Assembly: GCF_024978135.1 (NCBI RefSeq)
Contig: NZ_JANTEZ010000001.1
Span: forward strand, 186,001-250,000
Length of the DNA: 64,000 bases
Origin: Herbiconiux gentiana
Lineage (GTDB): Bacteria; Actinomycetota; Actinomycetes; Actinomycetales; Microbacteriaceae
Reading direction: 5' to 3'
Below are positions 1-64,000 of this stretch, piece by piece. The notes beneath the pieces were generated by a model. That model worked only from the letters and a program-made list of their open reading frames with translations. It was not told the DNA's origin and did not search any database. A program made the position numbers and the translations under genes. Every line of letters starts with the position of its first letter. Position 1 is the first letter of the stretch.

Positions 1-747
1 GTAGGACGGGTCGCGGGTGCGGCGCATGTAGTCCTCGAAAGAGTCGCACTGGGCGTCGTGCCAGGCGATCTGCTGCTCGTGCAGCTCGTGCGGGGAGAGG
101 TCGAGCTCGGCCGCGTAGCGCTCGCCGATCGCCCGGGCCACGAGGCCGGCCGCGATGGCGTCGGCTCCGGCGTCGTGGGCGTCGACGAGGGACACGCCGT
201 AGTGCTCGGCCGCCGCGGTGAGCGTGCGCTTGCCCTTGCGATAGCGGTCGATCTGCTTGTCGACCACCAGCGGGTCGACGACGGGCAGCGGGCCCTCGAG
301 CGGGGCGACGCCGTGCCGGAGCGACTCGCGGTGCAGCAGCGTCAGATCGTAGGGGGCGTTGTAGACGACGAGCGAGTAGCCGTCGTCGAACGCGGCTCGC
401 AGTGCCGCGACGATCTCGCCGACGACCTCGGCCGCCGGGCGGCCCTCGGCGCGGGCGCGCTGGGTGGTGACGCCGTGCACGGCCGTGGCCTGCTCGGGGA
501 TCTCGACCCCGGGGTCGGCCAGCCAGTCGCGGCGGAGCGCCGGGGCGCCCGAGTCGTCGAGCAGGGTGACGTTCGCGGTGACCACGCGGCTGGTGTCGAC
601 GTCGATGCCGGTGGTCTCGAGGTCGAAGACGGCGAGCCGGGAAGCCCAGGCGGGCAGGAGCGGGGTGAGCCGCGCATCCGCTTCGACCGGAACGACCGGA
701 TCGACCAGGGTGTCGATCTCGAACAGGGGCACCTCGACGATGGTCAT
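1..747 (-). CDS. DEDDh 3'-5' exonuclease (DNA polymerase III epsilon-like), 3' end cut by window
   Basis: Exonuclease of the DnaQ/epsilon superfamily, probably removing 3' nucleotides from DNA with two metal ions. Reading back from the ATG at 745-747, the protein shows ExoI motif DLETTG (Asp42, Glu44), then TAVHGV near residue 89, the ExoII Asp in YNAPYDL (Asp134), and ExoIII HDAGAD (His191, Asp196). These are the DEDDh catalytic residues. About 249 residues are visible and no stop is reached, so the C-terminus lies off the left edge. No Shine-Dalgarno sequence precedes the ATG; a CAGACT hexamer six bases upstream suggests a leaderless transcript. It could be a stand-alone exonuclease or the N-terminal part of a larger repair protein. 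Confidence 0.88.
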   Translation of the reverse strand, partial: MTIVEVPLFEIDTLVDPVVPVEADARLTPLLPAWASRLAVFDLETTGIDVDTSRVVTANVTLLDDSGAPALRRDWLADPGVEIPEQATAVHGVTTQRARAEGRPAAEVVGEIVAALRAAFDDGYSLVVYNAPYDLTLLHRESLRHGVAPLEGPLPVVDPLVVDKQIDRYRKGKRTLTAAAEHYGVSLVDAHDAGADAIAAGLVARAIGERYAAELDLSPHELHEQQIAWHDAQCDSFEDYMRRTRDPSY

Positions 748-753
748 GCAGTC

Positions 754-759
754 AGTCTG
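754..759 (-). promoter_or_regulatory. -10 hexamer of exonuclease gene (leaderless)
   Basis: CAGACT on the minus strand, six bases before the ATG at 747. The implied transcription start coincides with the start codon. Confidence 0.5.
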
Positions 760-809
760 CACGCCACCACCGACACCCCGGGTGACCGACACCCGCGAGG
801 CGCGAGTTG

Positions 810-2534
<1,725 letters not shown>

Positions 2535-2660
2535 GGGCGTCCTTTCGGCAGGGGGTGGCCGGCGCGGCCGGTCGTGCTCCGTACTGACGTTAGTCCAAAG
2601 CTCCGCGACCGAAAGGGCGAGGTCGGGGCGAGGTGCCAGGGTCGCGGTCGGGCCCGCGTC

Positions 2661-2666
2661 TATGCT
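2661..2666 (+). promoter_or_regulatory. -10 hexamer of alpha/beta hydrolase gene (leaderless)
   Basis: TATGCT, seven bases before the ATG at 2674, with no ribosome site between. This placement favours the 2674 start over the ATG at 2662, which lies inside the hexamer. Confidence 0.5.
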
Positions 2667-2673
2667 GGTCCGG

Positions 2674-3663
2674 ATGACCGTCGCCTCGCCCTTCGCCGAA
2701 CAGCTCGCCCACCTGCCCGTCGCCGAGCGCAGCCTGCCTCTCGCCGGCGGGGTGACCCGGTTCTGGGAGTACGGGACGGGCGCGGACGACCCCGACGACC
2801 GACGTGACGCACCGACCCTGGTGATCGTGGTGCACGGCTACCGCGGCGACCACCACGGCCTCGAACCCGTGATCGCGCAGCTCGACCGGCCCGGCTACCG
2901 GATCGTCGCTCCCGACCTGCCGGGATTCGGGGTGTCGACGCCGATGGCGGCCACGCACGACCTCGACGGCTACGAGGCCTGGCTGCAGGAGTTCGCCGCG
3001 GCCGTGCGCGCCGAGTCGCCCTCGGCCCGCGTCGTGATCATCGGGCACTCCTTCGGCTCCATCCTGGTCTCCGCCGCCCTCGCCGGCGGGCTGGCGGTCG
3101 ACGACGCCGTGCTGATCAACCCGATCGCGGCGCCGGCTCTGACGGGCCCCCGCGGGGTGATGACGCGGGTCGCGATCGGCTACTACCGGCTGGGCGCCGC
3201 CGTGCCCGAGCGGCTGGGCCACGTCATCCTGTCGAGCCCGGTGATGGTGCGGGTGATCAGCGTCACCATGGCCAAGACGAAAGACCGCGCGCTCCGGCGC
3301 TGGATCCACGACCAGCACGACCGCTACTTCAGCGCCTTCGCCAATCGCACGGTCGTGCTCGACGCCTTCCGCGCCTCGGTCAGCCACGACATCAGCGAGT
3401 ACGCCTCCCGCATCACGGCGCCGACCCTGCTGATCGCCGCCGATCAGGACGACATCACGCCGCTCGCCGCCCAGCACCGCCTGGCCGAGCTGATTCCGGA
3501 TGCGCGGCTGGTGGTGCTCGAGGGGGTGGGGCACCTCATCCACTACGAGCGCCCGGTGGAGGCCGGCGAGGCGATCGTGGCGTTCCTCGACCGCAGCGTC
3601 GACAGGCGCGGCGACACCGACGGAGCCGACGATGGGCGCAGCGACGACGGGCGCGGCGCATGA
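2674..3663 (+). CDS. Alpha/beta-fold hydrolase
   Basis: A 329-residue hydrolase of unknown substrate. The nucleophile elbow GHSFGS (Ser126), an oxyanion HGYRGDHHG region near residue 54, a later Asp in LIAADQDDITP and the terminal His in EGVGHLIHYERP make a complete Ser-Asp-His triad. There is no signal peptide, so it is cytoplasmic. The reading frame stays open further upstream, but the 2674 ATG fits the -10 placement and the point where homology-like sequence begins. Its stop overlaps the next gene's ATG by four bases, so the two are co-transcribed; this pairing may link it to glycan or lipid precursor metabolism, which is inference. Confidence 0.88.
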   Translation: MTVASPFAEQLAHLPVAERSLPLAGGVTRFWEYGTGADDPDDRRDAPTLVIVVHGYRGDHHGLEPVIAQLDRPGYRIVAPDLPGFGVSTPMAATHDLDGYEAWLQEFAAAVRAESPSARVVIIGHSFGSILVSAALAGGLAVDDAVLINPIAAPALTGPRGVMTRVAIGYYRLGAAVPERLGHVILSSPVMVRVISVTMAKTKDRALRRWIHDQHDRYFSAFANRTVVLDAFRASVSHDISEYASRITAPTLLIAADQDDITPLAAQHRLAELIPDARLVVLEGVGHLIHYERPVEAGEAIVAFLDRSVDRRGDTDGADDGRSDDGRGA

Positions 3664-4787
3664 GGCTCGCGATCGACTGCCGCTACACCCGCATCGGCCG
3701 CCACGACGGCATCAGCCGCTACACCGCCGGCGTCGTCACCGCCCTGAAGGCCCTGAAAGACGCCGGAGACCCGGCCCTCGACGGCGTGCAGCTCGCGATG
3801 ATCGTCAGCGACGAGCGCCAGCTCGAGATGCTCCCCGAACTGCCCTGGGCGAAGGTCTCCGGCCCCACCAGCGTGCTCGAGCCGCTCGTCGCCCTGCAGG
3901 TGAACCGCCTGCGCCCCGACGCCGTGATCAGCCCCATGCAGACCATGGGAACGCTCGGCCGCCGCTACCGCCTGGCGCTCACCGTGCACGACCTGATCTA
4001 CTACTCCAATCCCGAGCCGCCCCACGACCTGCCGGGCTTCGTGCGGGTGCTCTGGCGCCTCTACCACAAGGCTTGGTGGCCGCAGCGGCTGCTGCTGAAC
4101 CGGGCGGATGCGGTGGTCACCGTGAGCGAGACCACCCGCGCCCTGATCGCGCGGCACGAGCTCACGACGAAGCCCGTCGTGGTGGCGCGGAACGCGGCCG
4201 ACCTGCCCCGCGCATCCCTCGCCGGCCGGTCCGCCGACGACGCCGAGGCGCGCTCGGCCACGAAGTCGTTGGTCTACATGGGCTCGTTCATGCCCTACAA
4301 GAACGTCGAGACGCTGGTGCGGGCCGCGGCGCTGCTGCCCGGGTACACCCTGCACCTGCTCAGTCGCTCGACGCCCGCCGACGAGGAGCGCCTACGCGCG
4401 ATCGCGCCCGCGGCCCGGCTCGAGTTCCACGGCGGTGTCACCGACGAGGAGTACCACGCCCTGCTGCAGCGCTCGACCGCGCTGGTGACCGCCTCGCTCG
4501 ACGAGGGTTTCGGCATCCCGCTCGTCGAGGCGATGGGACATGGCACCCCGGTGGTCGTCAGCGACATCGCGGTCTTCCGCGAGATCGGGGGAGAGGCCGC
4601 ACTGTTCGCCCCGGCCGAGGACGCTCAGGCCTTCGCCGCCGCGATCACGAGCCTCGAAGACGCCGAGCGGTGGCGCGAGCGCTCGATCGCGTCCCGCGCC
4701 CAGGCCGAGACGTTCAGCTGGGAAGCGTCAGCGCGAGCTCTAGCGGAGCTCGCGACCGGATGGACGGGTCGAGCTCGGCGCCGTTGA
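3660..4787 (+). CDS. Glycosyltransferase family 4 (GT-B fold)
   Basis: A 375-residue retaining glycosyltransferase. The N-terminal half has the GT4-like opening MRLAIDCRY and a GISRY loop; the C-terminal half has VYMGSFMPYKNVETLVRA (donor domain start) and the E-x7-E type motif EGFGIPLVEAMGHGTPVVV that binds the nucleotide-sugar. The acceptor is unknown; cell-envelope glycan or glycolipid is plausible. It overlaps the upstream hydrolase gene by four bases (ATGA). Its last 74 bases overlap the 3' end of the convergent phosphatase gene, an unusually long overlap between two real genes. Confidence 0.88.
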   Translation: MRLAIDCRYTRIGRHDGISRYTAGVVTALKALKDAGDPALDGVQLAMIVSDERQLEMLPELPWAKVSGPTSVLEPLVALQVNRLRPDAVISPMQTMGTLGRRYRLALTVHDLIYYSNPEPPHDLPGFVRVLWRLYHKAWWPQRLLLNRADAVVTVSETTRALIARHELTTKPVVVARNAADLPRASLAGRSADDAEARSATKSLVYMGSFMPYKNVETLVRAAALLPGYTLHLLSRSTPADEERLRAIAPAARLEFHGGVTDEEYHALLQRSTALVTASLDEGFGIPLVEAMGHGTPVVVSDIAVFREIGGEAALFAPAEDAQAFAAAITSLEDAERWRERSIASRAQAETFSWEASARALAELATGWTGRARRR

Positions 4788-5340
4788 ACGTCGCCATCGA
4801 CACCTCGCCGTTCTCGATCACGAAGTCGTGCGCCGAGCCGTTGGCGATCAGCTGCCCCTGCGCGGGCAGCTGCTTCTCGGTGATGTAGCGCACCAGCGAC
4901 CCGATCACACCGCCGTGCGAGACCACGATCAGAGAGGCGTCCGGATGCTCGTCGGCCAGCGCCTGCAGCGCCGGAAGCACGCGGGCGACGACGGCCGAGC
5001 GCTTCTCCCGACCGGGCACCGGCGCCTCGCGATCGGGGAACCGGGCCTCGATCTCCGACGCGTTCAGCCCCTCGACCTCGCCGTAGCGGCGTTCGACCAG
5101 GGCGTCGACCAGCTCGATGTCGGGGATGCCGACGAACGACCCGATGATCTCGGCCGTCTCGCGGGCCCGGCTGAGGGGGCTCGCGACGATGCCGTCCCAG
5201 TGCCGCTCGGCGAGCACCCGCCCGGTCTCGCGGGCCTGCTCCCGCCCGGTGTCGTTGAGGGGGACGTCGGTGGCGCCCTGGATGCGGCGCTCGAGGTTCC
5301 AGTCGGTCTGCCCGTGGCGCACGAAGGTGAAGGTAGTCAT
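4714..5340 (-). CDS. Histidine phosphatase family protein (phosphoglycerate mutase-like)
   Basis: A 208-residue 2H phosphatase. The RHG motif is in FVRHGQTDWN (catalytic His9), followed by SRARETAEI, acid residue Glu in RRYGEVEGL, and the second catalytic His in VVSHGGVIGSL. Substrate cannot be told from sequence; relatives include broad acid phosphatases and cobalamin or glucosyl-3-phosphoglycerate phosphatases. Start at the ATG at 5340 is favoured by a CAGACT hexamer seven bases upstream (5348-5353); a GTG at 5346 is the alternative. It converges on, and overlaps by 74 bases, the glycosyltransferase gene. Confidence 0.88.
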   Translation of the reverse strand: MTTFTFVRHGQTDWNLERRIQGATDVPLNDTGREQARETGRVLAERHWDGIVASPLSRARETAEIIGSFVGIPDIELVDALVERRYGEVEGLNASEIEARFPDREAPVPGREKRSAVVARVLPALQALADEHPDASLIVVSHGGVIGSLVRYITEKQLPAQGQLIANGSAHDFVIENGEVSMATFNGAELDPSIRSRAPLELALTLPS

Positions 5341-5347
5341 CGGCACC

Positions 5348-5353
5348 AGTCTG
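5348..5353 (-). promoter_or_regulatory. -10 hexamer of histidine phosphatase gene (leaderless)
   Basis: CAGACT on the minus strand, seven bases before the ATG at 5340; no ribosome site intervenes. Confidence 0.45.
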
Positions 5354-5420
5354 CCATCCCGGCCGATGGCCTTCCGGCGTTCCGGCCCTCAGGCGGGTCG
5401 ACTCCGGTCGGATGCCCGCC

Positions 5421-6287
5421 TCACGACGCGGCGAGCAACCCCTCGAGCGCGACCAGCGTCTCGGAGGCGCCCGCGTCGACCTTCACCGTGGCTCGGTTGT
5501 CGCCCTTCGTCACTCCCCGGTTGACGATCACGATCGGCAGCCGGCGCCGCCTGGCCTGCTCGAGCAGGCGGATGCCGGAGTTCACCACGAGCGACGAACC
5601 CGCGATCACCAGCGCCTCGGAGGCGGCGACGATGGCGCTCGCCTCGGCGAACTTCTCGGTGGGCACGAACTCGCCGAAGAACACCACGTCGGGTTTCAGC
5701 ACCCCGCCGCAGACGGTGCACGAGGGCACGACGAAGGCCTCGTACTCGGCCACGTCGGCGTCGCCGTCGGGAGCGATCCGGATGAGCTCGGGTTCGGTCA
5801 GCTGCGGGTTCGCCGCCGCGATGCGCTCCGACACGCTCGCGCGGGCGAAGGTCTGACCGCAACGCAGGCAGTTCACGCGGTCCATCGAGCCGTGCAGGTC
5901 GACCAGCCGCTGCGTGCCCGCGCGAGCGTGCAGACCGTCGACGTTCTGCGTCACGACCCCGGTGGCGTGGCCGTTCTCCTCCAGCCGCGCGAGCGCCCGG
6001 TGGCCCTCGTTCGGCCGCGCGGCGTCGAACATGCGCCAGCCGAGGTGGCTGCCCGCCCAGTACCGCTTGCGGAACGAGGCGCTGCCGAGGAACTGGTCGA
6101 AAGTCATCGGGTTCCGCTGCGGCGCACCCTCGCCGCGGTAGTCGGGGATGCCCGAGTCGGTGCTCACCCCGGCCCCGGTGAGCACGGCGAAACGGCGGCC
6201 GCGCAGCACCTCGGCGGCCTCGGCGACGGCGGCCTCGACGGCCTCCGGGGTCGGGCGACCGGGCGGAGACGACACCAGCGGAACCAT
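5421..6287 (-). CDS. NAD-dependent protein deacylase, Sir2 family
   Basis: A 288-residue sirtuin that removes acyl groups from lysines using NAD. Visible motifs in order: GAGVSTDSGIPDYRG (NAD binding), TQNVDGLH, catalytic His in VDLHGSMD, zinc-binding pairs CLRCG and CTVCGG, KPDVVFFGE, and the GSSLVV segment. The ATG at 6287 is preceded by a strong GGAGG at a four-base spacing, and a TAGACT -10 hexamer on the minus strand lies about 40 bases upstream (6324-6329), so this gene has a normal leader. It is divergent from the RNA methyltransferase gene. Some N-terminal residues precede the core, as in other actinobacterial family members. Confidence 0.92.
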   Translation of the reverse strand: MVPLVSSPPGRPTPEAVEAAVAEAAEVLRGRRFAVLTGAGVSTDSGIPDYRGEGAPQRNPMTFDQFLGSASFRKRYWAGSHLGWRMFDAARPNEGHRALARLEENGHATGVVTQNVDGLHARAGTQRLVDLHGSMDRVNCLRCGQTFARASVSERIAAANPQLTEPELIRIAPDGDADVAEYEAFVVPSCTVCGGVLKPDVVFFGEFVPTEKFAEASAIVAASEALVIAGSSLVVNSGIRLLEQARRRRLPIVIVNRGVTKGDNRATVKVDAGASETLVALEGLLAAS

Positions 6288-6422
6288 GGAACCTCCACGC
6301 CGGCGACGGACTCCGGCCTCTGCAGTCTAAACAACGGAGTTTTCGGGAATGTTTCCGCGACTGGCAGAGTGGATGGGAATCGGCTCAGCCGACCGATGGT
6401 TCCGCCGACAGAAAGGGCACCC

Positions 6423-7235
6423 GTGCCCGTCATCCCGATCGAGTCGCTCGACCGACCCGAGCTCGCCGACTACCGGGGGCTCACCGACGTGGCGATGCGC
6501 CGCCTGCTCGAACCCGCCGGCGGCCTCTACCTCGCCGAGTCGGGCAAGGTGATCGAGCGGGCCGTCGCGGCCGGTCACCGACCCCGCTCGGTGCTGCTGC
6601 AGCAGAAGTGGCTCGCCGACCTCGAGTGGATCGTCGAGCGCTTCCCCGAGGTGCCCGTGTTCGTGGCCGACGACGCCCTGCTCGAGCAGCTGACCGGTTT
6701 CGCCATGCACCGCGGCGCCCTCGCGGCCATGCACCGCCCCGTGCTGCCCGACCCGCGCACCCTGCTCCAGGATGCCCGCACCGTCGTCGTGCTCGAGGAC
6801 ATCGTCGACCACACCAACGTCGGCGCCGCCTTCCGCTCGGCCGCCGGGCTCGGCGCGGACGCCGTGCTGATCACCCCGCGCTGCGCCGACCCGCTCTACC
6901 GCCGGAGCGTGCGGGTGAGCATGGGCACCGTGCTGCAGGTGCCCTGGACCCGCATCGGGGAGTGGAGCGAGGCCGCCCCGCTGCTGCACGACGCCGGCTT
7001 CACCATCGCCGCGCTCGCCCTCGGCGACGACTCGATTCCGCTGCCGGAGTTCACCCGCGAGCTGCCCGAGCGGGTGGCGATCGTGCTGGGCACCGAGGGC
7101 GACGGTCTGAGCCGACGCGCCCTGGCCGCCGCCGACGTGAAGGTCGAGATCCCGATGCTGCACGGTGTCGACTCACTGAACGTCGCCGCCGCGAGCGCGG
7201 TGGCCTTGTACGCGGTGTCGGCTGCGAAGCACTAG
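6423..7235 (+). CDS. SpoU/TrmH-family RNA 2'-O-methyltransferase
   Basis: A 270-residue SPOUT methyltransferase that would use S-adenosylmethionine to methylate tRNA or rRNA ribose. The three family motifs are visible: motif 1 around VVVLEDIVDHTNVGAAFRSA (Asn and Arg), motif 2 IVLGTEGDGLS, and motif 3 IPMLHGVDSLNVAAASAVA, which form the knotted cofactor site. The N-terminal 100 residues resemble an RNA-binding substrate domain. The GTG at 6423 is chosen because AAAGGG lies seven bases upstream and the homology-like sequence starts here, though the frame is open far upstream. Precise target base unknown. Confidence 0.9.
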   Translation: MPVIPIESLDRPELADYRGLTDVAMRRLLEPAGGLYLAESGKVIERAVAAGHRPRSVLLQQKWLADLEWIVERFPEVPVFVADDALLEQLTGFAMHRGALAAMHRPVLPDPRTLLQDARTVVVLEDIVDHTNVGAAFRSAAGLGADAVLITPRCADPLYRRSVRVSMGTVLQVPWTRIGEWSEAAPLLHDAGFTIAALALGDDSIPLPEFTRELPERVAIVLGTEGDGLSRRALAAADVKVEIPMLHGVDSLNVAAASAVALYAVSAAKH

Positions 7236-7267
7236 TCTTTCGCACAACGTACCGAAGGAGGCCCGTC

Positions 7268-8827
7268 GTGGCAGACAACAGCGCCGTTTCGACCGAGGCC
7301 CCGACGCCGTCGGGGGGCAAGGGTCTCGCCGTCGGCAAGCTCGGACTCGTCGGCTCCACCGTGATCGGCCTGGCCTCCACGGCCCCGGTCTACTCCCTCG
7401 CCGCCACCATCGGCTTCGTGGTGCTCGCCGTCGGCGCCCAGGCGCCGATCGCGATGATCCTCGCGTTCATCCCGATGTTCCTCACCGCCTACGCCTACCG
7501 GGAGCTCAACCGCGCGGTGCCCGACTGCGGCACCGCGTTCACCTGGGTCACCAAGGCCTTCGGCCCGTGGACGGGCTGGCTCGCCGGCTGGGGTGTCGCG
7601 GTCGCCGGCATCATCGTGCTGGCGAATCTCGCCCAGATCGGCAGCAAGTACCTCTGGCTGCTCACCGACAACCCCGACCTCTACGAGAACGTGCCGCTCG
7701 TGACGGCCACCGGCGTGGTCTTCATCGGCGTGATGACGTTCGTCAGCGTGCGCGGTCTCGAGATCGGGGAGCGGCTGCAGAACATCCTGCTCGCCGTGCA
7801 GTACATCGCCCTCGCGCTGTTCGTGGTGCTCGCCCTCTGGGCCGTGTTCACCGGCACCGCGCCCGCCGGGTCGACCACCCCTCAGCTCGACTGGTTCAAC
7901 CCCTTCGCGTTCACCTCGCTCTCGGGCTTCACCGAGGCCATCCTGCTCTGCCTCTTCATCTACTGGGGGTGGGACACCTGCCTCGCCCTGAACGAGGAGA
8001 CCAAGGACCCGGCGCGCATCCCCGGCCGGGCCGCAGTGCTCTCGACGGTCATCCTGCTCGTCACCTACGTCTCGGTCACCGTCGCGGCCATGGCCTTCGC
8101 GGGTCTCGGCACCTCGGGCATCGGCCTCGGCAACGAGGGCAACTCGGAGGACGTCTTCCTCGCCCTGAAGGACGCCGTCTTCGGCCCCTGGGCGTGGCTG
8201 CTCGTGATCGCGGTGTGCGTCTCGGCGATCTCCTCGACGCAGACGACCATCCTGCCGACCGCCCGCGGCACCCTGGCGATGGCCACCTACAAGGCGCTGC
8301 CGGCCGCGTTCGGGCGCATCTCGCCGAAGTTCCAGACCCCCCGCTTCGCCACGATCTTCATGAGCGTGGTCGCCGTGACGTTCTACGTGGGCATGACCCT
8401 CGTGAGCGAGAACATCCTCGCCGACACGATCCTCTCGATCGGGCTGGCCATCGCGTTCTACTACGCGCTGACGAGCTACGCCTGCATCTGGTACTTCCGC
8501 ACCGAGATCTTCACCTCAGCACGCAACTTCCTGTTCAAGGGGCTGTTCCCGCTGATCGGCGGGCTGATGCTGACGGCCGCGTTCATCCAGTCGGCCATCG
8601 ACATGTACGACCCCGACTACGGCTACACGGTCATCTTCGACATCGGCGGCGTGTTCGTGGTGGGCATCGGTTCGCTCGCCCTGGGCGTGGTGCTCATGGT
8701 CGTGTGGGCGTTCTTCCCCCGGTCGAAGGACTTCTTCGCAGGCCGGAGCCTCAACCGTCAGACCGAGGTGCTCGTGCCCGACAGCGAGCAGCTCGTGCCG
8801 CGCTCGGTCGACGGCGGGTTGATGTAG
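7268..8827 (+). CDS. APC-superfamily amino acid permease
   Basis: A 519-residue integral membrane transporter with about twelve hydrophobic segments. The first helix region GLVGSTVIGLASTAPVYSLA matches the substrate-binding TM1 of the APC family, and EETKDPARIPGRA after TM6-7 is the characteristic cytoplasmic loop. It would import amino acids or polyamines with a cation; the substrate is not deducible. The GTG at 7268 has an excellent AAGGAGG site. A TAGTCT hexamer overlapping the upstream gene's stop codon (7233-7238) could be its -10 region. The tail after the last helix is hydrophilic and short. Confidence 0.9.
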   Translation: MADNSAVSTEAPTPSGGKGLAVGKLGLVGSTVIGLASTAPVYSLAATIGFVVLAVGAQAPIAMILAFIPMFLTAYAYRELNRAVPDCGTAFTWVTKAFGPWTGWLAGWGVAVAGIIVLANLAQIGSKYLWLLTDNPDLYENVPLVTATGVVFIGVMTFVSVRGLEIGERLQNILLAVQYIALALFVVLALWAVFTGTAPAGSTTPQLDWFNPFAFTSLSGFTEAILLCLFIYWGWDTCLALNEETKDPARIPGRAAVLSTVILLVTYVSVTVAAMAFAGLGTSGIGLGNEGNSEDVFLALKDAVFGPWAWLLVIAVCVSAISSTQTTILPTARGTLAMATYKALPAAFGRISPKFQTPRFATIFMSVVAVTFYVGMTLVSENILADTILSIGLAIAFYYALTSYACIWYFRTEIFTSARNFLFKGLFPLIGGLMLTAAFIQSAIDMYDPDYGYTVIFDIGGVFVVGIGSLALGVVLMVVWAFFPRSKDFFAGRSLNRQTEVLVPDSEQLVPRSVDGGLM

Positions 8828-8881
8828 CCCGGCCGCTCGGCCTGCGACCGGAGGCTGGGCGGCGCCCATCGGCGCGCTGGC

Positions 8882-8887
8882 TAGGAT
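8882..8887 (+). promoter_or_regulatory. -10 hexamer of carboxypeptidase gene (leaderless)
   Basis: TAGGAT, six bases before the GTG at 8894, no ribosome site. Confidence 0.5.
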
Positions 8888-8893
8888 GACCGG

Positions 8894-10135
8894 GTGAGTC
8901 CCGCCAGCCCCGCCGTCTACCGACGCCGACGAATCGTCGTGGCGGTGGGTCTCGTGCTGCTCGCCCTGCTCGCCACCTACTTTCCGGTCGCGCTGCTCGG
9001 GCCCGTCCCGCAGGCCGCGGCCTCGGTTCAGGATGCTCCGCCGACCGTCACCCCGGCCACCGCCCTCACGACGCCCGGTGCGGGCACGAGCGCCATCGGT
9101 CTCGTCACCGACGGGCAGGCTCAGACCCTCGGCGGCAGCGGATCCACCGACTCCCTCCCCATCGCCAGCATCACCAAGACCATCACGGCCCTCGTCGTGC
9201 TCGACGCGAAGCCGCTCGATGACGGCAGCGGCGGCCCGTCGATCACGATGACCGACGCCGATCTGGCCATCCTGCAGGCCACCCAGGCCGAGAACGGCTC
9301 GTGGGCCTCGGTGTTCCCCGGCCAGGTGCTGAGCGAGCGCGAGGTGATCGAGATCATGCTGCTCGAGTCGGCCAACAACTACAGCGTGACGCTGACGAAC
9401 TGGGCGTTCGGCGACACGGCCTCCTACCTCGCGGCGGCCACCGCCTGGCTCGCCGAGCACGGTCTCGGCGGGACGGCCGTCGTCGACACCTCAGGGCTGA
9501 ACCCCGGCTCCCGCAGCACGACCGCCGATCTGCTCACGCTCGCGCGCCTGGTGCTGGCCGATCCCGTGCTGTCGAGCATCGTGGGCACCGCCTCGCTCGA
9601 GCTGCCCCAGCTCGGCACGGTCGAGAACACCAACGACCTGCTGGGCCTGAACGGCATCGACGGAGTGAAGACCGGCACCACCGACGAGGCCGGGTTCTGC
9701 CTGCTCTTCTCGGCCGATTACACGGTGGGGGAGACGACCGTGCAGATCGTCGGCGTCGTGCTCGGCGCGCCCGACGAGGACACGCTGCACGCCTCGGTGC
9801 TGGCGCTGCTGCAGAGCGCCGAGGCGGGCTTCCAGACCGTGCCGCTCGTGACGGCGGGCGACGTGGTGGGTTCGTACTCCACGCCGTGGGGGGCGAGCGC
9901 CGACATCGTGGCGGAGGAGTCGGTGAGCGCGACCGTGTGGTCGTCGGCGACCGTGACCCGCAGCGCCGAGGCGGGGGAGATCGGCTCGGGCGCATCCGGA
10001 ACCGAGGTGGGCACCGCGCGGTACACCGTCGAGGGCGTCACGCTCGGCAGCGGGGAGTACACCGTGCCGCTCGGGCTCGCGGGCGAGCTCGACGGGCCCG
10101 ACGTGGGGTGGAAGCTGGCGAACCCGTTCCGCTAG
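8894..10135 (+). CDS. D-alanyl-D-alanine carboxypeptidase (S11 / low-molecular-weight PBP)
   Basis: A 413-residue penicillin-binding protein that trims the terminal D-Ala of peptidoglycan stem peptides outside the membrane. A membrane anchor spans about residues 13-37 after an arginine-rich N-terminus. The active-site triad is complete: SxxK at Ser92-Lys95 (ASITKT), SxN at Ser160-Asn162 (ESANNY), and KTG at 260-262 (DGVKTGT). A C-terminal beta-rich region of about 100 residues follows. No sortase or second membrane segment is seen. The stop codon shares four bases (CTAG) with the stop of the convergent SGNH hydrolase gene, so no terminator can lie between them. Confidence 0.92.
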   Translation: MSPASPAVYRRRRIVVAVGLVLLALLATYFPVALLGPVPQAAASVQDAPPTVTPATALTTPGAGTSAIGLVTDGQAQTLGGSGSTDSLPIASITKTITALVVLDAKPLDDGSGGPSITMTDADLAILQATQAENGSWASVFPGQVLSEREVIEIMLLESANNYSVTLTNWAFGDTASYLAAATAWLAEHGLGGTAVVDTSGLNPGSRSTTADLLTLARLVLADPVLSSIVGTASLELPQLGTVENTNDLLGLNGIDGVKTGTTDEAGFCLLFSADYTVGETTVQIVGVVLGAPDEDTLHASVLALLQSAEAGFQTVPLVTAGDVVGSYSTPWGASADIVAEESVSATVWSSATVTRSAEAGEIGSGASGTEVGTARYTVEGVTLGSGEYTVPLGLAGELDGPDVGWKLANPFR

Positions 10136-11001
10136 CGAGCGGGGGCGTCGTCGGTCGGTTCGGTCGGCTCCACCGGTTCGGCGGGCTCGATCGGTTCGGT
10201 GGGCTCGATCGGCTCGGTGGGCTCGGCGTACACCGGCGAGGGGATCGGCCGCTTCGCGGTGATGTCGTCACCGCTCGAGCGATGGGTGATGCGCCGGATG
10301 ACCCAGGGCACGAAGTGCACCCGCGCCCAGACCAGGTCCTCGCTCCGGGCCTCCCGCCAGCTGCGTCCGACCAGGGGTTCCGGTTCGCCGGCCTGCAGAC
10401 CGTTCTCGACGTTGAGCGTGCGGAGCACCATGCGGGCCACCTCGTGATGGCCCATCGGGTTCAGGTGCAGGCGGTCGGGCGACCAGAGCCGGGTGTCCTG
10501 GATCTCCTTCAGGCCCCACTGATCGGCGACGAGCAGGTCGTAGCGGTCGGCGATCACCCGCAGGTTCTCGTTGTAGATCGCGACCTTGCCCCGGATGCCG
10601 CGGAGCACGGGGGAGAAGCGGGTGTCGACGCCGGTGAAGATCACCACGGTGGCGTCGCTCGTGCGGAGCCGGCGGATGCCCTCCTCGAAGCGGGCGGCGA
10701 TGTCGTCGGGATCGGTGCGCGGGCGCAGCACGTCGTTTCCACCGGCCGAGATGGTGATCAGGTCGGGCTTCAGCTCGAGCGCCGGTTCGAGCTGCTCGGC
10801 GAGGATCTGGTTCAACAGGCGGCCGCGGATGGCGAGGTTCGCGTAGGCGAAGTCGCCGTCGGCTGTGTCGGCCAGGGTCTCGGCGACCCGGTCGGCCCAG
10901 CCGCGGTAGCCCCCGGGGCTCGCCGGCTCGGGGTCGCCGATGCCTTCCGTGAAGGAGTCGCCGAGGGCGACGTAACGCCGCCAGGGGTGGTTCTCGGGCA
11001 T
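10132..11001 (-). CDS. SGNH/GDSL-type esterase
   Basis: A 289-residue cytoplasmic hydrolase. The four SGNH blocks are present: block I ALGDSFTEG (nucleophile Ser16), block II Gly in AIRGRLLN, block III Asn in SAGGNDVLR, and block V Asp-His in DRLHLNPMGHHEVA. Lacking a signal peptide, it probably acts on small esters inside the cell; substrate unknown. The ATG at 11001 follows GAGGAGG. The frame is open far upstream across the helicase gene, but that is antisense shadow. The C-terminal tail consists of tandem hexapeptides with Glu-Pro repeats, see the repeat at 10157-10228. Confidence 0.9.
   Translation of the reverse strand: MPENHPWRRYVALGDSFTEGIGDPEPASPGGYRGWADRVAETLADTADGDFAYANLAIRGRLLNQILAEQLEPALELKPDLITISAGGNDVLRPRTDPDDIAARFEEGIRRLRTSDATVVIFTGVDTRFSPVLRGIRGKVAIYNENLRVIADRYDLLVADQWGLKEIQDTRLWSPDRLHLNPMGHHEVARMVLRTLNVENGLQAGEPEPLVGRSWREARSEDLVWARVHFVPWVIRRITHRSSGDDITAKRPIPSPVYAEPTEPIEPTEPIEPAEPVEPTEPTDDAPAR
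10157..10228 (-). repeat. Four tandem 18-bp units encoding a Glu-Pro hexapeptide tail
   Basis: Units run 10157-10174, 10175-10192, 10193-10210 and 10211-10228 with few mismatches. On the coding strand each specifies a hexapeptide of the form EPxEPx (x = T, I, A, V). A partial copy precedes the first unit. Such repeats vary in copy number between strains. Confidence 0.85.
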
Positions 11002-11080
11002 CGGATGGGCCTCCTCACAACAGGTGTCGCCGCAACGACGTAGACACTCTAGACCCCCGTCCGGTGTCGGTGGAGGAGGG

Positions 11081-11086
11081 TAAAGT
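11081..11086 (+). promoter_or_regulatory. -10 hexamer of SF2 helicase gene (leaderless)
   Basis: TAAAGT, eight bases before the GTG at 11095. A GGAGGAGGG run lies upstream of the hexamer, too far from the start to serve as ribosome site. Confidence 0.4.
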
Positions 11087-11094
11087 CGAACATC

Positions 11095-12915
11095 GTGACC
11101 AATCTGCCCCTCTTCGAACCGGCCCCCGGAACGAGCGCAGCCGGTCATCTCTCGCCGTCGTTCCCGGCCCGCGCCCCGTGGGGCACCGCGGGCCGCCTGC
11201 GCGCCTGGCAGGAGGAGGCGCTGACGCTCTACTTCGAGAAGGAGCCGCGCGACTTCCTCGCCGCGGCGACCCCCGGCGCCGGCAAGACGACGTTCGCGCT
11301 GCGCCTCGCCAGTGAGCTGCTGCACCGCCGCACCGTCGACCGCGTGATCGTGGTCGCCCCCACCGAGCACCTGAAGCGCCAGTGGGCCGACGCCGCCGAT
11401 CGGGCCGGCGTGCGCCTGAACCCCGGCTTCCGCAACAGCGAATCGCGCTTCGGCCGGCACTTCCACGGCGTCGCCCTCACCTACGCCCAGGTCGCCGCGC
11501 GTCCGGCCCTGCACCGCGAGCTCACCGAGGGCGCGAACACGCTCGTCATCCTCGACGAGGTGCATCACGGCGGCGACGCGCTCAGCTGGGGCGACGCGGT
11601 GCGCGAGGCGTTCGCGCCGGCGACGCGGCGGCTCGCCCTCACGGGAACACCCTTCCGCTCCGACACGGCCCCCATCCCGTTCGTGGAGTATCTGCCCGAC
11701 GAGCACGGCATCCGCCTCTCGCGCAGCGACTACAGCTACGGCTACGGGCGCGCCCTGAAAGACGGGGTCGTGCGCCCGGTGCTCTTCATGGTCTACGCGG
11801 GCCACATGCGCTGGCGCACCAAGGCCGGCGACGAGATGGAGGCGCGGCTCGGCGAGGGCAACACCAAAGACATCACCTCCCAGGCCTGGCGCACGGCGCT
11901 CGATCCGAACGGGGAGTGGATCCCGCAGGTGCTGGGGGCCGCCGACAAGCGGCTGACCGAGGTGCGCCAGGGCATTCCGGATGCGGGCGGCCTCGTGATC
12001 GCGACCGACCAGACGGTGGCGCGGGCCTACGCCGCGATCCTCGAGCAGATCTCGGGGCAGCCGGTCACCGTGGTGCTCTCCGACGAGAAGGAGGCCTCCG
12101 ACCGCATCGAGCAGTTCTCGAAGAGTGACCGGCGGTGGATGGTGGCGGTCCGCATGGTGTCCGAGGGTGTCGACGTGCCGCGGCTCGCCGTGGGCGTCTA
12201 CGCCACGAGCGCCTCGACCCCGTTGTTCTTCGCCCAGGCTGTCGGTCGCTTCGTGCGGGCCCGCCGGCGCGGCGAGACGGCGTCGATCTTCCTGCCGAAC
12301 GTGCCGTCGCTGATGGCTCTGGCCGAGAAGCTCGAGCTCGAGCGCGACCACGCGCTCGACAAGCGCGACGACGGCGAGAACCCCGAGGGCGACTTCTATA
12401 ACCCCGAAGACGCCATGGTGGCCGAGGCCAACCGCAGCGAGAAGGCGTCGGAGGGACTGCTCGAGGAGTACAGCTTCCAGGCCATCAGCTCGGGGGCGAC
12501 CTTCGACCGGGTGGTCTACGACGGGGGCGAGTTCGGCTTCGAAGCCGTGGTCGGCAGCGAGGAGGAGCTCGACTTCCTCGGGCTCCCCGGCCTCCTCGAG
12601 CCCGAGCAGGTGCGCGATCTGCTGCAGCACCGCCAGGCGCGCCAGCAGAAACACGCCAAGACCGGGCAGCCCAAGGCCGACACGCCCGATCAAGGGGGTG
12701 TGCCCGCACCCCTGTACCGCACGCTCAAGGAGCAGCGGAGCCTGCTGAACTCGCTCGTCGGCATCTGGGCCAAGCAATCGAACGAGCCGCACGGCCTGAT
12801 CCACGCGGAGCTCCGCCGCATCTGCGGCGGCCCGGCGGTGGCCCAGGCGAGCGTGACCCAGCTGCAGGCCCGCATCGTCACGGTGCGCAAGTGGATGGGC
12901 GCCGCCAACCACTGA
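11095..12915 (+). CDS. Superfamily 2 DEAD/DEAH-type helicase
   Basis: A 606-residue ATPase of the UvsW/Rad25-like type. Motif I is ATPGAGKTT, motif Ia VVAPTEHLKRQW, motif II ILDEVHHG (DEVH box), motif III LTGTPFRSD, motif V VSEGVDVPRLAVGVY, and motif VI QAVGRFVRARR. The C-terminal 200 residues after motif VI are Glu/Gln-rich and not recognised. It probably remodels DNA or RNA duplexes in repair or RNA metabolism; no nuclease domain or defence partner is adjacent, so I do not call it a defence gene. It is a single-gene unit read from GTG 11095. The long open frame on the opposite strand is a codon-bias shadow. Confidence 0.88.
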   Translation: MTNLPLFEPAPGTSAAGHLSPSFPARAPWGTAGRLRAWQEEALTLYFEKEPRDFLAAATPGAGKTTFALRLASELLHRRTVDRVIVVAPTEHLKRQWADAADRAGVRLNPGFRNSESRFGRHFHGVALTYAQVAARPALHRELTEGANTLVILDEVHHGGDALSWGDAVREAFAPATRRLALTGTPFRSDTAPIPFVEYLPDEHGIRLSRSDYSYGYGRALKDGVVRPVLFMVYAGHMRWRTKAGDEMEARLGEGNTKDITSQAWRTALDPNGEWIPQVLGAADKRLTEVRQGIPDAGGLVIATDQTVARAYAAILEQISGQPVTVVLSDEKEASDRIEQFSKSDRRWMVAVRMVSEGVDVPRLAVGVYATSASTPLFFAQAVGRFVRARRRGETASIFLPNVPSLMALAEKLELERDHALDKRDDGENPEGDFYNPEDAMVAEANRSEKASEGLLEEYSFQAISSGATFDRVVYDGGEFGFEAVVGSEEELDFLGLPGLLEPEQVRDLLQHRQARQQKHAKTGQPKADTPDQGGVPAPLYRTLKEQRSLLNSLVGIWAKQSNEPHGLIHAELRRICGGPAVAQASVTQLQARIVTVRKWMGAANH

Positions 12916-12976
12916 GCGGTCTGGGCGCGCCCGAACGTGGGGTACCCGGCGCGTCGCCGCCCGGCGCTCGGCGTGC

Positions 12977-12982
12977 CACTAT
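12977..12982 (+). promoter_or_regulatory. -10 hexamer of POT transporter gene (leaderless)
   Basis: CACTAT, six bases before the ATG at 12989; weaker match than the others, and no ribosome site present. Confidence 0.35.
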
Positions 12983-12988
12983 GGCGGG

Positions 12989-14443
12989 ATGACAGAGACC
13001 GTCCCCTCGAAGGAGCGCACCTTCTTCGGCCAGCCCTTCTCGCTCGTGCACGTCTTCGGCGTCGAGATGTGGGAGCGGTTCTCGTTCTACGGCATGCAGG
13101 GCATCCTGCTGCTGTACATGTTCTACACGGTCGCCGAAGGCGGCCTCGACATCCCCAAGACCGTCGCCGTGGGCATCATCGGCGCCTACGGCGGGTCGGT
13201 CTACCTCGCCACGATCCTCGGCGCGTGGGTGGCCGACCGGCTGCTCGGCTCGGAGCGCACGCTGTTCTTCAGCGCCATCGTCGTGATGGCGGGGCACATC
13301 GCGCTCTCGCTGCTGCCGGGGGTCATCGGGCTCGGCTCCGGGCTCATCCTGATCGCCCTGGGCTCGGGGGGAGTGAAGGCGAACGCCACCTCGGTGGTGG
13401 GCACGCTCTACTCGGAGGAGGACCCGCGCCGGGACGCCGGCTTCTCGATCTTCTACCTCGGCATCAACCTCGGCGCGTTCTTCGGCCCGCTGCTGACGGG
13501 ACTCCTGCAGAGCACCGTGGGCTTCCACTGGGGCTTCGGACTCGCCGCCATGGGCATGGCGATCGGGCTGACCCAGTACGCCTTCGGCCGCCGCTCGCTG
13601 CCGGCCGAGGCCAAGGAGGTGCCGAACCCGCTGCCCACGGCGACCCGGGTGCGCATGGCGCTGATCGCGGTGGCTGCGATCGTGCTCGTCGTCGTGCTGG
13701 TGCTGGTGGGCCTGCTCACCGCCGACAACCTCGCCACCGCGGTCGCGCTCGTCACCCTCGCGGCCTCGATCGCCTACTTCGTGGTCATCCTGTCGAGCTC
13801 GCGCATCAGCGGCACCGAGCGCGAGCGCGTGGTGTCGTTCATCCCGATGTTCGTCACCAGTGTGGCGTTCTGGGCGCTGTACCAGCAGCAGTTCACCGTC
13901 GTCACGATCTACGCCAACGACCGTCTCGACCTGAACCTGTTCGGCTGGTCGATGCCGGTGGCCTGGGTGCAGTCGATCAACCCGATCTTCATCATCGTGC
14001 TGTCGGGCGTGTTCGCCGCGATCTGGACGAAGCTCGGTTCGAAGCAGCCCCCGACGCCCATCAAGTTCGCGGCGGCGGCGATCGTGATGGGCCTCGCGTT
14101 CCTGCTGTTCATCCCGTTCTCGGGCACCGGCGCGCACGGCACGCCGCTGATCGCCCTCGTCGGCATCCTGTTCGTCTTCACCGTCGCCGAGCTGCTGCTC
14201 TCACCCGTGGGGCTGGCCCTGTCGACGCGGCTCGCGCCGAAGGTGTTCCGCACGCAGATGGTGGCGCTGTTCTTCCTGTCGATCGCGCTCGGCACGGCGC
14301 TGTCGGGCATCCTGGCGAAGCTGTACGACGAGAACGACGAGCTGCCCTACTTCGGCATCTCGGGCCTCGTCGCCATCGTCGTGGGTGTGCTGCTCGTGGT
14401 CGCCACGCCGTGGGTGCGGAAGCTCATGGTCGGCGTGCGCTGA
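12989..14443 (+). CDS. Proton-dependent oligopeptide transporter (POT/PTR2 family)
   Basis: A 484-residue inner-membrane symporter taking up di- and tripeptides with protons. The POT signature is near residue 22 (EMWERFSFYGMQGIL, including the ExxERF motif used in proton coupling), and FYLGINLGAFFGPLL matches the second PTR2 signature. About fourteen hydrophobic segments are visible. It stands alone between the helicase gene and the convergent flavin reductase gene. The ATG at 12989 lacks a ribosome site and appears leaderless. Confidence 0.93.
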   Translation: MTETVPSKERTFFGQPFSLVHVFGVEMWERFSFYGMQGILLLYMFYTVAEGGLDIPKTVAVGIIGAYGGSVYLATILGAWVADRLLGSERTLFFSAIVVMAGHIALSLLPGVIGLGSGLILIALGSGGVKANATSVVGTLYSEEDPRRDAGFSIFYLGINLGAFFGPLLTGLLQSTVGFHWGFGLAAMGMAIGLTQYAFGRRSLPAEAKEVPNPLPTATRVRMALIAVAAIVLVVVLVLVGLLTADNLATAVALVTLAASIAYFVVILSSSRISGTERERVVSFIPMFVTSVAFWALYQQQFTVVTIYANDRLDLNLFGWSMPVAWVQSINPIFIIVLSGVFAAIWTKLGSKQPPTPIKFAAAAIVMGLAFLLFIPFSGTGAHGTPLIALVGILFVFTVAELLLSPVGLALSTRLAPKVFRTQMVALFFLSIALGTALSGILAKLYDENDELPYFGISGLVAIVVGVLLVVATPWVRKLMVGVR

Positions 14444-14500
14444 CGCCGCGGAGCGGGTAGGCGGCTGTCGGGACTCGGCTGCCGGGACCCGGCTGCCGGC

Positions 14501-15217
14501 TCAGGCGCCGCCGAAGCGTTCGGTGCGGATCGTCATGGGGTCGACGCCCGTGGCCACCAGGGCGTCGGAGGCCAGCTCCACGAAGCGCGTGGGGCCGCAG
14601 ATGTACGTCGAGGTGTCTGGCGCGTCGCCCGCGGCCCAGGCGGTGATGCGGGCGGCGTCGATGCGGCCGAGCGTGCCCGTCCAGCCCTGGGGGGCGTGCC
14701 GCGTGTACTGGAGCGTCACCTCAGCCTTCGCGGCCTCCGTGAGCTCGGCCAGCTCGTCGCGGAAGTAGACGAACTCCGGGCTCCGCACCGAGTAGAGCAG
14801 CTTCACCGGGGCGGTGTTGCCCGACGCGATGTGGGTGCGCAGGATCGAGACGAGGGGAGCGACGCCCGAGCCTCCGCCGATCATCCGGATCGGTTCGGTC
14901 TGCTCGGTACGCCAGACGAACCAGCCGCCGAGCGGGCCGATGACCTCGAGCTGGTCGCCGACGGACACCCCGCGCACGAGGTAGGGCGAGACCTCGCCGT
15001 CGGGCATCAGCTCGACGCTGACGGCGACGACCGGATCACCGGCCGCCGACGACAGCGAGTACGAGCGGGCGGCCTGGTAGCCGTCGGGGGCCGTGAGGCG
15101 GATGTCGATGTGCTGCCCCGCCAGGGCGCCCTTCCAGTCGGGCACGCGCAGCATCAGCGTGCGCGCGGTCGGGGTCTCTTCTCGGATTCCGACGACGTCG
15201 GCTACGGCCCAGTTCAC
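14501..15217 (-). CDS. Ferredoxin--NADP reductase-like FAD oxidoreductase
   Basis: A 238-residue flavoprotein with an FAD-binding barrel (RSYSLSSA, the RxYS motif) followed by an NAD(P) domain (GGGSGVAPLVSIL and YICGPTRF). No [2Fe-2S] domain is attached. It starts one base upstream of the stop of the molybdenum enzyme gene, so the two form an operon, and the natural inference is that it passes electrons between NAD(P)H and that enzyme. The start is GTG at 15217. A TACGAT hexamer inside the last codons of the upstream gene, seven bases before the GTG, could also give a separate leaderless transcript. Confidence 0.88.
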   Translation of the reverse strand: MNWAVADVVGIREETPTARTLMLRVPDWKGALAGQHIDIRLTAPDGYQAARSYSLSSAAGDPVVAVSVELMPDGEVSPYLVRGVSVGDQLEVIGPLGGWFVWRTEQTEPIRMIGGGSGVAPLVSILRTHIASGNTAPVKLLYSVRSPEFVYFRDELAELTEAAKAEVTLQYTRHAPQGWTGTLGRIDAARITAWAAGDAPDTSTYICGPTRFVELASDALVATGVDPMTIRTERFGGA

Positions 15218-15218
15218 C

Positions 15219-15821
15219 CTAGGAATCGTAGTAGTAGCGCTCTTCCTTCCAGGGGTCGCCGTAGGCGTGGTAGCCGTTGACCTCCCAGAAGCCGAGCTCT
15301 TCGGTGTCGTGCAGGGTGATGCCGTTGACCCACTTCGCGCTCTTCCAGAAGTAGAGGTGCGGCACCAGCAGCCGGGCCGGCCCGCCGTGCTCGGGGTCGA
15401 GGGGCTCGCCGCCGAACTCGAACGCCACCCAGGCCTTGCCGTCGAGGAGGTCCTCCAGGGGCACGTTCGTGGTGTAGCCGCCGAAGGAGTGCGCCATGGT
15501 GTACCCGGCGCTCGTCTCGACGTTCTCGAACAGCGTGTCGAGCGAGACGCCGCGCCAGGTGGTGTCGAACTTCGACCAGCGCGTGACGCAGTGGATGTCG
15601 GTGTCGACCGTCTCGGTCGGCAACGTCATGAACTCGTCCCAGGTCCAGCTGGTCTTCTCGCCCGACTCGTTCGTGATCGTGAACGACCACTCGCCCTGGT
15701 GGATGTTCGGGGTGGGTCCCGCGGACAGGACGGGGAAGTCCTTCGTCTCGTACTGCCCGGGCGGCAGCTTGGGGTCGGCCTCCCGCTGCTTGCCGAAGAA
15801 TCCCGGCGTGATGATGCCCAT
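15219..15821 (-). CDS. Small sulfite oxidase-like molybdopterin oxidoreductase
   Basis: A 200-residue protein made of the molybdopterin-binding domain of the sulfite oxidase/MsrP family only. The molybdenum-ligand cysteine is Cys78 in DIHCVTRWSKFD. HGGPARLLVPHLYFWKSAKW is the conserved cofactor-pocket segment. It has no haem domain, no dimerisation domain and no Tat signal, so it should be cytoplasmic. The ATG at 15821 follows GAGAGGAG, unlike many leaderless neighbours. Paired with the flavin reductase immediately downstream. The substrate (sulfite, sulfoxide or other oxo-acceptor) is not known from sequence. Confidence 0.9.
   Translation of the reverse strand: MGIITPGFFGKQREADPKLPPGQYETKDFPVLSAGPTPNIHQGEWSFTITNESGEKTSWTWDEFMTLPTETVDTDIHCVTRWSKFDTTWRGVSLDTLFENVETSAGYTMAHSFGGYTTNVPLEDLLDGKAWVAFEFGGEPLDPEHGGPARLLVPHLYFWKSAKWVNGITLHDTEELGFWEVNGYHAYGDPWKEERYYYDS
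15225..15230 (-). promoter_or_regulatory. Possible internal -10 hexamer for the flavin reductase gene
   Basis: TACGAT on the minus strand, seven bases before the GTG at 15217 and lying inside the end of the upstream coding sequence. Confidence 0.3.
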
Positions 15822-15910
15822 GGTGGCTCCTCTCGTCTGCTGGCTACGAGCCTAGGGGCTCAGCGCTCGCGCGACTCCGACATATCGTGAACGGATGTGC
15901 GTTGACGAGA

Positions 15911-15938
15911 GAAGGCCCGGTCTTTCGACCGGGCCTTC
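15911..15938 (-). terminator. Hairpin terminator downstream of tRNA-Leu
   Basis: Perfect 11-bp inverted repeat (15911-15921 with 15928-15938) enclosing a six-base loop. It sits about 35 bases beyond the 3' end of the tRNA on the minus strand. The stem is GC-rich and no long T run follows, as is usual in high-GC actinobacteria. It may also insulate the oxidoreductase operon. Confidence 0.75.
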
Positions 15939-15972
15939 AGTACTGTCTCAACCAGTTCTGTGTTTTACACGG

Positions 15973-16057
15973 TGTCCGAGGGGGGACTTGAACCCCCACG
16001 CCCTATACGGGCACTAGCACCTCAAGCTAGCGCGTCTGCCATTTCCGCCACCCGGAC
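15973..16057 (-). tRNA. tRNA-Leu, anticodon GAG
   Basis: An 85-base class II tRNA reading CUC (and CUU by wobble) codons. The 7-bp acceptor stem pairs GTCCGGG with CTCGGAC with one G-T pair. The anticodon stem CTAGC/GCTAG encloses TTGAGGT with GAG at positions 34-36. A long variable arm (TGCCC GTATA GGGCG) marks a leucine tRNA, and the T arm is GGGGG TTCAAGT CCCCC. The discriminator base is A. The 3' CCA is not encoded (CCG follows). No integrated element or duplicated attachment site is evident beside it. Confidence 0.96.
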
Positions 16058-16115
16058 AGGTGGTGGCTTTCCGGATCTCTCCGGCGCCAAGGAAAGACAT
16101 TAGCACGGATGCCGG

Positions 16116-16121
16116 TAGCGT
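16116..16121 (+). promoter_or_regulatory. -10 hexamer of M20 peptidase gene (leaderless)
   Basis: TAGCGT, six bases before the ATG at 16128. This favours 16128 over the in-frame TTG at 16122. Confidence 0.5.
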
Positions 16122-16127
16122 TTGACC

Positions 16128-17417
16128 ATGCTCGATCTGACGACGACCATCGCCCGCGACCTGATCCGATTCGACACCTCGAACTTCGGCGAGGGTCGGT
16201 CCCACGGCGAGACGGAGGCGGCCGAGTACCTGGCGGCCCATCTCGAACGGCTGGGGCTCACGGTGCAGTCCTTCGACGCCGCGCCCCGCCGCACGAGCAT
16301 CGTCACGCGGGTCGAGGGGCGGGACCGGTCCAAGCCCGCGCTCGTGGTGCACGGCCACACCGACGTCGTGCCGGCGATCGCCGCCGACTGGTCGGTCGAC
16401 CCGTTCGGCGGGGTCGTGAAGGACGGGATGCTGTGGGGCCGCGGAGCCGTCGACATGAAGAACATGGACGCGATGATCGTGACGGCGCTGGATCGCATCC
16501 TGGGTTCGGGGCGACAGCCCGAGCGCGACCTCGTGGTGGCGTTCTTCGCCGACGAGGAGGCCGGGGGAGTGCTCGGGTCGGGCTACCTGGTGCGCGAGCA
16601 TCCGGAGCTCTTCGCCGGCGCGACCGAGGCCATCAGCGAGGTCGGCGGCTACTCGATCGACCTCGACGGCAAGCGTGCCTACCTCGTGCAGACGGGCGAG
16701 AAGGCCCTGATCTGGATGACGCTCGTCGCCCGCGGCACCGCCGGCCACGGCTCGCAGGTGAACGGCGAGAACGCCGTGACGCGCCTCGCCCGCGCCGTCG
16801 CGGCGATCGGCGGACGCGAGTGGCCGCTGCACCTGACCGCGACCACCCGGCAGCTGCTCGATCGCGTGGCCGAGCTGCTCGGCAGCCGGGCGCAGAACCT
16901 CAGCCCCGACGAGATCGCCATCGCCACCGGCACGGCCTCGCGGTTCATCTCGGCGACGCTGCGCACCACGGCGAATCCGACGGGGCTGACCGCGGGCTAC
17001 AAGCACAATGTCATCCCCGACCGGGCCGAGGCGATGATCGACGTGCGCGTGCTGCCCGGTGAGGAGGACGCCGTGCTGGCCGAGATCCAGGAGCTGGTCG
17101 GGCCCGACATCGAGATCCTCATCTCGCACCGCGACATCGGGCTCGAGACGAGCTTCGACGGCGAGCTCGTCGACGCCATGGTCGGCTCGCTGCAGCGGCA
17201 CGACCCCGGGGCCGAGGTGCTGCCGTACCTGCTCTCGGGCGGCACCGACAACAAGGCGCTGAGCCTGCTCGGCATCCGCGGCTTCGGCTTCGCGCCGCTG
17301 CAGCTGCCCGCGAGCCTCGACTTCCCGGCGATGTTCCACGGGGTGGACGAGCGGGTGCCGCTCGACGCGCTAGGGTTTGGCGCAGACGTTCTGACCGATC
17401 TCTTGCTGCGGTACTGA
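16128..17417 (+). CDS. M20 family metallopeptidase
   Basis: A 429-residue zinc peptidase or amidohydrolase. The di-zinc site motifs are [22 protein letters not shown] and [11 protein letters not shown], in the usual order, with a dimerisation lid domain inserted after about residue 190 ([10 protein letters not shown]) and the final ligand region [13 protein letters not shown]. Relatives are annotated as dipeptidases, succinyl-diaminopimelate desuccinylases or carboxypeptidases; the length and lid favour a general dipeptidase. Cytoplasmic. It is followed after 31 bases by uppP, which has its own AAGGGAG ribosome site. Confidence 0.9.
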
Positions 17418-17448
17418 TCCGCGAGACCACACCACCTCAAAGGGAGAC

Positions 17449-18273
17449 ATGGACTTTCTCAACGCCGTCATCCTCGGCTTCGTGCAGGGGCTGACCGAAT
17501 TCCTCCCCATCTCCTCGAGCGCCCACCTGCGCATCCTGGGGGAGTTCCTGCCCGGGGCGAAGGACCCGGGAGCGGCGTTCACCGCCATCACGCAGCTCGG
17601 CACCGAGACCGCCGTGCTGGTGTTCTTCTGGCGCGACATCACGCGCATCGTCTCGCGCTGGGCCAAGTCGCTCGTGGGGCGCGTGCCGCGCAACGACCCC
17701 GACGCGCGGATGGGCTGGCTGATCATCATCGGCTCGCTGCCGATCATCGTGCTCGGCCTGCTCTTCCAGGACGCCATCGAGACCACGCTGCGCTCGCTCT
17801 GGATCGTCGCCGTGATGCTCATCGTCTTCGGCATCCTGCTCGGCGTCGCCGACTACGTGGGGGCCAAGCGCCGGCGCCTGAAAGACCTCACCGTGCCGCA
17901 CGGCGTGATCTTCGGCTTCGCCCAGGCGCTCGCCTTGATCCCCGGCGTCTCGCGCTCGGGCGGCACCATCACGGCCGGGCTCTTCATGGGCTACGAGCGC
18001 CGGGCGGCCGCACGCTACTCGTTCCTGCTCGCCATCCCGGCGGTGTTCGGCAGCGGGCTCTACCAGGTCTACAAGTCGATCGGCGAGCCGAGCGTGTACG
18101 GGCCGGTCGAGACCCTCGTGGCCACCGTGATCGCGTTCGTGGTGGGCCTCGTCGTGATCGCGTTCTTCATGAGCTACATCTCCAAGCGCAGCTTCCTGCC
18201 CTTCGTGATCTACCGCATCGCCCTCGGCCTCGTGCTGATCGTGCTGCTCTCGGCGGGCCTCATCGCGGCCTGA
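17449..18273 (+). CDS. uppP: Undecaprenyl-diphosphatase
   Basis: A 274-residue membrane enzyme (BacA family) that dephosphorylates undecaprenyl diphosphate to recycle the lipid carrier for peptidoglycan and wall polymers; it also confers bacitracin tolerance. Family motifs are [15 protein letters not shown] near residue 14 (the Glu-rich catalytic motif) and [14 protein letters not shown] near residue 165. Seven to eight hydrophobic segments follow the expected topology. The ATG has AAAGGGAG eight bases upstream. Its position before mshC is conserved in actinobacteria. Confidence 0.96.
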
Positions 18274-18320
18274 CCGCCCCGCGGCGGGTGACGGGCGACG
18301 GATGCCCGTCCCGGACCACC

Positions 18321-18326
18321 TAGGCT
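18321..18326 (+). promoter_or_regulatory. -10 hexamer of mshC (leaderless)
   Basis: TAGGCT, six bases before the GTG at 18333, with no ribosome site. Confidence 0.5.
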
Positions 18327-18332
18327 GGATCG

Positions 18333-19616
18333 GTGCGTTCCTGGACCCGACCCGTCATCCCCGCCCTGCCCGGCCGCGGCACCCCGCCGCGACTGCACGA
18401 CGACGCGAGCGGACGGTTCCTCGACAGCGCCGACCCCGAGGCCCGGGCGACGCTCTACGTCTGCGGCATCACGCCCTACGACGCCACGCACATCGGTCAC
18501 GCGGCCACCTACCTGGCCTTCGACACGCTGCTGCGCAGCTGGCTCGACGCGGGGCTCGAGACGGCCTACACGCAGAACATCACCGACGTCGACGACCCGT
18601 TGCTCGAGCGGGCCGCCGCCACCGGGGTCGACTGGCGTGAGCTGGCGGCGAGCCAGATCGAGCTGTTCCGCACCGACATGGCCGCCCTCGGCGTCGTGCC
18701 GCCCGACGACTACGTCGGGGTCACCGAGACGATCGAGAGCATCGCGCGCGCCGTCGACGAGCTGCGCTCCCGCGGCATCGCGTACGCGGTGCCGACGCCC
18801 GACGCCCTCTCGCCCGGGGCCACGGACTGGTACTTCGACATCGCCGCCGCCGAGCGGGCCACGCCCTGGGTGCTCGGCTCGGAGAGCGGGCTCGACCGGG
18901 CGACCATGAGCCGGCTGTTCGCCGAGCGCGGGGGAGACCCCGACCGGCCCGGGAAGCGCGATCCGCTCGACCCGCTGCTCTGGCGGGTGGAGCGGGCGGG
19001 CGAGCCCGCGTGGGACACCCCCTTCGAGCTGGTCGGCCGTGGGCGACCCGGATGGCACATCGAGTGCTCGGTGATCGCGCGCGAGACCCTCGGCGACACG
19101 ATCTGCGTGCAGGGCGGCGGCGGCGACCTCGTCTTCCCGCACCACGAGTTCAGCGCGGCGCACGCCACGGCGCTCACCGACGAGCGCTTCGCACGGGTCA
19201 ACGCGCACGGCGGGCTGGTGGCGTTCGACGGCGAGAAGATGTCGAAGTCGCTCGGCAACCTCGTGCTGGTGTCGGAGCTTCGTGCGGCGGGCGTGGAGCC
19301 GGCCGCAGTGCGGCTGGCGGTGCTCGCGCATCCGTACCGCGACGACTGGGAGTGGCACCGCGGCGACGAGCTGCTCGCCGCGGAGCGCCTGGCCGGCTGG
19401 CGGGCGGCCGCCGCGCGCGATGCCGACGAGGCCCCCGGGGGCGACGCCGACGAGGCGCTGCCGCTGCTCGAGCGCGTGCGGGCGCGCCTGCACGACGACC
19501 TCGACACCCCCGGCGCCCTGGAGGCGTTCGACACCTGGTTCGACGAGCCGCACCCGGCGGCGGCCACCGCCCTCGCGGCCGACACCCTCGACGCCCTGCT
19601 GGGCATCCGCCTCTAG
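18333..19616 (+). CDS. mshC: Cysteine:1D-myo-inosityl 2-amino-2-deoxy-alpha-D-glucopyranoside ligase (mycothiol synthesis)
   Basis: A 427-residue ATP-dependent ligase that joins cysteine to GlcN-inositol, the third step of mycothiol synthesis. It is a cysteinyl-tRNA synthetase paralogue: zinc ligand Cys in YVCGITPYDATHIGHA, the HIGH-type motif THIGHAATY, HIECSVIA, HHEFSAAHA for zinc, and the KMSKS motif GEKMSKSLGN. MshC, unlike CysRS, begins with a short N-terminus and has the CGITPYDATHIGHAATY signature and lacks the tRNA anticodon domain. Read from a GTG with no leader. Presence of mycothiol synthesis supports the actinobacterial assignment. Confidence 0.96.
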   Translation: MRSWTRPVIPALPGRGTPPRLHDDASGRFLDSADPEARATLYVCGITPYDATHIGHAATYLAFDTLLRSWLDAGLETAYTQNITDVDDPLLERAAATGVDWRELAASQIELFRTDMAALGVVPPDDYVGVTETIESIARAVDELRSRGIAYAVPTPDALSPGATDWYFDIAAAERATPWVLGSESGLDRATMSRLFAERGGDPDRPGKRDPLDPLLWRVERAGEPAWDTPFELVGRGRPGWHIECSVIARETLGDTICVQGGGGDLVFPHHEFSAAHATALTDERFARVNAHGGLVAFDGEKMSKSLGNLVLVSELRAAGVEPAAVRLAVLAHPYRDDWEWHRGDELLAAERLAGWRAAAARDADEAPGGDADEALPLLERVRARLHDDLDTPGALEAFDTWFDEPHPAAATALAADTLDALLGIRL

Positions 19617-19660
19617 GCCTCGGAGCTCTGGGCCTCAGTGCTCCAGGCCCCGGAGCAGGG

Positions 19661-20551
19661 TCAGTCGCGGCGCCAGGGCTCGTCGGGTCGGGAGTCGCCG
19701 CCCGCGCGGCCGTCACCGCGCTTGCGCAGGTAGCGCTCGAACTCCTGCGCGATCGCCTCGCCGCTCGCCTCGGGCGAGTCGACGGTGTCGCGCGCCTGCT
19801 CGAGCTGCTGGATGTAGGCCGCCATGTCCTCGTCCTCACCCGCGAGGGCGTCGATGCCCGTCTCCCAGGCGCTCGACTCGTCGACCAGCTCGCCGCGGTT
19901 GACCGAGACGCCGATGAGCTCCTCGATCTTCTCGATCAGGGCGAGCGTGGCCTTCGGCGACGGCGCGTTGTGCACGTAGTGCGGCACCGACGCCCACACC
20001 GACACCGTGGGGATGCCCGCGTTCTCGGTGGCCTCGGCGATGGCGCTGAGGATGCCCACCGGCCCCTCGTAGCTGGAGCGCTCGACGTCGAGCTCGCTGC
20101 GGACGACGGGGTTCTCGCTCGTGGAGAACACCGAGATGGGGCGGGTGTGCGGCACGTCGGCGAGCATCGCCCCGAGCAGGATGACACCCGTGATGTCTTC
20201 CGCGATCGCCGTCGACATCACCTCGGCGACGAAGCGCCGCCAGTTGCGCGAGGGCTCGGTGCCGAGCAGCAGGTAGAGCTGCGGCCCCTCGGCCGGCGCC
20301 GTCGAGTCGGTCGGCCCGAAGATCGAGGCGCCCGGCCAGACGAGCACGCGCTTGCCGTCGTCGTCGACCGTGACGTTCGGCCGGTTGAACTGGAAGTCGA
20401 AGTACTCCTCGGCGTCGACGTCGGCGATCTGCACGACGTCGAGCTGCTCCTTCAGCACGTTCAGGGCTCCGGTCGCGGCCTCTCCGGCGTCGTTCCATCC
20501 TTCGAACGCGACCAGGAGAAGTCGTCCACGCTGGAATCCGTTGTCTGTCAC
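19661..20551 (-). CDS. PAC2-family protein (proteasome assembly chaperone-like)
   Basis: A 296-residue cytoplasmic protein of the PAC2 superfamily, recognised from the N-terminal LLVAFEGWNDAGEAATGAL segment, the mid-protein GTEPSRNWRRFVAEV, and GVSVWASVPHYVH in the purine-nucleoside-phosphorylase-like fold. Archaeal and eukaryotic relatives help assemble 20S proteasomes; bacterial function is unknown. The C-terminal 60 residues are charged and probably coiled. It is read opposite to its neighbours, with GTG at 20551. Its place between mshC and trmI is conserved in actinobacteria, yet no proteasome gene is present here. Confidence 0.88.
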   Translation of the reverse strand: MTDNGFQRGRLLLVAFEGWNDAGEAATGALNVLKEQLDVVQIADVDAEEYFDFQFNRPNVTVDDDGKRVLVWPGASIFGPTDSTAPAEGPQLYLLLGTEPSRNWRRFVAEVMSTAIAEDITGVILLGAMLADVPHTRPISVFSTSENPVVRSELDVERSSYEGPVGILSAIAEATENAGIPTVSVWASVPHYVHNAPSPKATLALIEKIEELIGVSVNRGELVDESSAWETGIDALAGEDEDMAAYIQQLEQARDTVDSPEASGEAIAQEFERYLRKRGDGRAGGDSRPDEPWRRD

Positions 20552-20646
20552 CGTGATGGGTACCTCACTGCCTTCCGGACCTCCGCACGGTGCGGGTGCC
20601 GTGCATCAAGGATAGGCGGTCGCCGGGATTCCCGAGGCGGGGCCCG

Positions 20647-20652
20647 TAGACT
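20647..20652 (+). promoter_or_regulatory. -10 hexamer of HAD-trmI transcript (leaderless)
   Basis: TAGACT, eight bases before the GTG at 20661. Confidence 0.45.
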
Positions 20653-20660
20653 GTTCGCCC

Positions 20661-21344
20661 GTGACTGAATCCACCTCCGCCACCCGGCCCCGCCCCACGG
20701 CCCTCCTCTGGGACATGGACGGCACGATCGTCGACACCGAGCCGTACTGGATGCGCGCCCAGGAGGAGCTCGTCTCCTCCTTCGGCGGAAGCTGGACGCA
20801 CGAGGCCGCCATGACGCTCGTGGGCTCGGGCCTCGACCGCACCGCCCGCATCCTGCAGGAGCACGGCGTCGAGATGGAGTCTCAGCCGATCATCGAGCTG
20901 CTCTCCACCCGCGTGATGGAGCAGATCAGCGAGCGGATGCCCTGGCGACCCGGTGCCCTGGAGCTGCTCACCGAGGCGCACGAGGCAGGCGTGCCGATGG
21001 CCCTCGTCACGATGTCGATAGGGCGGATGGCGCAGCACGTCGCCGACCACATCCCGTTCCCCGCGTTCTCCACCGTGGTCTCGGCCGACGTCGTGACGAT
21101 GTCGAAGCCGCACCCCGAGGCCTACCTCACCGCCGCCGAGCGCCTCGGTGTCGACATCGCCGGCGCCGTCGCGATCGAGGACTCGCCCACCGGGGTGGCC
21201 TCGGCCGTCGCCTCCGGGGCCACCGTGATCGGCGTCGAGCACCTGCTGCCACTCGAGGGCACCGACGCCCACGTGGTCTGGCCGTCGCTCGCCGGCCGTG
21301 GCCTCGACGACGTCTCCGCCCAGCTCGAGGCGGCCGCCGCGTGA
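20661..21344 (+). CDS. HAD-superfamily phosphatase
   Basis: A 227-residue cytoplasmic phosphatase or phosphomutase. Motif I is WDMDGTIVDTE (nucleophile and acid Asp), motif II VTMS (Ser/Thr), motif III Lys in SKPHPEAYL, motif IV AIEDSPTGVASA. The small helical cap makes it a subfamily IA (beta-phosphoglucomutase/CbbY-like) member. Substrate unknown. The stop overlaps the start of trmI by four bases (GTGA), so the two are translationally coupled. Confidence 0.9.
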   Translation: MTESTSATRPRPTALLWDMDGTIVDTEPYWMRAQEELVSSFGGSWTHEAAMTLVGSGLDRTARILQEHGVEMESQPIIELLSTRVMEQISERMPWRPGALELLTEAHEAGVPMALVTMSIGRMAQHVADHIPFPAFSTVVSADVVTMSKPHPEAYLTAAERLGVDIAGAVAIEDSPTGVASAVASGATVIGVEHLLPLEGTDAHVVWPSLAGRGLDDVSAQLEAAAA

Positions 21345-22411
21345 GCGCCCAGTACAGCGGGCCGTTCCGCGAGGGCGACCGGGTGCAGCTCACCGGGCCC
21401 AAGAACAAGCTGAACTCGATCACGCTCGAATCGGGCAAGGTGTTCCACTCGCACCGTGGCTACATCGACCACGACGCCCTGATCGGCCTGCCCGACGGCT
21501 CGGTCGTCGAGAACTCCGTCGGCGTCGAGCACCTCGCGCTCCGCCCGCTGCTCACCGACTTCGTGATGTCGATGCCGCGCGGCGCCGCCATCATCTACCC
21601 GAAGGACGCCGCCCAGATCCTCGGGCAGGCCGACGTCTTCCCCGGCGCCACGGTGGTCGAGGCGGGGGTCGGCTCCGGCGCGCTCTCGCTCTGGCTGCTG
21701 CGCGCCATCGGGCCCGGCGGCCGGCTGTCGAGCTTCGAACGGCGCGAGGAGTTCGCCGACGTCGCCCGGGGCAACGTCGCGGCGTACTTCGGCCGCGACC
21801 CCGAGGAGTGGACGGTGACGGTCGGCGATCTCGTCGAGGCGCTGCCGGCCGCGCATCCGGAGCACTCGGTCGACCGGGTCGTGCTCGACATGCTCGCCCC
21901 GTGGGAGGGCGTCGACGTCGTCGCCGACGCCCTGAAGCCCGGCGGGGTCGTGCTCTGCTACGTCGCCACGGTCACGCAGCTCTCCCGCACGGTCGAGGCG
22001 CTGCGCGACACCGGCCTGTTCACGAACCCGGTGCCGAACGAGACGATGATCCGCGGCTGGCACGTCGAGGGTCTCGCCGTCAGGCCCGACCACCGGATGA
22101 TCGGGCACACCGGTTTCCTGGTCAGCGCCCGACGGCTCGCCCCGGGCGCGGTGCTGCCCGAGCTGAAGCGCCGCCCCTCGAAGACCGACTTCTCCGACGA
22201 GGACATGGACGCCTGGACCCCGGGCGCCCTCGGCGAGCGGGGGATCAGCCCGAAGAGCCTGCGGAAGCGGGTGCGGGCCGCCACGGCCACGGCGGATGCG
22301 GCGCTGGCGCGCGAGGCCCGCGAGGGCACGGCCCCGGGCCGCACCGACGGCGCGGCCGCAGGTGCCGCCAAGGGTGCGGCCGAGAGCGCTCCGCAGGATG
22401 AAATAGGATGA
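21341..22411 (+). CDS. trmI: tRNA (adenine(58)-N1)-methyltransferase
   Basis: A 356-residue S-adenosylmethionine-dependent enzyme that makes m1A58 in the T loop of tRNAs and stabilises their fold. The N-terminal beta barrel (FREGDRVQLTGPKNK, HSHRGYIDHDALIGL) precedes the Rossmann domain with VVEAGVGSGALSLWLL (SAM binding) and VVLDMLAPWE. Actinobacterial TrmI carries a C-terminal extension such as the Ala/Gly-rich tail seen here from about residue 305. Starts with GTG overlapping the HAD gene stop. In many actinobacteria this gene is followed by the proteasome ATPase gene; here it is followed by the FKBP lipoprotein gene. Confidence 0.94.
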   Translation: MSAQYSGPFREGDRVQLTGPKNKLNSITLESGKVFHSHRGYIDHDALIGLPDGSVVENSVGVEHLALRPLLTDFVMSMPRGAAIIYPKDAAQILGQADVFPGATVVEAGVGSGALSLWLLRAIGPGGRLSSFERREEFADVARGNVAAYFGRDPEEWTVTVGDLVEALPAAHPEHSVDRVVLDMLAPWEGVDVVADALKPGGVVLCYVATVTQLSRTVEALRDTGLFTNPVPNETMIRGWHVEGLAVRPDHRMIGHTGFLVSARRLAPGAVLPELKRRPSKTDFSDEDMDAWTPGALGERGISPKSLRKRVRAATATADAALAREAREGTAPGRTDGAAAGAAKGAAESAPQDEIG

Positions 22412-22458
22412 TCTCGCTCACCGGGCCGTCGGCTCGTCGAACGCAGGAAAGAGGATCC

Positions 22459-23388
22459 GTGCGCAAGCTCCCCGCGCTCATTCTGTCGGCAGGTCTCCTG
22501 CTCTCGCTCGCCGCGTGCTCGACCGGCGCGAACGCCGCCGACGGCTGCTCCGACATTACCGCGCCCGGCCAGGCCAGCGAGTCCGTCTCCGTCACCGGCG
22601 ACGTCGGCGGCACCCAGACGGTCTCGTTCCCCTCGCCGCTCGTCGCCGACTCGGCAGAGCTGTCGACCGTCGTCTCGAACGACGACCCCGACGCGGCCGT
22701 CGCCGGCTTCGGCGGCATCGTCAACACCAGCTACTCCATCTACGACGGCCAGACCGGCGCCGCCGTGGGCTCGCCCTCGACCGGCCTGATCGCCGTCTCC
22801 GACACCCTCCCGCAGGGTCTCCAGGACGCCCTGGCCTGCGCCTCGGCCGGCGAGCGGGTCGCCCTGGTGCTCCCGAACGAAGACGCAGCGACAATCGTCC
22901 AGGGCGCACCCGGCTCGGTCGTCATGGTGTTCGACGTCGAGCGCACCTACCCGCACAGCGCGAGCGGCACCCCGCAGCCGGCGCAGTCGGGCTTCCCGGC
23001 CGTCGTGCGCGACGAGACCGGCCGCCCGGGCATCACGGTCACCTCCACCGAGGCTCCGGATGCCGCGGAGTCCGCCCTCCTCATCAAGGGCGACGGCGAC
23101 ACCGTGGCCGAGGGCGACGCCCTGCTCGTGCAGGTCACCTCGGTCAGCTACGCCGAGCCGCGCCGCGCCTCGGTGAACACCTGGGAGGAGGGCTCGCCTC
23201 AGCTCTGGCTGGCCTCCGACGACACCACGAAGACCACCGGATCGAAGCAGCCCGCCGGCATCGGGCAGTTCCTGATCGGCCAGCCGGTCGGGTCTCAGGT
23301 GCTCGTGGTGCTGCCGACCGACGACGGCAGCTCGGCCACCGCGTGGGTCGTCGACGTCCTCGGCGTCGTCCCGCCCGCCGCGGGCTGA
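22459..23388 (+). CDS. FKBP-type peptidyl-prolyl isomerase-like lipoprotein
   Basis: A 309-residue exported lipoprotein. The signal peptide ends in the lipobox SLAAC (Cys20). Two FKBP-like regions are suggested: residues about 45-160 (degenerate) and about 205-305, where KGDGDTVAEGDALLVQVTSVSY and GQFLIGQPVGSQVLVVLP follow the FKBP pattern. The usual catalytic VFDSSY-type segment is not recognisable, so isomerase activity is uncertain and it may act only as an extracytoplasmic chaperone. GTG 22459 is preceded by GAAAGAGG. It lies in the FKBP-pafB-pafC-tatA order common in actinobacteria. Confidence 0.82.
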   Translation: MRKLPALILSAGLLLSLAACSTGANAADGCSDITAPGQASESVSVTGDVGGTQTVSFPSPLVADSAELSTVVSNDDPDAAVAGFGGIVNTSYSIYDGQTGAAVGSPSTGLIAVSDTLPQGLQDALACASAGERVALVLPNEDAATIVQGAPGSVVMVFDVERTYPHSASGTPQPAQSGFPAVVRDETGRPGITVTSTEAPDAAESALLIKGDGDTVAEGDALLVQVTSVSYAEPRRASVNTWEEGSPQLWLASDDTTKTTGSKQPAGIGQFLIGQPVGSQVLVVLPTDDGSSATAWVVDVLGVVPPAAG

Positions 23389-23403
23389 TCGGCCCGCACG
23401 GCC

Positions 23404-23409
23404 TAGACT
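23404..23409 (+). promoter_or_regulatory. -10 hexamer of pafBC transcript (leaderless)
   Basis: TAGACT, six bases before the GTG at 23416. It gives pafBC a promoter separate from the FKBP gene just upstream. Confidence 0.5.
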
Positions 23410-23415
23410 GGACGG

Positions 23416-24423
23416 GTGCCCTCGCGTAGCAAGACCCCGCCTTCGGTGCCGGTCGAGGAGCGCCTGTTCAGCCTCGTGCTCGCGCTCCTCGCGACCGAGG
23501 CCGGCCTGACCAAGGGCGAGATCCTGTCCACGGTGCAGGGCTACCGTCAGCGGTACTCGGCGAACGGCGACAACGCGAGCCTGGAGCGCCAGTTCGAGCG
23601 CGACAAGGACGACATCCGCGAGCTCGGCGTGCCGCTCGAGGCGATCGACACCCCGGGCGAGCCGGGCAACAACCAGTCGCTGCGCTACCGCATCCCGCGC
23701 ACGGCCTACGAGCTGCCGGCCGACATCAGCTTCTCCGACGCCGAGACCACCCTGCTGAACCTCGCCGCCATGGCGTGGCGGGAGGGGTCGCTGTCGCGGG
23801 AGTCCCGCCGGGCGCTGCTGAAGCTGCGCTCGATCGGCGTCGAGACGAGCGATCCCGTGCTCGGCTACGCCCCGCGCATCCGCACCCGCGACGCCGCCTT
23901 CGAGCCCCTCAACGACGCCCTCTCGCGCGGGGTGGGCGCGTCGTTCGCCTACCTCAAGCCCGGTGACGCGGCGGCGCGCCTGCGCACCGTCACCCCGCTA
24001 GCCCTCGTGCAGCACCAGGGCCGCTGGCACCTCAAGGCGATCGACACCGGTGTCGGCGAGCCCCGCACCTTCCTGCTGTCGCGCATCACCGGCCCCGTCA
24101 AGCTCGGCCGCACCCCGGTCGACGTGCCGCCCGGGGACTACGCGGCGATCGCCCTCGCCGAGCTCGACGCCATCTGGGAGGCCAACGTGGCCGAGCTCGA
24201 GGTCGTCGCGGGCAGCGACGCCCAGGTGCGCCTCGGCCGCAGGCGTGGGGCGACGAGCCCGGGGGAGGGCCGCCTGCTGCTGCACTTCACCGACCTCAAC
24301 CTGCTCGCCGACGAGCTCGCCGGCTTCGGCCCCGAGGTGCTCGTGATCGGCCCGGAGCATCTGCGCCACGCGGTCGTCGAGCGGCTCGAGCAAGCGGTCC
24401 GCACCCACGAGGAGGCCGTCTGA
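23416..24423 (+). CDS. pafB: WYL-domain transcriptional regulator PafB
   Basis: A 335-residue protein with an N-terminal winged-helix (ERLFSLVLALLATEAGLTKGEIL, residues about 11-65), a central WYL domain (around GRWHLKAIDTGVGEPRTFLLSRITG, residues about 205-230) and a WCX C-terminal extension. With PafC it forms the heterodimeric activator of the mycobacterial DNA-damage response, which drives recA and repair genes independently of LexA. The stop codon overlaps the pafC start by one base. The WYL residues are partly replaced (WHL), as usual for PafB. Confidence 0.92.
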   Translation: MPSRSKTPPSVPVEERLFSLVLALLATEAGLTKGEILSTVQGYRQRYSANGDNASLERQFERDKDDIRELGVPLEAIDTPGEPGNNQSLRYRIPRTAYELPADISFSDAETTLLNLAAMAWREGSLSRESRRALLKLRSIGVETSDPVLGYAPRIRTRDAAFEPLNDALSRGVGASFAYLKPGDAAARLRTVTPLALVQHQGRWHLKAIDTGVGEPRTFLLSRITGPVKLGRTPVDVPPGDYAAIALAELDAIWEANVAELEVVAGSDAQVRLGRRRGATSPGEGRLLLHFTDLNLLADELAGFGPEVLVIGPEHLRHAVVERLEQAVRTHEEAV

Positions 24424-25463
24424 TGGCGCGCGACGCCCAGCCCTTCGCCTTCGCGCAGGACAAGCTGACCTTCCTGCTGTCCCTCGTGCCCTATCTGATC
24501 GACCTCGGCCGGGTCTCCGTCGCCGAGGCGGCCGCGCACTTCCAGGTCAGCGAGAAGCAGATCCGCGACGCGGTCACTCTCATCGCGGTCTCCGGCGTGC
24601 CCGGCGAGACCACCCAGTACCAGCACGGCGACCTCTTCGACATCTCCTGGGACGACTTCGACGAGCGCGACGAGATCGTGATCACCCACATGGTCGCCCT
24701 CGACGACTCGCCCCGCTTCTCGGCCCGCGAGGCCGCCGCGCTGATCGCCGGGCTGCAGTACCTCCAGTCGCTTCCCGAGAACGTCGACAGCGGCGTCTAC
24801 TCGTCGCTGATGGACAAGCTCGCCCGCGGCGCCTCCGAGCGTCCGAGCCAGGTGGCGATCGCCGGCTCCGACACCACCGCGTCGCTCGCCGAGGTGCGTG
24901 ACGCGGTCGCCCGCCGGCTGCAGATCTCCTTCGACTATCTCTCGGCCCGTGGCTCGCGCGAGCGGCGCACCGTCGATCCGCTGCGCATCGACTCCGACGA
25001 CGAGAACTGGTACCTCCGCGCCTGGGACCACGCCCGCAGCGCCGTGCGCACCTTCCGGCTCGACCGCATGACGGGCATCACCGTCACCGACATCCCCGTC
25101 TCGGGCAGTCACGACGACGTGCCGCTCGGCGACCGCCTGTTCGTCGGCGGCGACGACGACCTCCTGGTGACCATCGAGCTCGACCCCTCGGCCATGGCGC
25201 TCCTCGGCGAGTTCGTCTCGAGCGTCGACGAGACCGCGCCGGCCGACGGGGGCGTCGGCGAGAGCGATGACGCGGGCGGGGCGGATGCTCGGCAGCCCGC
25301 TCCCGGGCGGGTGCGCACGCGCATCCGCGTCGCCCACGTGCACAGCCTGAAGCGTCTCGTCACCGCGATGCCGTCGGCGGTCACGATCGTCGACCCGCCC
25401 GAGGCCAGGGCCGCGGTCGTCGACTGGGCGGGCGCCGCGCTCGACCGGTACCGGACGGCCTAG
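24423..25463 (+). CDS. pafC: WYL-domain transcriptional regulator PafC
   Basis: A 346-residue partner of PafB with the same layout: an HTH (DLGRVSVAEAAAHFQVSEKQIRDAV) near the N-terminus, WYL core ENWYLRAWDHARSAVRTFRLDRM near residues 195-215, and a C-terminal WCX domain. Known function: DNA-damage-responsive activation together with PafB. A Gly/Asp-rich low-complexity insert lies at about residues 265-290. The stop codon TAG is part of the -10 hexamer of the following gene. Confidence 0.92.
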   Translation: MARDAQPFAFAQDKLTFLLSLVPYLIDLGRVSVAEAAAHFQVSEKQIRDAVTLIAVSGVPGETTQYQHGDLFDISWDDFDERDEIVITHMVALDDSPRFSAREAAALIAGLQYLQSLPENVDSGVYSSLMDKLARGASERPSQVAIAGSDTTASLAEVRDAVARRLQISFDYLSARGSRERRTVDPLRIDSDDENWYLRAWDHARSAVRTFRLDRMTGITVTDIPVSGSHDDVPLGDRLFVGGDDDLLVTIELDPSAMALLGEFVSSVDETAPADGGVGESDDAGGADARQPAPGRVRTRIRVAHVHSLKRLVTAMPSAVTIVDPPEARAAVVDWAGAALDRYRTA

Positions 25464-25466
25464 GCT
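25461..25466 (+). promoter_or_regulatory. -10 hexamer for the 25473 gene, overlapping the pafC stop (leaderless)
   Basis: TAGGCT, six bases before the ATG at 25473; its first three bases are the pafC stop codon. Confidence 0.45.
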
Positions 25467-25472
25467 TACGAC

Positions 25473-25814
25473 ATGGCGTGGTGGGCGTGGCTGATCATCT
25501 GGACCGTGCTGGTGCTCGGTCTGTTCGGCATGCTCGCCCTGGTCGGCCTGCGGCTGTGGCGGAAGTCCCGCGCGACCCTCGCGGCGCTCGAGGAGCTGAC
25601 CGAGAAGGTCGCTCGGCTGGCCGAGAACGTCGAGCAGCTGCAGCCCGAGCAGCCGACGGAGCGCGCCATCCTGACCGGCTACGCCGAGATCGCCCGGCGT
25701 CACGACATCCGGCGCGACCGTCGCTCCGAATACCGTGAGGACCGCCGAGCGGCCCGACTGGCCCGAGGTAAACTGCTCATCAGGCCCGACACCGTACCGA
25801 CCCTAAGGAAGTAA
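25473..25814 (+). CDS. Small single-pass membrane protein, uncharacterised
   Basis: A 113-residue protein. Residues 3-28 (WWAWLIIWTVLVLGLFGMLALVG in part) form one membrane helix; residues 33-60 look like a coiled coil (Leu/Glu-rich); the remainder is very rich in Arg. It lies between pafC and tatA with five bases to tatA, so it is probably co-expressed with the Tat genes. It resembles no family I can name; TatB-like topology (one helix plus amphipathic and charged tail) is suggestive but the sequence lacks the TatB glycine-proline hinge. Confidence 0.8.
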   Translation: MAWWAWLIIWTVLVLGLFGMLALVGLRLWRKSRATLAALEELTEKVARLAENVEQLQPEQPTERAILTGYAEIARRHDIRRDRRSEYREDRRAARLARGKLLIRPDTVPTLRK

Positions 25815-25819
25815 GACCG

Positions 25820-26062
25820 ATGCTCGGAAACGCATTCACCGGATGGCACCTCATCGCCATCCTGGTCGTCATCCTGCTGCTGTTCGGTGCGACCCGCCTC
25901 CCCGCCCTCTCGAAGAGCCTCGGCCAGTCGATGCGCATCTTCAAGAACGAGACGCGGGCCATGAAAGACGAGAACGCGGCCGAGAAGTCCGCCACCTCGA
26001 ACCCCGCCGACCCCGGCTACCAGGCGGGAACGACGAGCACCACTGAGCCTCCGAAGTCGTAG
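25820..26062 (+). CDS. tatA: Sec-independent protein translocase subunit TatA
   Basis: An 80-residue Tat pore component. One N-terminal membrane helix, the hinge FGATRLPALSKSLGQS (Phe-Gly and the conserved amphipathic helix), then an acidic disordered tail. It oligomerises with TatC to export folded proteins with RR signals. ATG 25820 follows AAGGAAG. The gene is separated from tatC by five bases; no tatB gene is beside it. Confidence 0.95.
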   Translation: MLGNAFTGWHLIAILVVILLLFGATRLPALSKSLGQSMRIFKNETRAMKDENAAEKSATSNPADPGYQAGTTSTTEPPKS

Positions 26063-26067
26063 GAGCC

Positions 26068-26865
26068 GTGGCCGCAGCATCTCCGCGGCCGACGCGCTCC
26101 CGTGACGGGCGGATGTCTCTCGGCGCCCACCTGATCGAGCTGCGCAAGCGGCTGTTCCTCGCCGCCCTCGGGCTGGTGATCGGCATGGTCGTCGGCTGGA
26201 TCGTCTCCGACGTCGTCCTCCAGGCGCTCATCCACCCGATCACCGAGATCGCGGCCGAGCAGGGGCGCGACGCCTCGCTGAACTTCACCGACATCTCCTC
26301 CGCGTTCGACCTGCGCATCCAGATCGCCTTCACCGTCGGCGTCGTCATCTCCTCACCGGTCTGGCTCTATCAGCTCTGGGCGTTCGTGATGCCGGGGCTG
26401 AAGAAGAGCGAGAAGCGCTACGCGATCGGCTTCCTCGCCTCGGCGGTGCCGCTGTTCCTCGCCGGGTGCGCGGCCGGCTGGTACGTGCTGCCGCACATGG
26501 TGGTGCTGCTCACGGGCTTCGCTCCCGAGGGCACGACCGCGCTGCTCACGGCGCGGTCGTACTTCGACTTCGTGCTGAAGCTCGTGCTGGTGATCGGGGT
26601 GGCCTTCGTGCTGCCCGTGTTCCTCGTGCTGCTGAACGTCGCCGGGGTGCTCTCGGCGGTCGCGATCCTCAAGTCCTGGCGCATCGCCATCCTCGCCATC
26701 ACGGTGTTCACCGCGATCGCGACCCCGGCGGCCGACGTGATGTCGATGTTCCTGCTCGCCGTGCCGATGGTGCTGCTCTACTTCACCGCAGCGGGCATAG
26801 CCTGGTTGCACGACCGGCGCGTGCGCCGGGCGCAGCAGAGCTACGATGTGGAATGGGCGGTCTGA
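26068..26865 (+). CDS. tatC: Sec-independent protein translocase subunit TatC
   Basis: A 265-residue six-helix membrane protein that recognises twin-arginine signals. The conserved cytoplasmic entry SLGAHLIELRKRLF (near residue 14, including the Glu contacting the signal) and FxxP-type loop segments (PVWLYQLWAFVMPGLKKSEKRY) are present. GTG start at 26068, five bases after tatA. The stop TGA overlaps the helY start by one base. Confidence 0.95.
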   Translation: MAAASPRPTRSRDGRMSLGAHLIELRKRLFLAALGLVIGMVVGWIVSDVVLQALIHPITEIAAEQGRDASLNFTDISSAFDLRIQIAFTVGVVISSPVWLYQLWAFVMPGLKKSEKRYAIGFLASAVPLFLAGCAAGWYVLPHMVVLLTGFAPEGTTALLTARSYFDFVLKLVLVIGVAFVLPVFLVLLNVAGVLSAVAILKSWRIAILAITVFTAIATPAADVMSMFLLAVPMVLLYFTAAGIAWLHDRRVRRAQQSYDVEWAV

Positions 26866-29387
26866 TGGCAGGCAAGCAGAACACCCGGGCCACGGCGACG
26901 GCCGACGCGGGCGGGCCGAGCCCGTCGGAGCGCTTCGCCGCGAGCCGCCGGCGGGCCGGGCATCCGCTCGTCGACCAGTTCAGGGCGGGGCTCGGCTTCG
27001 ATCTCGACCCCTTCCAGATCGAGGCCGCCGGTGCGCTCGAAGACGGGCGGAGCGTGCTGGTCGCCGCCCCCACCGGCGCCGGCAAGACCGTGGTCGCCGA
27101 GTTCGCGGCGTACGTGGCGATGCAGTCGGTGCGCGACAAGATCTTCTACACCGCCCCCATGAAGGCGCTGTCGAACCAGAAGTTCAACGAGTTCGTCGCC
27201 GAGTACGGGCCCGACGAGGTGGGCCTGCTCACCGGCGACACCAACATCAACGCGGATGCCCGGATCGTCGTCATGACGACCGAGGTGCTGCGGAACATGC
27301 TCTACGCCGACTCGGCGCTGCTGACGAACCTGCGCTTCGTCGTGATGGACGAGGTGCACTACCTCGCCGACCGGTTCCGCGGGGCGGTGTGGGAGGAGGT
27401 CATCATCCACCTGCCGCAGAGCGTGAAGCTGGTGTCGCTGTCGGCGACCGTCTCGAACGCCGAGGAGTTCGGCGACTGGCTGCAGGCCGTGCGCGGCGAC
27501 ACCGAGGTGATCGTGTCGGAGGAGCGGCCGGTGCCGCTGGATCAGCACGCGCTGGTGAAGACGAAGCTGATCGACCTGTTCGACTCCAGCGGGCGCGCCG
27601 CGACGAACCGGGTGAACCCCGAGCTGGCGCAGCTCGTGCGCGGGGGAGCGTCGTACGGCAACGACCGGAGGAGCGGGCCCGGGGCCTACCGCGGGGGCGG
27701 CGGAGGGGGTGGCGGTCGCGGGCGCGGTGGGCGCGGCGGGCGCTTCAACGGGCCCTCGCACGGCCTCGAGCGCATGGACCGGCCCGAGGTGATCGCTCTG
27801 CTCGACGAGCACCGGCTGCTGCCGGCGATCTTCTTCGTGTTCAGCCGGCTCGGCTGCGACCAGGCCGTGAAGCAGGTGCTGCGCGCGGGCGTGCGGCTGA
27901 CGACGGCCGACGAGCGCGACGAGATCCGCCAGATCGTCGACGAGCGCTGCCGCACCCTGCTCGACGAGGACCTCGCGGTGCTCGGCTACTGGGAGTGGAC
28001 CGAGGGGCTGCAGCGCGGTGTCGCCGCGCACCACGCCGGAATGCTGCCCGCCTTCAAGGAGGTGGTCGAGGAGCTGTACCAGAAGAAGCTGGTCAAGGTC
28101 GTCTTCGCCACCGAGACACTGGCGCTCGGCATCAACATGCCCGCGCGCACGGTCGTGCTCGAGAAGCTCGAGAAGTTCAACGGCGAGGCCCGCGTGCCGA
28201 TCACGGCGGGGGAGTACACCCAGCTCACCGGGCGCGCGGGGCGGCGCGGCATCGACGTCGAGGGCCACTCGGTCATCCAGTGGCGCGACGGCCTCGACCC
28301 GCAGGAGGTGGCCTCGCTCGCCTCGCGGCGCACGTACCCGCTGAACTCCAGCTTCCGGCCCACCTACAACATGGCGGTCAACCTGATCGACCAGTTCGGG
28401 CGGCCCCGCACCCGCGAGATCCTCGAGTCGTCGTTCGCGCAGTTCCAGGCCGACCGCGCCGTCGTCGACCTCGCGCGCAAGGTGCGCCAGCAGGAGGAGT
28501 CGCTGAAGGGCTACGAGGAGGCGATGACCTGCCATCTCGGGGACTTCCGCGAGTACGCCAAGATCCGCCGCGAGCTCACCGACCTCGAGCGCTCGGGTGC
28601 CGGGAAGGCCGACACGCTCTCCCGCGGCGACCGGGAGAAGCGGCAGCGCCACATCGCCTCCTTGCGGCGGCAGCTGCGCGCGCATCCGGTGCACGGCTGC
28701 AAAGACCGGGAGTCGCACGCCCGCTGGGCCGAGCGCTGGTTCACCCTGAAGCGCGACACCGACAAGCTGACGCAGCAGATCCAGACGCGCACGAACGTCA
28801 TCGCCAAGGTCTTCGACCGGGTCACCGACGTGCTGCTCGGAATGGGCTACCTGCGGCGGGACGAGCACGGTGCCACTCTGCTCACCGATCACGGCAAGAC
28901 GCTGAAGCGCATCTACGGGGAGCGCGACCTGCTGGTGGCCGAGTGTATCCGGCGTCGGGTGTGGCACGACCTCGACCACGCGGCGCTGGCCGCCATGGCC
29001 TGCGCGCTGGTGTTCGAGCCGCGCCGCGAGGAGGCTGAAGGCAACGACCGCAACCTGCCCCGGGGCGCCTTCCGCGAGGCGCTCGACAAGACGCAGACCC
29101 TGTGGGCCCAGATCGACGACGTCGAGCGCGAGCACCGGCTGCCGGGCAGCAAGCCCGTTTCGACGGGGCTCTCGGCCGCCATGCACCGCTGGGCCCGGGG
29201 CGCCTCGCTCGACGACGTGCTGTTCGAGGCCGACCTGGCCGCCGGCGACTTCGTGCGCTGGTCGAAGCAGACTATCGACCTGCTCGACCAGCTGCAGGGC
29301 ACGGCGGATGCGCGGCTCGCGACCCTCGCACGCTCGGCCATCGACGCGGTGCGCCGGGGCATCGTCGCCTACTCGTCGGTGGCGTGA
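26865..29387 (+). CDS. helY: Ski2/Mtr4-like superfamily 2 RNA helicase with internal RGG tract
   Basis: An 840-residue ATP-dependent helicase. Motif I APTGAGKT, TAPMKALSNQK (Ia), VMDEVHYLADRFRG (II, DEVH), SLSATVSN (III), ATETLALGINMPARTVV (IV-V), and YTQLTGRAGRRGID (VI) are in order, followed by a winged-helix/ratchet region and a DSHCT-like C-terminus (ALVFEPR). This is the Mycobacterium HelY relative, probably acting in RNA turnover. Unusually, residues 276-293 (27690-27743) are a Gly-Arg run with five arginines in an RGG-like pattern, inserted between the two RecA-like domains; such tracts bind RNA. The ATG overlaps the tatC stop; the frame is open further upstream only as shadow. Confidence 0.94.
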   Translation: MAGKQNTRATATADAGGPSPSERFAASRRRAGHPLVDQFRAGLGFDLDPFQIEAAGALEDGRSVLVAAPTGAGKTVVAEFAAYVAMQSVRDKIFYTAPMKALSNQKFNEFVAEYGPDEVGLLTGDTNINADARIVVMTTEVLRNMLYADSALLTNLRFVVMDEVHYLADRFRGAVWEEVIIHLPQSVKLVSLSATVSNAEEFGDWLQAVRGDTEVIVSEERPVPLDQHALVKTKLIDLFDSSGRAATNRVNPELAQLVRGGASYGNDRRSGPGAYRGGGGGGGGRGRGGRGGRFNGPSHGLERMDRPEVIALLDEHRLLPAIFFVFSRLGCDQAVKQVLRAGVRLTTADERDEIRQIVDERCRTLLDEDLAVLGYWEWTEGLQRGVAAHHAGMLPAFKEVVEELYQKKLVKVVFATETLALGINMPARTVVLEKLEKFNGEARVPITAGEYTQLTGRAGRRGIDVEGHSVIQWRDGLDPQEVASLASRRTYPLNSSFRPTYNMAVNLIDQFGRPRTREILESSFAQFQADRAVVDLARKVRQQEESLKGYEEAMTCHLGDFREYAKIRRELTDLERSGAGKADTLSRGDREKRQRHIASLRRQLRAHPVHGCKDRESHARWAERWFTLKRDTDKLTQQIQTRTNVIAKVFDRVTDVLLGMGYLRRDEHGATLLTDHGKTLKRIYGERDLLVAECIRRRVWHDLDHAALAAMACALVFEPRREEAEGNDRNLPRGAFREALDKTQTLWAQIDDVEREHRLPGSKPVSTGLSAAMHRWARGASLDDVLFEADLAAGDFVRWSKQTIDLLDQLQGTADARLATLARSAIDAVRRGIVAYSSVA

Positions 29388-31066
29388 GGGCGGCCGTGAC
29401 GCGAACGATCGATCCTGTGCCGCCTGCGGGCAGGGGTGTGCCCGGCGCGGGGGGTGGCGCGCCCGGCGCGAGCCCGTCGCCCCGCCCGAGCGCTCTGGAG
29501 ATTTCCCGCTCGTCCCGCCTGCCTGCCGTGCTCGTGGTGCCGCCCGCGCGGCCTCTCCTCCCGCTCTGGCTCGCCGTCGTCGCCGCCATCGGCGCGGGCT
29601 TCACCATGGACGCCGGCTTCCCCGACCAGAACCTCTGGCCGCTCACCCTCGTCGGCACCGGCGTCATGCTCGCCGCCCTGATCGGCCGTCGCTGGAGCGG
29701 GGCCCTGCTCGTCGGAATCGTCGGCGGCTCGGCGTTCTGGGGCGCGCACATCATCTGGCTGACGCTCTACCTGGGCCCCATCCCGTGGCTCGGGCTGACC
29801 CTGTTCGAGGCGGGGTACTTCGCCCTCGGCGCCATCGCGATCGCCCTGGTCTACCGCCGGGCCGACCGCGTCTGGCCGAGCCGCTGGGGTCGCCTCGGGC
29901 TCGTGCCCATCGTGATCGCCGGCCTCTGGACCCTCCGCGAGGGCATCAACGCGATCTTCCCCTACGGCGGCTTCTCCTGGGCCCGCGTGGCGATGTCGCA
30001 GAGCGACAGCCCGTTCACCTCGCTGATCGCCTGGGTCGGCATGGCCGGCCTCAGTTTCCTGCTGGTCTGGCTCGTCGCCTTCACCGTGCAGCTCTGCCGC
30101 GAGGGCCGGTGGGCGGCGGATGCCCTGAGCCGCCCCGCGCGCGTGCTCGCCGTCGTGACGGCCACCGTTGCCCTCCTCGCGGTGCCGGCGTGGGCCGCCC
30201 CCACCTCGGGCACCTCGCGCATCGGCGGAGTGCAGGGCGACTCCGACGCCGGACTCTTCGCGGTGCACGAGCGCGGCGACATCTTGAACGACCACGTCTC
30301 GGCGTCGCGCTTCCTCGAGGGGCAGGACCCCGACATCGTCGTCTGGCCCGAGAACGGCTCCGACATCGACCCGACCACGAACTCCCTCGCCGCCGGCACC
30401 CTCGACGCCGTGAGCCGGGAGCTCGGCGACGTGCCCCTCGTGGTGGGCACCATCCAGGTGCGCGGCGACAAGGTCTACAACACCTCGCTGCTCTGGCAGA
30501 ACGGACAGGCGACCGACCACTACGACAAGCGGCACCCCGTGCCCTTCGCCGAGTGGATGCCCAACCGCGCCTTCTTCCGCAGCCTCGCGCCCGACCTCGT
30601 CGACCTCGTCACCCGCGACTACGAGTTCGGCACCACCGACCTCACCTTCGACATCGACGGGCTGCGCGCGGGCATCTCGATCTGCTTCGACATCACCGAC
30701 GATGCCGTGATGCGGGCGATGTCGGCCGAGGGCGCGCAGGTCGTGCTGGCGCAGACCAACAACGCCGACTTCGGACAGACCGACGAGAACCTCCAGCAGC
30801 TCGCCATCGCCCGCCTGCGCGCCGTCGAGTTCGGGCGCAGCGTCGTCAACATCTCGACCGTGGGCACCTCGGCGATCATCGGGCCCGACGGGCAGAACAT
30901 CACGACGATCCCGGCCTACCAGCCCGGCGCCATGATCGCCGACGTCCCCCTCGCGACGACGCAGACGCCGGCCGCGCTCCTGGGCTTCCAGCTCGAGTGG
31001 CTCGTCGGCGGCCTCGGCCTCGCCGGCCTCGCGGTCGCGCTGTGGGCAGGCCGCCGCCGCGCCTGA
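29384..31066 (+). CDS. lnt: Apolipoprotein N-acyltransferase
   Basis: A 560-residue membrane enzyme that adds a third acyl chain to lipoproteins. Several hydrophobic segments lead to a periplasm-facing nitrilase domain with the Glu-Lys-Cys triad: Glu in VVWPENGSD, Lys in YDKRHPVPFAEWMP, Cys in GISICFDIT. A final membrane helix ends the protein. GTG at 29384 overlaps the helY stop by four bases; a second GTG at 29396 is possible. The first 45 residues are Pro/Gly-rich and poorly conserved-looking. Unlike mycobacterial Lnt it is not fused to, or followed by, a Ppm1 mannosyltransferase. Confidence 0.92.
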   Translation: MRAAVTRTIDPVPPAGRGVPGAGGGAPGASPSPRPSALEISRSSRLPAVLVVPPARPLLPLWLAVVAAIGAGFTMDAGFPDQNLWPLTLVGTGVMLAALIGRRWSGALLVGIVGGSAFWGAHIIWLTLYLGPIPWLGLTLFEAGYFALGAIAIALVYRRADRVWPSRWGRLGLVPIVIAGLWTLREGINAIFPYGGFSWARVAMSQSDSPFTSLIAWVGMAGLSFLLVWLVAFTVQLCREGRWAADALSRPARVLAVVTATVALLAVPAWAAPTSGTSRIGGVQGDSDAGLFAVHERGDILNDHVSASRFLEGQDPDIVVWPENGSDIDPTTNSLAAGTLDAVSRELGDVPLVVGTIQVRGDKVYNTSLLWQNGQATDHYDKRHPVPFAEWMPNRAFFRSLAPDLVDLVTRDYEFGTTDLTFDIDGLRAGISICFDITDDAVMRAMSAEGAQVVLAQTNNADFGQTDENLQQLAIARLRAVEFGRSVVNISTVGTSAIIGPDGQNITTIPAYQPGAMIADVPLATTQTPAALLGFQLEWLVGGLGLAGLAVALWAGRRRA

Positions 31067-31096
31067 CGCCTCGCCGGGAGGTCGGGCGGGTACAGA

Positions 31097-31127
31097 AACG
31101 CCGCCCGGGCGGATGCCGAGCGGCGTT
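31097..31127. terminator. Putative bidirectional terminator between lnt and rbpA
   Basis: An 8-bp perfect inverted repeat (31097-31104 with 31120-31127, arms AACGCCGC/GCGGCGTT) closing a GC-rich loop of fifteen bases, between two convergent genes. No T tract. Confidence 0.5.
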
Positions 31128-31163
31128 CGTGCGTGCGGGCGCGGGGCCCGCGGGGTGGCGGTG

Positions 31164-31529
31164 CTAGGCGCCGATCTTCTGCGTGCCGCGACGGGCGCGC
31201 AGGTACTGCAGGCGCTCCTCGAGCAGCTCCTCGAGCTCGGCGCGGGTGCGCCGTTCGAGCAGCATGTCCCAGTGCGAACGCGGCGTCTTGGCGTCGCTGT
31301 GGTCGATGACGACGGGCTCAGAGCCCACCATCAGCGTGGCTTCGTGGCTGCAGAACTTGCATTCCCAGGCCTCGGGGGCCTCCGCCTCGGCCGAGAACAC
31401 CATGTCGGTGTCACGGCCACATGTCGCGCAACGGTACGTGTACGTCGCTCGGGGCGAGAAAACGACGCCCTCTTCGCTCTGCAGGCTTTGTGCGCCCAGA
31501 CGCATTCCGCGCAAACTGCGATCTGCCAT
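31164..31529 (-). CDS. rbpA: RNA polymerase-binding protein RbpA
   Basis: A 121-residue actinobacterial transcription factor that binds the principal sigma factor and RNA polymerase and stimulates open-complex formation. Four cysteines (Cys34, Cys37, Cys57, Cys60: CATC and CKFC) form the central core; the sigma-interaction helix is SHWDMLLERRTRAELEELLEERL. The N-terminal tail ends in arginines before GMRLGAQSLQ. ATG 31529 follows GAGAGGAG. A sigma-R-like promoter candidate lies upstream (31564-31590). Confidence 0.96.
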   Translation of the reverse strand: MADRSLRGMRLGAQSLQSEEGVVFSPRATYTYRCATCGRDTDMVFSAEAEAPEAWECKFCSHEATLMVGSEPVVIDHSDAKTPRSHWDMLLERRTRAELEELLEERLQYLRARRGTQKIGA

Positions 31530-31563
31530 TGTGTGGTCTCCTCTCGCGGTGCTTATTCGTTAT

Positions 31564-31590
31564 AACGGCGTGCGAGGCGGAATCCTTTCC
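31564..31590 (-). promoter_or_regulatory. Candidate sigma-R-like promoter of rbpA
   Basis: On the minus strand GGAAA (31590-31586) is followed after 19 bases by GTT (31566-31564). Streptomyces sigma-R promoters read GGAAT-N18/19-GTT and rbpA is a sigma-R target there. A palindrome GTTATAAC (31559-31566) overlaps the -10 element and could instead be a normal TATAAC -10. Confidence 0.35.
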
Positions 31591-31681
31591 GTGGGCGGGT
31601 ATTGCCAGAGGTCTCCCAGTCAACTCCGCCATTCCCCTTTCGGGGGTCATCGCCTTCCGGGCGTGTCGAGCACCGGATGCT

Positions 31682-32485
31682 CTACCGACGCGGCCCGGCA
31701 CCGCCCCCGTGCCGGCGGAACTCGGCCGCCAGCGGCAGCATGAGGTCGACGCGGTCGGTGACGATGCCGTCGACGCCGCGCTCCAGCAGCAGCCGGGCCT
31801 CGTCGACGTCGTTGATCGTCCAGACGTGCACCTCGACCCCGGCCGCGTGCAGCCGCCGGACGGTGCGCGCCGTCACGGTCTCGAAGCGCCCGACCCGTCG
31901 GGGGATCTGCACGGCGTCGACCCGGCGCAGGAACCACCGCGCCAGGGGAGTGAGCCCCAGTTTCGCCGCGATGAGGGCGGGCACGAACTCCTGCGCCGAG
32001 GCCGACGCTGCGACCCCCGGCAGCAGGACGGTCGCCGACCTCCGCCGGGCGCTCGAGAACGACGTCAGCAGCACGCGCTCCCGCGCACCCGCCGCCTCGA
32101 TCGCGGCCGCCGCCGGAGCCGCGGCCGCCTCGGCCTTGACGTCGATGTTGAAGCGGCTCGTCGGCAGCGCGACCAACAGCTCGGCCAGCGTCGAGAGGCG
32201 CTGCCCGGCGCCGAGGTCGATGGCGACGAGCTGCTCGAGCGTGAGGGCGGACACGTCTTCGTCGCGGCCGGCGACGCGGTCGAGGGTGGGGTCGTGCGCG
32301 GCCACCGCGATGCCGTCGGCGGTGGCGTGCACGTCGGTCTCGAGGTATTCGGCCCCGGCCCCGACCGCGGCCTCGAAGGCGGCCAAGGTGTTCTCGGGCA
32401 CGTCGACCGCCAGCCCGCGGTGGGCGAGCACCCGGGGGAATGCCCCGGAGAAGTACTCGCTTCTCGATGCGCGCCGTCGAGCCAT
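31682..32485 (-). CDS. Glycerophosphodiester phosphodiesterase
   Basis: A 267-residue TIM-barrel enzyme that cleaves glycerophosphodiesters to glycerol-3-phosphate and an alcohol. Signature residues: LAHRGLAVDVPENTLAAF (catalytic His-Arg and Glu-Asn), LETDVHATADGIAVAAHD (metal Glu-Asp and second His), NIDVKAE, and TINDVDEARLLLERGVDGIVTDR at the end. No signal peptide is visible, so cytoplasmic. ATG 32485 lacks a clear ribosome site; 70 bases separate it from the SPFH gene stop, so it may be read from its own promoter or by read-through. Confidence 0.9.
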   Translation of the reverse strand: MARRRASRSEYFSGAFPRVLAHRGLAVDVPENTLAAFEAAVGAGAEYLETDVHATADGIAVAAHDPTLDRVAGRDEDVSALTLEQLVAIDLGAGQRLSTLAELLVALPTSRFNIDVKAEAAAAPAAAAIEAAGARERVLLTSFSSARRRSATVLLPGVAASASAQEFVPALIAAKLGLTPLARWFLRRVDAVQIPRRVGRFETVTARTVRRLHAAGVEVHVWTINDVDEARLLLERGVDGIVTDRVDLMLPLAAEFRRHGGGAGPRR

Positions 32486-32553
32486 CAGCGGGGGCTCGGA
32501 AGAGTGTCGACGTCGTGGATCACGGGCGGGTGCGGTCTGTGCTCGCCGGGGCG

Positions 32554-33753
32554 TCAGAGAGCGGCAGGGCCGGCCCCGTCCCCGGACGTCTCGCCCGGAG
32601 ACGGGGCGGCAGGGGAGGGGGAGACGGGCGGAGTCGGCGCCGACGGTGAGCCGTCGCCGATGCCCGCGCCGGCCGGGCGGCCCGCGGCGCTGGCGTCGGC
32701 CGCGTTGCGGGCCGCCGCCGTCGCGTCGCGCACGGCGGCCTGGGCGTCGGCAAGCGCCGACGACGCCGTGCCCCCGGCCGCGTCGCCGCCGATCAGCCCA
32801 CCGCTCTTCGCCGCCTCGCTGGGGCCGGGGCGCGGCCCGCCGGCGAGCGAGGCCGCGACCGACCCGCCCTTGTCTCCGAAGGCCTGCCCGATGCCCTTCA
32901 GCGCCTCGGTCAGCTCGCTCGGGATGACCCACAGCTTGTTCGCGCTGCCCTCGGCCAGCTTCGGCAGCGTCTGCAGGTACTGGTAGGCCAGCAGCATGTT
33001 GTCGGGCTCGCCCCGGTGGATGGCGCCGAACACCGTGGTGATCGCCTCCGCCTCACCCTGCGCCCGCAGCACCTGCGCCTTGGCGTCACCCTCGGCCCGC
33101 AGGATCTGCGACTGCCGCGCACCCTCCGCCTCGAGGATGGAGGACTGCTTGGTTCCCTCGGCGGTGAGGATGACCGCGCGACGCTCCCGCTCGGCGCGCA
33201 TCTGCTTCTCCATCGAGTCCTGGATCGAGGCGGGCGGGTCGATCGCCTTCAGCTCGACCCTCGACACCCGGATGCCCCACTTGCCGGTCGCCTCGTCGAG
33301 CACGATGCGCAGCTGACCGTTGATCTCGTCGCGGCTGGTGAGAGCCTCCTCGAGGTTCAGTCCACCGACCACGTTGCGGAGGGTCGTGGTGGCGAGCTGC
33401 TCGACGGCGCCGAGGTAGTTCGCGATCTCGTAGGTCGCGGCCCGAGCATCCGTCACCTGGAAGAAGACGACCGTGTCGATCGAGACGACCAGGTTGTCTT
33501 CGGTGATCACCGGCTGGGGCGGGAAGGAGACGACCTGCTCGCGCAGATCGATCAGCGGCCGCAGCCGGTCGATGAAGGGCACCAGGATGTTCAGCCCGGG
33601 CATGAGCGTCTTGTGGTAGCGGCCCAGCCGCTCCACCACGCCGGCCCGCGCCTGGGGGATGATGCGCACGGAGCGCGCCAGCACCACCAGCGCGAACAGG
33701 ACGACGATCGCGATGACGACGAACAGCACGATCTGACCCACGGAGTCGTTCAC
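32554..33753 (-). CDS. SPFH/band 7 membrane protein (stomatin/paraslipin-like)
   Basis: A 399-residue membrane scaffold protein. One N-terminal helix (residues about 8-29) is followed by the SPFH domain (EQVVSFPPQPVITEDNLVV, TLRNVVGGLNLEEAL), a coiled coil with repeated EGxxQ units (residues about 190-245), and a Pro/Ser/Gly-rich tail from about residue 310. Such proteins form cages around membrane enzymes or organise microdomains. The GTG at 33753 overlaps the stop of the NfeD gene by four bases, the classic NfeD-paraslipin pair. Confidence 0.92.
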   Translation of the reverse strand: MNDSVGQIVLFVVIAIVVLFALVVLARSVRIIPQARAGVVERLGRYHKTLMPGLNILVPFIDRLRPLIDLREQVVSFPPQPVITEDNLVVSIDTVVFFQVTDARAATYEIANYLGAVEQLATTTLRNVVGGLNLEEALTSRDEINGQLRIVLDEATGKWGIRVSRVELKAIDPPASIQDSMEKQMRAERERRAVILTAEGTKQSSILEAEGARQSQILRAEGDAKAQVLRAQGEAEAITTVFGAIHRGEPDNMLLAYQYLQTLPKLAEGSANKLWVIPSELTEALKGIGQAFGDKGGSVAASLAGGPRPGPSEAAKSGGLIGGDAAGGTASSALADAQAAVRDATAAARNAADASAAGRPAGAGIGDGSPSAPTPPVSPSPAAPSPGETSGDGAGPAAL

Positions 33754-34274
33754 GGTGTCGCTTCCTTCCGGTTGCCGGGCGCGAGCCCGTCGGGGGGAGT
33801 GAGGGGTGCACTGGCCGAGGCCGGTACGACGACGGCGGTGGCACCGTCGATGGAGGTGACGAGCACACGCTCGCCGCGCTCGAGCTCCCGCTGCTCGACG
33901 AGGGGCGAAACCCGCGCCGTCCAGGTGTCGCCATTGGAGAGCTTCACATGGCCGGCCGTCGGAGTCAGTCGGTCGAGCACGTGGCCCTCGAGACCGAGCA
34001 GGGCGTCGACGTTGCTCTTCGCCGGATCGCCGCCGCGCTTCAGCCGCTTCAGCAGCGGCGGCCGCAGCAGCAGCAGGAGCAGCAGCGAGACCGCCGCCGC
34101 CACCACGATCTGAGCCCACCACGGCGCTCCGACCACACCGGCCACGAGGCCTCCGAGACTGCCGATGGCGATCATGAGGAAGGTGAACTCGAGCGTGAAC
34201 ATCTCGATCACGATGAACAGCAGGATGAGGCCCAGCCAGACGATCCAGGCGTAGCTGTCGAGGAATTCGAGCAT
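33750..34274 (-). CDS. NfeD-family membrane protein
   Basis: A 174-residue protein with an N-terminal membrane segment, two further hydrophobic stretches around residues 10-80, and a C-terminal OB-fold (LLGLEGHVLDRLTPTAGHVKLSNGDTWTAR). NfeD proteins partner SPFH proteins, which is the next gene. ATG 34274 has a strong GGAGGAG. The long upstream extension of the reading frame is shadow. Confidence 0.9.
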   Translation of the reverse strand: MLEFLDSYAWIVWLGLILLFIVIEMFTLEFTFLMIAIGSLGGLVAGVVGAPWWAQIVVAAAVSLLLLLLLRPPLLKRLKRGGDPAKSNVDALLGLEGHVLDRLTPTAGHVKLSNGDTWTARVSPLVEQRELERGERVLVTSIDGATAVVVPASASAPLTPPDGLAPGNRKEATP

Positions 34275-34413
34275 CTGCGGTCTCCTCCCGTTTGCGACCT
34301 GTGCGGTCTCGATCGGTGTCTCCGACGCTATCAGGCACGGGCGACAACCGGTCGGACGCCCGGTGAGTTGGTAGTCTCGACGGGTTCGCCACCCCTCGTA
34401 CCAAGGAGCCCCC

Positions 34414-35184
34414 GTGTCCAACCCCCTCGCCCCCGGATCGCTCGACGGCAAGCGCGTTCTCGTCACCGGCTCGTCCCGCGGCATCGGCGCCGACACCATC
34501 GGCTACTTCGCCGAGGCGGGCGCCTCGGTCGTCATCAACTACCGCAACAAGGAGGCGCGCGCGGTGAAGCTCGCGAACTCCATCCGCGAGAACGGCGGCA
34601 CCGCGATCGTCGCCGGCGCCGACCTCACCGACCCTGACTCGGTCGCCGCCCTGTTCGACCAGGTGCAGGCCGAGCTCGGCGGGCTCGACGTGCTGGTGCT
34701 GAACGCCTCGGGCGGCATGGAGAGCGGCATGGCCGAAGACTACGCCATGAGCCTCAACCGCGACGCGCAGGTCAGCGTGCTGACCTCGGCGCTGCCGCTG
34801 CTCGCCCCCGGGTCGCGCGTCGTGTTCGTCACGAGCCACCAGGCGCACTTCATCCGCACCACGCCGACCATGCCCGAGTACGAGCAGGTCGCCCTCTCCA
34901 AGCGTGCGGGCGAGGACGCCCTGCGCGACCTCATCCCGCGCCTCGACGAGGCCGGCGTCGAGTTCGTGGTCGTCTCGGGTGACATGATCGAGGGCACCAT
35001 CACCGCCACCCTGCTCGAGCGCATGAACCCCGGCGCGATCGGCGCGCGCAAGGAGGCCGCCGGCCGCCTCTACAACGTGAGCGAGTTCGCCGCCGAGGTC
35101 GCCGCCGCCGCGGTCGACCCGATCCCGGCCGACCACACCCGGCTCGTCGGCGACGTGAGCGACTTCGAGCAGAACGGCGTCTGA
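34414..35184 (+). CDS. Short-chain dehydrogenase/reductase
   Basis: A 256-residue Rossmann oxidoreductase. The cofactor motif is VTGSSRGIGAD near residue 17, LNASGG replaces the usual NNAG, and the active-site region has Tyr in MPEYEQVALSKRAGEDAL (Tyr-x-x-x-(x)-Lys spacing is altered). The catalytic Ser is in FVTSHQAHF. Substrate unknown. GTG 34414 follows AAGGAG, and TAGTCT (34373-34378) is a likely -10. It is followed after three bases by a NUDIX gene. Confidence 0.85.
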   Translation: MSNPLAPGSLDGKRVLVTGSSRGIGADTIGYFAEAGASVVINYRNKEARAVKLANSIRENGGTAIVAGADLTDPDSVAALFDQVQAELGGLDVLVLNASGGMESGMAEDYAMSLNRDAQVSVLTSALPLLAPGSRVVFVTSHQAHFIRTTPTMPEYEQVALSKRAGEDALRDLIPRLDEAGVEFVVVSGDMIEGTITATLLERMNPGAIGARKEAAGRLYNVSEFAAEVAAAAVDPIPADHTRLVGDVSDFEQNGV

Positions 35185-35187
35185 GCC

Positions 35188-35664
35188 GTGGGTGGGGCAG
35201 CGGATGCCGCGGTGCCGGAGGGCACGGTCATCCTGAAGTCGCGGGTGCTCGTGACCGATAGTTCGGGTGCAGCCCTGCTGTTCTTCACGAGGGCGGATGC
35301 TCCCGCGAACCCCACCCGCTGGCTCACCCCGGGCGGCCATCTCGAACCGGGGGAGACCCACGCCGAGGCCGCCGTGCGCGAGCTCTTCGAGGAGACGGGA
35401 CTGGTCGTCACCGAGGCGGAGCTGGGCGACCCCGTGTGGGCGCACGACTTCGAGGCGGAGCCGGCCACGGGCATCCGTCGCCCCTATCACGAGGAGTGGT
35501 ACCGCCTGCGCACCGAGCGGTTCGACCCGGTCGACACGAACTGGACCGATGACGAGCGCGTCGACGTGGAGGAGTGGCGCTGGTTCGCGCCGGCCGAGCT
35601 GGCCGCGACGACGGATGCGCTGGAGCCCGCCGGGCTGGCGGCGCTGGTCGAGCGACTCAGCTAA
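35188..35664 (+). CDS. NUDIX hydrolase
   Basis: A 158-residue pyrophosphohydrolase. The Nudix box is GGHLEPGETHAEAAVREL then FEETGLVV (G-x5-E-x7-REUxEExGU), near residues 50-72. It hydrolyses a nucleoside diphosphate linked to some group; the substrate cannot be told. GTG start three bases after the SDR stop, so one transcript. Confidence 0.9.
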   Translation: MGGAADAAVPEGTVILKSRVLVTDSSGAALLFFTRADAPANPTRWLTPGGHLEPGETHAEAAVRELFEETGLVVTEAELGDPVWAHDFEAEPATGIRRPYHEEWYRLRTERFDPVDTNWTDDERVDVEEWRWFAPAELAATTDALEPAGLAALVERLS

Positions 35665-35679
35665 CCCGGCGGGCGGTTC

Positions 35680-36288
35680 TCACACCGTCGTCCTGGGGGC
35701 CTTGCCGAGCGTGATCGCGGTGATCGCCGCGAAGACGCCGGTGATGATCAGGCTGATGCCGGTGAACAGCACCAGGATGCCGATCGACTCGAGCGGCAGG
35801 AAGATGACGACGATCCCGGCGACCACCGAGACGACACCGAGGATCGTGCCGAACCACTGCGAGGAGTCCCTCGCGGTCTCCATGACGGCCAGGACGCCCT
35901 CGATGATCCACGAGAAGCCGATCACGAAGGCCAGCGCGACGAGCGAGACCACCGGGTTGCGGATGGCGACGACCCCCGCGACGATCAGCAGCACACCGAG
36001 GATGATGCCGAGCGCCCGGATGCCGCCGGTGAGATCGCGGCTGACGATGCCCTGCACGATGCGCATGAGGCCGATGATCCAGAAGTAGATCGCGAACAGC
36101 AGGGCGATGGTGTAGACGATGGCGTCGGGGTTGTTGAACGCCAGCACCAGCACGACGACGCCGAGCAGGATCGAGAGCACGGCACGGACCCAGAGGCCGG
36201 CCTTCAGCCACTTCGCGACGCTGCCGCCGATGTCGCCCGGGAAGAGCAGGAAGCCGGCGCTGGGCCCGGCGGTGGTCGGTGCGGTCAT
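35680..36288 (-). CDS. HdeD-like membrane protein (DUF308)
   Basis: A 202-residue integral membrane protein with six hydrophobic helices arranged as three DUF308 repeats (around LGVVVLVLAFNNPDA, LGVLLIVAGVVAIRNP, LGVVSVVAGIVVIFLP). HdeD of E. coli is linked to acid resistance at high density; the actinobacterial role is unknown. ATG 36288 follows GGGGGAAT. The gene converges on the NUDIX gene with fifteen bases between stops. Confidence 0.88.
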   Translation of the reverse strand: MTAPTTAGPSAGFLLFPGDIGGSVAKWLKAGLWVRAVLSILLGVVVLVLAFNNPDAIVYTIALLFAIYFWIIGLMRIVQGIVSRDLTGGIRALGIILGVLLIVAGVVAIRNPVVSLVALAFVIGFSWIIEGVLAVMETARDSSQWFGTILGVVSVVAGIVVIFLPLESIGILVLFTGISLIITGVFAAITAITLGKAPRTTV

Positions 36289-36439
36289 GGATTCCCCCTG
36301 GTCGGTGCGCGCACTGCCGGCGCGCCTGCGGTAAATCTAGCGGACCCTTGGCGCGGGGTGGGAGAAACCCGAGAGCGACCGCGCGCCCCGCGCCGATGCC
36401 CTAGCTTGTCTCTGAGGATTCATCAGCTTAGGAGACGCC

Positions 36440-37453
36440 ATGGACCGAGCATCTGCCCGCCGCACTCTCTCGCCCGTGCTCGTGACGGCGCTCCTCGGGG
36501 CTCTCGCCGCGGGGCTCGCGGGCTGCGCAGGCGGGCCGCCCGGCACCGTCGGGCCGACCTCGGCCGAGTCGCCGCTGACGCCGTACTACGACGCGCTCTA
36601 CGGGAACAGCTCCGAGGAGGAGCTGCAGCAGCGCAACGACACGGTGCAGACGACCGCCGCCGCATGCATGAAGGAGCAGGGGTTCCCGTACGAGCCCGAC
36701 CCCGGCTCCGGCATCTCGGTGCAGGACGCACCGTCGGGCGGGGCGGACTGGGGCTCTCGGGAGTTCGCCGAGCAGTACGGCTACGGCGTCGTGAGCAGCC
36801 CGTACGCGCCGACCACGGGCGACGAGGAGTGGGTCGATCCGAATGCGGGGTACCTGGCGACCCTCAGCGAAGGGGAGCGGGCGGCCTGGGAGCAGGCGCT
36901 GTACGGGCAGCCCGTCGAACCGGCGAGCGGGGCGGTGCCCGTTTGGGACTGGACCACCGCCGGGTGCATGGGTAAGGCCTTCCACGAGGCGGACCTCGCG
37001 TCCGGCGCCGCCGTGGGCGACCCCGAGTTCCAGGGCCTCGTCGACGAGCTGAACGGGCTGTCCGACGAGGCGGCCTCGGTGGATGCGGTGGTGACGGCCG
37101 AGCGCGCCTGGAGCGACTGCCTCGCTTCCGCCGGGCATCCGGGGTACGAGCACCGGGCTGACCCCTCGGCCGACTTCTCCGAGCGCTTCTCCGCCCTCAC
37201 CCGGCCCGACGATCCCGGAGACCAGGCGGCCGGAGACCAGGCGACCGGAGGCGACCACCCCGACGTCGACCAGAGCGCCCTCGACGCGCTGCAGGACGAG
37301 GAGATCGCGACAGCGGTCGCCGACTTCGACTGCGCGCAGTCGTCCCGCCACGACGAGTTGCTCGCCGCCGAGCAGCACCGCGTCGAGCAGGCGTTCGTCG
37401 ACCGCAACCGGGCCGCCCTCGACGCACTGGTGGCGAAGCATGGGCGAAACTGA
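36440..37453 (+). CDS. Exported lipoprotein of unknown function, first gene of a MacB-type operon
   Basis: A 337-residue lipoprotein: signal helix from residue 12, lipobox GLAGC (Cys29). The mature part is acidic, with about three regularly spaced cysteines (AACMKEQGF, AGCMGKAF, SDCLASAGHPG) that could form disulfides, a low-complexity repeat QAAGDQATGGD near residue 270 and a predicted helical C-terminus. I do not recognise a family. ATG follows TTAGGAG; TAGCTT (36402-36407) is a likely -10. It overlaps the next gene by 14 bases, so it belongs to the efflux operon and may be its extracellular sensor or cargo binder (inference). Confidence 0.85.
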   Translation: MDRASARRTLSPVLVTALLGALAAGLAGCAGGPPGTVGPTSAESPLTPYYDALYGNSSEEELQQRNDTVQTTAAACMKEQGFPYEPDPGSGISVQDAPSGGADWGSREFAEQYGYGVVSSPYAPTTGDEEWVDPNAGYLATLSEGERAAWEQALYGQPVEPASGAVPVWDWTTAGCMGKAFHEADLASGAAVGDPEFQGLVDELNGLSDEAASVDAVVTAERAWSDCLASAGHPGYEHRADPSADFSERFSALTRPDDPGDQAAGDQATGGDHPDVDQSALDALQDEEIATAVADFDCAQSSRHDELLAAEQHRVEQAFVDRNRAALDALVAKHGRN

Positions 37454-38960
37454 CGTCGCCCCTCCGGGACGCCGAGCGCGGATCGTGCTGCGTGGCCCGC
37501 GACTCGTGGTCGCGCTGGCCGCCGTCGCCCTTCTCTCCTTGATCGCCGGCGTCGGAGCGGCCCGGTTCGTCGTCTCGCCGGCCGAGCTCGCCGCGCGGGC
37601 CACCGCGCCCGAGGCCGGTCCGATCTTCGCGCCCGTCGAGGAGCGGGTGATCGAGAACCGGGTCACCGCGCGGGCCGACGTCGGATTCGCGGACGCCGTC
37701 GACGTGACGATCGACACCTCCGGTCTCGGCGGTCCGGCCGTGGTCACCGGTCACGTGCCCGAGGCCGGCGCGCAGCTCACCGCCGGCGGAGTGGCGCTCG
37801 AGGTCGCCGGGCGCCCGGTGCTCGCCCTGCCCGGTGCGCTGCCGGCCTATCGCACGCTCCGCGCCGGTCTCTCCGGCCCCGACGTGCTGCAGCTCAAGGC
37901 CGCGCTGGCCGGGCTCGGCATCGACGCGGGCGACACCACCTCGTCCGACTACGACGCCGCGACCTCCGCAGGCGTCTCCGAGCTCTACCGCCGGGCGGGC
38001 TACGCACCGCCGTCACCGGCACCGGATGCGGCGGCGACGCTGCGGGCCGCCCGGTCCGCCGAGCGCGCGGCCGAATCCGCGGTCGTCGAGGCCCGCGCCG
38101 CCCTCGGGCGCGCGGCGGCTCCGGCGCCGGCCGCGGCGCAGCTGGAGGCCGAGAACGCGGTGCGCGAAGCCCAGCGCACCCTCGACGAGGCCGTGGCCGA
38201 CGCCGAGCCCACCGGCGTGATCGAGCGCCACCGCGACGAACTGGCCCTCGCGATCGCGCGCCGCGACGCCGCGGCCGCTCCCGGCGACACCTCCGCCGCG
38301 AGCGCGGCCGTCGACGTCGCCCTCGCCCAGCTCGACCAGGCCCAGCGCGATCGCGTCGACGCCGAGACGGATGCTCTGACCGCCCTCCCGGCCGCCGAGG
38401 TCGTTTTCCTGCCCACGCTGCCGCGCCGGGTCGACAGTGTCCGTGCCGAGCGTGGGTCGCCGGTCTCGGGCTCGACCATGAGCGTCTCCGGAGCGGTCCT
38501 CCATCTCGTCGGCACGCTGACCGAGCAGGACGCCGCGCTGGTGAAGCCAGGCATGGCGGCCACCTACAGCGCGGCCGACGGCACGACTCGGCCGGCCACC
38601 GTGACGTCCGTCACCGCCAAGGCACCGGCCGCGGGGGAGAAGGCGGTGAAGGCGTTCACGATGACGCTCGACCCGGGCGAGTTGGAGCCCGACGTCGCCG
38701 AACGGCTGCGGGGCGCCAACGTGCGGGTCGACGTCCCGGTCGAGGCGACCGCCGGGGCGGTGCTGGCCGTTCCGGTGGCGGCGCTCAGCGCAGGGCCGGG
38801 CGGCGAGAGCCGGGTCGAGCTCGAGGTCGAGCATCCGGATGCCCCACTCGCCACCGAGCTCGTGACGGTCACCACCGGGCTGTCGGCCGGCGGCTACGCC
38901 GAGGTGCGGAGCACCGACGACCGCCTGGTCGCGGGCGCCCGCGTGGTGGTCGGGCGATGA
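37440..38960 (+). CDS. Membrane-fusion protein with peptidoglycan-binding domain
   Basis: A 506-residue exported adaptor anchored by one N-terminal helix (residues about 20-42). Order of parts: beta-barrel/lipoyl half (ENRVTARADV, GHVPEAGAQLTAGG), a peptidoglycan-binding 1 domain (GLSGPDVLQLKAALAGLGI, residues about 140-180), an Ala-rich coiled-coil hairpin (about 200-320), and a second beta domain to the C-terminus. This mimics HlyD/MacA adaptors but in a Gram-positive would link the ABC permease to the cell wall rather than to an outer-membrane pore. It overlaps the ATPase gene by four bases. Confidence 0.88.
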   Translation: MGETDVAPPGRRARIVLRGPRLVVALAAVALLSLIAGVGAARFVVSPAELAARATAPEAGPIFAPVEERVIENRVTARADVGFADAVDVTIDTSGLGGPAVVTGHVPEAGAQLTAGGVALEVAGRPVLALPGALPAYRTLRAGLSGPDVLQLKAALAGLGIDAGDTTSSDYDAATSAGVSELYRRAGYAPPSPAPDAAATLRAARSAERAAESAVVEARAALGRAAAPAPAAAQLEAENAVREAQRTLDEAVADAEPTGVIERHRDELALAIARRDAAAAPGDTSAASAAVDVALAQLDQAQRDRVDAETDALTALPAAEVVFLPTLPRRVDSVRAERGSPVSGSTMSVSGAVLHLVGTLTEQDAALVKPGMAATYSAADGTTRPATVTSVTAKAPAAGEKAVKAFTMTLDPGELEPDVAERLRGANVRVDVPVEATAGAVLAVPVAALSAGPGGESRVELEVEHPDAPLATELVTVTTGLSAGGYAEVRSTDDRLVAGARVVVGR

Positions 38961-39649
38961 CCGGCACCGACGCGTTGATCGAGCTCCGGGGCGTGACCCG
39001 CAGCTTCAGCACGGGCGGGCGCACCCTCGAGGTGCTGCGGGGTGTCGACCTCACGGTCGCCCGAGGAGACTTCGTGGCGATCACGGGGTCGTCGGGGGCC
39101 GGGAAGTCGACGATGCTGAACATCCTGGGGCTGCTCGACCGGCCGACGGCGGGGGAGTACCTCTTCGACGGCCGACCGACCGCGGGGCTCGACGATCGCG
39201 AGCGGTCGGGGGTGCGCGGGGGCGGCGTGGGATTCGTCTTCCAGTCGTTCCATCTGCTCTCCGCCCGCACCGTGCTCGAGAACGTGCTGCTCGCCTTCGT
39301 CTACGGCGAGACGGGGGAGCGGCCGCTGCCGGCGGGTGAGCGTCGCGCCCGCGCCGAGGAGGCGCTGCGGCGGGTGGGGCTCGGGTCACGGCTGCACGCG
39401 CATCCGGGAACCCTGTCGGGCGGGGAACGGCAGCGGGTCGCGATCGCGCGGGCGATCTGCACCCGTCCGAGACTGCTGCTCGCCGACGAACCCACCGGCA
39501 ACCTCGACCGGCAGAACTCCGACGGGGTGCTGGCGCTCATCGACGAGCTGAACGCCGACGGGCTGACGGTCGTCGTGATCACGCACGACGACACCGTCGC
39601 CGGGCGGGCGCACCGCCATCAGGTGCTCGAGGCCGGGCGGCTCGGGTGA
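38957..39649 (+). CDS. MacB-type ABC transporter ATP-binding protein
   Basis: A 230-residue ATPase of the LolD/MacB/FtsE type. Walker A GSSGAGKST, Q-loop VFQSFHLLSARTVLENV, signature LSGGERQRVAIARA, Walker B LLLADEPTGNLD and switch His in VITHDD. It drives the FtsX-like permease encoded immediately downstream (four-base overlap). Substrates of such mechanotransmission transporters include peptides, antibiotics or lipoproteins. Confidence 0.94.
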   Translation: MTGTDALIELRGVTRSFSTGGRTLEVLRGVDLTVARGDFVAITGSSGAGKSTMLNILGLLDRPTAGEYLFDGRPTAGLDDRERSGVRGGGVGFVFQSFHLLSARTVLENVLLAFVYGETGERPLPAGERRARAEEALRRVGLGSRLHAHPGTLSGGERQRVAIARAICTRPRLLLADEPTGNLDRQNSDGVLALIDELNADGLTVVVITHDDTVAGRAHRHQVLEAGRLG

Positions 39650-40866
39650 GGCTCGGGCTGCTGCGCGACATCGGGGGAGAGGCGCTCGCCAGCGTCGGCG
39701 CCCGCCCCGGGCGGCTGCTGCTCGGAATTCTCGGCACCCTGGTCGGCATCGGCGCCCTGGTGATGACGACGGGGCTCGGTCAGACCGCGTCGGGGCAGCT
39801 CGCCTCGCGCTTCGACGAGGTCGCCGCCACGCACGCCGAGGTCGAACCCGCGACGGCGAGCGGCGCCGACGGCACCGAGCGGGCCGTCGCCACGCTGCCC
39901 GACGATTCGCTCGCGCGGGTCAGCGGCCTGGCCGGGGTCACCGCCGCCGCCCTGCTCGCACCGATCGACCTCGACGGGCGCACGATCGCGACGGTCCCCC
40001 TCGTCGACCCGTCCCGGCCGCCGTCGACGCCACCGGCCGTGGTGGCCGCATCCGGTGACCTGCTCGGGGCGGTGGGCGGGCGGCTGCAGCGGGGGCGGAT
40101 GTTCGACAGCGGTCACGAGCAGCGCCACGATCGCGTGGTGGTGCTCGGAGCCGCCGCGGCCGAGTCGCTGGGCGTGACGTCGATCGACGCGCGCCCGACC
40201 CTGTTCATCGGCGGGCACGCCTATGCGGTGATCGGCATCCTCGCCGCGAGCGAGACCCGGAGGTCGCTGGAGTCGTCCGTGATCCTGCCGCTCGCCACCG
40301 CCCGGGCCGAGTTCCCGGGCGTGACGGCGTCGACGCTCGCGCTGGGGGTGGAGCTCGGGGCGGGAGCGCTCGTGGCGCATCAGGCGCCGATCGCGCTCGC
40401 TCCGTCGTTGCCTGAGGTATACTCGGTTTCAGCGCCGGGGGAGCCGTCGACGTTCCAGACCGGGCTGCAGGGCGACCTCGACCTGGTCTTCCTGGCGATC
40501 GGGTTGATCACGCTGCTCGCGGGCGCCCTGGGCATCGCCGGCACGACCCTCGGCGGCGTCACCGAGCGCACCGGCGAGATCGGGCTGCGGCGGGCGCTCG
40601 GCGCGACCCGCGGCGAGATCGCCGGGCAGTTCGTGGCCGAGTCGGCGGCCGTCGGCGTGCTGGGCGGGCTGATGGGTTCGGCGGCCGGCGTGTTCGTGGT
40701 CGTCGGCGTGTCGGCGGCGCAGGGCTGGACGCCGGTGCTCGATCTGGCGTTGGCGTTCGGGGCGGTCGGTGTCGGCGGTCTCGTGGGACTGCTGGCCGGG
40801 CTGCTTCCGTCGCACCGGGCGGCGCGCATCGAGCCGGCGGAGGCGCTGCGGACGACCGCGACCTGA
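39646..40866 (+). CDS. MacB/FtsX-like ABC transporter permease
   Basis: A 406-residue permease. Topology is one N-terminal helix, a large extracytoplasmic domain (residues about 45-265), then three helices, with the FtsX signature GERTGEIGLRRALGATRGEIAGQFV just before the third helix. GTG overlaps the ATPase stop. With the lipoprotein and adaptor it completes a four-gene unit probably working in efflux or envelope stress. Confidence 0.93.
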   Translation: MRLGLLRDIGGEALASVGARPGRLLLGILGTLVGIGALVMTTGLGQTASGQLASRFDEVAATHAEVEPATASGADGTERAVATLPDDSLARVSGLAGVTAAALLAPIDLDGRTIATVPLVDPSRPPSTPPAVVAASGDLLGAVGGRLQRGRMFDSGHEQRHDRVVVLGAAAAESLGVTSIDARPTLFIGGHAYAVIGILAASETRRSLESSVILPLATARAEFPGVTASTLALGVELGAGALVAHQAPIALAPSLPEVYSVSAPGEPSTFQTGLQGDLDLVFLAIGLITLLAGALGIAGTTLGGVTERTGEIGLRRALGATRGEIAGQFVAESAAVGVLGGLMGSAAGVFVVVGVSAAQGWTPVLDLALAFGAVGVGGLVGLLAGLLPSHRAARIEPAEALRTTAT

Positions 40867-40878
40867 CGCTCAAGCCGA

Positions 40879-41469
40879 TCACTCGACGAACTGCGTGAGT
40901 GTGTCGAGGTCGAGTCCGGTGAAACGCGCACTCTCCAGCTTATTGGCGAACGATTCGCGCACGATCAGCACTTCGGGAAGGTAGCGGGGCCTGAAAGCCA
41001 TGATGTCGACGGCTATCGCATCGCTGTCGATGACGAGACGATCGGCACGCTGGATGCGCGGCGCATGCGGATTGAATTCAATGATCGACTTTTCCTGGTC
41101 TATGACGTCCAGGACGGTCTGGACATTTGCCACCATGTAGTCGTAGGAGGCGAGACGTCCGCGACCGTCGTAAATTCGGGCAGGCAGGTACTCTGCTTGC
41201 ACGGCATGCGCGTCGAGAAAATTGCGCAATCGACCACTGATCACAACGAATTGATTGACGCTGTAGCAGTAGTCCGCGAGTCGGCGTCGGTGGGGATAAC
41301 GCGGGTCCATGTGGAACTCCACCCTGTCGCTGTGCGCGGGAAATGGGACGGCTTCTGCGATGCTTTCCCACACGCTGTTCGGAGCGCTCGGGAAACGGGT
41401 GAGGAGCGTGCAATATCGCGGGTGAGGATTCGGTCGCCACACTCGGAAGGGCTGGTGAGGTTCTGTCAC
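40879..41469 (-). CDS. Imm11-family (DUF1629-like) immunity protein, orphan
   Basis: A 196-residue protein whose C-terminal half matches the Imm11 pattern: YMVANVQTVLDVIDQEKSI (the vvdvlDxexS segment), DRLVIDSDAI, and the ending VLIVRESFANKLESARFTGLDL. Imm11 proteins neutralise toxins of polymorphic or contact-dependent systems. No toxin, WXG100/ESX or YD-repeat gene is near, so it is an orphan, either protective against neighbours or a leftover. GTG 41469 is chosen because TTAGGT lies six bases upstream; an ATG-like start at 41499 is possible. It converges with the permease gene; gap is 12 bases. Confidence 0.68.
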   Translation of the reverse strand: MTEPHQPFRVWRPNPHPRYCTLLTRFPSAPNSVWESIAEAVPFPAHSDRVEFHMDPRYPHRRRLADYCYSVNQFVVISGRLRNFLDAHAVQAEYLPARIYDGRGRLASYDYMVANVQTVLDVIDQEKSIIEFNPHAPRIQRADRLVIDSDAIAVDIMAFRPRYLPEVLIVRESFANKLESARFTGLDLDTLTQFVE

Positions 41470-41475
41470 GGGCGC

Positions 41476-41481
41476 ACCTAA
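41476..41481 (-). promoter_or_regulatory. -10 hexamer of the Imm11-like gene (leaderless)
   Basis: TTAGGT on the minus strand, six bases before the GTG at 41469. Confidence 0.35.
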
Positions 41482-41546
41482 CCTTCCCCTTCTTGGCAAT
41501 GACGGTTCCTCAGCTTATCTAATTCTTGATGCGATTTCCAGTGGTT

Positions 41547-41595
41547 GAAGAGGCGCTGATAATGCACATTATGTCAATAACAAAGCGGCCTCTTC
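41547..41595. repeat. Nested inverted repeats upstream of the Imm11-like gene
   Basis: Outer 8-bp arms GAAGAGGC (41547-41554) and GCCTCTTC (41588-41595) enclose an inner palindrome ATAATG-CA-CATTAT (41559-41572). This could be an operator, a transcript hairpin or the end of a small element. Confidence 0.55.
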
Positions 41596-41815
41596 GCATC
41601 GGATGCGAACTGGCCGGTTCCCTTGACCGTGGACACGATTTTCTGTGTGGGCGTTAGTTCAACTGCTCGACTGTCGCTGCCGCGATCACTGCAAGGGATT
41701 CAGCCATGCAATCGCAGAAGGACCCCTCAGCAGACAGTGGCCGCAACGCGCAGGTAGTTGACGGCTAGAGACCGGCCCTAGTCGGCCTCGACCTCTTTCT
41801 CGACGAAACCGTCCC

Positions 41816-42133
41816 TTAGATTTCTGCATCATTCATCTGACCGTGACCGGCCCGAATGTATTCTCCGTAGTCGATCCCGCACGTCCAGGACCCGTGATCC
41901 TCGAAGAGGAGCTCGAAATGCTGGTGCGAGATATCCGAAAGCCCCGCGTTGGGGTTGATTGTGGATGCCGTTAGCGGAGGAGACGACGGCGAATGGTGAA
42001 AATCTTTCCAACTTCGTTCAGGCCTCAATTGCCGTGAGACGTTAGAACAACAAGTCGGTGAGCGGGGAATCCCCCGATTCTCCTGGCGAGGAACAGCAGA
42101 TCCGCGTGATCCCGGCTCGATCCCGATTCCCAT
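41816..42133 (-). pseudogene. Weak open frame, possible gene remnant
   Basis: A 105-codon frame. Only the last 40 residues (HFELLFEDHGSWTCGIDYG onwards) have the composition of a real protein; the first half is Ser/Pro/Arg-rich as in random high-GC frames. No ribosome site fits the start. It may be the 3' remnant of a small acidic protein, perhaps a second immunity gene; the assignment is a guess. Confidence 0.25.
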
Positions 42134-42156
42134 TCACACACTCAAGGGGTGCAACG

Positions 42157-45141
42157 GTGCACAAGAAAATCCAGAGAGCTGCGGCTCTACTTTTCGGCTC
42201 GGCGACATTTGTCGCCTTGCTGACGGTACCAGTGGCGGCACACGCCTACAACCCAGGCGACGGCACACTCTATGCACCGAGCCCAGCAGAGCTCGCCACG
42301 CAGAACAAGACGAACTCGGTGCTGTATCCCAAGGCGGCGCAGCTGCCCAACGGCCGCCTGATCGCGGCCTTCGAACGCAGTCTGGGCAATCCGGTCGGAC
42401 AGACCATGCCGCTCTACTCGAGCGACGACTACGGCTCGTCGTGGCAGAAGCTCTCCGATCTGGCGTCCCCCGCCGCCATGACCGAGGGAACTGACCGGGA
42501 AGCCAGCTTCGCGAAATACACCAGCAACTGGACCAACCCCTACCTGTACACGCTCCCGACCGACGTGGGCGATCTCAAGGCGGGAACGCTGCTCCTGGCG
42601 AGCCTGGTCTCCGGTGCAGACCAGTACTACGCCGAGCAGAAGGCCCTGAATCCCGACTGGACCCCGGTGCGCGACGGCGACCGGGAGAACGCCGCGATCG
42701 CCCTGTATGCGAGCACTGACGGAAACGGCGAGCAGTGGCAGTTCCTCAACATCATCGCCGAGGGCGGTTGGACCGGTTCCTACGGGACGCTCGAGAACAT
42801 GGCGACGGAGAACGTGTACCAGCAGAACGATCCCGTGTGGGAGCCGTACCTGATGGAGTACGAAGGTCAGCTCGTCGCGTATTACACCGATGAGGTCGAC
42901 TACACGGGATTCGACCCGGAGACCGGTGTGCTCCAGCGCGATCCGAACTGGCAGACCCACCCCGACACCGTCAACCAGATCCTCGCACATCGACTGTGGG
43001 ACGGAACAGCGAGTGGAACCTGGAGTGAGCCGATCGCCGACGAGGTGGGATCCCCGACGGTCGACAAGACGGGCACCACGATCCTCGGAGGCGGTCGTCC
43101 CGGAATGACCAACGTCGTTCCGACGACCGACGGCAAGTGGCTGCTGACCGCCGAGTTCGGCGTCACCAAGATCAGCGATGACCCCCTGCGATTCTGGGAT
43201 GCGCCCTACTTCCAGCTCAACGGAGCCCGAGCGTCGAACAACCCGGTCCTCGTGAAGGTGCCGAACCCGACCGACCCGACGAAGTGGAGCTTGATCTTCA
43301 ACGACGGCGACACCGGGTCCAACATCCTCGTGAACGAGTCGGGCCGGAGCGACGGGCAGTGGCTGCCCTACCAGACCTCTCTTCCGGCGGGCTACAGCCG
43401 GAACTTGACGTTCGTTCCGCAGACCGGCCGGGTGGTCGTGCTTCGTGGAGGCTGGGGCGGCTCGCCGATCTCTTACTCCGAGGTCGACCTCGGTCATTCT
43501 CAGGGCGCGTACTACTCCGTGGTCAACCGCAAGACAGGACAGGTGCTCAGCACGGAGTTCAACAAGACCCAGGATCCGATCTACACGGGTGACACCCCTG
43601 ACATCGTCTCCCGGCCCGATGTTCCCGGAAACGACACCCAGCGCTGGCACCTCACCGCCAAGGGTACGAACGTGACCTTGCTCAACAAGGGCGGCGGCCG
43701 GGCTGCCGGACTCTGGCAGGGCTCCGCTTCTGCCGGCGCATCGCTCAGCCAATGGGTGGATGACGGAGGCAGCGACAAAGTCTGGACCCTGGTTCCGACC
43801 GACGACGGCTTCTACCGTTTCCAGTCGTCGAAGAACGAGTCGCTGTACATGACCGGATCAGACGCGGACGGGCGCATCACGGTTCAGCAGGCGGCAGCTC
43901 AAGGAGACCTCTCTCAGGACTGGCAGCTCATCCAGGAGGCACCCGCCGCCGCCGATCTCGTCGACCTCTACCGGGCACCCGGACTCGCGACGCTGACCGC
44001 AGAAACCCTGCAGCTCAGCGCCCCGGCGAGCGACCCCGCCGGGACACCGCTGCACGCGATTGTGTCCGGGCACGTCTACGCCTACCAGGCCGACGGTTCA
44101 GTGAGAAACCTGGGTACTGCTTCATTCGACGCCGATCAGCGATCCTCGCTGACGGTGGATCCTGCAGATGTACCCGCTGGAAGCCGGATCGCTGTCGTCT
44201 TCGACTCCGGCCCCCTGGTGTGGGACACCCTGGTGGCGCCCGCCGCTCCACTCGTCGACCGTATCGCCGGCGCCGACCGGTACGAGGTGTCGGTCAACAC
44301 CGCGAAGGCCGGATTCCCCGACGGGGCCAGCACGGTCTACGTGGCCTCCGGCGAGGGCTTCCCCGACGCGCTGTCGGCAGCTCCGGCGGCGACCCTGGCC
44401 GGGGGCCCGATCCTGTTGACTACGGGTCGGAATCTGCCCGCCGCCGTGCGTGACGAGGTCGCCCGCCTGGCACCTGACGCCATCGTGATCGTCGGAGGAT
44501 CGGATTCCGTCAGCACAGCCGTGCAGGACACCCTGGCGGAAATAGCGCCAGTCTCCCGGATCGGCGGAGCTGATCGTTTCGAGACGTCGAGGAACGTCGC
44601 AGACTCGACCTTCGCCGAGGGCGCGGACGTTGCCGTGATCTCGACGGGCGCGTCGTTCCCTGACGCGCTTTCGGCTGGGTCGGCCGTTTCGGGTCGCGGG
44701 CCCGTCATCCTCGTCGACGGCTCGAAGAGCGGACTCGACGAGGCCACGCGTGCGCTCCTGACGAGACTCGGAATCTCGTCGGTCGTGATCGCCGGCGGAC
44801 CGTCGTCGGTCTCGCCAGGAATCGAGTCGGACGCAGCGGAGATGGCGACGACCGTCCGTCTGGGCGGGGCCGACCGGTACGACACGGCACGTCAGATCAA
44901 CGCCTACTTCATCCAGAAGGCCGATCGTGTCGTCCTCGCGACCGGCGAGAAGTTCCCGGATGCTCTGTCCGGTTCAGCATTCGCGCCGACCGTGGATGCC
45001 CCGCTGTTCACTGTGCCGAGTACGTGCATCCCGTCGGCGACGTTGTCGCAGATCGCCGCACTCGGCGCCTCGTCGATAACCCTGTTGGGCGGGCCGGCCG
45101 CACTCAGTCCGGCGGTGGAGAATCTCACTCCCTGCGCCTAA
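42157..45141 (+). CDS. Secreted multidomain protein: Asp-box propeller, ricin-type lectin, three CWB2 repeats
   Basis: A 994-residue exported protein. A Sec signal peptide (cleavage near AHA-Y, residue about 31) is followed by a sialidase-like beta-propeller (residues about 40-445) with an Asp box YSSDDYGSSWQ; it resembles the exo-alpha-sialidase/GH93 group, though I cannot place the catalytic acids. A ricin-type lectin domain (about 450-595) shows QRWHL, KVWTL, QDWQLI. A beta-sandwich linker leads to three cell-wall-binding type 2 repeats (about 702-994), which tether proteins to the wall. GTG 42157 follows CAAGGGG. Likely a surface glycosidase attacking a plant or host glycan, convergent with the sugar operon. 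Confidence 0.85.
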   Translation: MHKKIQRAAALLFGSATFVALLTVPVAAHAYNPGDGTLYAPSPAELATQNKTNSVLYPKAAQLPNGRLIAAFERSLGNPVGQTMPLYSSDDYGSSWQKLSDLASPAAMTEGTDREASFAKYTSNWTNPYLYTLPTDVGDLKAGTLLLASLVSGADQYYAEQKALNPDWTPVRDGDRENAAIALYASTDGNGEQWQFLNIIAEGGWTGSYGTLENMATENVYQQNDPVWEPYLMEYEGQLVAYYTDEVDYTGFDPETGVLQRDPNWQTHPDTVNQILAHRLWDGTASGTWSEPIADEVGSPTVDKTGTTILGGGRPGMTNVVPTTDGKWLLTAEFGVTKISDDPLRFWDAPYFQLNGARASNNPVLVKVPNPTDPTKWSLIFNDGDTGSNILVNESGRSDGQWLPYQTSLPAGYSRNLTFVPQTGRVVVLRGGWGGSPISYSEVDLGHSQGAYYSVVNRKTGQVLSTEFNKTQDPIYTGDTPDIVSRPDVPGNDTQRWHLTAKGTNVTLLNKGGGRAAGLWQGSASAGASLSQWVDDGGSDKVWTLVPTDDGFYRFQSSKNESLYMTGSDADGRITVQQAAAQGDLSQDWQLIQEAPAAADLVDLYRAPGLATLTAETLQLSAPASDPAGTPLHAIVSGHVYAYQADGSVRNLGTASFDADQRSSLTVDPADVPAGSRIAVVFDSGPLVWDTLVAPAAPLVDRIAGADRYEVSVNTAKAGFPDGASTVYVASGEGFPDALSAAPAATLAGGPILLTTGRNLPAAVRDEVARLAPDAIVIVGGSDSVSTAVQDTLAEIAPVSRIGGADRFETSRNVADSTFAEGADVAVISTGASFPDALSAGSAVSGRGPVILVDGSKSGLDEATRALLTRLGISSVVIAGGPSSVSPGIESDAAEMATTVRLGGADRYDTARQINAYFIQKADRVVLATGEKFPDALSGSAFAPTVDAPLFTVPSTCIPSATLSQIAALGASSITLLGGPAALSPAVENLTPCA
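44260..45138 (+). repeat. Three cell-wall-binding type 2 (CWB2) repeats
   Basis: Repeats start at 44260, 44557 and 44857, about 300 bases apart. Each begins R-(I/L)-(A/G)-GADR-(Y/F) and contains FPDALS and later a GG(S/P)xS(V/L) segment. The third ends at the protein's C-terminus. Confidence 0.92.
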
Positions 45142-45283
45142 GGGGATGCACCCCTGGGAGTCGTCCTCTTGGTGGAGAGGGCGGCTCCCAGGTCTTCGAG
45201 TCGCCCGCGTCGTCGACATCCTGGGTCGACCCCGTTCGCGGCGACCCGGCTCACCCTGGCGGTGCCCGGCAAGAGCGGATGGG

Positions 45284-47620
45284 TCAGGCGGGCGCGAAGC
45301 GGTAGTCGAACCGAAGATCGTGTTCGACTGTCTGTGCCGGGAGGACGCGAACGGGAATCCCGTCGACGATCACGTCGCGCGGAAACTCGATCTGCGGAAC
45401 GACACGATCGTTGCCTCCGCCACGCACACTGATCGTCGCGGTGATGTGCTCGAGAGTCCAGGTCATCTCGGTGATCACGATGCCACCTCGTCCGGTGAGG
45501 CCTCTCACCGAACCGGTCGGCCACTGCTCCGGGAGCGCGGGGAGGAGCCTGACCGACTCCCGAGACGTCGACAGGAGCATCTCGGCGACGAGGGCCGGGA
45601 GCCCGCCACACGCATCGATGTTGAAGATCGAGCCCTGATCGTGTCGGGAGATCGCGTTCGGTTCGAAGTGATCCCGCGCCAGCCACAGCGCGCATCGGTA
45701 GGCGTTCTCCGTGTCGCCTAGCCGCGCAGCCGCGATGCCGATCGAACTGAGTCCGAAGGCCATCTCCTGATTGCCGGGCGGACCTGACGGCGCCGCGGCG
45801 CGCCAGTCCGCCTTCTGGGCGATCGTGGTTCGAGCCGCATCCTCGATCCGGATGCCTGTTGCGGAATCGCCGTCGGAGTACCAGAACGGGTAGAGGTGCG
45901 ACACATGCCGATGCGCGATGCGGTCGGGCACATCCGCGGCGGCCCACTCGGCGAGCGCGCCGTCTGACGCGACCCTGTACGGAGCCAGCCGTCCCGCTAG
46001 CGCCGCCCATCTCTCGAGCGTCTCCGGTTCTCCGGCCACGTGGGCGAATTCGTCCGCGATCCGCACAGCGTCACGCAGGAGCGCGATGTCCATCGTCGCG
46101 TCGACGGAGAGCGGGGTCGTGGCGCCACCGGGGGTGTTCTCCGGGGAGAAGGACGGCACGAAGTGAGCCACCCCGTCGATGTCGACGGTGATGGCGTCCA
46201 GGAATTCGAGCACTCCCGCGGCGAACGGCCAGGCGAAGTCGCGCACGAACTGGGTGTCGCCGGTCGCGCTGTAGTAGTCGTAAGCGGAACGCAGCGCCCA
46301 GGCTCCGCTGCCGTACCAGAACCAGTGGGGGTACTCGGTGCTGTGGTGGTTCGCGAAACCGTGACCGGATATGTGTGTGGGAAGGAAGTACCCGGGACAG
46401 TCGAAGACGCGCGCCGCGTTGTCGCGGTACTGGGCGAGGAAGCGGTGATGGAGCCGGAACAGGCCGAGAAGCAGTTCCGGGGTACCGGTGTTGTACAAAC
46501 CGGCCATCGAGCCGAGCTGGACGTTGCCGTTGAGTGTGTAGGCACCCGACCACGCCGGTGCCCACGAGCCCTGCCAGACGCCGACGAGATTGGGTGGCAG
46601 CTCACCGGATGAGCTGATAACGGCGCTGCGACCCGCGGCGAACGCGAACTCGACGACGCCGCGCTCAGCGGCCGCATCGCCGGCGCGTGCCGACTCGACG
46701 AGACCCTCGATGCCGACCTCGTCGTCGATGCCGCTGTGCAGGTCGAGGGCGCACGCTCCGAAGAGCTCCGAGTGGCTGTTCCGGCTGCGTCTCAGCGTCA
46801 TCGGAAGGTCGGGCAGTGGGGAACTCCGGGCCACCACTGCGGAGATGACGATCGTCACAGGATGCTCCCGATCGGTGTGCACCCGCAACCGCTCACCGTC
46901 GGTCACCTCGGCGACCGCATCCATCAGAGCGAAGGTGGTGACCACACCGACCGGACGTGAGCCGTCGACCGGCGGGGTCCGCGGGGTGACTCGAACGGTC
47001 AGAGCCGTCGGTGTCACGTCGACCTGGGCATCGACATCGTCACGGAAATCGATGACGTCGACGTTCCCGACCTCCGTGGAGCGATCGTCGCTCTGACCGG
47101 CCTGAAGAGTCCACTGCGTGGGGGACTCCGAGGTGATGGTGACCGTGATCGTGTCGTGGCACCGATCGGGAAGACACGTGATCGCGGATGCTCCGCGTTC
47201 TGCGACCCACCCGAGAGCGATCGAGCCGCTCGAGAAGTCGCCCGAGCGACGGTAGGTGCCGGGAGCTCCGACGTCGGCCTGTTCGACCAGGAGAGCTGCG
47301 ACCGGCACGAACGGGTCCAGTGGCATGATGTCTCGAAAGACGCCGGTAGCACGGGCGCGCTCCTCGACGAGAGCGGAGGCGGTGACCTCATCGCCGGCGA
47401 GGACGAGAGACCGTAGCGTCGGCATGAGGTCGGCCAGCCGTGGACCCCGGGGCACGGGGTCCAGCAGCGGGAGGAAGAACTCCTCGTGGGCCACGGTCAG
47501 CTGATGCCGGCGAGGCGTTCCGTGAACGACGACCCCGAGCGAGCCTGTTCCGGCCACCACTCCGTCTTGCCAGGTCTCGGCCGTGCTCGTGCTCACGAAG
47601 CCCTGCCGCGGTCCGGTCAC
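45284..47620 (-). CDS. Glycoside hydrolase family 95 (alpha-L-fucosidase/galactosidase type)
   Basis: A 778-residue enzyme with a GH95 layout: N-terminal beta domain, (alpha/alpha)6 barrel and C-terminal beta domain. Barrel motifs include PPNLVGVWQGSWAPAWSGAY followed by LNGNVQL (the paired Asn that activate water), PSFSPENTPGG (catalytic Glu), HRHVSHLYPFW and FNIDACGGLPALVAEM (Asp of the acid/base region). Known members remove alpha-1,2-fucose or galactose. There is no signal peptide, so it acts on imported oligosaccharides. GTG start overlaps the GH3 stop by four bases, last gene of the sugar operon. Confidence 0.9.
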   Translation of the reverse strand: MTGPRQGFVSTSTAETWQDGVVAGTGSLGVVVHGTPRRHQLTVAHEEFFLPLLDPVPRGPRLADLMPTLRSLVLAGDEVTASALVEERARATGVFRDIMPLDPFVPVAALLVEQADVGAPGTYRRSGDFSSGSIALGWVAERGASAITCLPDRCHDTITVTITSESPTQWTLQAGQSDDRSTEVGNVDVIDFRDDVDAQVDVTPTALTVRVTPRTPPVDGSRPVGVVTTFALMDAVAEVTDGERLRVHTDREHPVTIVISAVVARSSPLPDLPMTLRRSRNSHSELFGACALDLHSGIDDEVGIEGLVESARAGDAAAERGVVEFAFAAGRSAVISSSGELPPNLVGVWQGSWAPAWSGAYTLNGNVQLGSMAGLYNTGTPELLLGLFRLHHRFLAQYRDNAARVFDCPGYFLPTHISGHGFANHHSTEYPHWFWYGSGAWALRSAYDYYSATGDTQFVRDFAWPFAAGVLEFLDAITVDIDGVAHFVPSFSPENTPGGATTPLSVDATMDIALLRDAVRIADEFAHVAGEPETLERWAALAGRLAPYRVASDGALAEWAAADVPDRIAHRHVSHLYPFWYSDGDSATGIRIEDAARTTIAQKADWRAAAPSGPPGNQEMAFGLSSIGIAAARLGDTENAYRCALWLARDHFEPNAISRHDQGSIFNIDACGGLPALVAEMLLSTSRESVRLLPALPEQWPTGSVRGLTGRGGIVITEMTWTLEHITATISVRGGGNDRVVPQIEFPRDVIVDGIPVRVLPAQTVEHDLRFDYRFAPA

Positions 47621-49947
47621 AGCGACGACTTCGTGATGACGACGGGCGCGGTCATCACCCGGTTGTGGTCGACATGCCGAACCGGTCCGACGACCTCGAC
47701 GTCGAGCTCGATGCCGGGTTCGAGCGCGTTGTCGGCGACGGTCAGAACGATCGCGCCGGGTTCGATCCGCCGGCGCAGGTCGCGTCCGGTGAAGCTCGTG
47801 AGATCGGCGTGGACAGTGAAGACCGCGTTCGCCGACTCGCGCGCCGCGAGCTCGACCCGGGCGAATCCGATGAGCTGACGCACGGGTCGAGTGACGGTCG
47901 CAACGGGGTCCGACAGGTACAACTGCACGACGGTGGCCCCGTCCCGGTCCCCTGCGTTCGTCACCCTCACCGTGACGTCGAGCGAGCCGTCCACGCTCGG
48001 CAGCACGGAGGACGTGCTCTCGACGGCCGTCCGGAACTCGCTGTAGCCGAGTCCGTGGCCGAACGCGAAGGCAGGGGTGGGGTCGAGGTTGCTCACGCCC
48101 TCGCTCCGGAGGGCGAGCGGTGGAGCCAGGTAGGTGCCCGGCTGGCTCGAGGCCGCTCCTGGTATCTGCACGGGCAGGCGACCCGAAGGGTTTACCCGGC
48201 CACTCAGCACACCGGCGATCGCACCGCCGGCCTCCTCCCCCGGGAAGAACGCCTGCACTGCGGCCATCGCGTTCGCCGAATGACCGCCGATCGCGTACGG
48301 CCGTCCGGAGAGCACGATCAGGGCCGTCCGTTCGCCTGCTGCGGCGAGCACCGACTGCGCGAACTCCTGCTGCAGACCGGGCAGCGTGAGATCGAGAGCG
48401 TCACAGCCCTCCCCGGACGTACCGTGACCGAACATCCCGGACCGGTCGCCGACGACCAACACGGTGAACTCCGCCCATTCGGCCAGGCTGACCGCCTCGG
48501 AGATACCCTCGGCCGACCCCCCCGTGATGCCGACCCCACCGGCGTGCCGCACCTGGGAGCCGGGGAACTCCGAGCGCACCGCATCGAGGATTGTGGGCGC
48601 GACCACACCGATCCCGAGGTCGGGGTGGTTGGGCATGACGTGATTCGGAAAGGAGTAGCAACCGAAGAAGCACCCCGGGTCATCGGCACCCGGCCCGACC
48701 ACCGCTATCCGGGTAGGTGCGTGGCGCAGCGGGAGTCCGGACCGGGTATTGCTGAGGAGCACGAGCGACTGTTCGGCCATCTGCCGGGCGATGTGCCGGT
48801 TGCCCGGAGAGTCGAGGTCGATGGGCCCTTCGGGATCGGACGGCAGCCACCCCTCGTCGAGCAGCCCGAGCTCGGCCTTCTGGGCGAGCACGCGGTGCAC
48901 GGCCCGGTCGATGAGCTCGCCGGAATCAGCAACGGCGTCGATCAGCTCTGCCGTGTATCCGAGCGTGTGCGGTAGTTCCACGTCGATGCCGGCTCGGAGC
49001 GTCTGCTCGCCGGCATCGACGTTGCCCGACGCGGTGCGGTGCATCGTCGCCACGAACGGAATCGACCAGTAGTCCGACACGACCGTTCCGGTGAACCCCC
49101 AGGTCTCCCGCAGCAGGGTCGTCAACAGGTCACGGTCGACCGCGGAGGGAACGCCGTCGAGCTCCGTGTACGAGTTCATCACCGATCGGGCTCCTGCTTT
49201 CACGACCGCTTTTTCGAAGGGCACGAGAGTGACATCGGCGAGCTCGCGCGGCCCGATCGACACGGGCGCGTGGTTCCGCGCCCCGCGGGAGGCGGAGTAG
49301 CCGGCGAAGTGCTTCAAGGTGGCGACGACGCCCTGCGACTGCAGTCCTTGCACGTACGCGGCGGCGAGTTCACCGACGAGGTACGGGTCCTCGCCCAGGG
49401 TCTCCTCGACCCGCCCCCATCGATAGTCGCGAACCACGTCGAGCACGGGCGAAAGACCCTGATGAATGCCGACGGAGGCCAGGTCACGGCCGATGGCAGC
49501 CGCCATCTCTCGCACCAGCGTCGGATTGAAGGTCGCCGCCCAGGCGATCGACGTCGGGTAGACGGTCGCCTTCCAGGCCGTGAAGCCGGTGAGGCACTCC
49601 TCGTGAGCGACGGCAGGAATACCGAAGCGGTTCGCTGACACCACCTGGCGCTGCAGTGCAGCCAGGCGGCGCATCCCCTCGGCCGGTTCGACCGGGGCGG
49701 TTCCGAACGGCCGCGTGAGCTGTCCGATACCGCTCTCGATCGCCGTATCGAAGGGCTCAGCCTGCAATTGCGTCTCCTGCATCGGGGCGACGTCGCCACT
49801 GGCGTTCGCGGCGTCCGGCCAGGTCGATCCGAGCTGCTGGAGTTTCTCCTGCAGGGTCATTTGCGCGGCGAGGATCCGAGCTCTTTCCAAGGGGGCGAGT
49901 CCTGGGTCGCGCCAGGCGATGGCAGGGCGCGCTGCGGTGTCAGTCAT
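47617..49947 (-). CDS. Glycoside hydrolase family 3 (beta-glucosidase/xylosidase type)
   Basis: A 776-residue cytoplasmic exo-glycosidase. The N-terminal TIM barrel carries GEDPYLVGELAAAYVQGLQ, the KHFAGYSASRGARNHAPV substrate loop and the nucleophile Asp in TVVSDYWSI. The middle alpha/beta sandwich (VVGPGADDPGCFFGCYSFP, LSGRPYAIG, FFPGEEAGGAIAGVL) supplies the acid/base region, and the last 120 residues are a fibronectin III-like domain. ATG 49947 is used; a TTG at 49983 overlapping the lacI stop is an alternative. Position in the operon implies it trims sugars from the imported oligosaccharide. Confidence 0.9.
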   Translation of the reverse strand: MTDTAARPAIAWRDPGLAPLERARILAAQMTLQEKLQQLGSTWPDAANASGDVAPMQETQLQAEPFDTAIESGIGQLTRPFGTAPVEPAEGMRRLAALQRQVVSANRFGIPAVAHEECLTGFTAWKATVYPTSIAWAATFNPTLVREMAAAIGRDLASVGIHQGLSPVLDVVRDYRWGRVEETLGEDPYLVGELAAAYVQGLQSQGVVATLKHFAGYSASRGARNHAPVSIGPRELADVTLVPFEKAVVKAGARSVMNSYTELDGVPSAVDRDLLTTLLRETWGFTGTVVSDYWSIPFVATMHRTASGNVDAGEQTLRAGIDVELPHTLGYTAELIDAVADSGELIDRAVHRVLAQKAELGLLDEGWLPSDPEGPIDLDSPGNRHIARQMAEQSLVLLSNTRSGLPLRHAPTRIAVVGPGADDPGCFFGCYSFPNHVMPNHPDLGIGVVAPTILDAVRSEFPGSQVRHAGGVGITGGSAEGISEAVSLAEWAEFTVLVVGDRSGMFGHGTSGEGCDALDLTLPGLQQEFAQSVLAAAGERTALIVLSGRPYAIGGHSANAMAAVQAFFPGEEAGGAIAGVLSGRVNPSGRLPVQIPGAASSQPGTYLAPPLALRSEGVSNLDPTPAFAFGHGLGYSEFRTAVESTSSVLPSVDGSLDVTVRVTNAGDRDGATVVQLYLSDPVATVTRPVRQLIGFARVELAARESANAVFTVHADLTSFTGRDLRRRIEPGAIVLTVADNALEPGIELDVEVVGPVRHVDHNRVMTAPVVITKSSL

Positions 49948-49979
49948 CTGAAAGTCCGATCGTGGGGAGTGTGGAAACG

Positions 49980-51050
49980 TCAAGGGCGCGGTGGTGCGGT
50001 CGAGTCGCGGACCACGAGGTGGGTGGCCAGCTCGATCCGCTTGGCGGGGAGCGGATCTCCCCCGGCGAGCCGCATCACGGAGGAGACCGCATTGCGGCCG
50101 ATGTCGGCTATCGGCTGGTGCACTGTGGTCAACGGCGGAGTCGACGTTCGTGCGAGATAGGTGTCGTCGAACCCCACGACGCTCAGGTCGCGCGGCACCT
50201 GCAACCCGCAGCGACGGGCGGCCTCAAGCACCCCCATCGCGGAGATGTCGCTTCCGGCGAAGATCGCGGTCGGCGGCAGTTCCGCTCCGAGCAACCGCTC
50301 GGCGGCATCACGCCCGTGCTCGAACGTGTACGAGTGCCGCAGCACCGCATCGAGATCGGCCGGCAGTCCGGCATCGGTCATCGCGGCCGCCCAGCCGTGG
50401 GCGCGGATCACATCGCAGGTGGCCCGCGGTGGTCCGCCGACATAGGCCACCCGGTTGTGACCGAGCGAGATGAGGTACTGCGTGGCCTCGTATGCACCGG
50501 CCCAGTTAGTCGCACCGATACTGGGGGTCGACTTCCGCGGGCGGTCGATGGGGTCGACCAGCACCATCGGGAGGCCCACGGCGCGGAGAGCGTTCTCTCG
50601 GTCCGCCGAGAACGCGCTGGTGACTTCGATCACACCGACGCGGCCCGCCCTCACGAGCGACTGTGCCCACGCGGCACGCGGAAGGTTCTGAATGCTCTCG
50701 ATCGACCTCATGAGGAGCCCGGCACCGAGACTGCCGGCAATCTCCATCGCTCCGCCCATGAACAAGGAGAGGTAAGGGTTCGCGACATCTGCTGGTTCGA
50801 CGAGAACCTCGATCGTCGGCTCGCCGACCGAACGGAGCGACCCTCTCCGTTCGAACACGCTGACGTAGCCGAGCGAGTCTGCGACCGCTTCCACTCGAGC
50901 TCGAGTGTCCTCACCGATGCCGCGCCGGCCGTTGATCACCTTCGAGACAGTTCCGATCGACACGTTCGCCGTACGCGCGACGTCGTCGATGGTTACGCGG
51001 CGGCTCGCCGGATCCATGGGGTAGGTGCCAAGAACGTCATCGTCACTCAT
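49980..51050 (-). CDS. LacI-family transcriptional regulator
   Basis: A 356-residue repressor. The HTH is VTIDDVARTANVSIGTVSKVINGRRGIGEDTRARVE from about residue 19, with the family hinge helix, followed by a periplasmic-binding-like sensor domain (VEVTSAFSADR, YVGGPP, AIFAGSDISAMGVLEAARRCGLQVP, VVGFDD). It presumably controls its own operon in response to the imported sugar. It is located inside the operon, between permease and GH3 genes, four bases from the permease stop. Confidence 0.93.
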   Translation of the reverse strand: MSDDDVLGTYPMDPASRRVTIDDVARTANVSIGTVSKVINGRRGIGEDTRARVEAVADSLGYVSVFERRGSLRSVGEPTIEVLVEPADVANPYLSLFMGGAMEIAGSLGAGLLMRSIESIQNLPRAAWAQSLVRAGRVGVIEVTSAFSADRENALRAVGLPMVLVDPIDRPRKSTPSIGATNWAGAYEATQYLISLGHNRVAYVGGPPRATCDVIRAHGWAAAMTDAGLPADLDAVLRHSYTFEHGRDAAERLLGAELPPTAIFAGSDISAMGVLEAARRCGLQVPRDLSVVGFDDTYLARTSTPPLTTVHQPIADIGRNAVSSVMRLAGGDPLPAKRIELATHLVVRDSTAPPRP

Positions 51051-51054
51051 GCGT

Positions 51055-51885
51055 TCACTTCCCCCCCACGCCCATCAACCCGGCGACGAGAGATCGCCTG
51101 GCAAACAAGTACACGACGAAGATCGGGATGATTGTCAGAATGACCGCCGACATCAGCCCCGGGATGTTCACGCTGTACTGCTGACGGAAGCTGCTGAGGC
51201 CGACCGTCGCCACCATCACCTCGGGCGAGCGGGTGAGGATGAGCGGCAGGAGGAATCCGTTCCAGGCGTTGAGAGCCGAGTACACGATGATGGTCGCGAT
51301 GCCACCCCGCGACAGTGGCACCACGAGCGTGAAGAATGTGCGGATGGGGCCGGCGCCGTCCATCGAGATCGCCTCGTAGAGTTCGTTGTTGATCTCCCGC
51401 ATGCTCCCGGTGAGAATCAGGGTTGTCAGTGGTATGACGAAGGCGGCGGTGGGCAGGATCACGCCGAGCAACGAGTCATACAAGCCGATCGAGTTGATCA
51501 GGTAATACAGCGGGATGACGACGACCTGAGCGGGGATGGCCAGCCCGATGAGGAGAAGGCGGAAGACCGTCTTGACCCCTCGACTGCGGCTCCTCACGAT
51601 GGCATATGCCAGCGGCGGCACCAGAACAAGCACGATGGCCACCGTGCCGACCGTTATGATCGCCGCATTGAGCAGGTAGTGCCCGAACCCTAGTTCGAAC
51701 GACAAACCGAAGTTCTCCAGCGTGAACTCAGTGGGTGGGGCCAGCGGCCCCCCGCTCGTGTACGCGGCGCGGCTCTCCAGAGCGGCGCGCACCATCAGAT
51801 AGACGGGGAGCAGGATGATCAGCAGCCACGCGACGGCGAAGCTTCCGCCGATCCAGTTCGGGCGTGCGAGAGTGCGGGTCGCCAT
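51055..51885 (-). CDS. Carbohydrate ABC transporter permease (MalG type)
   Basis: A 276-residue inner-membrane protein with six helices. The cytoplasmic EAA loop is EAISMDGAGPIRTFFTLVVPLSRGG, which docks on the ATPase. It pairs with the MalF-type subunit whose stop overlaps this ATG by one base. The further upstream frame is shadow. Confidence 0.93.
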   Translation of the reverse strand: MATRTLARPNWIGGSFAVAWLLIILLPVYLMVRAALESRAAYTSGGPLAPPTEFTLENFGLSFELGFGHYLLNAAIITVGTVAIVLVLVPPLAYAIVRSRSRGVKTVFRLLLIGLAIPAQVVVIPLYYLINSIGLYDSLLGVILPTAAFVIPLTTLILTGSMREINNELYEAISMDGAGPIRTFFTLVVPLSRGGIATIIVYSALNAWNGFLLPLILTRSPEVMVATVGLSSFRQQYSVNIPGLMSAVILTIIPIFVVYLFARRSLVAGLMGVGGK

Positions 51886-52853
51886 CAGATGCCCTCCTGC
51901 GAGCTGTCCATCTTGTCGTAGCCGGTGAGACGCACCATCACGAGCGACACGATCGCGCAGAGTACGACGAGCACGAGGGCGATGACGCTGCCGTAACCGA
52001 GGTCGAACGAAATGAAGGCTTGTTGATACATGTAGAACGGCAGGATGGCCGTGCCGTTGCTGGGACCGCCCCGGGTGAGTATGAGGATGATGTCGAACGC
52101 TGTGAAAGTTCCCACCACGATCAGGATGGTCGTCGTGACGATCGTGTTGCGCAGCTGGGGAAGCGTGATCGAGAAGAACTGGCGAGCCCGTCCGGCACCG
52201 TCGATCTGTGCCGCCTGATAGAGCACTGCCGGAATGCCTCGCGCCGCGCCCTGGAAGATGAGCGTGTAAAGCGGCGATGCACCCCAGAGATAGATGAAGA
52301 CGATCACCGCGATTGCCGACCATTGCCGACCCAGCAGGTTTCCGTCGCCGAAGAGCCACGGAAGAGCGGCCGGCAGTCCGAAGTTCGGGTCGAGCAGCGA
52401 ACCCCAGAGCACGCTGACCGCCGCCGTCGACATCAGCAGCGGAATGAAGTACAGAGCCACGACGACTGCTCTCCAGCGCTGCCGTCCTGCCGCCCACACG
52501 CCGGTCAGCACACCGAGAGGGATCTGCGTGACCACTGCCAGCACGACGAGCGCCAGAGTAACGCCGATGCTCTGAGCGATGCCCGGATCGGAGAACAATC
52601 GTTCCCAGTTGGCGGTGCCAACGAACACCGGCGGCGCGACTCGGATGCCGTTGTACTTCGTGAACGACAGATAGACGGCGAACACCAGCGGCAGCAGTGC
52701 GAAGACGCTGAAGTACAACACGGCGGGGACCGACCATAAGAAGCCGGGGCGGCCCGTCAGACGCGGGCCGCCCGTTCTCCTGATGTCTCCGCGCTCCTCA
52801 AAAGACGCCGCGCTGCGCGTCTGAACATGTTCACGAGTCACGACTCGGCTCAT
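51885..52853 (-). CDS. Carbohydrate ABC transporter permease (MalF type)
   Basis: A 322-residue permease subunit. The first 45 residues are hydrophilic, then six helices (LWSVPAVLYFSVFALLPLVFAVYLSF first). The EAA-type loop is QAAQIDGAGRARQFFSITLPQLRN. It is encoded 42 bases after the binding-protein gene. Confidence 0.93.
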   Translation of the reverse strand: MSRVVTREHVQTRSAASFEERGDIRRTGGPRLTGRPGFLWSVPAVLYFSVFALLPLVFAVYLSFTKYNGIRVAPPVFVGTANWERLFSDPGIAQSIGVTLALVVLAVVTQIPLGVLTGVWAAGRQRWRAVVVALYFIPLLMSTAAVSVLWGSLLDPNFGLPAALPWLFGDGNLLGRQWSAIAVIVFIYLWGASPLYTLIFQGAARGIPAVLYQAAQIDGAGRARQFFSITLPQLRNTIVTTTILIVVGTFTAFDIILILTRGGPSNGTAILPFYMYQQAFISFDLGYGSVIALVLVVLCAIVSLVMVRLTGYDKMDSSQEGI

Positions 52854-52895
52854 CTTGATGCCTTTCGAGGATGCGGGAGACGGATGCTTCCGCGA

Positions 52896-54239
52896 CTACT
52901 GGCCCGCAGGCGCCGTGAGCGCCTGCATCTGGGTGATCCACGCAGCGGAGTCCAGCGATCCGTTGAAATAACCGGCCACCGCATCCTGCAAGCCGGTCTT
53001 GCTCGCCGTCGGAACGGTCTGGTCCCACGAGAGCTGGAAGGAGGGAGCGTTCTGCACGAGATCGAAGACGAAGGTGAGGTACTCCTTCTTCTGAGCGTCG
53101 ATCGTGGTGTCGGCGGCGATGAAGTCGCCTGCACTGACGGTCGGCGGAAGATTGCCCAGGGCGAGTTCGTCCTTCACGAAGTCGTCGCTGTAGAGCTCTT
53201 TCAGGAAGTCGCGCGCCACCTCGGGGTAGCGCGTGTCGGCAGCCACGTTGTAGTAGTTGCTCAGGTTTCCGGCGATCTCGCCGGCCTTGCCCTCGCCGCC
53301 GTCGAGGCTGGGGAAGGCGATCCATCCGAGATCTTCGGCCGCGAAGGTGGGGTCGGCGGCGGCGAGCGTGGCGTAGTTCCAGGTGCCCATCAGCTCGTAG
53401 GCAGCCTTCCCTTGGCTGAGCAGGGCGGTCGTGCCCTGGTTCGAGTACCCGACCGAGTCGAAGGTCGCGCCGAACGCCCCGTCGCCGATGAGGCCGGAAA
53501 GGTCGTCGAGCGCCTTCTTGCTGCCGTCGCTGGCCCACACCTCGGCATCGCCCGCCAAGCCCTTCGCGACCTGCTCGTTGCCGATCTGCCGGGCGAACGC
53601 GTACTGGAACCACATCTGGGTGGGCCACTTGTCAGCACCGGCCAGGGCGACGGGAATGACCCCCGAGTCGGCGAGCGTGGCCGATTGGGAGACCAGGTCG
53701 TCCCAGCTGGCTGCGGGCTCCAGGCCCGCGTCGGCCAGCACCGACTTGTTGTAGAACAAGAACGTCGGCGCGACCCCGCGCATGGGGATGCCGTAGGACA
53801 CACCGTCGATCACCTCGCCGTCGAACACCGACGGGAGAAAGGAGCTCTTCAGCTCGGGCACCTGCGCGATGAAATCGTCAAGAGGGAGAATCGCCCCGGC
53901 ATCGACGAGCTGCTGGATGTCGGCGGCCCCCCAGCTCATGAAGATGTCAGGAGCGTTGGCTGTCCCCAGCGACGTGCGCACGGCGGTCGGGTAGGTGTCG
54001 TCGCCGGGGAGGCTGTCCACGACGACCTTGACGTCGGATGTCTCGTTGAAACGATCAGCGGCCGCCTGCTCGGCCGAGGCCGCCGCATCGCCGTAGACGG
54101 CGATGTGCAGCTCATTGTCTGGACGGGATTCGTTAGCGCCTCCGCCGGACCCGCCGCTGCAGGCGCTGGTCAGTAGAGCCACCGCAGCAACGGCGGCCAC
54201 CCCACTGGTGCGCAGAAAAGTTTTCCTTCGGTTCATCAT
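52896..54239 (-). CDS. Sugar ABC transporter substrate-binding lipoprotein
   Basis: A 447-residue family 1 extracellular solute-binding protein. The lipobox is LTSAC (Cys27), followed by a Gly/Ser linker. Typical blocks are ELHIAVYGD, SLGTANAPDIFMSWGAADIQQLVDAG and the conserved mid-protein GVAPTFLFYNKSVLADAGLEPAASWDDL. It binds an oligosaccharide outside the cell and delivers it to the permeases. Two ATGs (54239, 54236) are possible behind GAGAGG. First gene of the operon. Confidence 0.95.
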   Translation of the reverse strand: MMNRRKTFLRTSGVAAVAAVALLTSACSGGSGGGANESRPDNELHIAVYGDAAASAEQAAADRFNETSDVKVVVDSLPGDDTYPTAVRTSLGTANAPDIFMSWGAADIQQLVDAGAILPLDDFIAQVPELKSSFLPSVFDGEVIDGVSYGIPMRGVAPTFLFYNKSVLADAGLEPAASWDDLVSQSATLADSGVIPVALAGADKWPTQMWFQYAFARQIGNEQVAKGLAGDAEVWASDGSKKALDDLSGLIGDGAFGATFDSVGYSNQGTTALLSQGKAAYELMGTWNYATLAAADPTFAAEDLGWIAFPSLDGGEGKAGEIAGNLSNYYNVAADTRYPEVARDFLKELYSDDFVKDELALGNLPPTVSAGDFIAADTTIDAQKKEYLTFVFDLVQNAPSFQLSWDQTVPTASKTGLQDAVAGYFNGSLDSAAWITQMQALTAPAGQ

Positions 54240-54605
54240 TGAACGCCTCTCATCACGTGCCTCGTCGGTGATGCACTGAACTGTTGCGGGCCTCGAGTCA
54301 GGTCCGGCAATGAGAAATTAGCAACTCGCATCAGGGAAAACGACACTCTCACTAACGAAAAACTTTCCGGCTTTCGTGTGGTGGTTCGTGTAGCGGGTCT
54401 CAACGGAGCTGGTTGATCGATTCCGTTGGTTGACTCCTTGATTGACGTCGCGCGAACCACCGGCGGGATCGAATCAGTGCGTCGCTAACGCGCTGCGGCC
54501 TCCATCGGGCGCTCAATCTGAAGTTTACGAACACGCGAAGCGCCGTCGAGATCATCATCCTCGACCTCCGCCGACTTCAGCGACGTAGCGCGGCCTGACG
54601 CATCC
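54240..54605. other. 366-bp control region upstream of the sugar operon
   Basis: Lies between the binding-protein start and the stop of the aldolase gene. It is AT-richer and holds the inverted repeat 54401-54428 and a second 9-bp pair (54380-54388 with 54453-54461). No gene of its own is apparent. Confidence 0.6.
54401..54428. promoter_or_regulatory. Candidate operator: 7-bp arms CAACGGA/TCCGTTG, 14-bp spacer
   Basis: Perfect arms at 54401-54407 and 54422-54428, centres two helical turns apart, about 165 bases upstream of the sugar operon's first ATG. The regulator is unknown; LacI operators are usually more compact. Confidence 0.4.
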
Positions 54606-55409
54606 TTAGTACGATTCGCGTTCATTACTCGGGGTGTGGATTGCGTATTGGCCCACAAGCGTTTCAGTGCTTCTAGCCAGAAGCGCGACATCGGCCCCTA
54701 CAAGAATGAACGTGGCCCCGGCGTTGAGGTAAGCCTCTGCCACCGCGATATCGAATGCGTTCACACCTACGGGCTTGCCCATTCGTCTTGTTGCTTCGAA
54801 GGTTCGTTTCACAGCGTCCACGACGTCTGGATGGGTCTGGTTCCCCAGCAGTCCCATCGACGCGGCAAGGTCAGACGGCCCAACGAACACCCCGTCGACC
54901 CCGTCGACCGCGGCGATCGCCGCCGCCTCGGCGACGCCGGCCGCGGTCTCGATCTGCACGAACAGAGCCACGTGCCGGTCGGCCTCGAGCAGGTACTCGT
55001 CGACCCGGTTCCACCGCGCCGACCGTGCCAGCGCCGACCCGACGCCCCGCACGCCACGGGGCGGGTAGCGCACGGCCCGCACCACCGCCTCGGCCTCGGC
55101 GGCCGAGGAGATCATCGGTACCAGGAGGTTCTGGGCACCGAGGTCGAGCACCTGCTTGATTACGACGGCATCGGCGGAGGGCACTCGCACCACGGGCGTC
55201 ACCGGGTAGGCGGCCACCGCCTGCAGCTGGGCGAGCGTCGACGCGAGGTCGTTCGGCCCGTGCTCCTGATCGATCAGCAGCCAGTCGATGCCCGAGCCGG
55301 CGACGATCTCCGCCACGAGCGAGCTGCCCGAGCACACCCAGATGCCAGCAAGCGGAGCGGATGTCGCGGCGAGCGCATCCCGGAGCGTCGGTTTCAGACG
55401 AAGCGACAC
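54606..55409 (-). CDS. HpaI-family class II aldolase (HpcH/HpaI)
   Basis: A 267-residue metal-dependent aldolase that cleaves 4-hydroxy-2-oxo acids to pyruvate and an aldehyde. Key segments are LLIDQEHGPND (His), VQIETAAGVAEA (metal Glu) and GVFVGPSDLAASMG (metal Asp). In homoprotocatechuate degradation it cuts 4-hydroxy-2-oxoheptanedioate to pyruvate and succinic semialdehyde. GTG 55409 overlaps the hydratase gene by 16 bases, last of four co-directional genes. Confidence 0.88.
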   Translation of the reverse strand: MSLRLKPTLRDALAATSAPLAGIWVCSGSSLVAEIVAGSGIDWLLIDQEHGPNDLASTLAQLQAVAAYPVTPVVRVPSADAVVIKQVLDLGAQNLLVPMISSAAEAEAVVRAVRYPPRGVRGVGSALARSARWNRVDEYLLEADRHVALFVQIETAAGVAEAAAIAAVDGVDGVFVGPSDLAASMGLLGNQTHPDVVDAVKRTFEATRRMGKPVGVNAFDIAVAEAYLNAGATFILVGADVALLARSTETLVGQYAIHTPSNERESY

Positions 55410-56185
55410 GAGATCGTCCCCAGTTCGCGGTAATCGGCGAGCACGGTATCGCCCTTTTCCACCCACATCGGCCGCGTGAACGACCCGCCGAGCACGATCT
55501 CCCCCGCTTCGAGCCGATCGCCGTGCTGAGCGAGCTTGTTCGCGAGCCACGCCACTCCGGTAGCCGGATGATTGAGCACCGCCGCCGCGACGCCCGACTC
55601 CTCGATCGTCTCGTTGCGGTAGAGCAGGGCCGACACCCAGCGGAGGTCGACCGCATCGACCGCGACCGGGTTGCCGCCGTAGACCAGCCCACCGAACGCC
55701 GCGTTGTCACTGATCGTGTCCACGATCGTGCGGCCCGGCATCTCGATGCGCGACGACAGGATCTCGAGCGCCGGCACCACGTAGTCGGTGGCCCGCAGCA
55801 CGTCGAAGACCGTGACATCCGGCCCCGTAAGGGGGGACCCCAGCACGAACGCCAACTCCACCTCGATACGCACGTTCGAGAACCGGGAGTGTTCGATCAG
55901 GCTGCCGTTCTCGAACACGGCGTCGGCGAAGATCGCCCCGTAATCGGGCTCGGTGATGTCGGTGGCCGCCTGCATCACCTTCGACGTCAGGCCGATCTTG
56001 CGCCCCACCAGTCGGCGGCCAGCAGCGACGCCGCGTCGGCGCCACTCATTCTGCACCGCGTAGGAGTCGTCGATGGTCATGCCCGGGTGCCGCGCTGTGA
56101 GCAGCGGCACGGTCGTGCGGTCGCGCTCGGCGGCGGCGAGCTCGTCAGCGATGGCAGTGATGGTCTCGGCAGGCAGAGCACCCAC
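55394..56185 (-). CDS. 2-keto-4-pentenoate/2-oxohept-4-ene-dioate hydratase (HpaH-like)
   Basis: A 263-residue FAH-fold hydratase adding water across the double bond of 2-oxo-enoates. The metal ligands are in VEVELAFVLG (Glu-x-Glu), preceded by RKIGLTSKVMQ and DYGAIFADAVF, as in HpaH/MhpD enzymes. GTG 56185 is six bases after a GGAGGA site; a GTG at 56191 is too close to it. Spaced two bases from the upstream RraA-like gene. Role: the step before the aldolase encoded just downstream. Confidence 0.9.
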   Translation of the reverse strand: MGALPAETITAIADELAAAERDRTTVPLLTARHPGMTIDDSYAVQNEWRRRGVAAGRRLVGRKIGLTSKVMQAATDITEPDYGAIFADAVFENGSLIEHSRFSNVRIEVELAFVLGSPLTGPDVTVFDVLRATDYVVPALEILSSRIEMPGRTIVDTISDNAAFGGLVYGGNPVAVDAVDLRWVSALLYRNETIEESGVAAAVLNHPATGVAWLANKLAQHGDRLEAGEIVLGGSFTRPMWVEKGDTVLADYRELGTISCRFV

Positions 56186-56187
56186 GG

Positions 56188-56931
56188 TCACTCCTCCCGC
56201 TCTCGCTCGAAGTGGGAGCGCCATTCCGCGTTCATCGGAAAGAGGCCCTCGAGCGCGGCCCCCTCCTCGATGCGGGCGGCGACCCAGGCGTCTTCGTGCT
56301 CCTGCGCCAGCGCGGCATCCGCGACCTCGTCGGCGAGCGCCGGCGGAATCACGATTACCCCGTCGGCGTCGCCCACCAGGATGTCGCCGGGCTCCACCGT
56401 GGTGCCCCCGCAGGCGATCGTCACGTCGAGATCCCACGGCACGTGCTTGCGCCCGAGCACGGCCGGATGCGCGCCGTTCGAATAGAGCGGGAGACCGACG
56501 GCGGCGACCGCATCACGGTCGCGGATGCCACCGTCCGTCACGATCCCGGCGGCACCGCGGGCCGCTGCACGGAGAGCGAGGATATCGCCGAGCGTGCCCG
56601 ACCCGGCCTCACCCCGCGCCTCGATCACGATCACCTCGCCCGGACCGACCTCGTCGAAGGCACGCTTCTGCGCGTTGTAGCCGCCGCCGTGGCTCTGGAA
56701 CAGGTCTTCCCGCCCGGGCACGAACCGCAGCGTCTTCGCGGTGCCGACGAGCTTCCGCTCCGGATGTAGCGGCCGCACCCCGTCGATGGTGACGAGATTG
56801 AGGCCTCGCTTGCGCAGCTGGGCGGACAGCCCCGCCACGGGCACGGCCTCGAGCTTGGCGCGCAGCTCGGCGCTCAGGCCGCCGACGACACCGCCCTCGA
56901 TGGGGCCCGTGGATGTGCGATCAGTGGACAC
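56188..56931 (-). CDS. RraA-fold protein (4-hydroxy-4-methyl-2-oxoglutarate aldolase-like)
   Basis: A 247-residue protein with the class II pyruvate-aldolase G-x20-R-D motif in GDILALRAAARGAAGIVTDGGIRDRDA, so it may be an HMG/CHA-type aldolase or an oxaloacetate decarboxylase, not an RNase E inhibitor. The residue preceding the second half, PGDILVGDADGVIVIP, is typical. GTG 56931 overlaps the dioxygenase gene by 11 bases. A pyruvate aldolase beside an HpaI aldolase makes redundant cleavage chemistry; it may decarboxylate the ring-fission product. Confidence 0.87.
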   Translation of the reverse strand: MSTDRTSTGPIEGGVVGGLSAELRAKLEAVPVAGLSAQLRKRGLNLVTIDGVRPLHPERKLVGTAKTLRFVPGREDLFQSHGGGYNAQKRAFDEVGPGEVIVIEARGEAGSGTLGDILALRAAARGAAGIVTDGGIRDRDAVAAVGLPLYSNGAHPAVLGRKHVPWDLDVTIACGGTTVEPGDILVGDADGVIVIPPALADEVADAALAQEHEDAWVAARIEEGAALEGLFPMNAEWRSHFEREREE

Positions 56932-57916
56932 CGAGGTACTCCTCCAGCGTCGCCGGGTTCGCGTGCAGCAGCGGCTCGCGCAACACCTCACCGGGGAATT
57001 CGCTGGCCTCGAAGAACCAGCGCCGCGAGGCCGGCATGCCCCAGAGCTGCGCCCGCCGCGGGTTGCTCACGTCCCACCGGATCGGCACCTCCTCCAGGTC
57101 GATGAACTGGTAGTGGGTGGTGAACAGCTCGACGCGGTGCTGGTCGGGGTCGCGCAGATAGAGGAACAGCGCGTTGCTGATGCCGTGCCGGCCGGGACCC
57201 CGGTCGATCTCCTCACCGAAACCGAGTGCCCCCGCGACATCCGCCGCGTGCAAGAGCGCTGAGGCATCCGGCACCGTGTAGGCGAAGTGGTGCAGGCGCG
57301 GACCGTGGCCGTTGGTGAACACAAGGTCGTGGGTGTTGCCCTTCACCTCCATCCAGGTTCCCCAGAGCTCGTCGGTGCCGTCTTCCGCCGTGTACTCCGA
57401 CATGCGCATCCCGAGCCCGGTCCAGAAACCGGTGGCGGACTGCACGTCGTAGGTCACCACCTGGAAGTGGTCGATGCGCTGCGGGGCGCCCGAGACGAAC
57501 TGGTCGAAGTTCTGCATCCTGCGTTCGACGAGGTCCATCGACGAGGTGAGCTCCAGGTGCGTGCCGACCGGGTCGGTGAACTGGAGGGTCGGGCCCTGAT
57601 GGGGTTTCTCGACGCGCTGGTGGTCGATGCCGATTGAGGCGAAGTACTTCTCCGCGGCCACGATGTCGGCGTCGGCGCGCACACGCAGGCCGACTCGAAG
57701 CGCCTTGGCCTCGTCGGCGCGCTCGAGCACGAGACTGTGGTGAGCCGACTCCTCCAGCCCTCGGAGGTAGACCGCGTCATCCGTCTGCTCCGTGACGACG
57801 AGCCCGACCACATCGCGGTAGAAGTCGCGGCTCGCCTCCAGATCGGTCACGGCGAGCGAGACGTGACTCGCGCGGGTCAGCGCGAAGGGCGGGTCGTAGT
57901 TGGTGATCGGCAGCAT
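56921..57916 (-). CDS. Homoprotocatechuate 2,3-dioxygenase-like extradiol dioxygenase
   Basis: A 331-residue type I extradiol ring-cleavage enzyme with two VOC modules. The metal ligands His150 (QRIDHFQV), His210 (RLHHFAY) and Glu263 (HRVELFTT) have spacing close to the family's 155/214/267. DYDPPF-like opening YDPPFALTRASHV and the GPGRHGISNALFLY loop match the Brevibacterium HPCD type. It would cleave 3,4-dihydroxyphenylacetate or a related catechol between C2 and C3. ATG 57916 has GGAG six bases upstream. Divergent from a LysR gene. Confidence 0.9.
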   Translation of the reverse strand: MLPITNYDPPFALTRASHVSLAVTDLEASRDFYRDVVGLVVTEQTDDAVYLRGLEESAHHSLVLERADEAKALRVGLRVRADADIVAAEKYFASIGIDHQRVEKPHQGPTLQFTDPVGTHLELTSSMDLVERRMQNFDQFVSGAPQRIDHFQVVTYDVQSATGFWTGLGMRMSEYTAEDGTDELWGTWMEVKGNTHDLVFTNGHGPRLHHFAYTVPDASALLHAADVAGALGFGEEIDRGPGRHGISNALFLYLRDPDQHRVELFTTHYQFIDLEEVPIRWDVSNPRRAQLWGMPASRRWFFEASEFPGEVLREPLLHANPATLEEYLGVH

Positions 57917-57999
57917 CGGCGGCTCCAGACTGTTCGGGACTGCCCTGTCAGGTTGCCAGCCGCAAGTCGCGAGCAGAACTACCGATTTGCTTCCATTCC

Positions 58000-58014
58000 A
58001 TAGCCTGAAGCTAT
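58000..58014. promoter_or_regulatory. LysR-type box ATAGC-N5-GCTAT (T-N11-A)
   Basis: A perfect 5-bp dyad with a five-base centre containing T(58001)-N11-A(58013), the LysR binding signature, in the 127-bp gap between the divergent dioxygenase and LysR genes. It is about 30 bases upstream of the LysR start. Confidence 0.65.
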
Positions 58015-58030
58015 ACCTGGCTCGCAGAAC

Positions 58031-58036
58031 TAGAGT
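58031..58036 (+). promoter_or_regulatory. -10 hexamer of LysR gene (leaderless)
   Basis: TAGAGT, seven bases before the ATG at 58044. It begins 17 bases downstream of the LysR box. Confidence 0.5.
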
Positions 58037-58043
58037 CAACTCT

Positions 58044-58964
58044 ATGGAGCTCCGACACCTGCGCTACTTCACCGCCGTCGTCGAAGCCGGCTCCCTCACG
58101 GCAGCGGCCGCCCGCCTGCACATCTCGCAGCCCCCCCTGAGCGTGGCGATCGCGAAACTCGAGGCCGAACTCGGCGTGACCCTGCTCGTTCGCACCCCCC
58201 GCGGGGTGGAGCCGACGAGCGCAGGGCGCTATCTGCTCGATGCGTCATCCCGGGTGCTGGGCGAGGTCGACGACATCGTGTCGGCCCTCGGCCGTTTCGG
58301 CGCGGGCACGGCCGGTTCACTCACGATGGCGGCCGTGCCCGCCCTGACCTGGCACCGGATGCCCGTCGTGCTGCGGGCATATGCCGCAGAGGCGCCCGAG
58401 GTGGAGATCCGCCTCGTCGATCCCCCGCCCTGGGCGGCGATCGACATGCTCGAGCAGCGCACCGCCGACCTCGCCGCCGTCATGGTCTCTGACGCCGAGC
58501 GTTTCGCCGACCGGCACCGCGGCTCATTGCAGATCATGGACTGGGGCGACATCCCGCTGGTCGCGGCGCTCCCTCCCGAGCACTCCGACGCGCCCGACCC
58601 GCTGCCGCTACGCGCCTTCGACGGCGAGGTGGTGTTGCTCCCCCGCCGCACGGCCGCAGTGCCGAGCCTGCCAGAGGCGATCGAGAAGGCCTTCCGCGCG
58701 CACGGTGTCGTGCCCTCATCGATCCGCACCGTCGAGACCATCCAGAGCTGCATCCCGCTAATCGAAGCCGGCATCGCGCGGGCGATCCTCCCCGATCCGG
58801 ATAGCGCGAGCCTCGCGCGATTCGACCTGGTGGTTCGCCGGCTCCAACCAGCGCCGGATCCGCTCCGGGCTCTTCTGCTCGCCCGCGCTGACGCCGGGCA
58901 GAACGTCGTCGTCGCGCGTCTGATCGATCGACTTTCCGCGCCGCCGCCGAATCCTGTGCGATAA
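58044..58964 (+). CDS. LysR-family transcriptional regulator
   Basis: A 306-residue regulator with the LysR winged HTH at residues about 1-60 (MELRHLRYFTAVVEAGSLTAAAARLHISQPPLS) and a two-part inducer-binding domain (from about residue 90). It is divergent from the dioxygenase operon and shares the LysR box at 58000-58014, so it probably activates that operon with a pathway intermediate as inducer and limits its own expression. No ribosome site precedes the ATG. Confidence 0.93.
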   Translation: MELRHLRYFTAVVEAGSLTAAAARLHISQPPLSVAIAKLEAELGVTLLVRTPRGVEPTSAGRYLLDASSRVLGEVDDIVSALGRFGAGTAGSLTMAAVPALTWHRMPVVLRAYAAEAPEVEIRLVDPPPWAAIDMLEQRTADLAAVMVSDAERFADRHRGSLQIMDWGDIPLVAALPPEHSDAPDPLPLRAFDGEVVLLPRRTAAVPSLPEAIEKAFRAHGVVPSSIRTVETIQSCIPLIEAGIARAILPDPDSASLARFDLVVRRLQPAPDPLRALLLARADAGQNVVVARLIDRLSAPPPNPVR

Positions 58965-59013
58965 CGTATAGGATCGAAGTCGCATCGTCGCAGCTCGTCG
59001 AAAGGGGCAGATC

Positions 59014-59700
59014 GTGGCCGTCAGCAAAGCCGACCAGGCCTATCAGATCCTGAAGCAGCGCATAATGGACGGCACCTACGGACCCGGCAACCGGCTCGTG
59101 ATCGACCAACTGGGCCGCGAGTACAACATCAGCTCGGTGCCCTGGCGCGAATCGCTCCGCCGTCTCGAAGCCGAGGGCTGGGTCGACTTCGTGCAGAACG
59201 CCGGCGCCGTGGTGAAGAGCTTCGACACCGGTTCCTGGCAGCGCACCATGCGCCTGCTCGCCCGCCTGAACGCCCTCGCCACCGCACTGTCGGCGGAGAA
59301 CCTCACACCCGACGACATCGCCGCGGCCCGGTCGCTCAACCGCGAGATGGGTGACGCGCTCGCCAACTTCGACCCCCGCCGCTTCGGCGCGCTCAACCGC
59401 GAGTTCCACGGCCTGCTCTGCTCGCGCTGCGACGACGAGCGGCTCAACGACATGGTGAACACCGAGTGGGCCCGACTCGAGCTGGTGCGCCGCTCGGCCT
59501 TCTGGTACGCACCGGGCCGCGCACTCGCCTCGCTCGCCGAGCACGACGCCATCCTGGATCTCATCGAGGGTGGCGCCGGCGCCGAGATGATCGAGACGGC
59601 GTCGCGCCGGCACGACATCAACACCCTTGAAGCGGTGACCAGCTACGACGCGGAGCTGTCCGCGTCCGGTTCGCCGGCAGAGACCCGCTCCTTCGACTGA
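59014..59700 (+). CDS. GntR-family regulator with FCD ligand domain
   Basis: A 228-residue regulator. The winged HTH covers residues about 1-65 (QAYQILKQRIMDGTYGPGNRLVIDQLGREYNISSVPWRESLRRLEAEGW), and the FCD domain shows metal-ligand positions in NREFHGLL, AEHDAIL and RRHDINTL. FCD regulators usually sense small organic acids. GTG follows AAAGGGG. Its last 58 bases overlap the 3' end of the convergent DUF3500 gene. An ATAACGTATAG sequence (58961-58971) just upstream resembles a GntR site and may be autoregulatory. Confidence 0.9.
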   Translation: MAVSKADQAYQILKQRIMDGTYGPGNRLVIDQLGREYNISSVPWRESLRRLEAEGWVDFVQNAGAVVKSFDTGSWQRTMRLLARLNALATALSAENLTPDDIAAARSLNREMGDALANFDPRRFGALNREFHGLLCSRCDDERLNDMVNTEWARLELVRRSAFWYAPGRALASLAEHDAILDLIEGGAGAEMIETASRRHDINTLEAVTSYDAELSASGSPAETRSFD

Positions 59701-60998
59701 GCACCGGTCGCGGCTGCAGCCTGGGCCAGATAGGCGCGCCCGTAGTCGTTGCCATTCGGCAGGCGCAGCGTGGTGTGCACGTGGAAACGGGCCGGCAGCC
59801 GGTTGCTCAGCCAGACCCCGGCGTGGTGGTCGAGCTCGGCGATGATCACCGGGCTCTGAATGCGCAGGTAGAACGGCTGCGAGCCGTCGGTGGCGCCGTA
59901 CCAGGCGAACCAGGTCTCGTCGAGGTGCGCGTCGTAGTCGCCGAGCGTCGCCGCCCGCTGTGGTTCGACGAGCAGCAGTAGGAAGTCGTCGACGATCCGC
60001 CGGAGCAACCCCTGCTGGTGCGCGGAGAGCTCGGTCACACGGATGCCCTCATAGGGCACCACGCGGTTGTCGCGGAACGCCCCCACCACGTGCCGTTCGT
60101 CGGCCGGATGCAGCCGCCCCTCGGGCATCGCCTCATCGAGTACCGACCCGTAGACGACCGCGTGAGCCCGCTGACCGTCGTCGAACGACTCGGCCAGCTC
60201 GATCGCGAGTCTCTCACGCCCCTCGAACAGCGGCGGGCGCACCCCCTCCGACAGCGCGGGCTCCGCACCGAGGAACACGGGCGCGACGACGTGCCGCCCC
60301 GCCACCGTGATGAAATGCACGGCCACGTGGTGCCCGAAGAGCTGCCACCCCCACGCACTCCCCTCGGAGGGCGTGCCGAAGATGGAGAACCAGTAGCTCC
60401 GCTCGTTCAGGATGGCGGGCAGATCGACGAGGTCGCCGAGAAAGCCGTTGAGGGCCATGGCCTCCCGCACTCGCTCGAAGCCCTCGGGGCTGAGGGATGC
60501 GCGCAGAAGCTCGAACACCGCATCCACCTTCTGCGGCTCGAGGTTCTCAAGTCGGAGACCCACCCGGTAGACCACGAACTCCGGATTGCTCCAGGCGCGC
60601 CACTCCGGCGCATCGACGGGGTAGCCGATCTGGTCTCCCTCCTCGGGGTCGAGTTCGGCGAGGAGCCGTCGGGCGGCCTCGAGCACCGCACCCTCGGGCG
60701 AGAGCGGCGCGGCCGGCAGGCTGTACAGCCCGTCTCGCACCACCCCGTCGCTCGTGACTCCGACGAAGGGCTCGCGGTACAGGCCGTCCCAGTAGTCGAG
60801 CAGGTCACGGAGGAACGGGGCGGACTGCTTGTCCGCCGTGAACTCCTCGTAGTCCATGCCTCGGCCACCGGCGAGCACCGGGTCGTCATGGTCGTAGAGA
60901 TAGCCGAGGTAACTCTCCTGCGGCAGCTCGACGGGCCCGGCCTGACCGGTGACCCGGGCGGTGGAGAAGTAGTCGTCGATCTCGGTGTCGTCGGCCAT
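59643..60998 (-). CDS. DUF3500 family protein
   Basis: A 451-residue cytoplasmic protein with no signal peptide. I recognise the DUF3500 family from landmarks such as the PEWRAWSNPEFVVYRVGLRLE stretch, FLGDLVDLPAILNERSYWFSIFGTPSE, the GWQLFGHHVAVHF segment (paired His), HLDETWFAWYG, LELDHHAGVWLS-like AELDHHAGVWLS, and HVHTTLRLPNGNDYG near the end. The family has no known reaction; several His/Asp/Glu pairs could bind metal. Here it is embedded in an aromatic catabolic locus. The ATG at 60998 has no ribosome site but lies two bases after a small upstream frame. Confidence 0.85.
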   Translation of the reverse strand: MADDTEIDDYFSTARVTGQAGPVELPQESYLGYLYDHDDPVLAGGRGMDYEEFTADKQSAPFLRDLLDYWDGLYREPFVGVTSDGVVRDGLYSLPAAPLSPEGAVLEAARRLLAELDPEEGDQIGYPVDAPEWRAWSNPEFVVYRVGLRLENLEPQKVDAVFELLRASLSPEGFERVREAMALNGFLGDLVDLPAILNERSYWFSIFGTPSEGSAWGWQLFGHHVAVHFITVAGRHVVAPVFLGAEPALSEGVRPPLFEGRERLAIELAESFDDGQRAHAVVYGSVLDEAMPEGRLHPADERHVVGAFRDNRVVPYEGIRVTELSAHQQGLLRRIVDDFLLLLVEPQRAATLGDYDAHLDETWFAWYGATDGSQPFYLRIQSPVIIAELDHHAGVWLSNRLPARFHVHTTLRLPNGNDYGRAYLAQAAAATGAQSKERVSAGEPDADSSAS

Positions 60999-61000
60999 AG

Positions 61001-61123
61001 TCAGATGGGCAGGTCGAGGCGCCAGCCAAACGACGTGCCTAACCGCGTCCGAGGCTCGGCACACATGCCTACGCCGCCGGTGCAAGGATCGGCTCCTGTA
61101 TCAGTGCGGCTCGTCTTCGTCAT
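61001..61123 (-). CDS. Candidate 40-residue leader peptide upstream of DUF3500 gene
   Basis: ATG at 61123, stop TGA at 61003-61001, two bases before the DUF3500 ATG. A GGGAG site lies nine bases upstream. The peptide (starting MTKTSRTDTG) has two cysteines and no known homologue. Because the DUF3500 start lacks its own ribosome site, translation could be coupled through this frame. It could also be chance. Confidence 0.35.
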   Translation of the reverse strand: MTKTSRTDTGADPCTGGVGMCAEPRTRLGTSFGWRLDLPI

Positions 61124-61210
61124 GGTGTTAAACTCCCGCTTCTTGGTACGTAGCGCAAAATATTATCGTGTACGAAATCCTATGTGGAAGCAACTTCGAT
61201 CACCAAAAGA

Positions 61211-61244
61211 AGTTTTGTAGGCAACATTTGCGGCCTGCAAAACT
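61211..61244. promoter_or_regulatory. Large inverted repeat, candidate operator
   Basis: Arms AGTTTTGTAGGC (61211-61222) and GCCTGCAAAACT (61233-61244) match at 11 of 12 positions with a ten-base spacer. It sits midway between two divergent genes. No T run follows on the plus strand, so an operator is more likely than a terminator. Confidence 0.55.
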
Positions 61245-61323
61245 AATGGTCAAGGCCAGTATCGGACGATCAGACTCATTTCGAGCTTCCTACACGGACT
61301 TACCGAATTTCGGGATTCAGCTT

Positions 61324-61353
61324 GTGATCGTGTGTGATTTTCCATACGATCAC
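61324..61353. promoter_or_regulatory. Operator-like inverted repeat over the hydrolase promoter
   Basis: Perfect arms GTGATCGT (61324-61331) and ACGATCAC (61346-61353) with a 14-base spacer. The right arm contains the -10 hexamer TACGAT (61345-61350), six bases before the ATG at 61357, so a bound protein would block the start of transcription. Confidence 0.6.
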
Positions 61354-61356
61354 CCC

Positions 61357-62097
61357 ATGCCCCGCGACGTGCAGTACGCCCATGACGGCACCCGTATGCG
61401 CGGACTCCTTTTCTCCACCCCTGGGGTGAGCGGCTCCCCGACGATCGTGCTGGTGCACGATGCATTCGGTCTGAACGGCCACACGCTCGAGACGGCCGAG
61501 CGCTACGCGGCCCTGGGCTTCACGGTCTTCGCCGCCGATGTCTGGGGCGACCGTCTCACGCCCCAGGCGGAGTCCGAGATCGGCCCCCTGATCGGCGGCA
61601 TGGTCGGTGACCGCGCACGCTGGATAAGCAGGATCGCAGCCGCGCACGAGGCCGCGGCCGCGCAACCGGAGGTCGACGCATCCGCTCTCGTCACCATCGG
61701 GTACTGCTTCGGCGGATCGTCGGCGCTCGAATACCTGCGCACCGGCGGGCGCACACGGGGCGTCGTCAGCATCCACGGCGGACTCGACCTGCTGGCACCC
61801 GACTGGAGCGGTGCGCGGACCGATGCGCGCGTGCTCGTGTGCACGGGCGCCGACGACCCAATGGCCACCCGCGAGCAACGTGCCGCACTCGAGACCGCGA
61901 TGACCGGGGCGGGCCTCGACTGGGAGACCGACCTCTACAGCGACACGAAGCACGCCTTCACGAACCCCTCATCCAGCCACTCGCCCATGCCCCACGTCGT
62001 GGCCTACAACCCCCGGAGCGCCGCGCGCGCCTGGGAGTCGACCACCCGCCTCCTCGGCGAACTGTTTCCCGAAATCAAGGAGAAGAACCATGCCTGA
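61357..62097 (+). CDS. Dienelactone hydrolase family protein
   Basis: A 246-residue alpha/beta hydrolase with the Cys-Asp-His triad: nucleophile Cys117 in IGYCFGGSS, Asp166 in CTGADDP and His199 in DTKHAFTNP. The family hydrolyses lactones such as 4-carboxymethylenebut-2-en-4-olide in ortho-type pathways and other carboxylic esters. The ATG at 61357 is chosen from its TACGAT -10 placement; the frame is open to 61168 but that part is promoter DNA. It overlaps the monooxygenase gene by eight bases. Confidence 0.9.
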   Translation: MPRDVQYAHDGTRMRGLLFSTPGVSGSPTIVLVHDAFGLNGHTLETAERYAALGFTVFAADVWGDRLTPQAESEIGPLIGGMVGDRARWISRIAAAHEAAAAQPEVDASALVTIGYCFGGSSALEYLRTGGRTRGVVSIHGGLDLLAPDWSGARTDARVLVCTGADDPMATREQRAALETAMTGAGLDWETDLYSDTKHAFTNPSSSHSPMPHVVAYNPRSAARAWESTTRLLGELFPEIKEKNHA

Positions 62098-63388
62098 CAC
62101 CGACATCGACGTCGCCATCATCGGAGCAGGGCCGGCTGGCCTCGCCGCCGCCCTGCGGCTGCACCAGAGGGGATTCCGCCCGAAGATCTACGAGTCGGTC
62201 GAAGAGCTCAAGCCACTCGGCGTCGGCATCGACGTGAAGGTCTACGGCTCGAAGGAGCTCGACGAGCTCGGCCTGCTCGAGGAGTTCCGGGCGATCTCCG
62301 TCGACGCCCAGGAGTCGATCTTCTTCAACAAGTACGGCCAGGAGATCTACGCCGAGCTCTGCGGCGTGCACATGGGCTACCTCTACGAGCAGCGCTTCGT
62401 GCACCGCGGCTACCTGCAGATGCTGCTCTACCGCACCGTTCTCGAGCGACTCGGCGACGACGCCGTCATCAAGGGGCAGCGCTTTCTGGGGTACACGCAG
62501 GATGCCGACGGCGTGACCCTCGACCTGCAGAACCGCGACGGCAGCTCGAGCACGGCCCGCGCCGACCTCGTGATCGCCGCCGACGGCATCAACTCCACCA
62601 CCCGTCGCCAGATGCACCCCGAGAGCTCGGAGCCCGTCTACTCGGGCATCACCATGTGGCGGGGAACCACCCTCATGAAGCCGTTCAAGACCGGCGGCAC
62701 CATCCTGCACATCGGGGCGCCGCAGATCTCCAGCATGATCGTGTACCCGATCGCCGACGACTTTGAGGGCTCGGGTCTCACCCTGGTGAACTGGGTGGTC
62801 GAGGCGACCCGCGACCAGTCCGTCGAGGACTGGAACCAGCTCGGCAGCGTCGACGAGATCATCCACTACTACGACGACACCCACATCGAGTTCCTCGACT
62901 TGCAGCAGATGCTGCGCGACGCACGGGAGGTCTACCTCTTCCCGCTCATCCGGCACGACCCGCTCGACAGCTGGATCGACGGCCGGGTCGTGATGATCGG
63001 CGACGCCGCCCACGCCATGTACCCGCGCGGCGGGAACGGTGCGTGCCAGGCGATCGTCGACGGCGGCGCCCTGGCCGAGAAGCTCGCCACCATCGACGAC
63101 GTGGACGAGGCACTGCAGGCGTTCCAGGACCAGCGGCTCAAGGCCGTCAACGGCATCGTGATGGCGCACCGCGGCGAGGGTTACGAGGTCATACGCCGCA
63201 TGGTCGAGGAGCGCACCGGCGGCGAGCGCATCGGCGACATCGAAGACGTGCTGCCGCTGGCCGAGGCCGACGAGATCTTCAGCAAGTACCACAAGCTCGT
63301 GGGCCAGGAGCGGCCGGGCCGCGACGCCGGCGAGGCCACCGGCTTCCGCACCTGGGATCTCGCGGAGAGCGAGGCGGGAACCCGATGA
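62090..63388 (+). CDS. FAD-dependent aromatic monooxygenase
   Basis: A 432-residue class A flavoprotein hydroxylase. The dinucleotide motif is VAIIGAGPAGLAAAL (near residue 7), the DG motif AADGINSTTRRQ, and the GD motif VVMIGDAAHAMYPRGGNGACQAI. Related enzymes hydroxylate salicylate, 6-hydroxynicotinate or similar carboxylated or hydroxylated rings. In this operon it probably prepares a catechol for ring cleavage. ATG overlaps the hydrolase gene; stop overlaps the next ATG by four bases. Confidence 0.92.
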   Translation: MPDTDIDVAIIGAGPAGLAAALRLHQRGFRPKIYESVEELKPLGVGIDVKVYGSKELDELGLLEEFRAISVDAQESIFFNKYGQEIYAELCGVHMGYLYEQRFVHRGYLQMLLYRTVLERLGDDAVIKGQRFLGYTQDADGVTLDLQNRDGSSSTARADLVIAADGINSTTRRQMHPESSEPVYSGITMWRGTTLMKPFKTGGTILHIGAPQISSMIVYPIADDFEGSGLTLVNWVVEATRDQSVEDWNQLGSVDEIIHYYDDTHIEFLDLQQMLRDAREVYLFPLIRHDPLDSWIDGRVVMIGDAAHAMYPRGGNGACQAIVDGGALAEKLATIDDVDEALQAFQDQRLKAVNGIVMAHRGEGYEVIRRMVEERTGGERIGDIEDVLPLAEADEIFSKYHKLVGQERPGRDAGEATGFRTWDLAESEAGTR

Positions 63389-63825
63389 GCGACGCGGATG
63401 TCGCGGCGGTGCTCGAGACGGAGGCGCGTCGCATCCGGGCCCTGATCGACGGCGACGTGGCGGCTCTCGACGAGCTCTACGACGACAGCCTCGTGCACAT
63501 CCACGCCCCCGGACTCGTACAGAACAAGATTCAGCTGCTCGAGCACGTGGCCGTGCGCCGGGCGTATCTCGACATCACCCGGGGCGAGCTGACCGTTCGG
63601 GTCTTCGGAGACGTGGCCGTCGTGACGGGGCCGATGCTCAACCGGCTCCGCACCGCCGAGGGCGGCGAGCGCACGGTGGACGGGGTCGTCACGCAGGTGC
63701 TCCGACGAAACGGAGCCGATTGGCGGTTCGTGAGCTTTCAGATGACCCCCATCGCGGAGCAGGCCTGGGGCGCCCTGCCCTCCGAGCAGAGAACCCCCGA
63801 GCCCGCAGAGGGGCAGAAAGCATGA
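63385..63825 (+). CDS. NTF2-like (DUF4440/SnoaL) protein
   Basis: A 146-residue alpha+beta cone protein. EARRIRALIDGDVAALDELYDDSLVHIHAPGLVQNKIQLLEHV is typical of the SnoaL-like fold, and the later strands (VRVFGDVAVVTGPML, WRFVSFQMTPI) complete it. It may be an isomerase, dehydratase or decarboxylase acting on pathway intermediates. Overlaps both neighbours by four bases. Confidence 0.85.
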   Translation: MSDADVAAVLETEARRIRALIDGDVAALDELYDDSLVHIHAPGLVQNKIQLLEHVAVRRAYLDITRGELTVRVFGDVAVVTGPMLNRLRTAEGGERTVDGVVTQVLRRNGADWRFVSFQMTPIAEQAWGALPSEQRTPEPAEGQKA

Positions 63826-64000
63826 AGCTCGCCCGCTACCGCACCGCCGACGGCCCGATCCGGCTCGGCCGGGTCGACGGCGACCAGATCACCGACATCT
63901 CGGATGTCGCGGGCGTCGGCACCTCGCTCCGCGCCATCCTGCCCGAACTCGACTCGCTCCGCGACGCCATCCTCGCCTCCGACGGAGCGGTGCTCCCGCT
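63822..64000 (+). CDS. FAH-family hydrolase/isomerase, 3' end cut by window
   Basis: Only about 59 residues are present, starting MKLARYRTADGPIRLGRV, with the FAH N-terminal domain (GVGTSLRAILPELD). The catalytic metal site lies beyond the window. Probably a 2-oxohept-3-ene-dioate isomerase or fumarylpyruvate hydrolase continuing the operon. ATG overlaps the upstream stop by four bases. Confidence 0.8.
   Translation, partial: MKLARYRTADGPIRLGRVDGDQITDISDVAGVGTSLRAILPELDSLRDAILASDGAVLP

Follow-up and report, generated by a model that had tools for sequence, protein, structure and literature searches.

A DUF3500 gene set in Herbiconiux gentiana, probably for the degradation of plant aromatic compounds, with the DUF3500 protein as candidate ring-opening enzyme

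A gene set in Herbiconiux gentiana probably serves to degrade aromatic compounds from plants, and its DUF3500 protein is the probable candidate for the enzyme that opens the aromatic ring. The set lies at the end of the window, the whole stretch of 64,000 nucleotides that was analysed, and runs past its edge. We put at slightly better than even (about 0.52) the probability that this locus corresponds, in bacteria, to the fungal DUF3500 route through 1,2,3,5-tetrahydroxybenzene, for which we infer the reactions, the substrate and the metal. The features, numbered by position in the window, are as follows.

54606..55409, minus strand: HpcH/HpaI aldolase (PF03328, 2e-50; start picked by eye), called only HpaI-like because its score of 310.9 bits with TIGR02311 (4-hydroxy-2-oxoheptanedioate aldolase) is under the cut-off of 368.8
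55394..56185, minus strand: HpaH, 2-oxo-hept-4-ene-1,7-dioate hydratase (TIGR02312, 357.3 bits, above the cut-off of 351.5; start picked by eye)
56188..56931, minus strand: RraA-fold protein (PF03737, 2.5e-35; NF009399, 393.6 bits, under the cut-off of 444; start picked by eye)
56921..57916, minus strand: HpaD-type extradiol dioxygenase (TIGR02295, 3,4-dihydroxyphenylacetate 2,3-dioxygenase, 334.4 bits, above the cut-off of 321.4; homoprotocatechuate 2,3-dioxygenase 1f1r, 3.5e-66)
58044..58964, plus strand: LysR regulator (PF00126 and PF03466)
59014..59700, plus strand: GntR/FCD regulator (PF00392 and PF07729)
59643..60998, minus strand: DUF3500 protein, 451 aa, group A, candidate ring-opening enzyme (PF12006, 1.3e-90; tree; model)
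59775..59783, minus strand: codons of DUF3500 H406-x-H408, candidate ligands (54/56 sequences; kept in 9x86)
59835-59837, minus strand: codon of DUF3500 E388, candidate ligand (48/56 sequences)
60327..60332, minus strand: codons of DUF3500 H223-H224, in the invariant GHH (56/56 sequences; kept in 9x86)
61357..62097, plus strand: dienelactone-hydrolase (DLH) family protein (PF01738, 1.9e-34) with a GYCFGG motif, which we take to hold the nucleophile
62090..63388, plus strand: flavin monooxygenase (FMO), PRK07538 group (NF005720, 439 bits, above the cut-off of 400; best PDB match 2rgj, presumably PhzS, 6.3e-69)
63385..63825, plus strand: NTF2-like DUF4440 protein (PF14534, 1.1e-14)
63822..64000, running 676 bases beyond the window, plus strand: FAH-superfamily hydrolase, whose closest NCBIfam model is the 2,4-diketo-acid-type hydrolase NF053535 (215.6 bits, under the cut-off of 500)

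Two operon-like runs, as proposed in the preliminary description, can be accepted because neighbouring genes overlap or nearly touch. On the minus strand the HpaI-like and HpaH genes overlap by 16 bases, a gap of 2 bases separates HpaH from the RraA-fold gene, and the latter overlaps HpaD by 11 (with starts picked by eye); the DLH, FMO, DUF4440 and FAH genes overlap successively by 8, 4 and 4 bases. LysR, GntR and the DUF3500 gene lie between the runs where they had been placed, and the last two converge, with 58 bases shared at their tail ends. The RraA-fold protein resembles the C-terminal half of the FAH-RraA fusion PRK12764 (NF009399 positions 267-494 of 501) and may be an aldolase or decarboxylase.

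The locus resembles the bacterial homoprotocatechuate (Hpa) pathway in its HpaD, HpaH, HpaI-like and SSADH-like genes, but differs in having an RraA-fold gene within the first run and a DUF3500/FMO/FAH set attached. When HpaD was aligned with homoprotocatechuate 2,3-dioxygenase and mapped by eye, the residues that we take to bind metal and substrate in that enzyme matched. The earlier statement that no semialdehyde dehydrogenase is visible holds inside the window; just outside it, however, there is an SSADH-like gene. This absence is a window-edge effect, because the FAH gene and then a 487-aa aldehyde dehydrogenase (~1.1-2.55 kb beyond the edge) continue past it. The dehydrogenase appears from its scores to be SSADH-like rather than HpaE-like (best listed model SSADH TIGR01780, 562.5 bits, under the cut-off of 646.35; HpaE, 402.3 bits), and HpaE was not seen in the stretch read.

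Membership of the DUF3500 family (PF12006) is clear, with a score of 304.3 bits against a curated cut-off of 27.2. Residue counts and a tree were made with 56 DUF3500 proteins; of 59 surveyed loci, three (L074, L104, L113) were left out. Because the gene caller missed DUF3500 in these three and in several later loci, linkage was counted by tblastn. The proposal that two His/Asp motifs are catalytic or metal-binding stands in part: GHH is invariant (56/56), but the 'DHH' motif is kept only in some groups, since D390 is present in 20/20 proteins of groups A and B and in 16/36 of the others, and H392 in 20/20 and 0/36, respectively. Position 228 is H in the window protein and N in 49/56. Beyond the motifs named earlier, conserved residues include H406-x-H408, R412 (55/56) and D418 (53/56).

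The structure model of the protein has a mean pLDDT of 87. Using this model, Foldseek found a single match at E<=0.001, the structure 9x86 (E 7.6e-19, 24% identity; next E 0.2), and no significant match to the ring-cleaving dioxygenase folds (VOC, LigB, intradiol, cupin) was seen with 50 of the 195 weak matches listed. The PDB title of 9x86, the only solved DUF3500 found, is 'dehydratase ApmL in Amipurimycin biosynthesis' (Amc20/ApmL); no account of the enzyme was found in the literature searched under Amc20 or amipurimycin/ApmL. The two proteins share the fold and the candidate residues, with GHH, N, E, D, HxH and R of DUF3500 all kept in 9x86. They differ in that ApmL is shorter (297 residues), belongs to nucleoside antibiotic biosynthesis and is titled a dehydratase. 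That a protein with the same candidate residues carries this title, and that the fold lacks a dioxygenase match, count against ring opening by DUF3500.

It has been possible to ask how often DUF3500 occurs with aromatic genes across the 199 genomes of the family to which H. gentiana belongs. The sets of genomes with group-A DUF3500, with window-type FMO (at least 66% identity) and with cluster-type HpaD (at least 79%) are identical and number 8 (three short matches, G036, G048 and G107, were left out); the chance of two such sets of 8 coinciding is 1.9e-14 if genomes are independent and 2e-10 at genus level. DUF3500 is thus not a chance neighbour of the aromatic genes, and the neighbourhood survey bore out the proposed link between this group of DUF3500 proteins and aromatic catabolism, which is conserved. 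The H. gentiana locus and all 8 of these genomes contain HpaD, which its sequence marks as a ring-cleaver, and this counts against ring opening by DUF3500.

A wider sample consisted of 80 named loci, 49 of group A and 31 of group B; it leans to close relatives because the best 80 of 218 candidates were taken, and its group-B members, mostly from Arthrobacter and kin, are not independent. In this sample, 43 group-A loci have full flanks, and these contain genes for amidohydrolase (43), FMO (40), DUF4440 (33), DLH (32), FAH (31) and HpaD (29). A flavin monooxygenase is the steadiest DUF3500 partner (44/49 group-A loci and, with a different enzyme, 30/31 group-B loci). The amidohydrolase, present in 49/49 of the other group-A loci, was not found in the H. 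gentiana genome, a point against the proposed route. GcvT-type genes occur in 7/49 loci; the only one scanned, that of L080, scored best as syringate O-demethylase, under the cut-off. The same gene set, HpaD included, is found on a Thioclava plasmid (of the 49 plasmid records that matched, 20 were listed; the 6 examined include one without a gene table). The set recurs across Actinomycetota and on this plasmid, in two phyla.

DUF3500 had been described as embedded in a meta-cleavage locus; this is true here, but HpaD varies among the relatives. Of the 14 full-flank loci in this sample that lack HpaD, 7 are in genomes where none was found at E<=1e-50, and HpaD is therefore not essential to the set; these 7 genomes rule it out as the universal ring-cleaver. 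In L127, an HpaD-less locus whose genes were read one by one, the sole ring-opening candidate is DUF3500, located between RidA/FAH and HpaI. No dioxygenase appeared among the 25 of 85 Pfam families listed for 60 proteins of 6 of the 7 HpaD-less loci (L123 was left out, and the tally covers part of the genes). Because intradiol dioxygenase matches occur in all 7 genomes, these genomes may have a ring-cleaver unlinked to the locus.

In the sister group, group B, the 31 loci (again from the best 80 of 218) contain quercetinase (29), an esterase (29), FAH (30) and a flavin monooxygenase (30) that differs from the one in group A; FAH, FMO and DUF3500 are contiguous in 28/31, and HpaD, HpaH and HpaI were found in 0/31 at the thresholds used for group A. 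In both groups the FAH representatives score best with the 2,4-diketo-acid-type hydrolase model, under its cut-off. The quercetinase, esterase and rhamnosidase-type genes are like those of quercetin degradation of the B. subtilis YxaG type, but group B adds monooxygenase, DUF3500 and FAH, which could continue the breakdown of the A ring. Quercetinase action followed by ester cleavage would yield 2,4,6-trihydroxybenzoate, although the same source states that neither acid from the depside is found in animals or humans (PMC6359708). The group-B substrate is not directly transferable to group A, because no quercetinase was found in the H. gentiana genome or in the 49 group-A loci.

Linkage to aromatic genes does not extend to all DUF3500 proteins: around 36 group C/D loci, no aromatic family is enriched among the 139 neighbours lying up to two genes away (2 FAA_hydrolase and 2 FAD_binding-like among the first 25 of 163 families listed). 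A flavin monooxygenase adjoins DUF3500 in the group-D loci L103 and L109, and an FAH gene lies at greater distance in L089, L105 and L111.

A precedent for these arrangements exists in fungi. The cluster of Martins et al. 2024 reportedly includes DUF3500, a monooxygenase, an FAH-like gene and a short protein. The A. nidulans protein AN10530 is the DUF3500 of the fungal 1,2,3,5-tetrahydroxybenzene central pathway (PMC12388069, PMC13094099); it is proposed to convert 1,2,3,5-tetrahydroxybenzene to 5-hydroxydienelactone, an activity itself called proposed and putative (PMC12388069). The H. gentiana locus likewise places DUF3500 beside monooxygenase and FAH-family hydrolase genes, the proteins being compared by shared Pfam family only. 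Unlike the fungal pathway, it adds a DLH-type gene and, here, a meta-cleavage arm; many relatives add amidohydrolase, SDR and RidA. Within the limited literature searched, no bacterial DUF3500 or tetrahydroxybenzene ring-opening route was recognised. The fungal pathway was described in 2026 as currently seeming restricted to fungi, and one passage on bacteria mentions tetrahydroxybenzene only as co-substrate of anaerobic pyrogallol transhydroxylase (PMC13039779).

In the pathway proposed here, FMO would hydroxylate a polyhydroxybenzoate or polyhydroxybenzene of plant origin and might remove a carboxylate in doing so. The electron-rich ring thus formed would be opened by DUF3500, at a metal site made up of His and Glu. 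The DLH-type and NTF2-like proteins would handle the lactone, and the FAH hydrolase would split a 2,4-diketo acid; in relatives, a gamma-resorcylate-type decarboxylase probably feeds the route. The suggestion that DUF3500 supplies the first attack has been abandoned in view of its steady flavin monooxygenase partner (44/49 group-A and 30/31 group-B loci, best 80 of 218); the monooxygenase is the natural first attack, and DUF3500 fits a later, ring-opening step. The HpaD-RraA-HpaH-HpaI run with the SSADH-like gene may form a second meta-cleavage arm of the arylacetate type. HpaH and HpaI remain with DUF3500 in HpaD-less Streptomyces-type loci, a retention poorly explained by two separate arms.

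Three other explanations bear on these data. DUF3500 could be a hydro-lyase, either a dehydratase or lactone-forming, that acts on a ring-opened or hydroxylated intermediate after another enzyme has opened the ring. This has a lesser but real chance, given that 9x86 is the only Foldseek match at E<=0.001 (50 of 195 weak matches listed) and that, by our own arithmetic, opened tetrahydroxybenzene (C6H6O6) loses water on becoming hydroxydienelactone (C6H4O5). However, no other ring opener was recognised among the genes scanned in group-B loci or HpaD-less L127, and ApmL is distant, acts in nucleoside biosynthesis and is known here as a dehydratase from its PDB title.

It is unlikely that the locus encodes ordinary homoprotocatechuate-like meta-cleavage, in which HpaD opens the ring, HpaH, HpaI and SSADH finish, and DUF3500 is an accessory, for example for an unseen HpaE, HpaF or HpaG. 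The scores of HpaD and HpaH above NCBIfam cut-offs, the aligned residues, the adjoining SSADH-like gene, and the presence of cluster-type HpaD in 8/8 genomes of the family and on the Thioclava plasmid agree with it, but neither the 7 genomes with DUF3500 loci of this kind and no HpaD found nor the group-B loci (DUF3500-FMO-FAH, HpaD/HpaH/HpaI 0/31 among the best 80 of 218) do. Chance adjacency, with DUF3500 unrelated to the aromatic genes, would suit the more distant groups that lack such neighbours, but is very improbable given the co-occurrence and a clustering that is conserved across two groups as well as two phyla.

Returning to ring opening by DUF3500, a much broader and more doubtful extension is that 1,2,3,5-tetrahydroxybenzene is the intermediate through which aerobic bacteria break down both the phloroglucinol-type A ring of flavonoids and the related ring of gallate/syringate, with DUF3500 as the opener, a metal oxygenase whose fold would be new among ring-cleaving dioxygenases. 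Group B might then be the rutin/quercetin version, and group A, which would combine a decarboxylase of the gamma-resorcylate type with an HpaD arm acting on 3,4-dihydroxyphenylacetate, might process a flavonoid or related phenolic in both its halves. The group-B run of FAH, monooxygenase and DUF3500 is small, at three genes. If true, there would be a ring-opening route in bacteria of two phyla, a role for a domain of unknown function, a new fold among ring-opening enzymes and a fate for the A ring left by quercetinase.

The linkage of DUF3500 to an aromatic gene set is real and conserved. The window, positions 186001-250000 of a contig in a 3.85 Mb draft genome, holds every gene named in the preliminary description. 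The features with window coordinates are:

59643-60998, reverse strand, DUF3500 gene (451 residues)
49980-54239, adjoining the locus, a LacI-type regulator, two permease-like genes and one solute-binding-protein-like gene (by eye from translations)
15971-16057, tRNA-Leu (gag); Rfam at gathering threshold and ARAGORN detected no other RNA gene in the window

In profile searches HpaD (the extradiol dioxygenase) and HpaH exceed their NCBIfam cut-offs, the best-scoring models for the HpaI-like and the RraA-like gene stay below theirs, and DUF3500 scores 304.3 bits against PF12006, the sole PF12006 match in this genome. The metal- and substrate-binding residues of homoprotocatechuate dioxygenase align by eye in HpaD; D272, also near the site in that enzyme, is His in the window's HpaD. 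The semialdehyde dehydrogenase described earlier as missing is indeed absent inside the window; this is, however, a window-edge effect, because an SSADH-like gene, which does not resemble HpaE, lies past the edge downstream of the FAH-superfamily hydrolase gene (FAH), which itself extends 676 bases beyond it. The gene after the SSADH-like gene (L002:2593-3390) was labelled siderophore-interacting by eye; it has no NCBIfam match, and relatives occur in 3 of 49 group-A loci (L117, L119, L132).

Among 199 genomes of the family, PF12006 matches at E <=0.001 are present in 37 (36 above the cut-off), and in eight of these the protein belongs to the close form (group A), with 59-72% identity to that of the window; one of the eight, G053, was missed by the gene caller and takes its membership from locus L164 of the named-genome scan. 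(Of 14 control genomes, only that of Corynebacterium glutamicum has a DUF3500 match.) The window's flavin monooxygenase (FMO) occurs at at least 66% identity in the same eight genomes, with the next matches at 39% or below, as does cluster-type HpaD at at least 79%, the remainder of the 76 genomes with any HpaD match reaching at most 42%. The coincidence of two sets of eight has p = 1.9e-14 for independent genomes and 2e-10 by genera (7 of 85), the true figure being larger through relatedness. FMO and DUF3500 share a contig, within ~10 kb, in 8/8 genomes; HpaD lies <8 kb from DUF3500 in 6/8, ~15 kb away in G053 and ~67 kb away in G089. An amidohydrolase is found in 7/199 genomes, all within the eight, leaving only the window's own genome without a match to this gene of 49/49 other group-A loci.

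In the named-genome scan, the best 80 of 218 candidates, all with titles that read as Actinomycetota, were assigned by identity to the window protein to group A (49 loci, 53-72%) or its sister, group B (31 loci, 44-49%), and neighbours were counted by tblastn in the locus DNA. The 49 group-A loci (in brackets, the 43 with full flanks) contain the amidohydrolase in 49 (43), FMO in 44 (40), NTF2-like DUF4440 in 37 (33), a dienelactone-hydrolase-family gene (DLH) in 35 (32), FAH in 33 (31), HpaD in 32 (29), RraA in 31 (28), HpaH in 31 (28), HpaI in 30 (28), a sugar-type ABC ATPase in 21 and a GcvT-type gene in 7 (7). The nearest solved structures to the amidohydrolase (of L067) are gamma-resorcylate decarboxylase and LigW-type decarboxylases. 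The GcvT-type gene of L080 scores best, though short of the cut-offs, against O-demethylases for syringate and vanillate/3-O-methylgallate; the others were assigned by a match of at least 55% to it or its L094 kin.

The same gene set is carried by a plasmid of the alphaproteobacterium Thioclava, with best identities to the reference set of 52% (amidohydrolase), 57% (FMO), 39% (NTF2-like), 65% (SDR), 48% (DLH), 55% (HpaD), 43% (DUF3500), 35% (FAH), 45% (HpaH) and 46% (HpaI). Annotated plasmid surroundings of DUF3500 in Paraburkholderia, Rhodococcus and S. chartreusis include, variously, FAH genes, a Rieske oxygenase, cupins or a VanB-type reductase; those in Agrobacterium list none of these, a pirin-family gene being the only one of that kind. 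Agrobacterium pAt plasmids (L202, hits H12-H20) have a DUF3500 match for which the PLSDB table, known not to be complete, lists no gene, and an unannotated DUF3500-like stretch (28% identity) lies at 8266-9177 of MT835972.1, a record labelled as phage that comes from human faecal samples.

Work by Martins et al. (2024) reportedly describes a conserved fungal cluster in which DUF3500 stands with a monooxygenase, an FAH-like gene and a short protein, with 2,4,6-trihydroxybenzoate said to be a related substrate. The A. nidulans DUF3500 protein AN10530 is proposed, in section 7 of PMC12388069, to convert 1,2,3,5-tetrahydroxybenzene to 5-hydroxydienelactone; that tetrahydroxybenzene is a co-substrate of anaerobic pyrogallol transhydroxylase (PMC13039779), and a Rhodococcus DUF3500 gene has a locus tag close to those of an FCD-domain gene and a gene for an MhpA-type hydroxylase (PMC8416521).

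In a tree of 56 DUF3500 proteins, in which some distant rows are long-branched, groups A and B form a joint clade (ultrafast bootstrap/SH-aLRT 100/99), within which A (100/100) and 12 of the 13 group-B rows (100/97) are each supported; the thirteenth, L094, is included in the B counts but is a separate branch of the joint clade. Of these proteins, all 56 have H223 and H224, 55 R412, 54 H406 and H408, 53 D418, and 48 E388, including all of A, B and the more distant C. Such conservation may point to a shared metal site. The confident AlphaFold2 model of the window protein (mean pLDDT 87, pTM 0.88) matched one solved structure by Foldseek at E<=0.001, 9x86 (ApmL; E 7.6e-19; next best 0.2), which retains the GHH, N, E, D, HxH and R of DUF3500; the window protein has H at residue 228 in place of N.

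The loci that lack HpaD bear on which enzyme opens the ring. Among 14 such loci with full flanks, seven genomes carry cluster-type HpaD (77-82%) elsewhere, and the other seven (Nocardioides, Virgisporangium, four Streptomyces, Kitasatospora) lack an HpaD match at E<=1e-50. In Streptomyces locus L127, the called genes of the stretch that begins with RidA/FAH and ends with HpaI could all be assigned: RidA, FAH, DUF4440, FMO, DLH, amidohydrolase, DUF3500, GntR, an FAH-RraA fusion (736.7 against the PRK12764 cut-off of 444), a GntR-like gene, HpaH and HpaI. Because no ring-cleaving dioxygenase is recognised among them, the gene content of L127 points to DUF3500 as the ring-opening enzyme. Two points qualify this: HpaH and HpaI are kept in L127 without HpaD, for which a simple two-arm model gives no account, and a genome-wide search finds intradiol dioxygenase matches somewhere in all seven HpaD-less genomes. 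The best mechanism would have the monooxygenase act first, DUF3500 then open the ring, and lactone and diketo-acid hydrolysis follow; the strongest counter-evidence is the title of 9x86, 'dehydratase ApmL in Amipurimycin biosynthesis'. At their outer ends, L127 (3413-4579; Pfam-confirmed) and Kitasatospora locus L140 (3369-4553) each hold another, only distantly related DUF3500 gene, with best identities of 25-28%.

In group B, FAH, monooxygenase and DUF3500 are contiguous and co-directional in 28/31 loci. Nearby in Arthrobacter globiformis locus L183 are genes for an alpha-L-rhamnosidase, for two alpha/beta hydrolases and for a bicupin; among solved structures, the bicupin is best matched by quercetin 2,3-dioxygenases (2h0v, E 2.8e-66). 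The bicupin is present in 29 of the 31 group-B loci, one esterase in 29 and a rhamnosidase-like gene in 15 (six at at least 78%, nine at 37-52%); the counts in the 49 group-A loci are 0, 0 and 2. The bicupin also occurs in two family-survey loci, L065 and L070. Across the family it is found in 5/199 genomes, four of them among the ten with group-B DUF3500 (hypergeometric 1.6e-5), within ~10 kb of it in three and on a different contig in G164; the fifth, G003, has no DUF3500 match. Quercetinase yields a depside, and ester cleavage then gives protocatechuate and 2,4,6-trihydroxybenzoate, acids described as not found in animals or humans (PMC6359708). The group-B monooxygenase, DUF3500 and FAH beside a quercetinase would suit the A-ring half. 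The first survey included 13 group-B loci, and in 7 of them a CoA-transferase III gene adjoins a carboxyltransferase-domain gene (representatives scanned), which would suit malonate as an end product.
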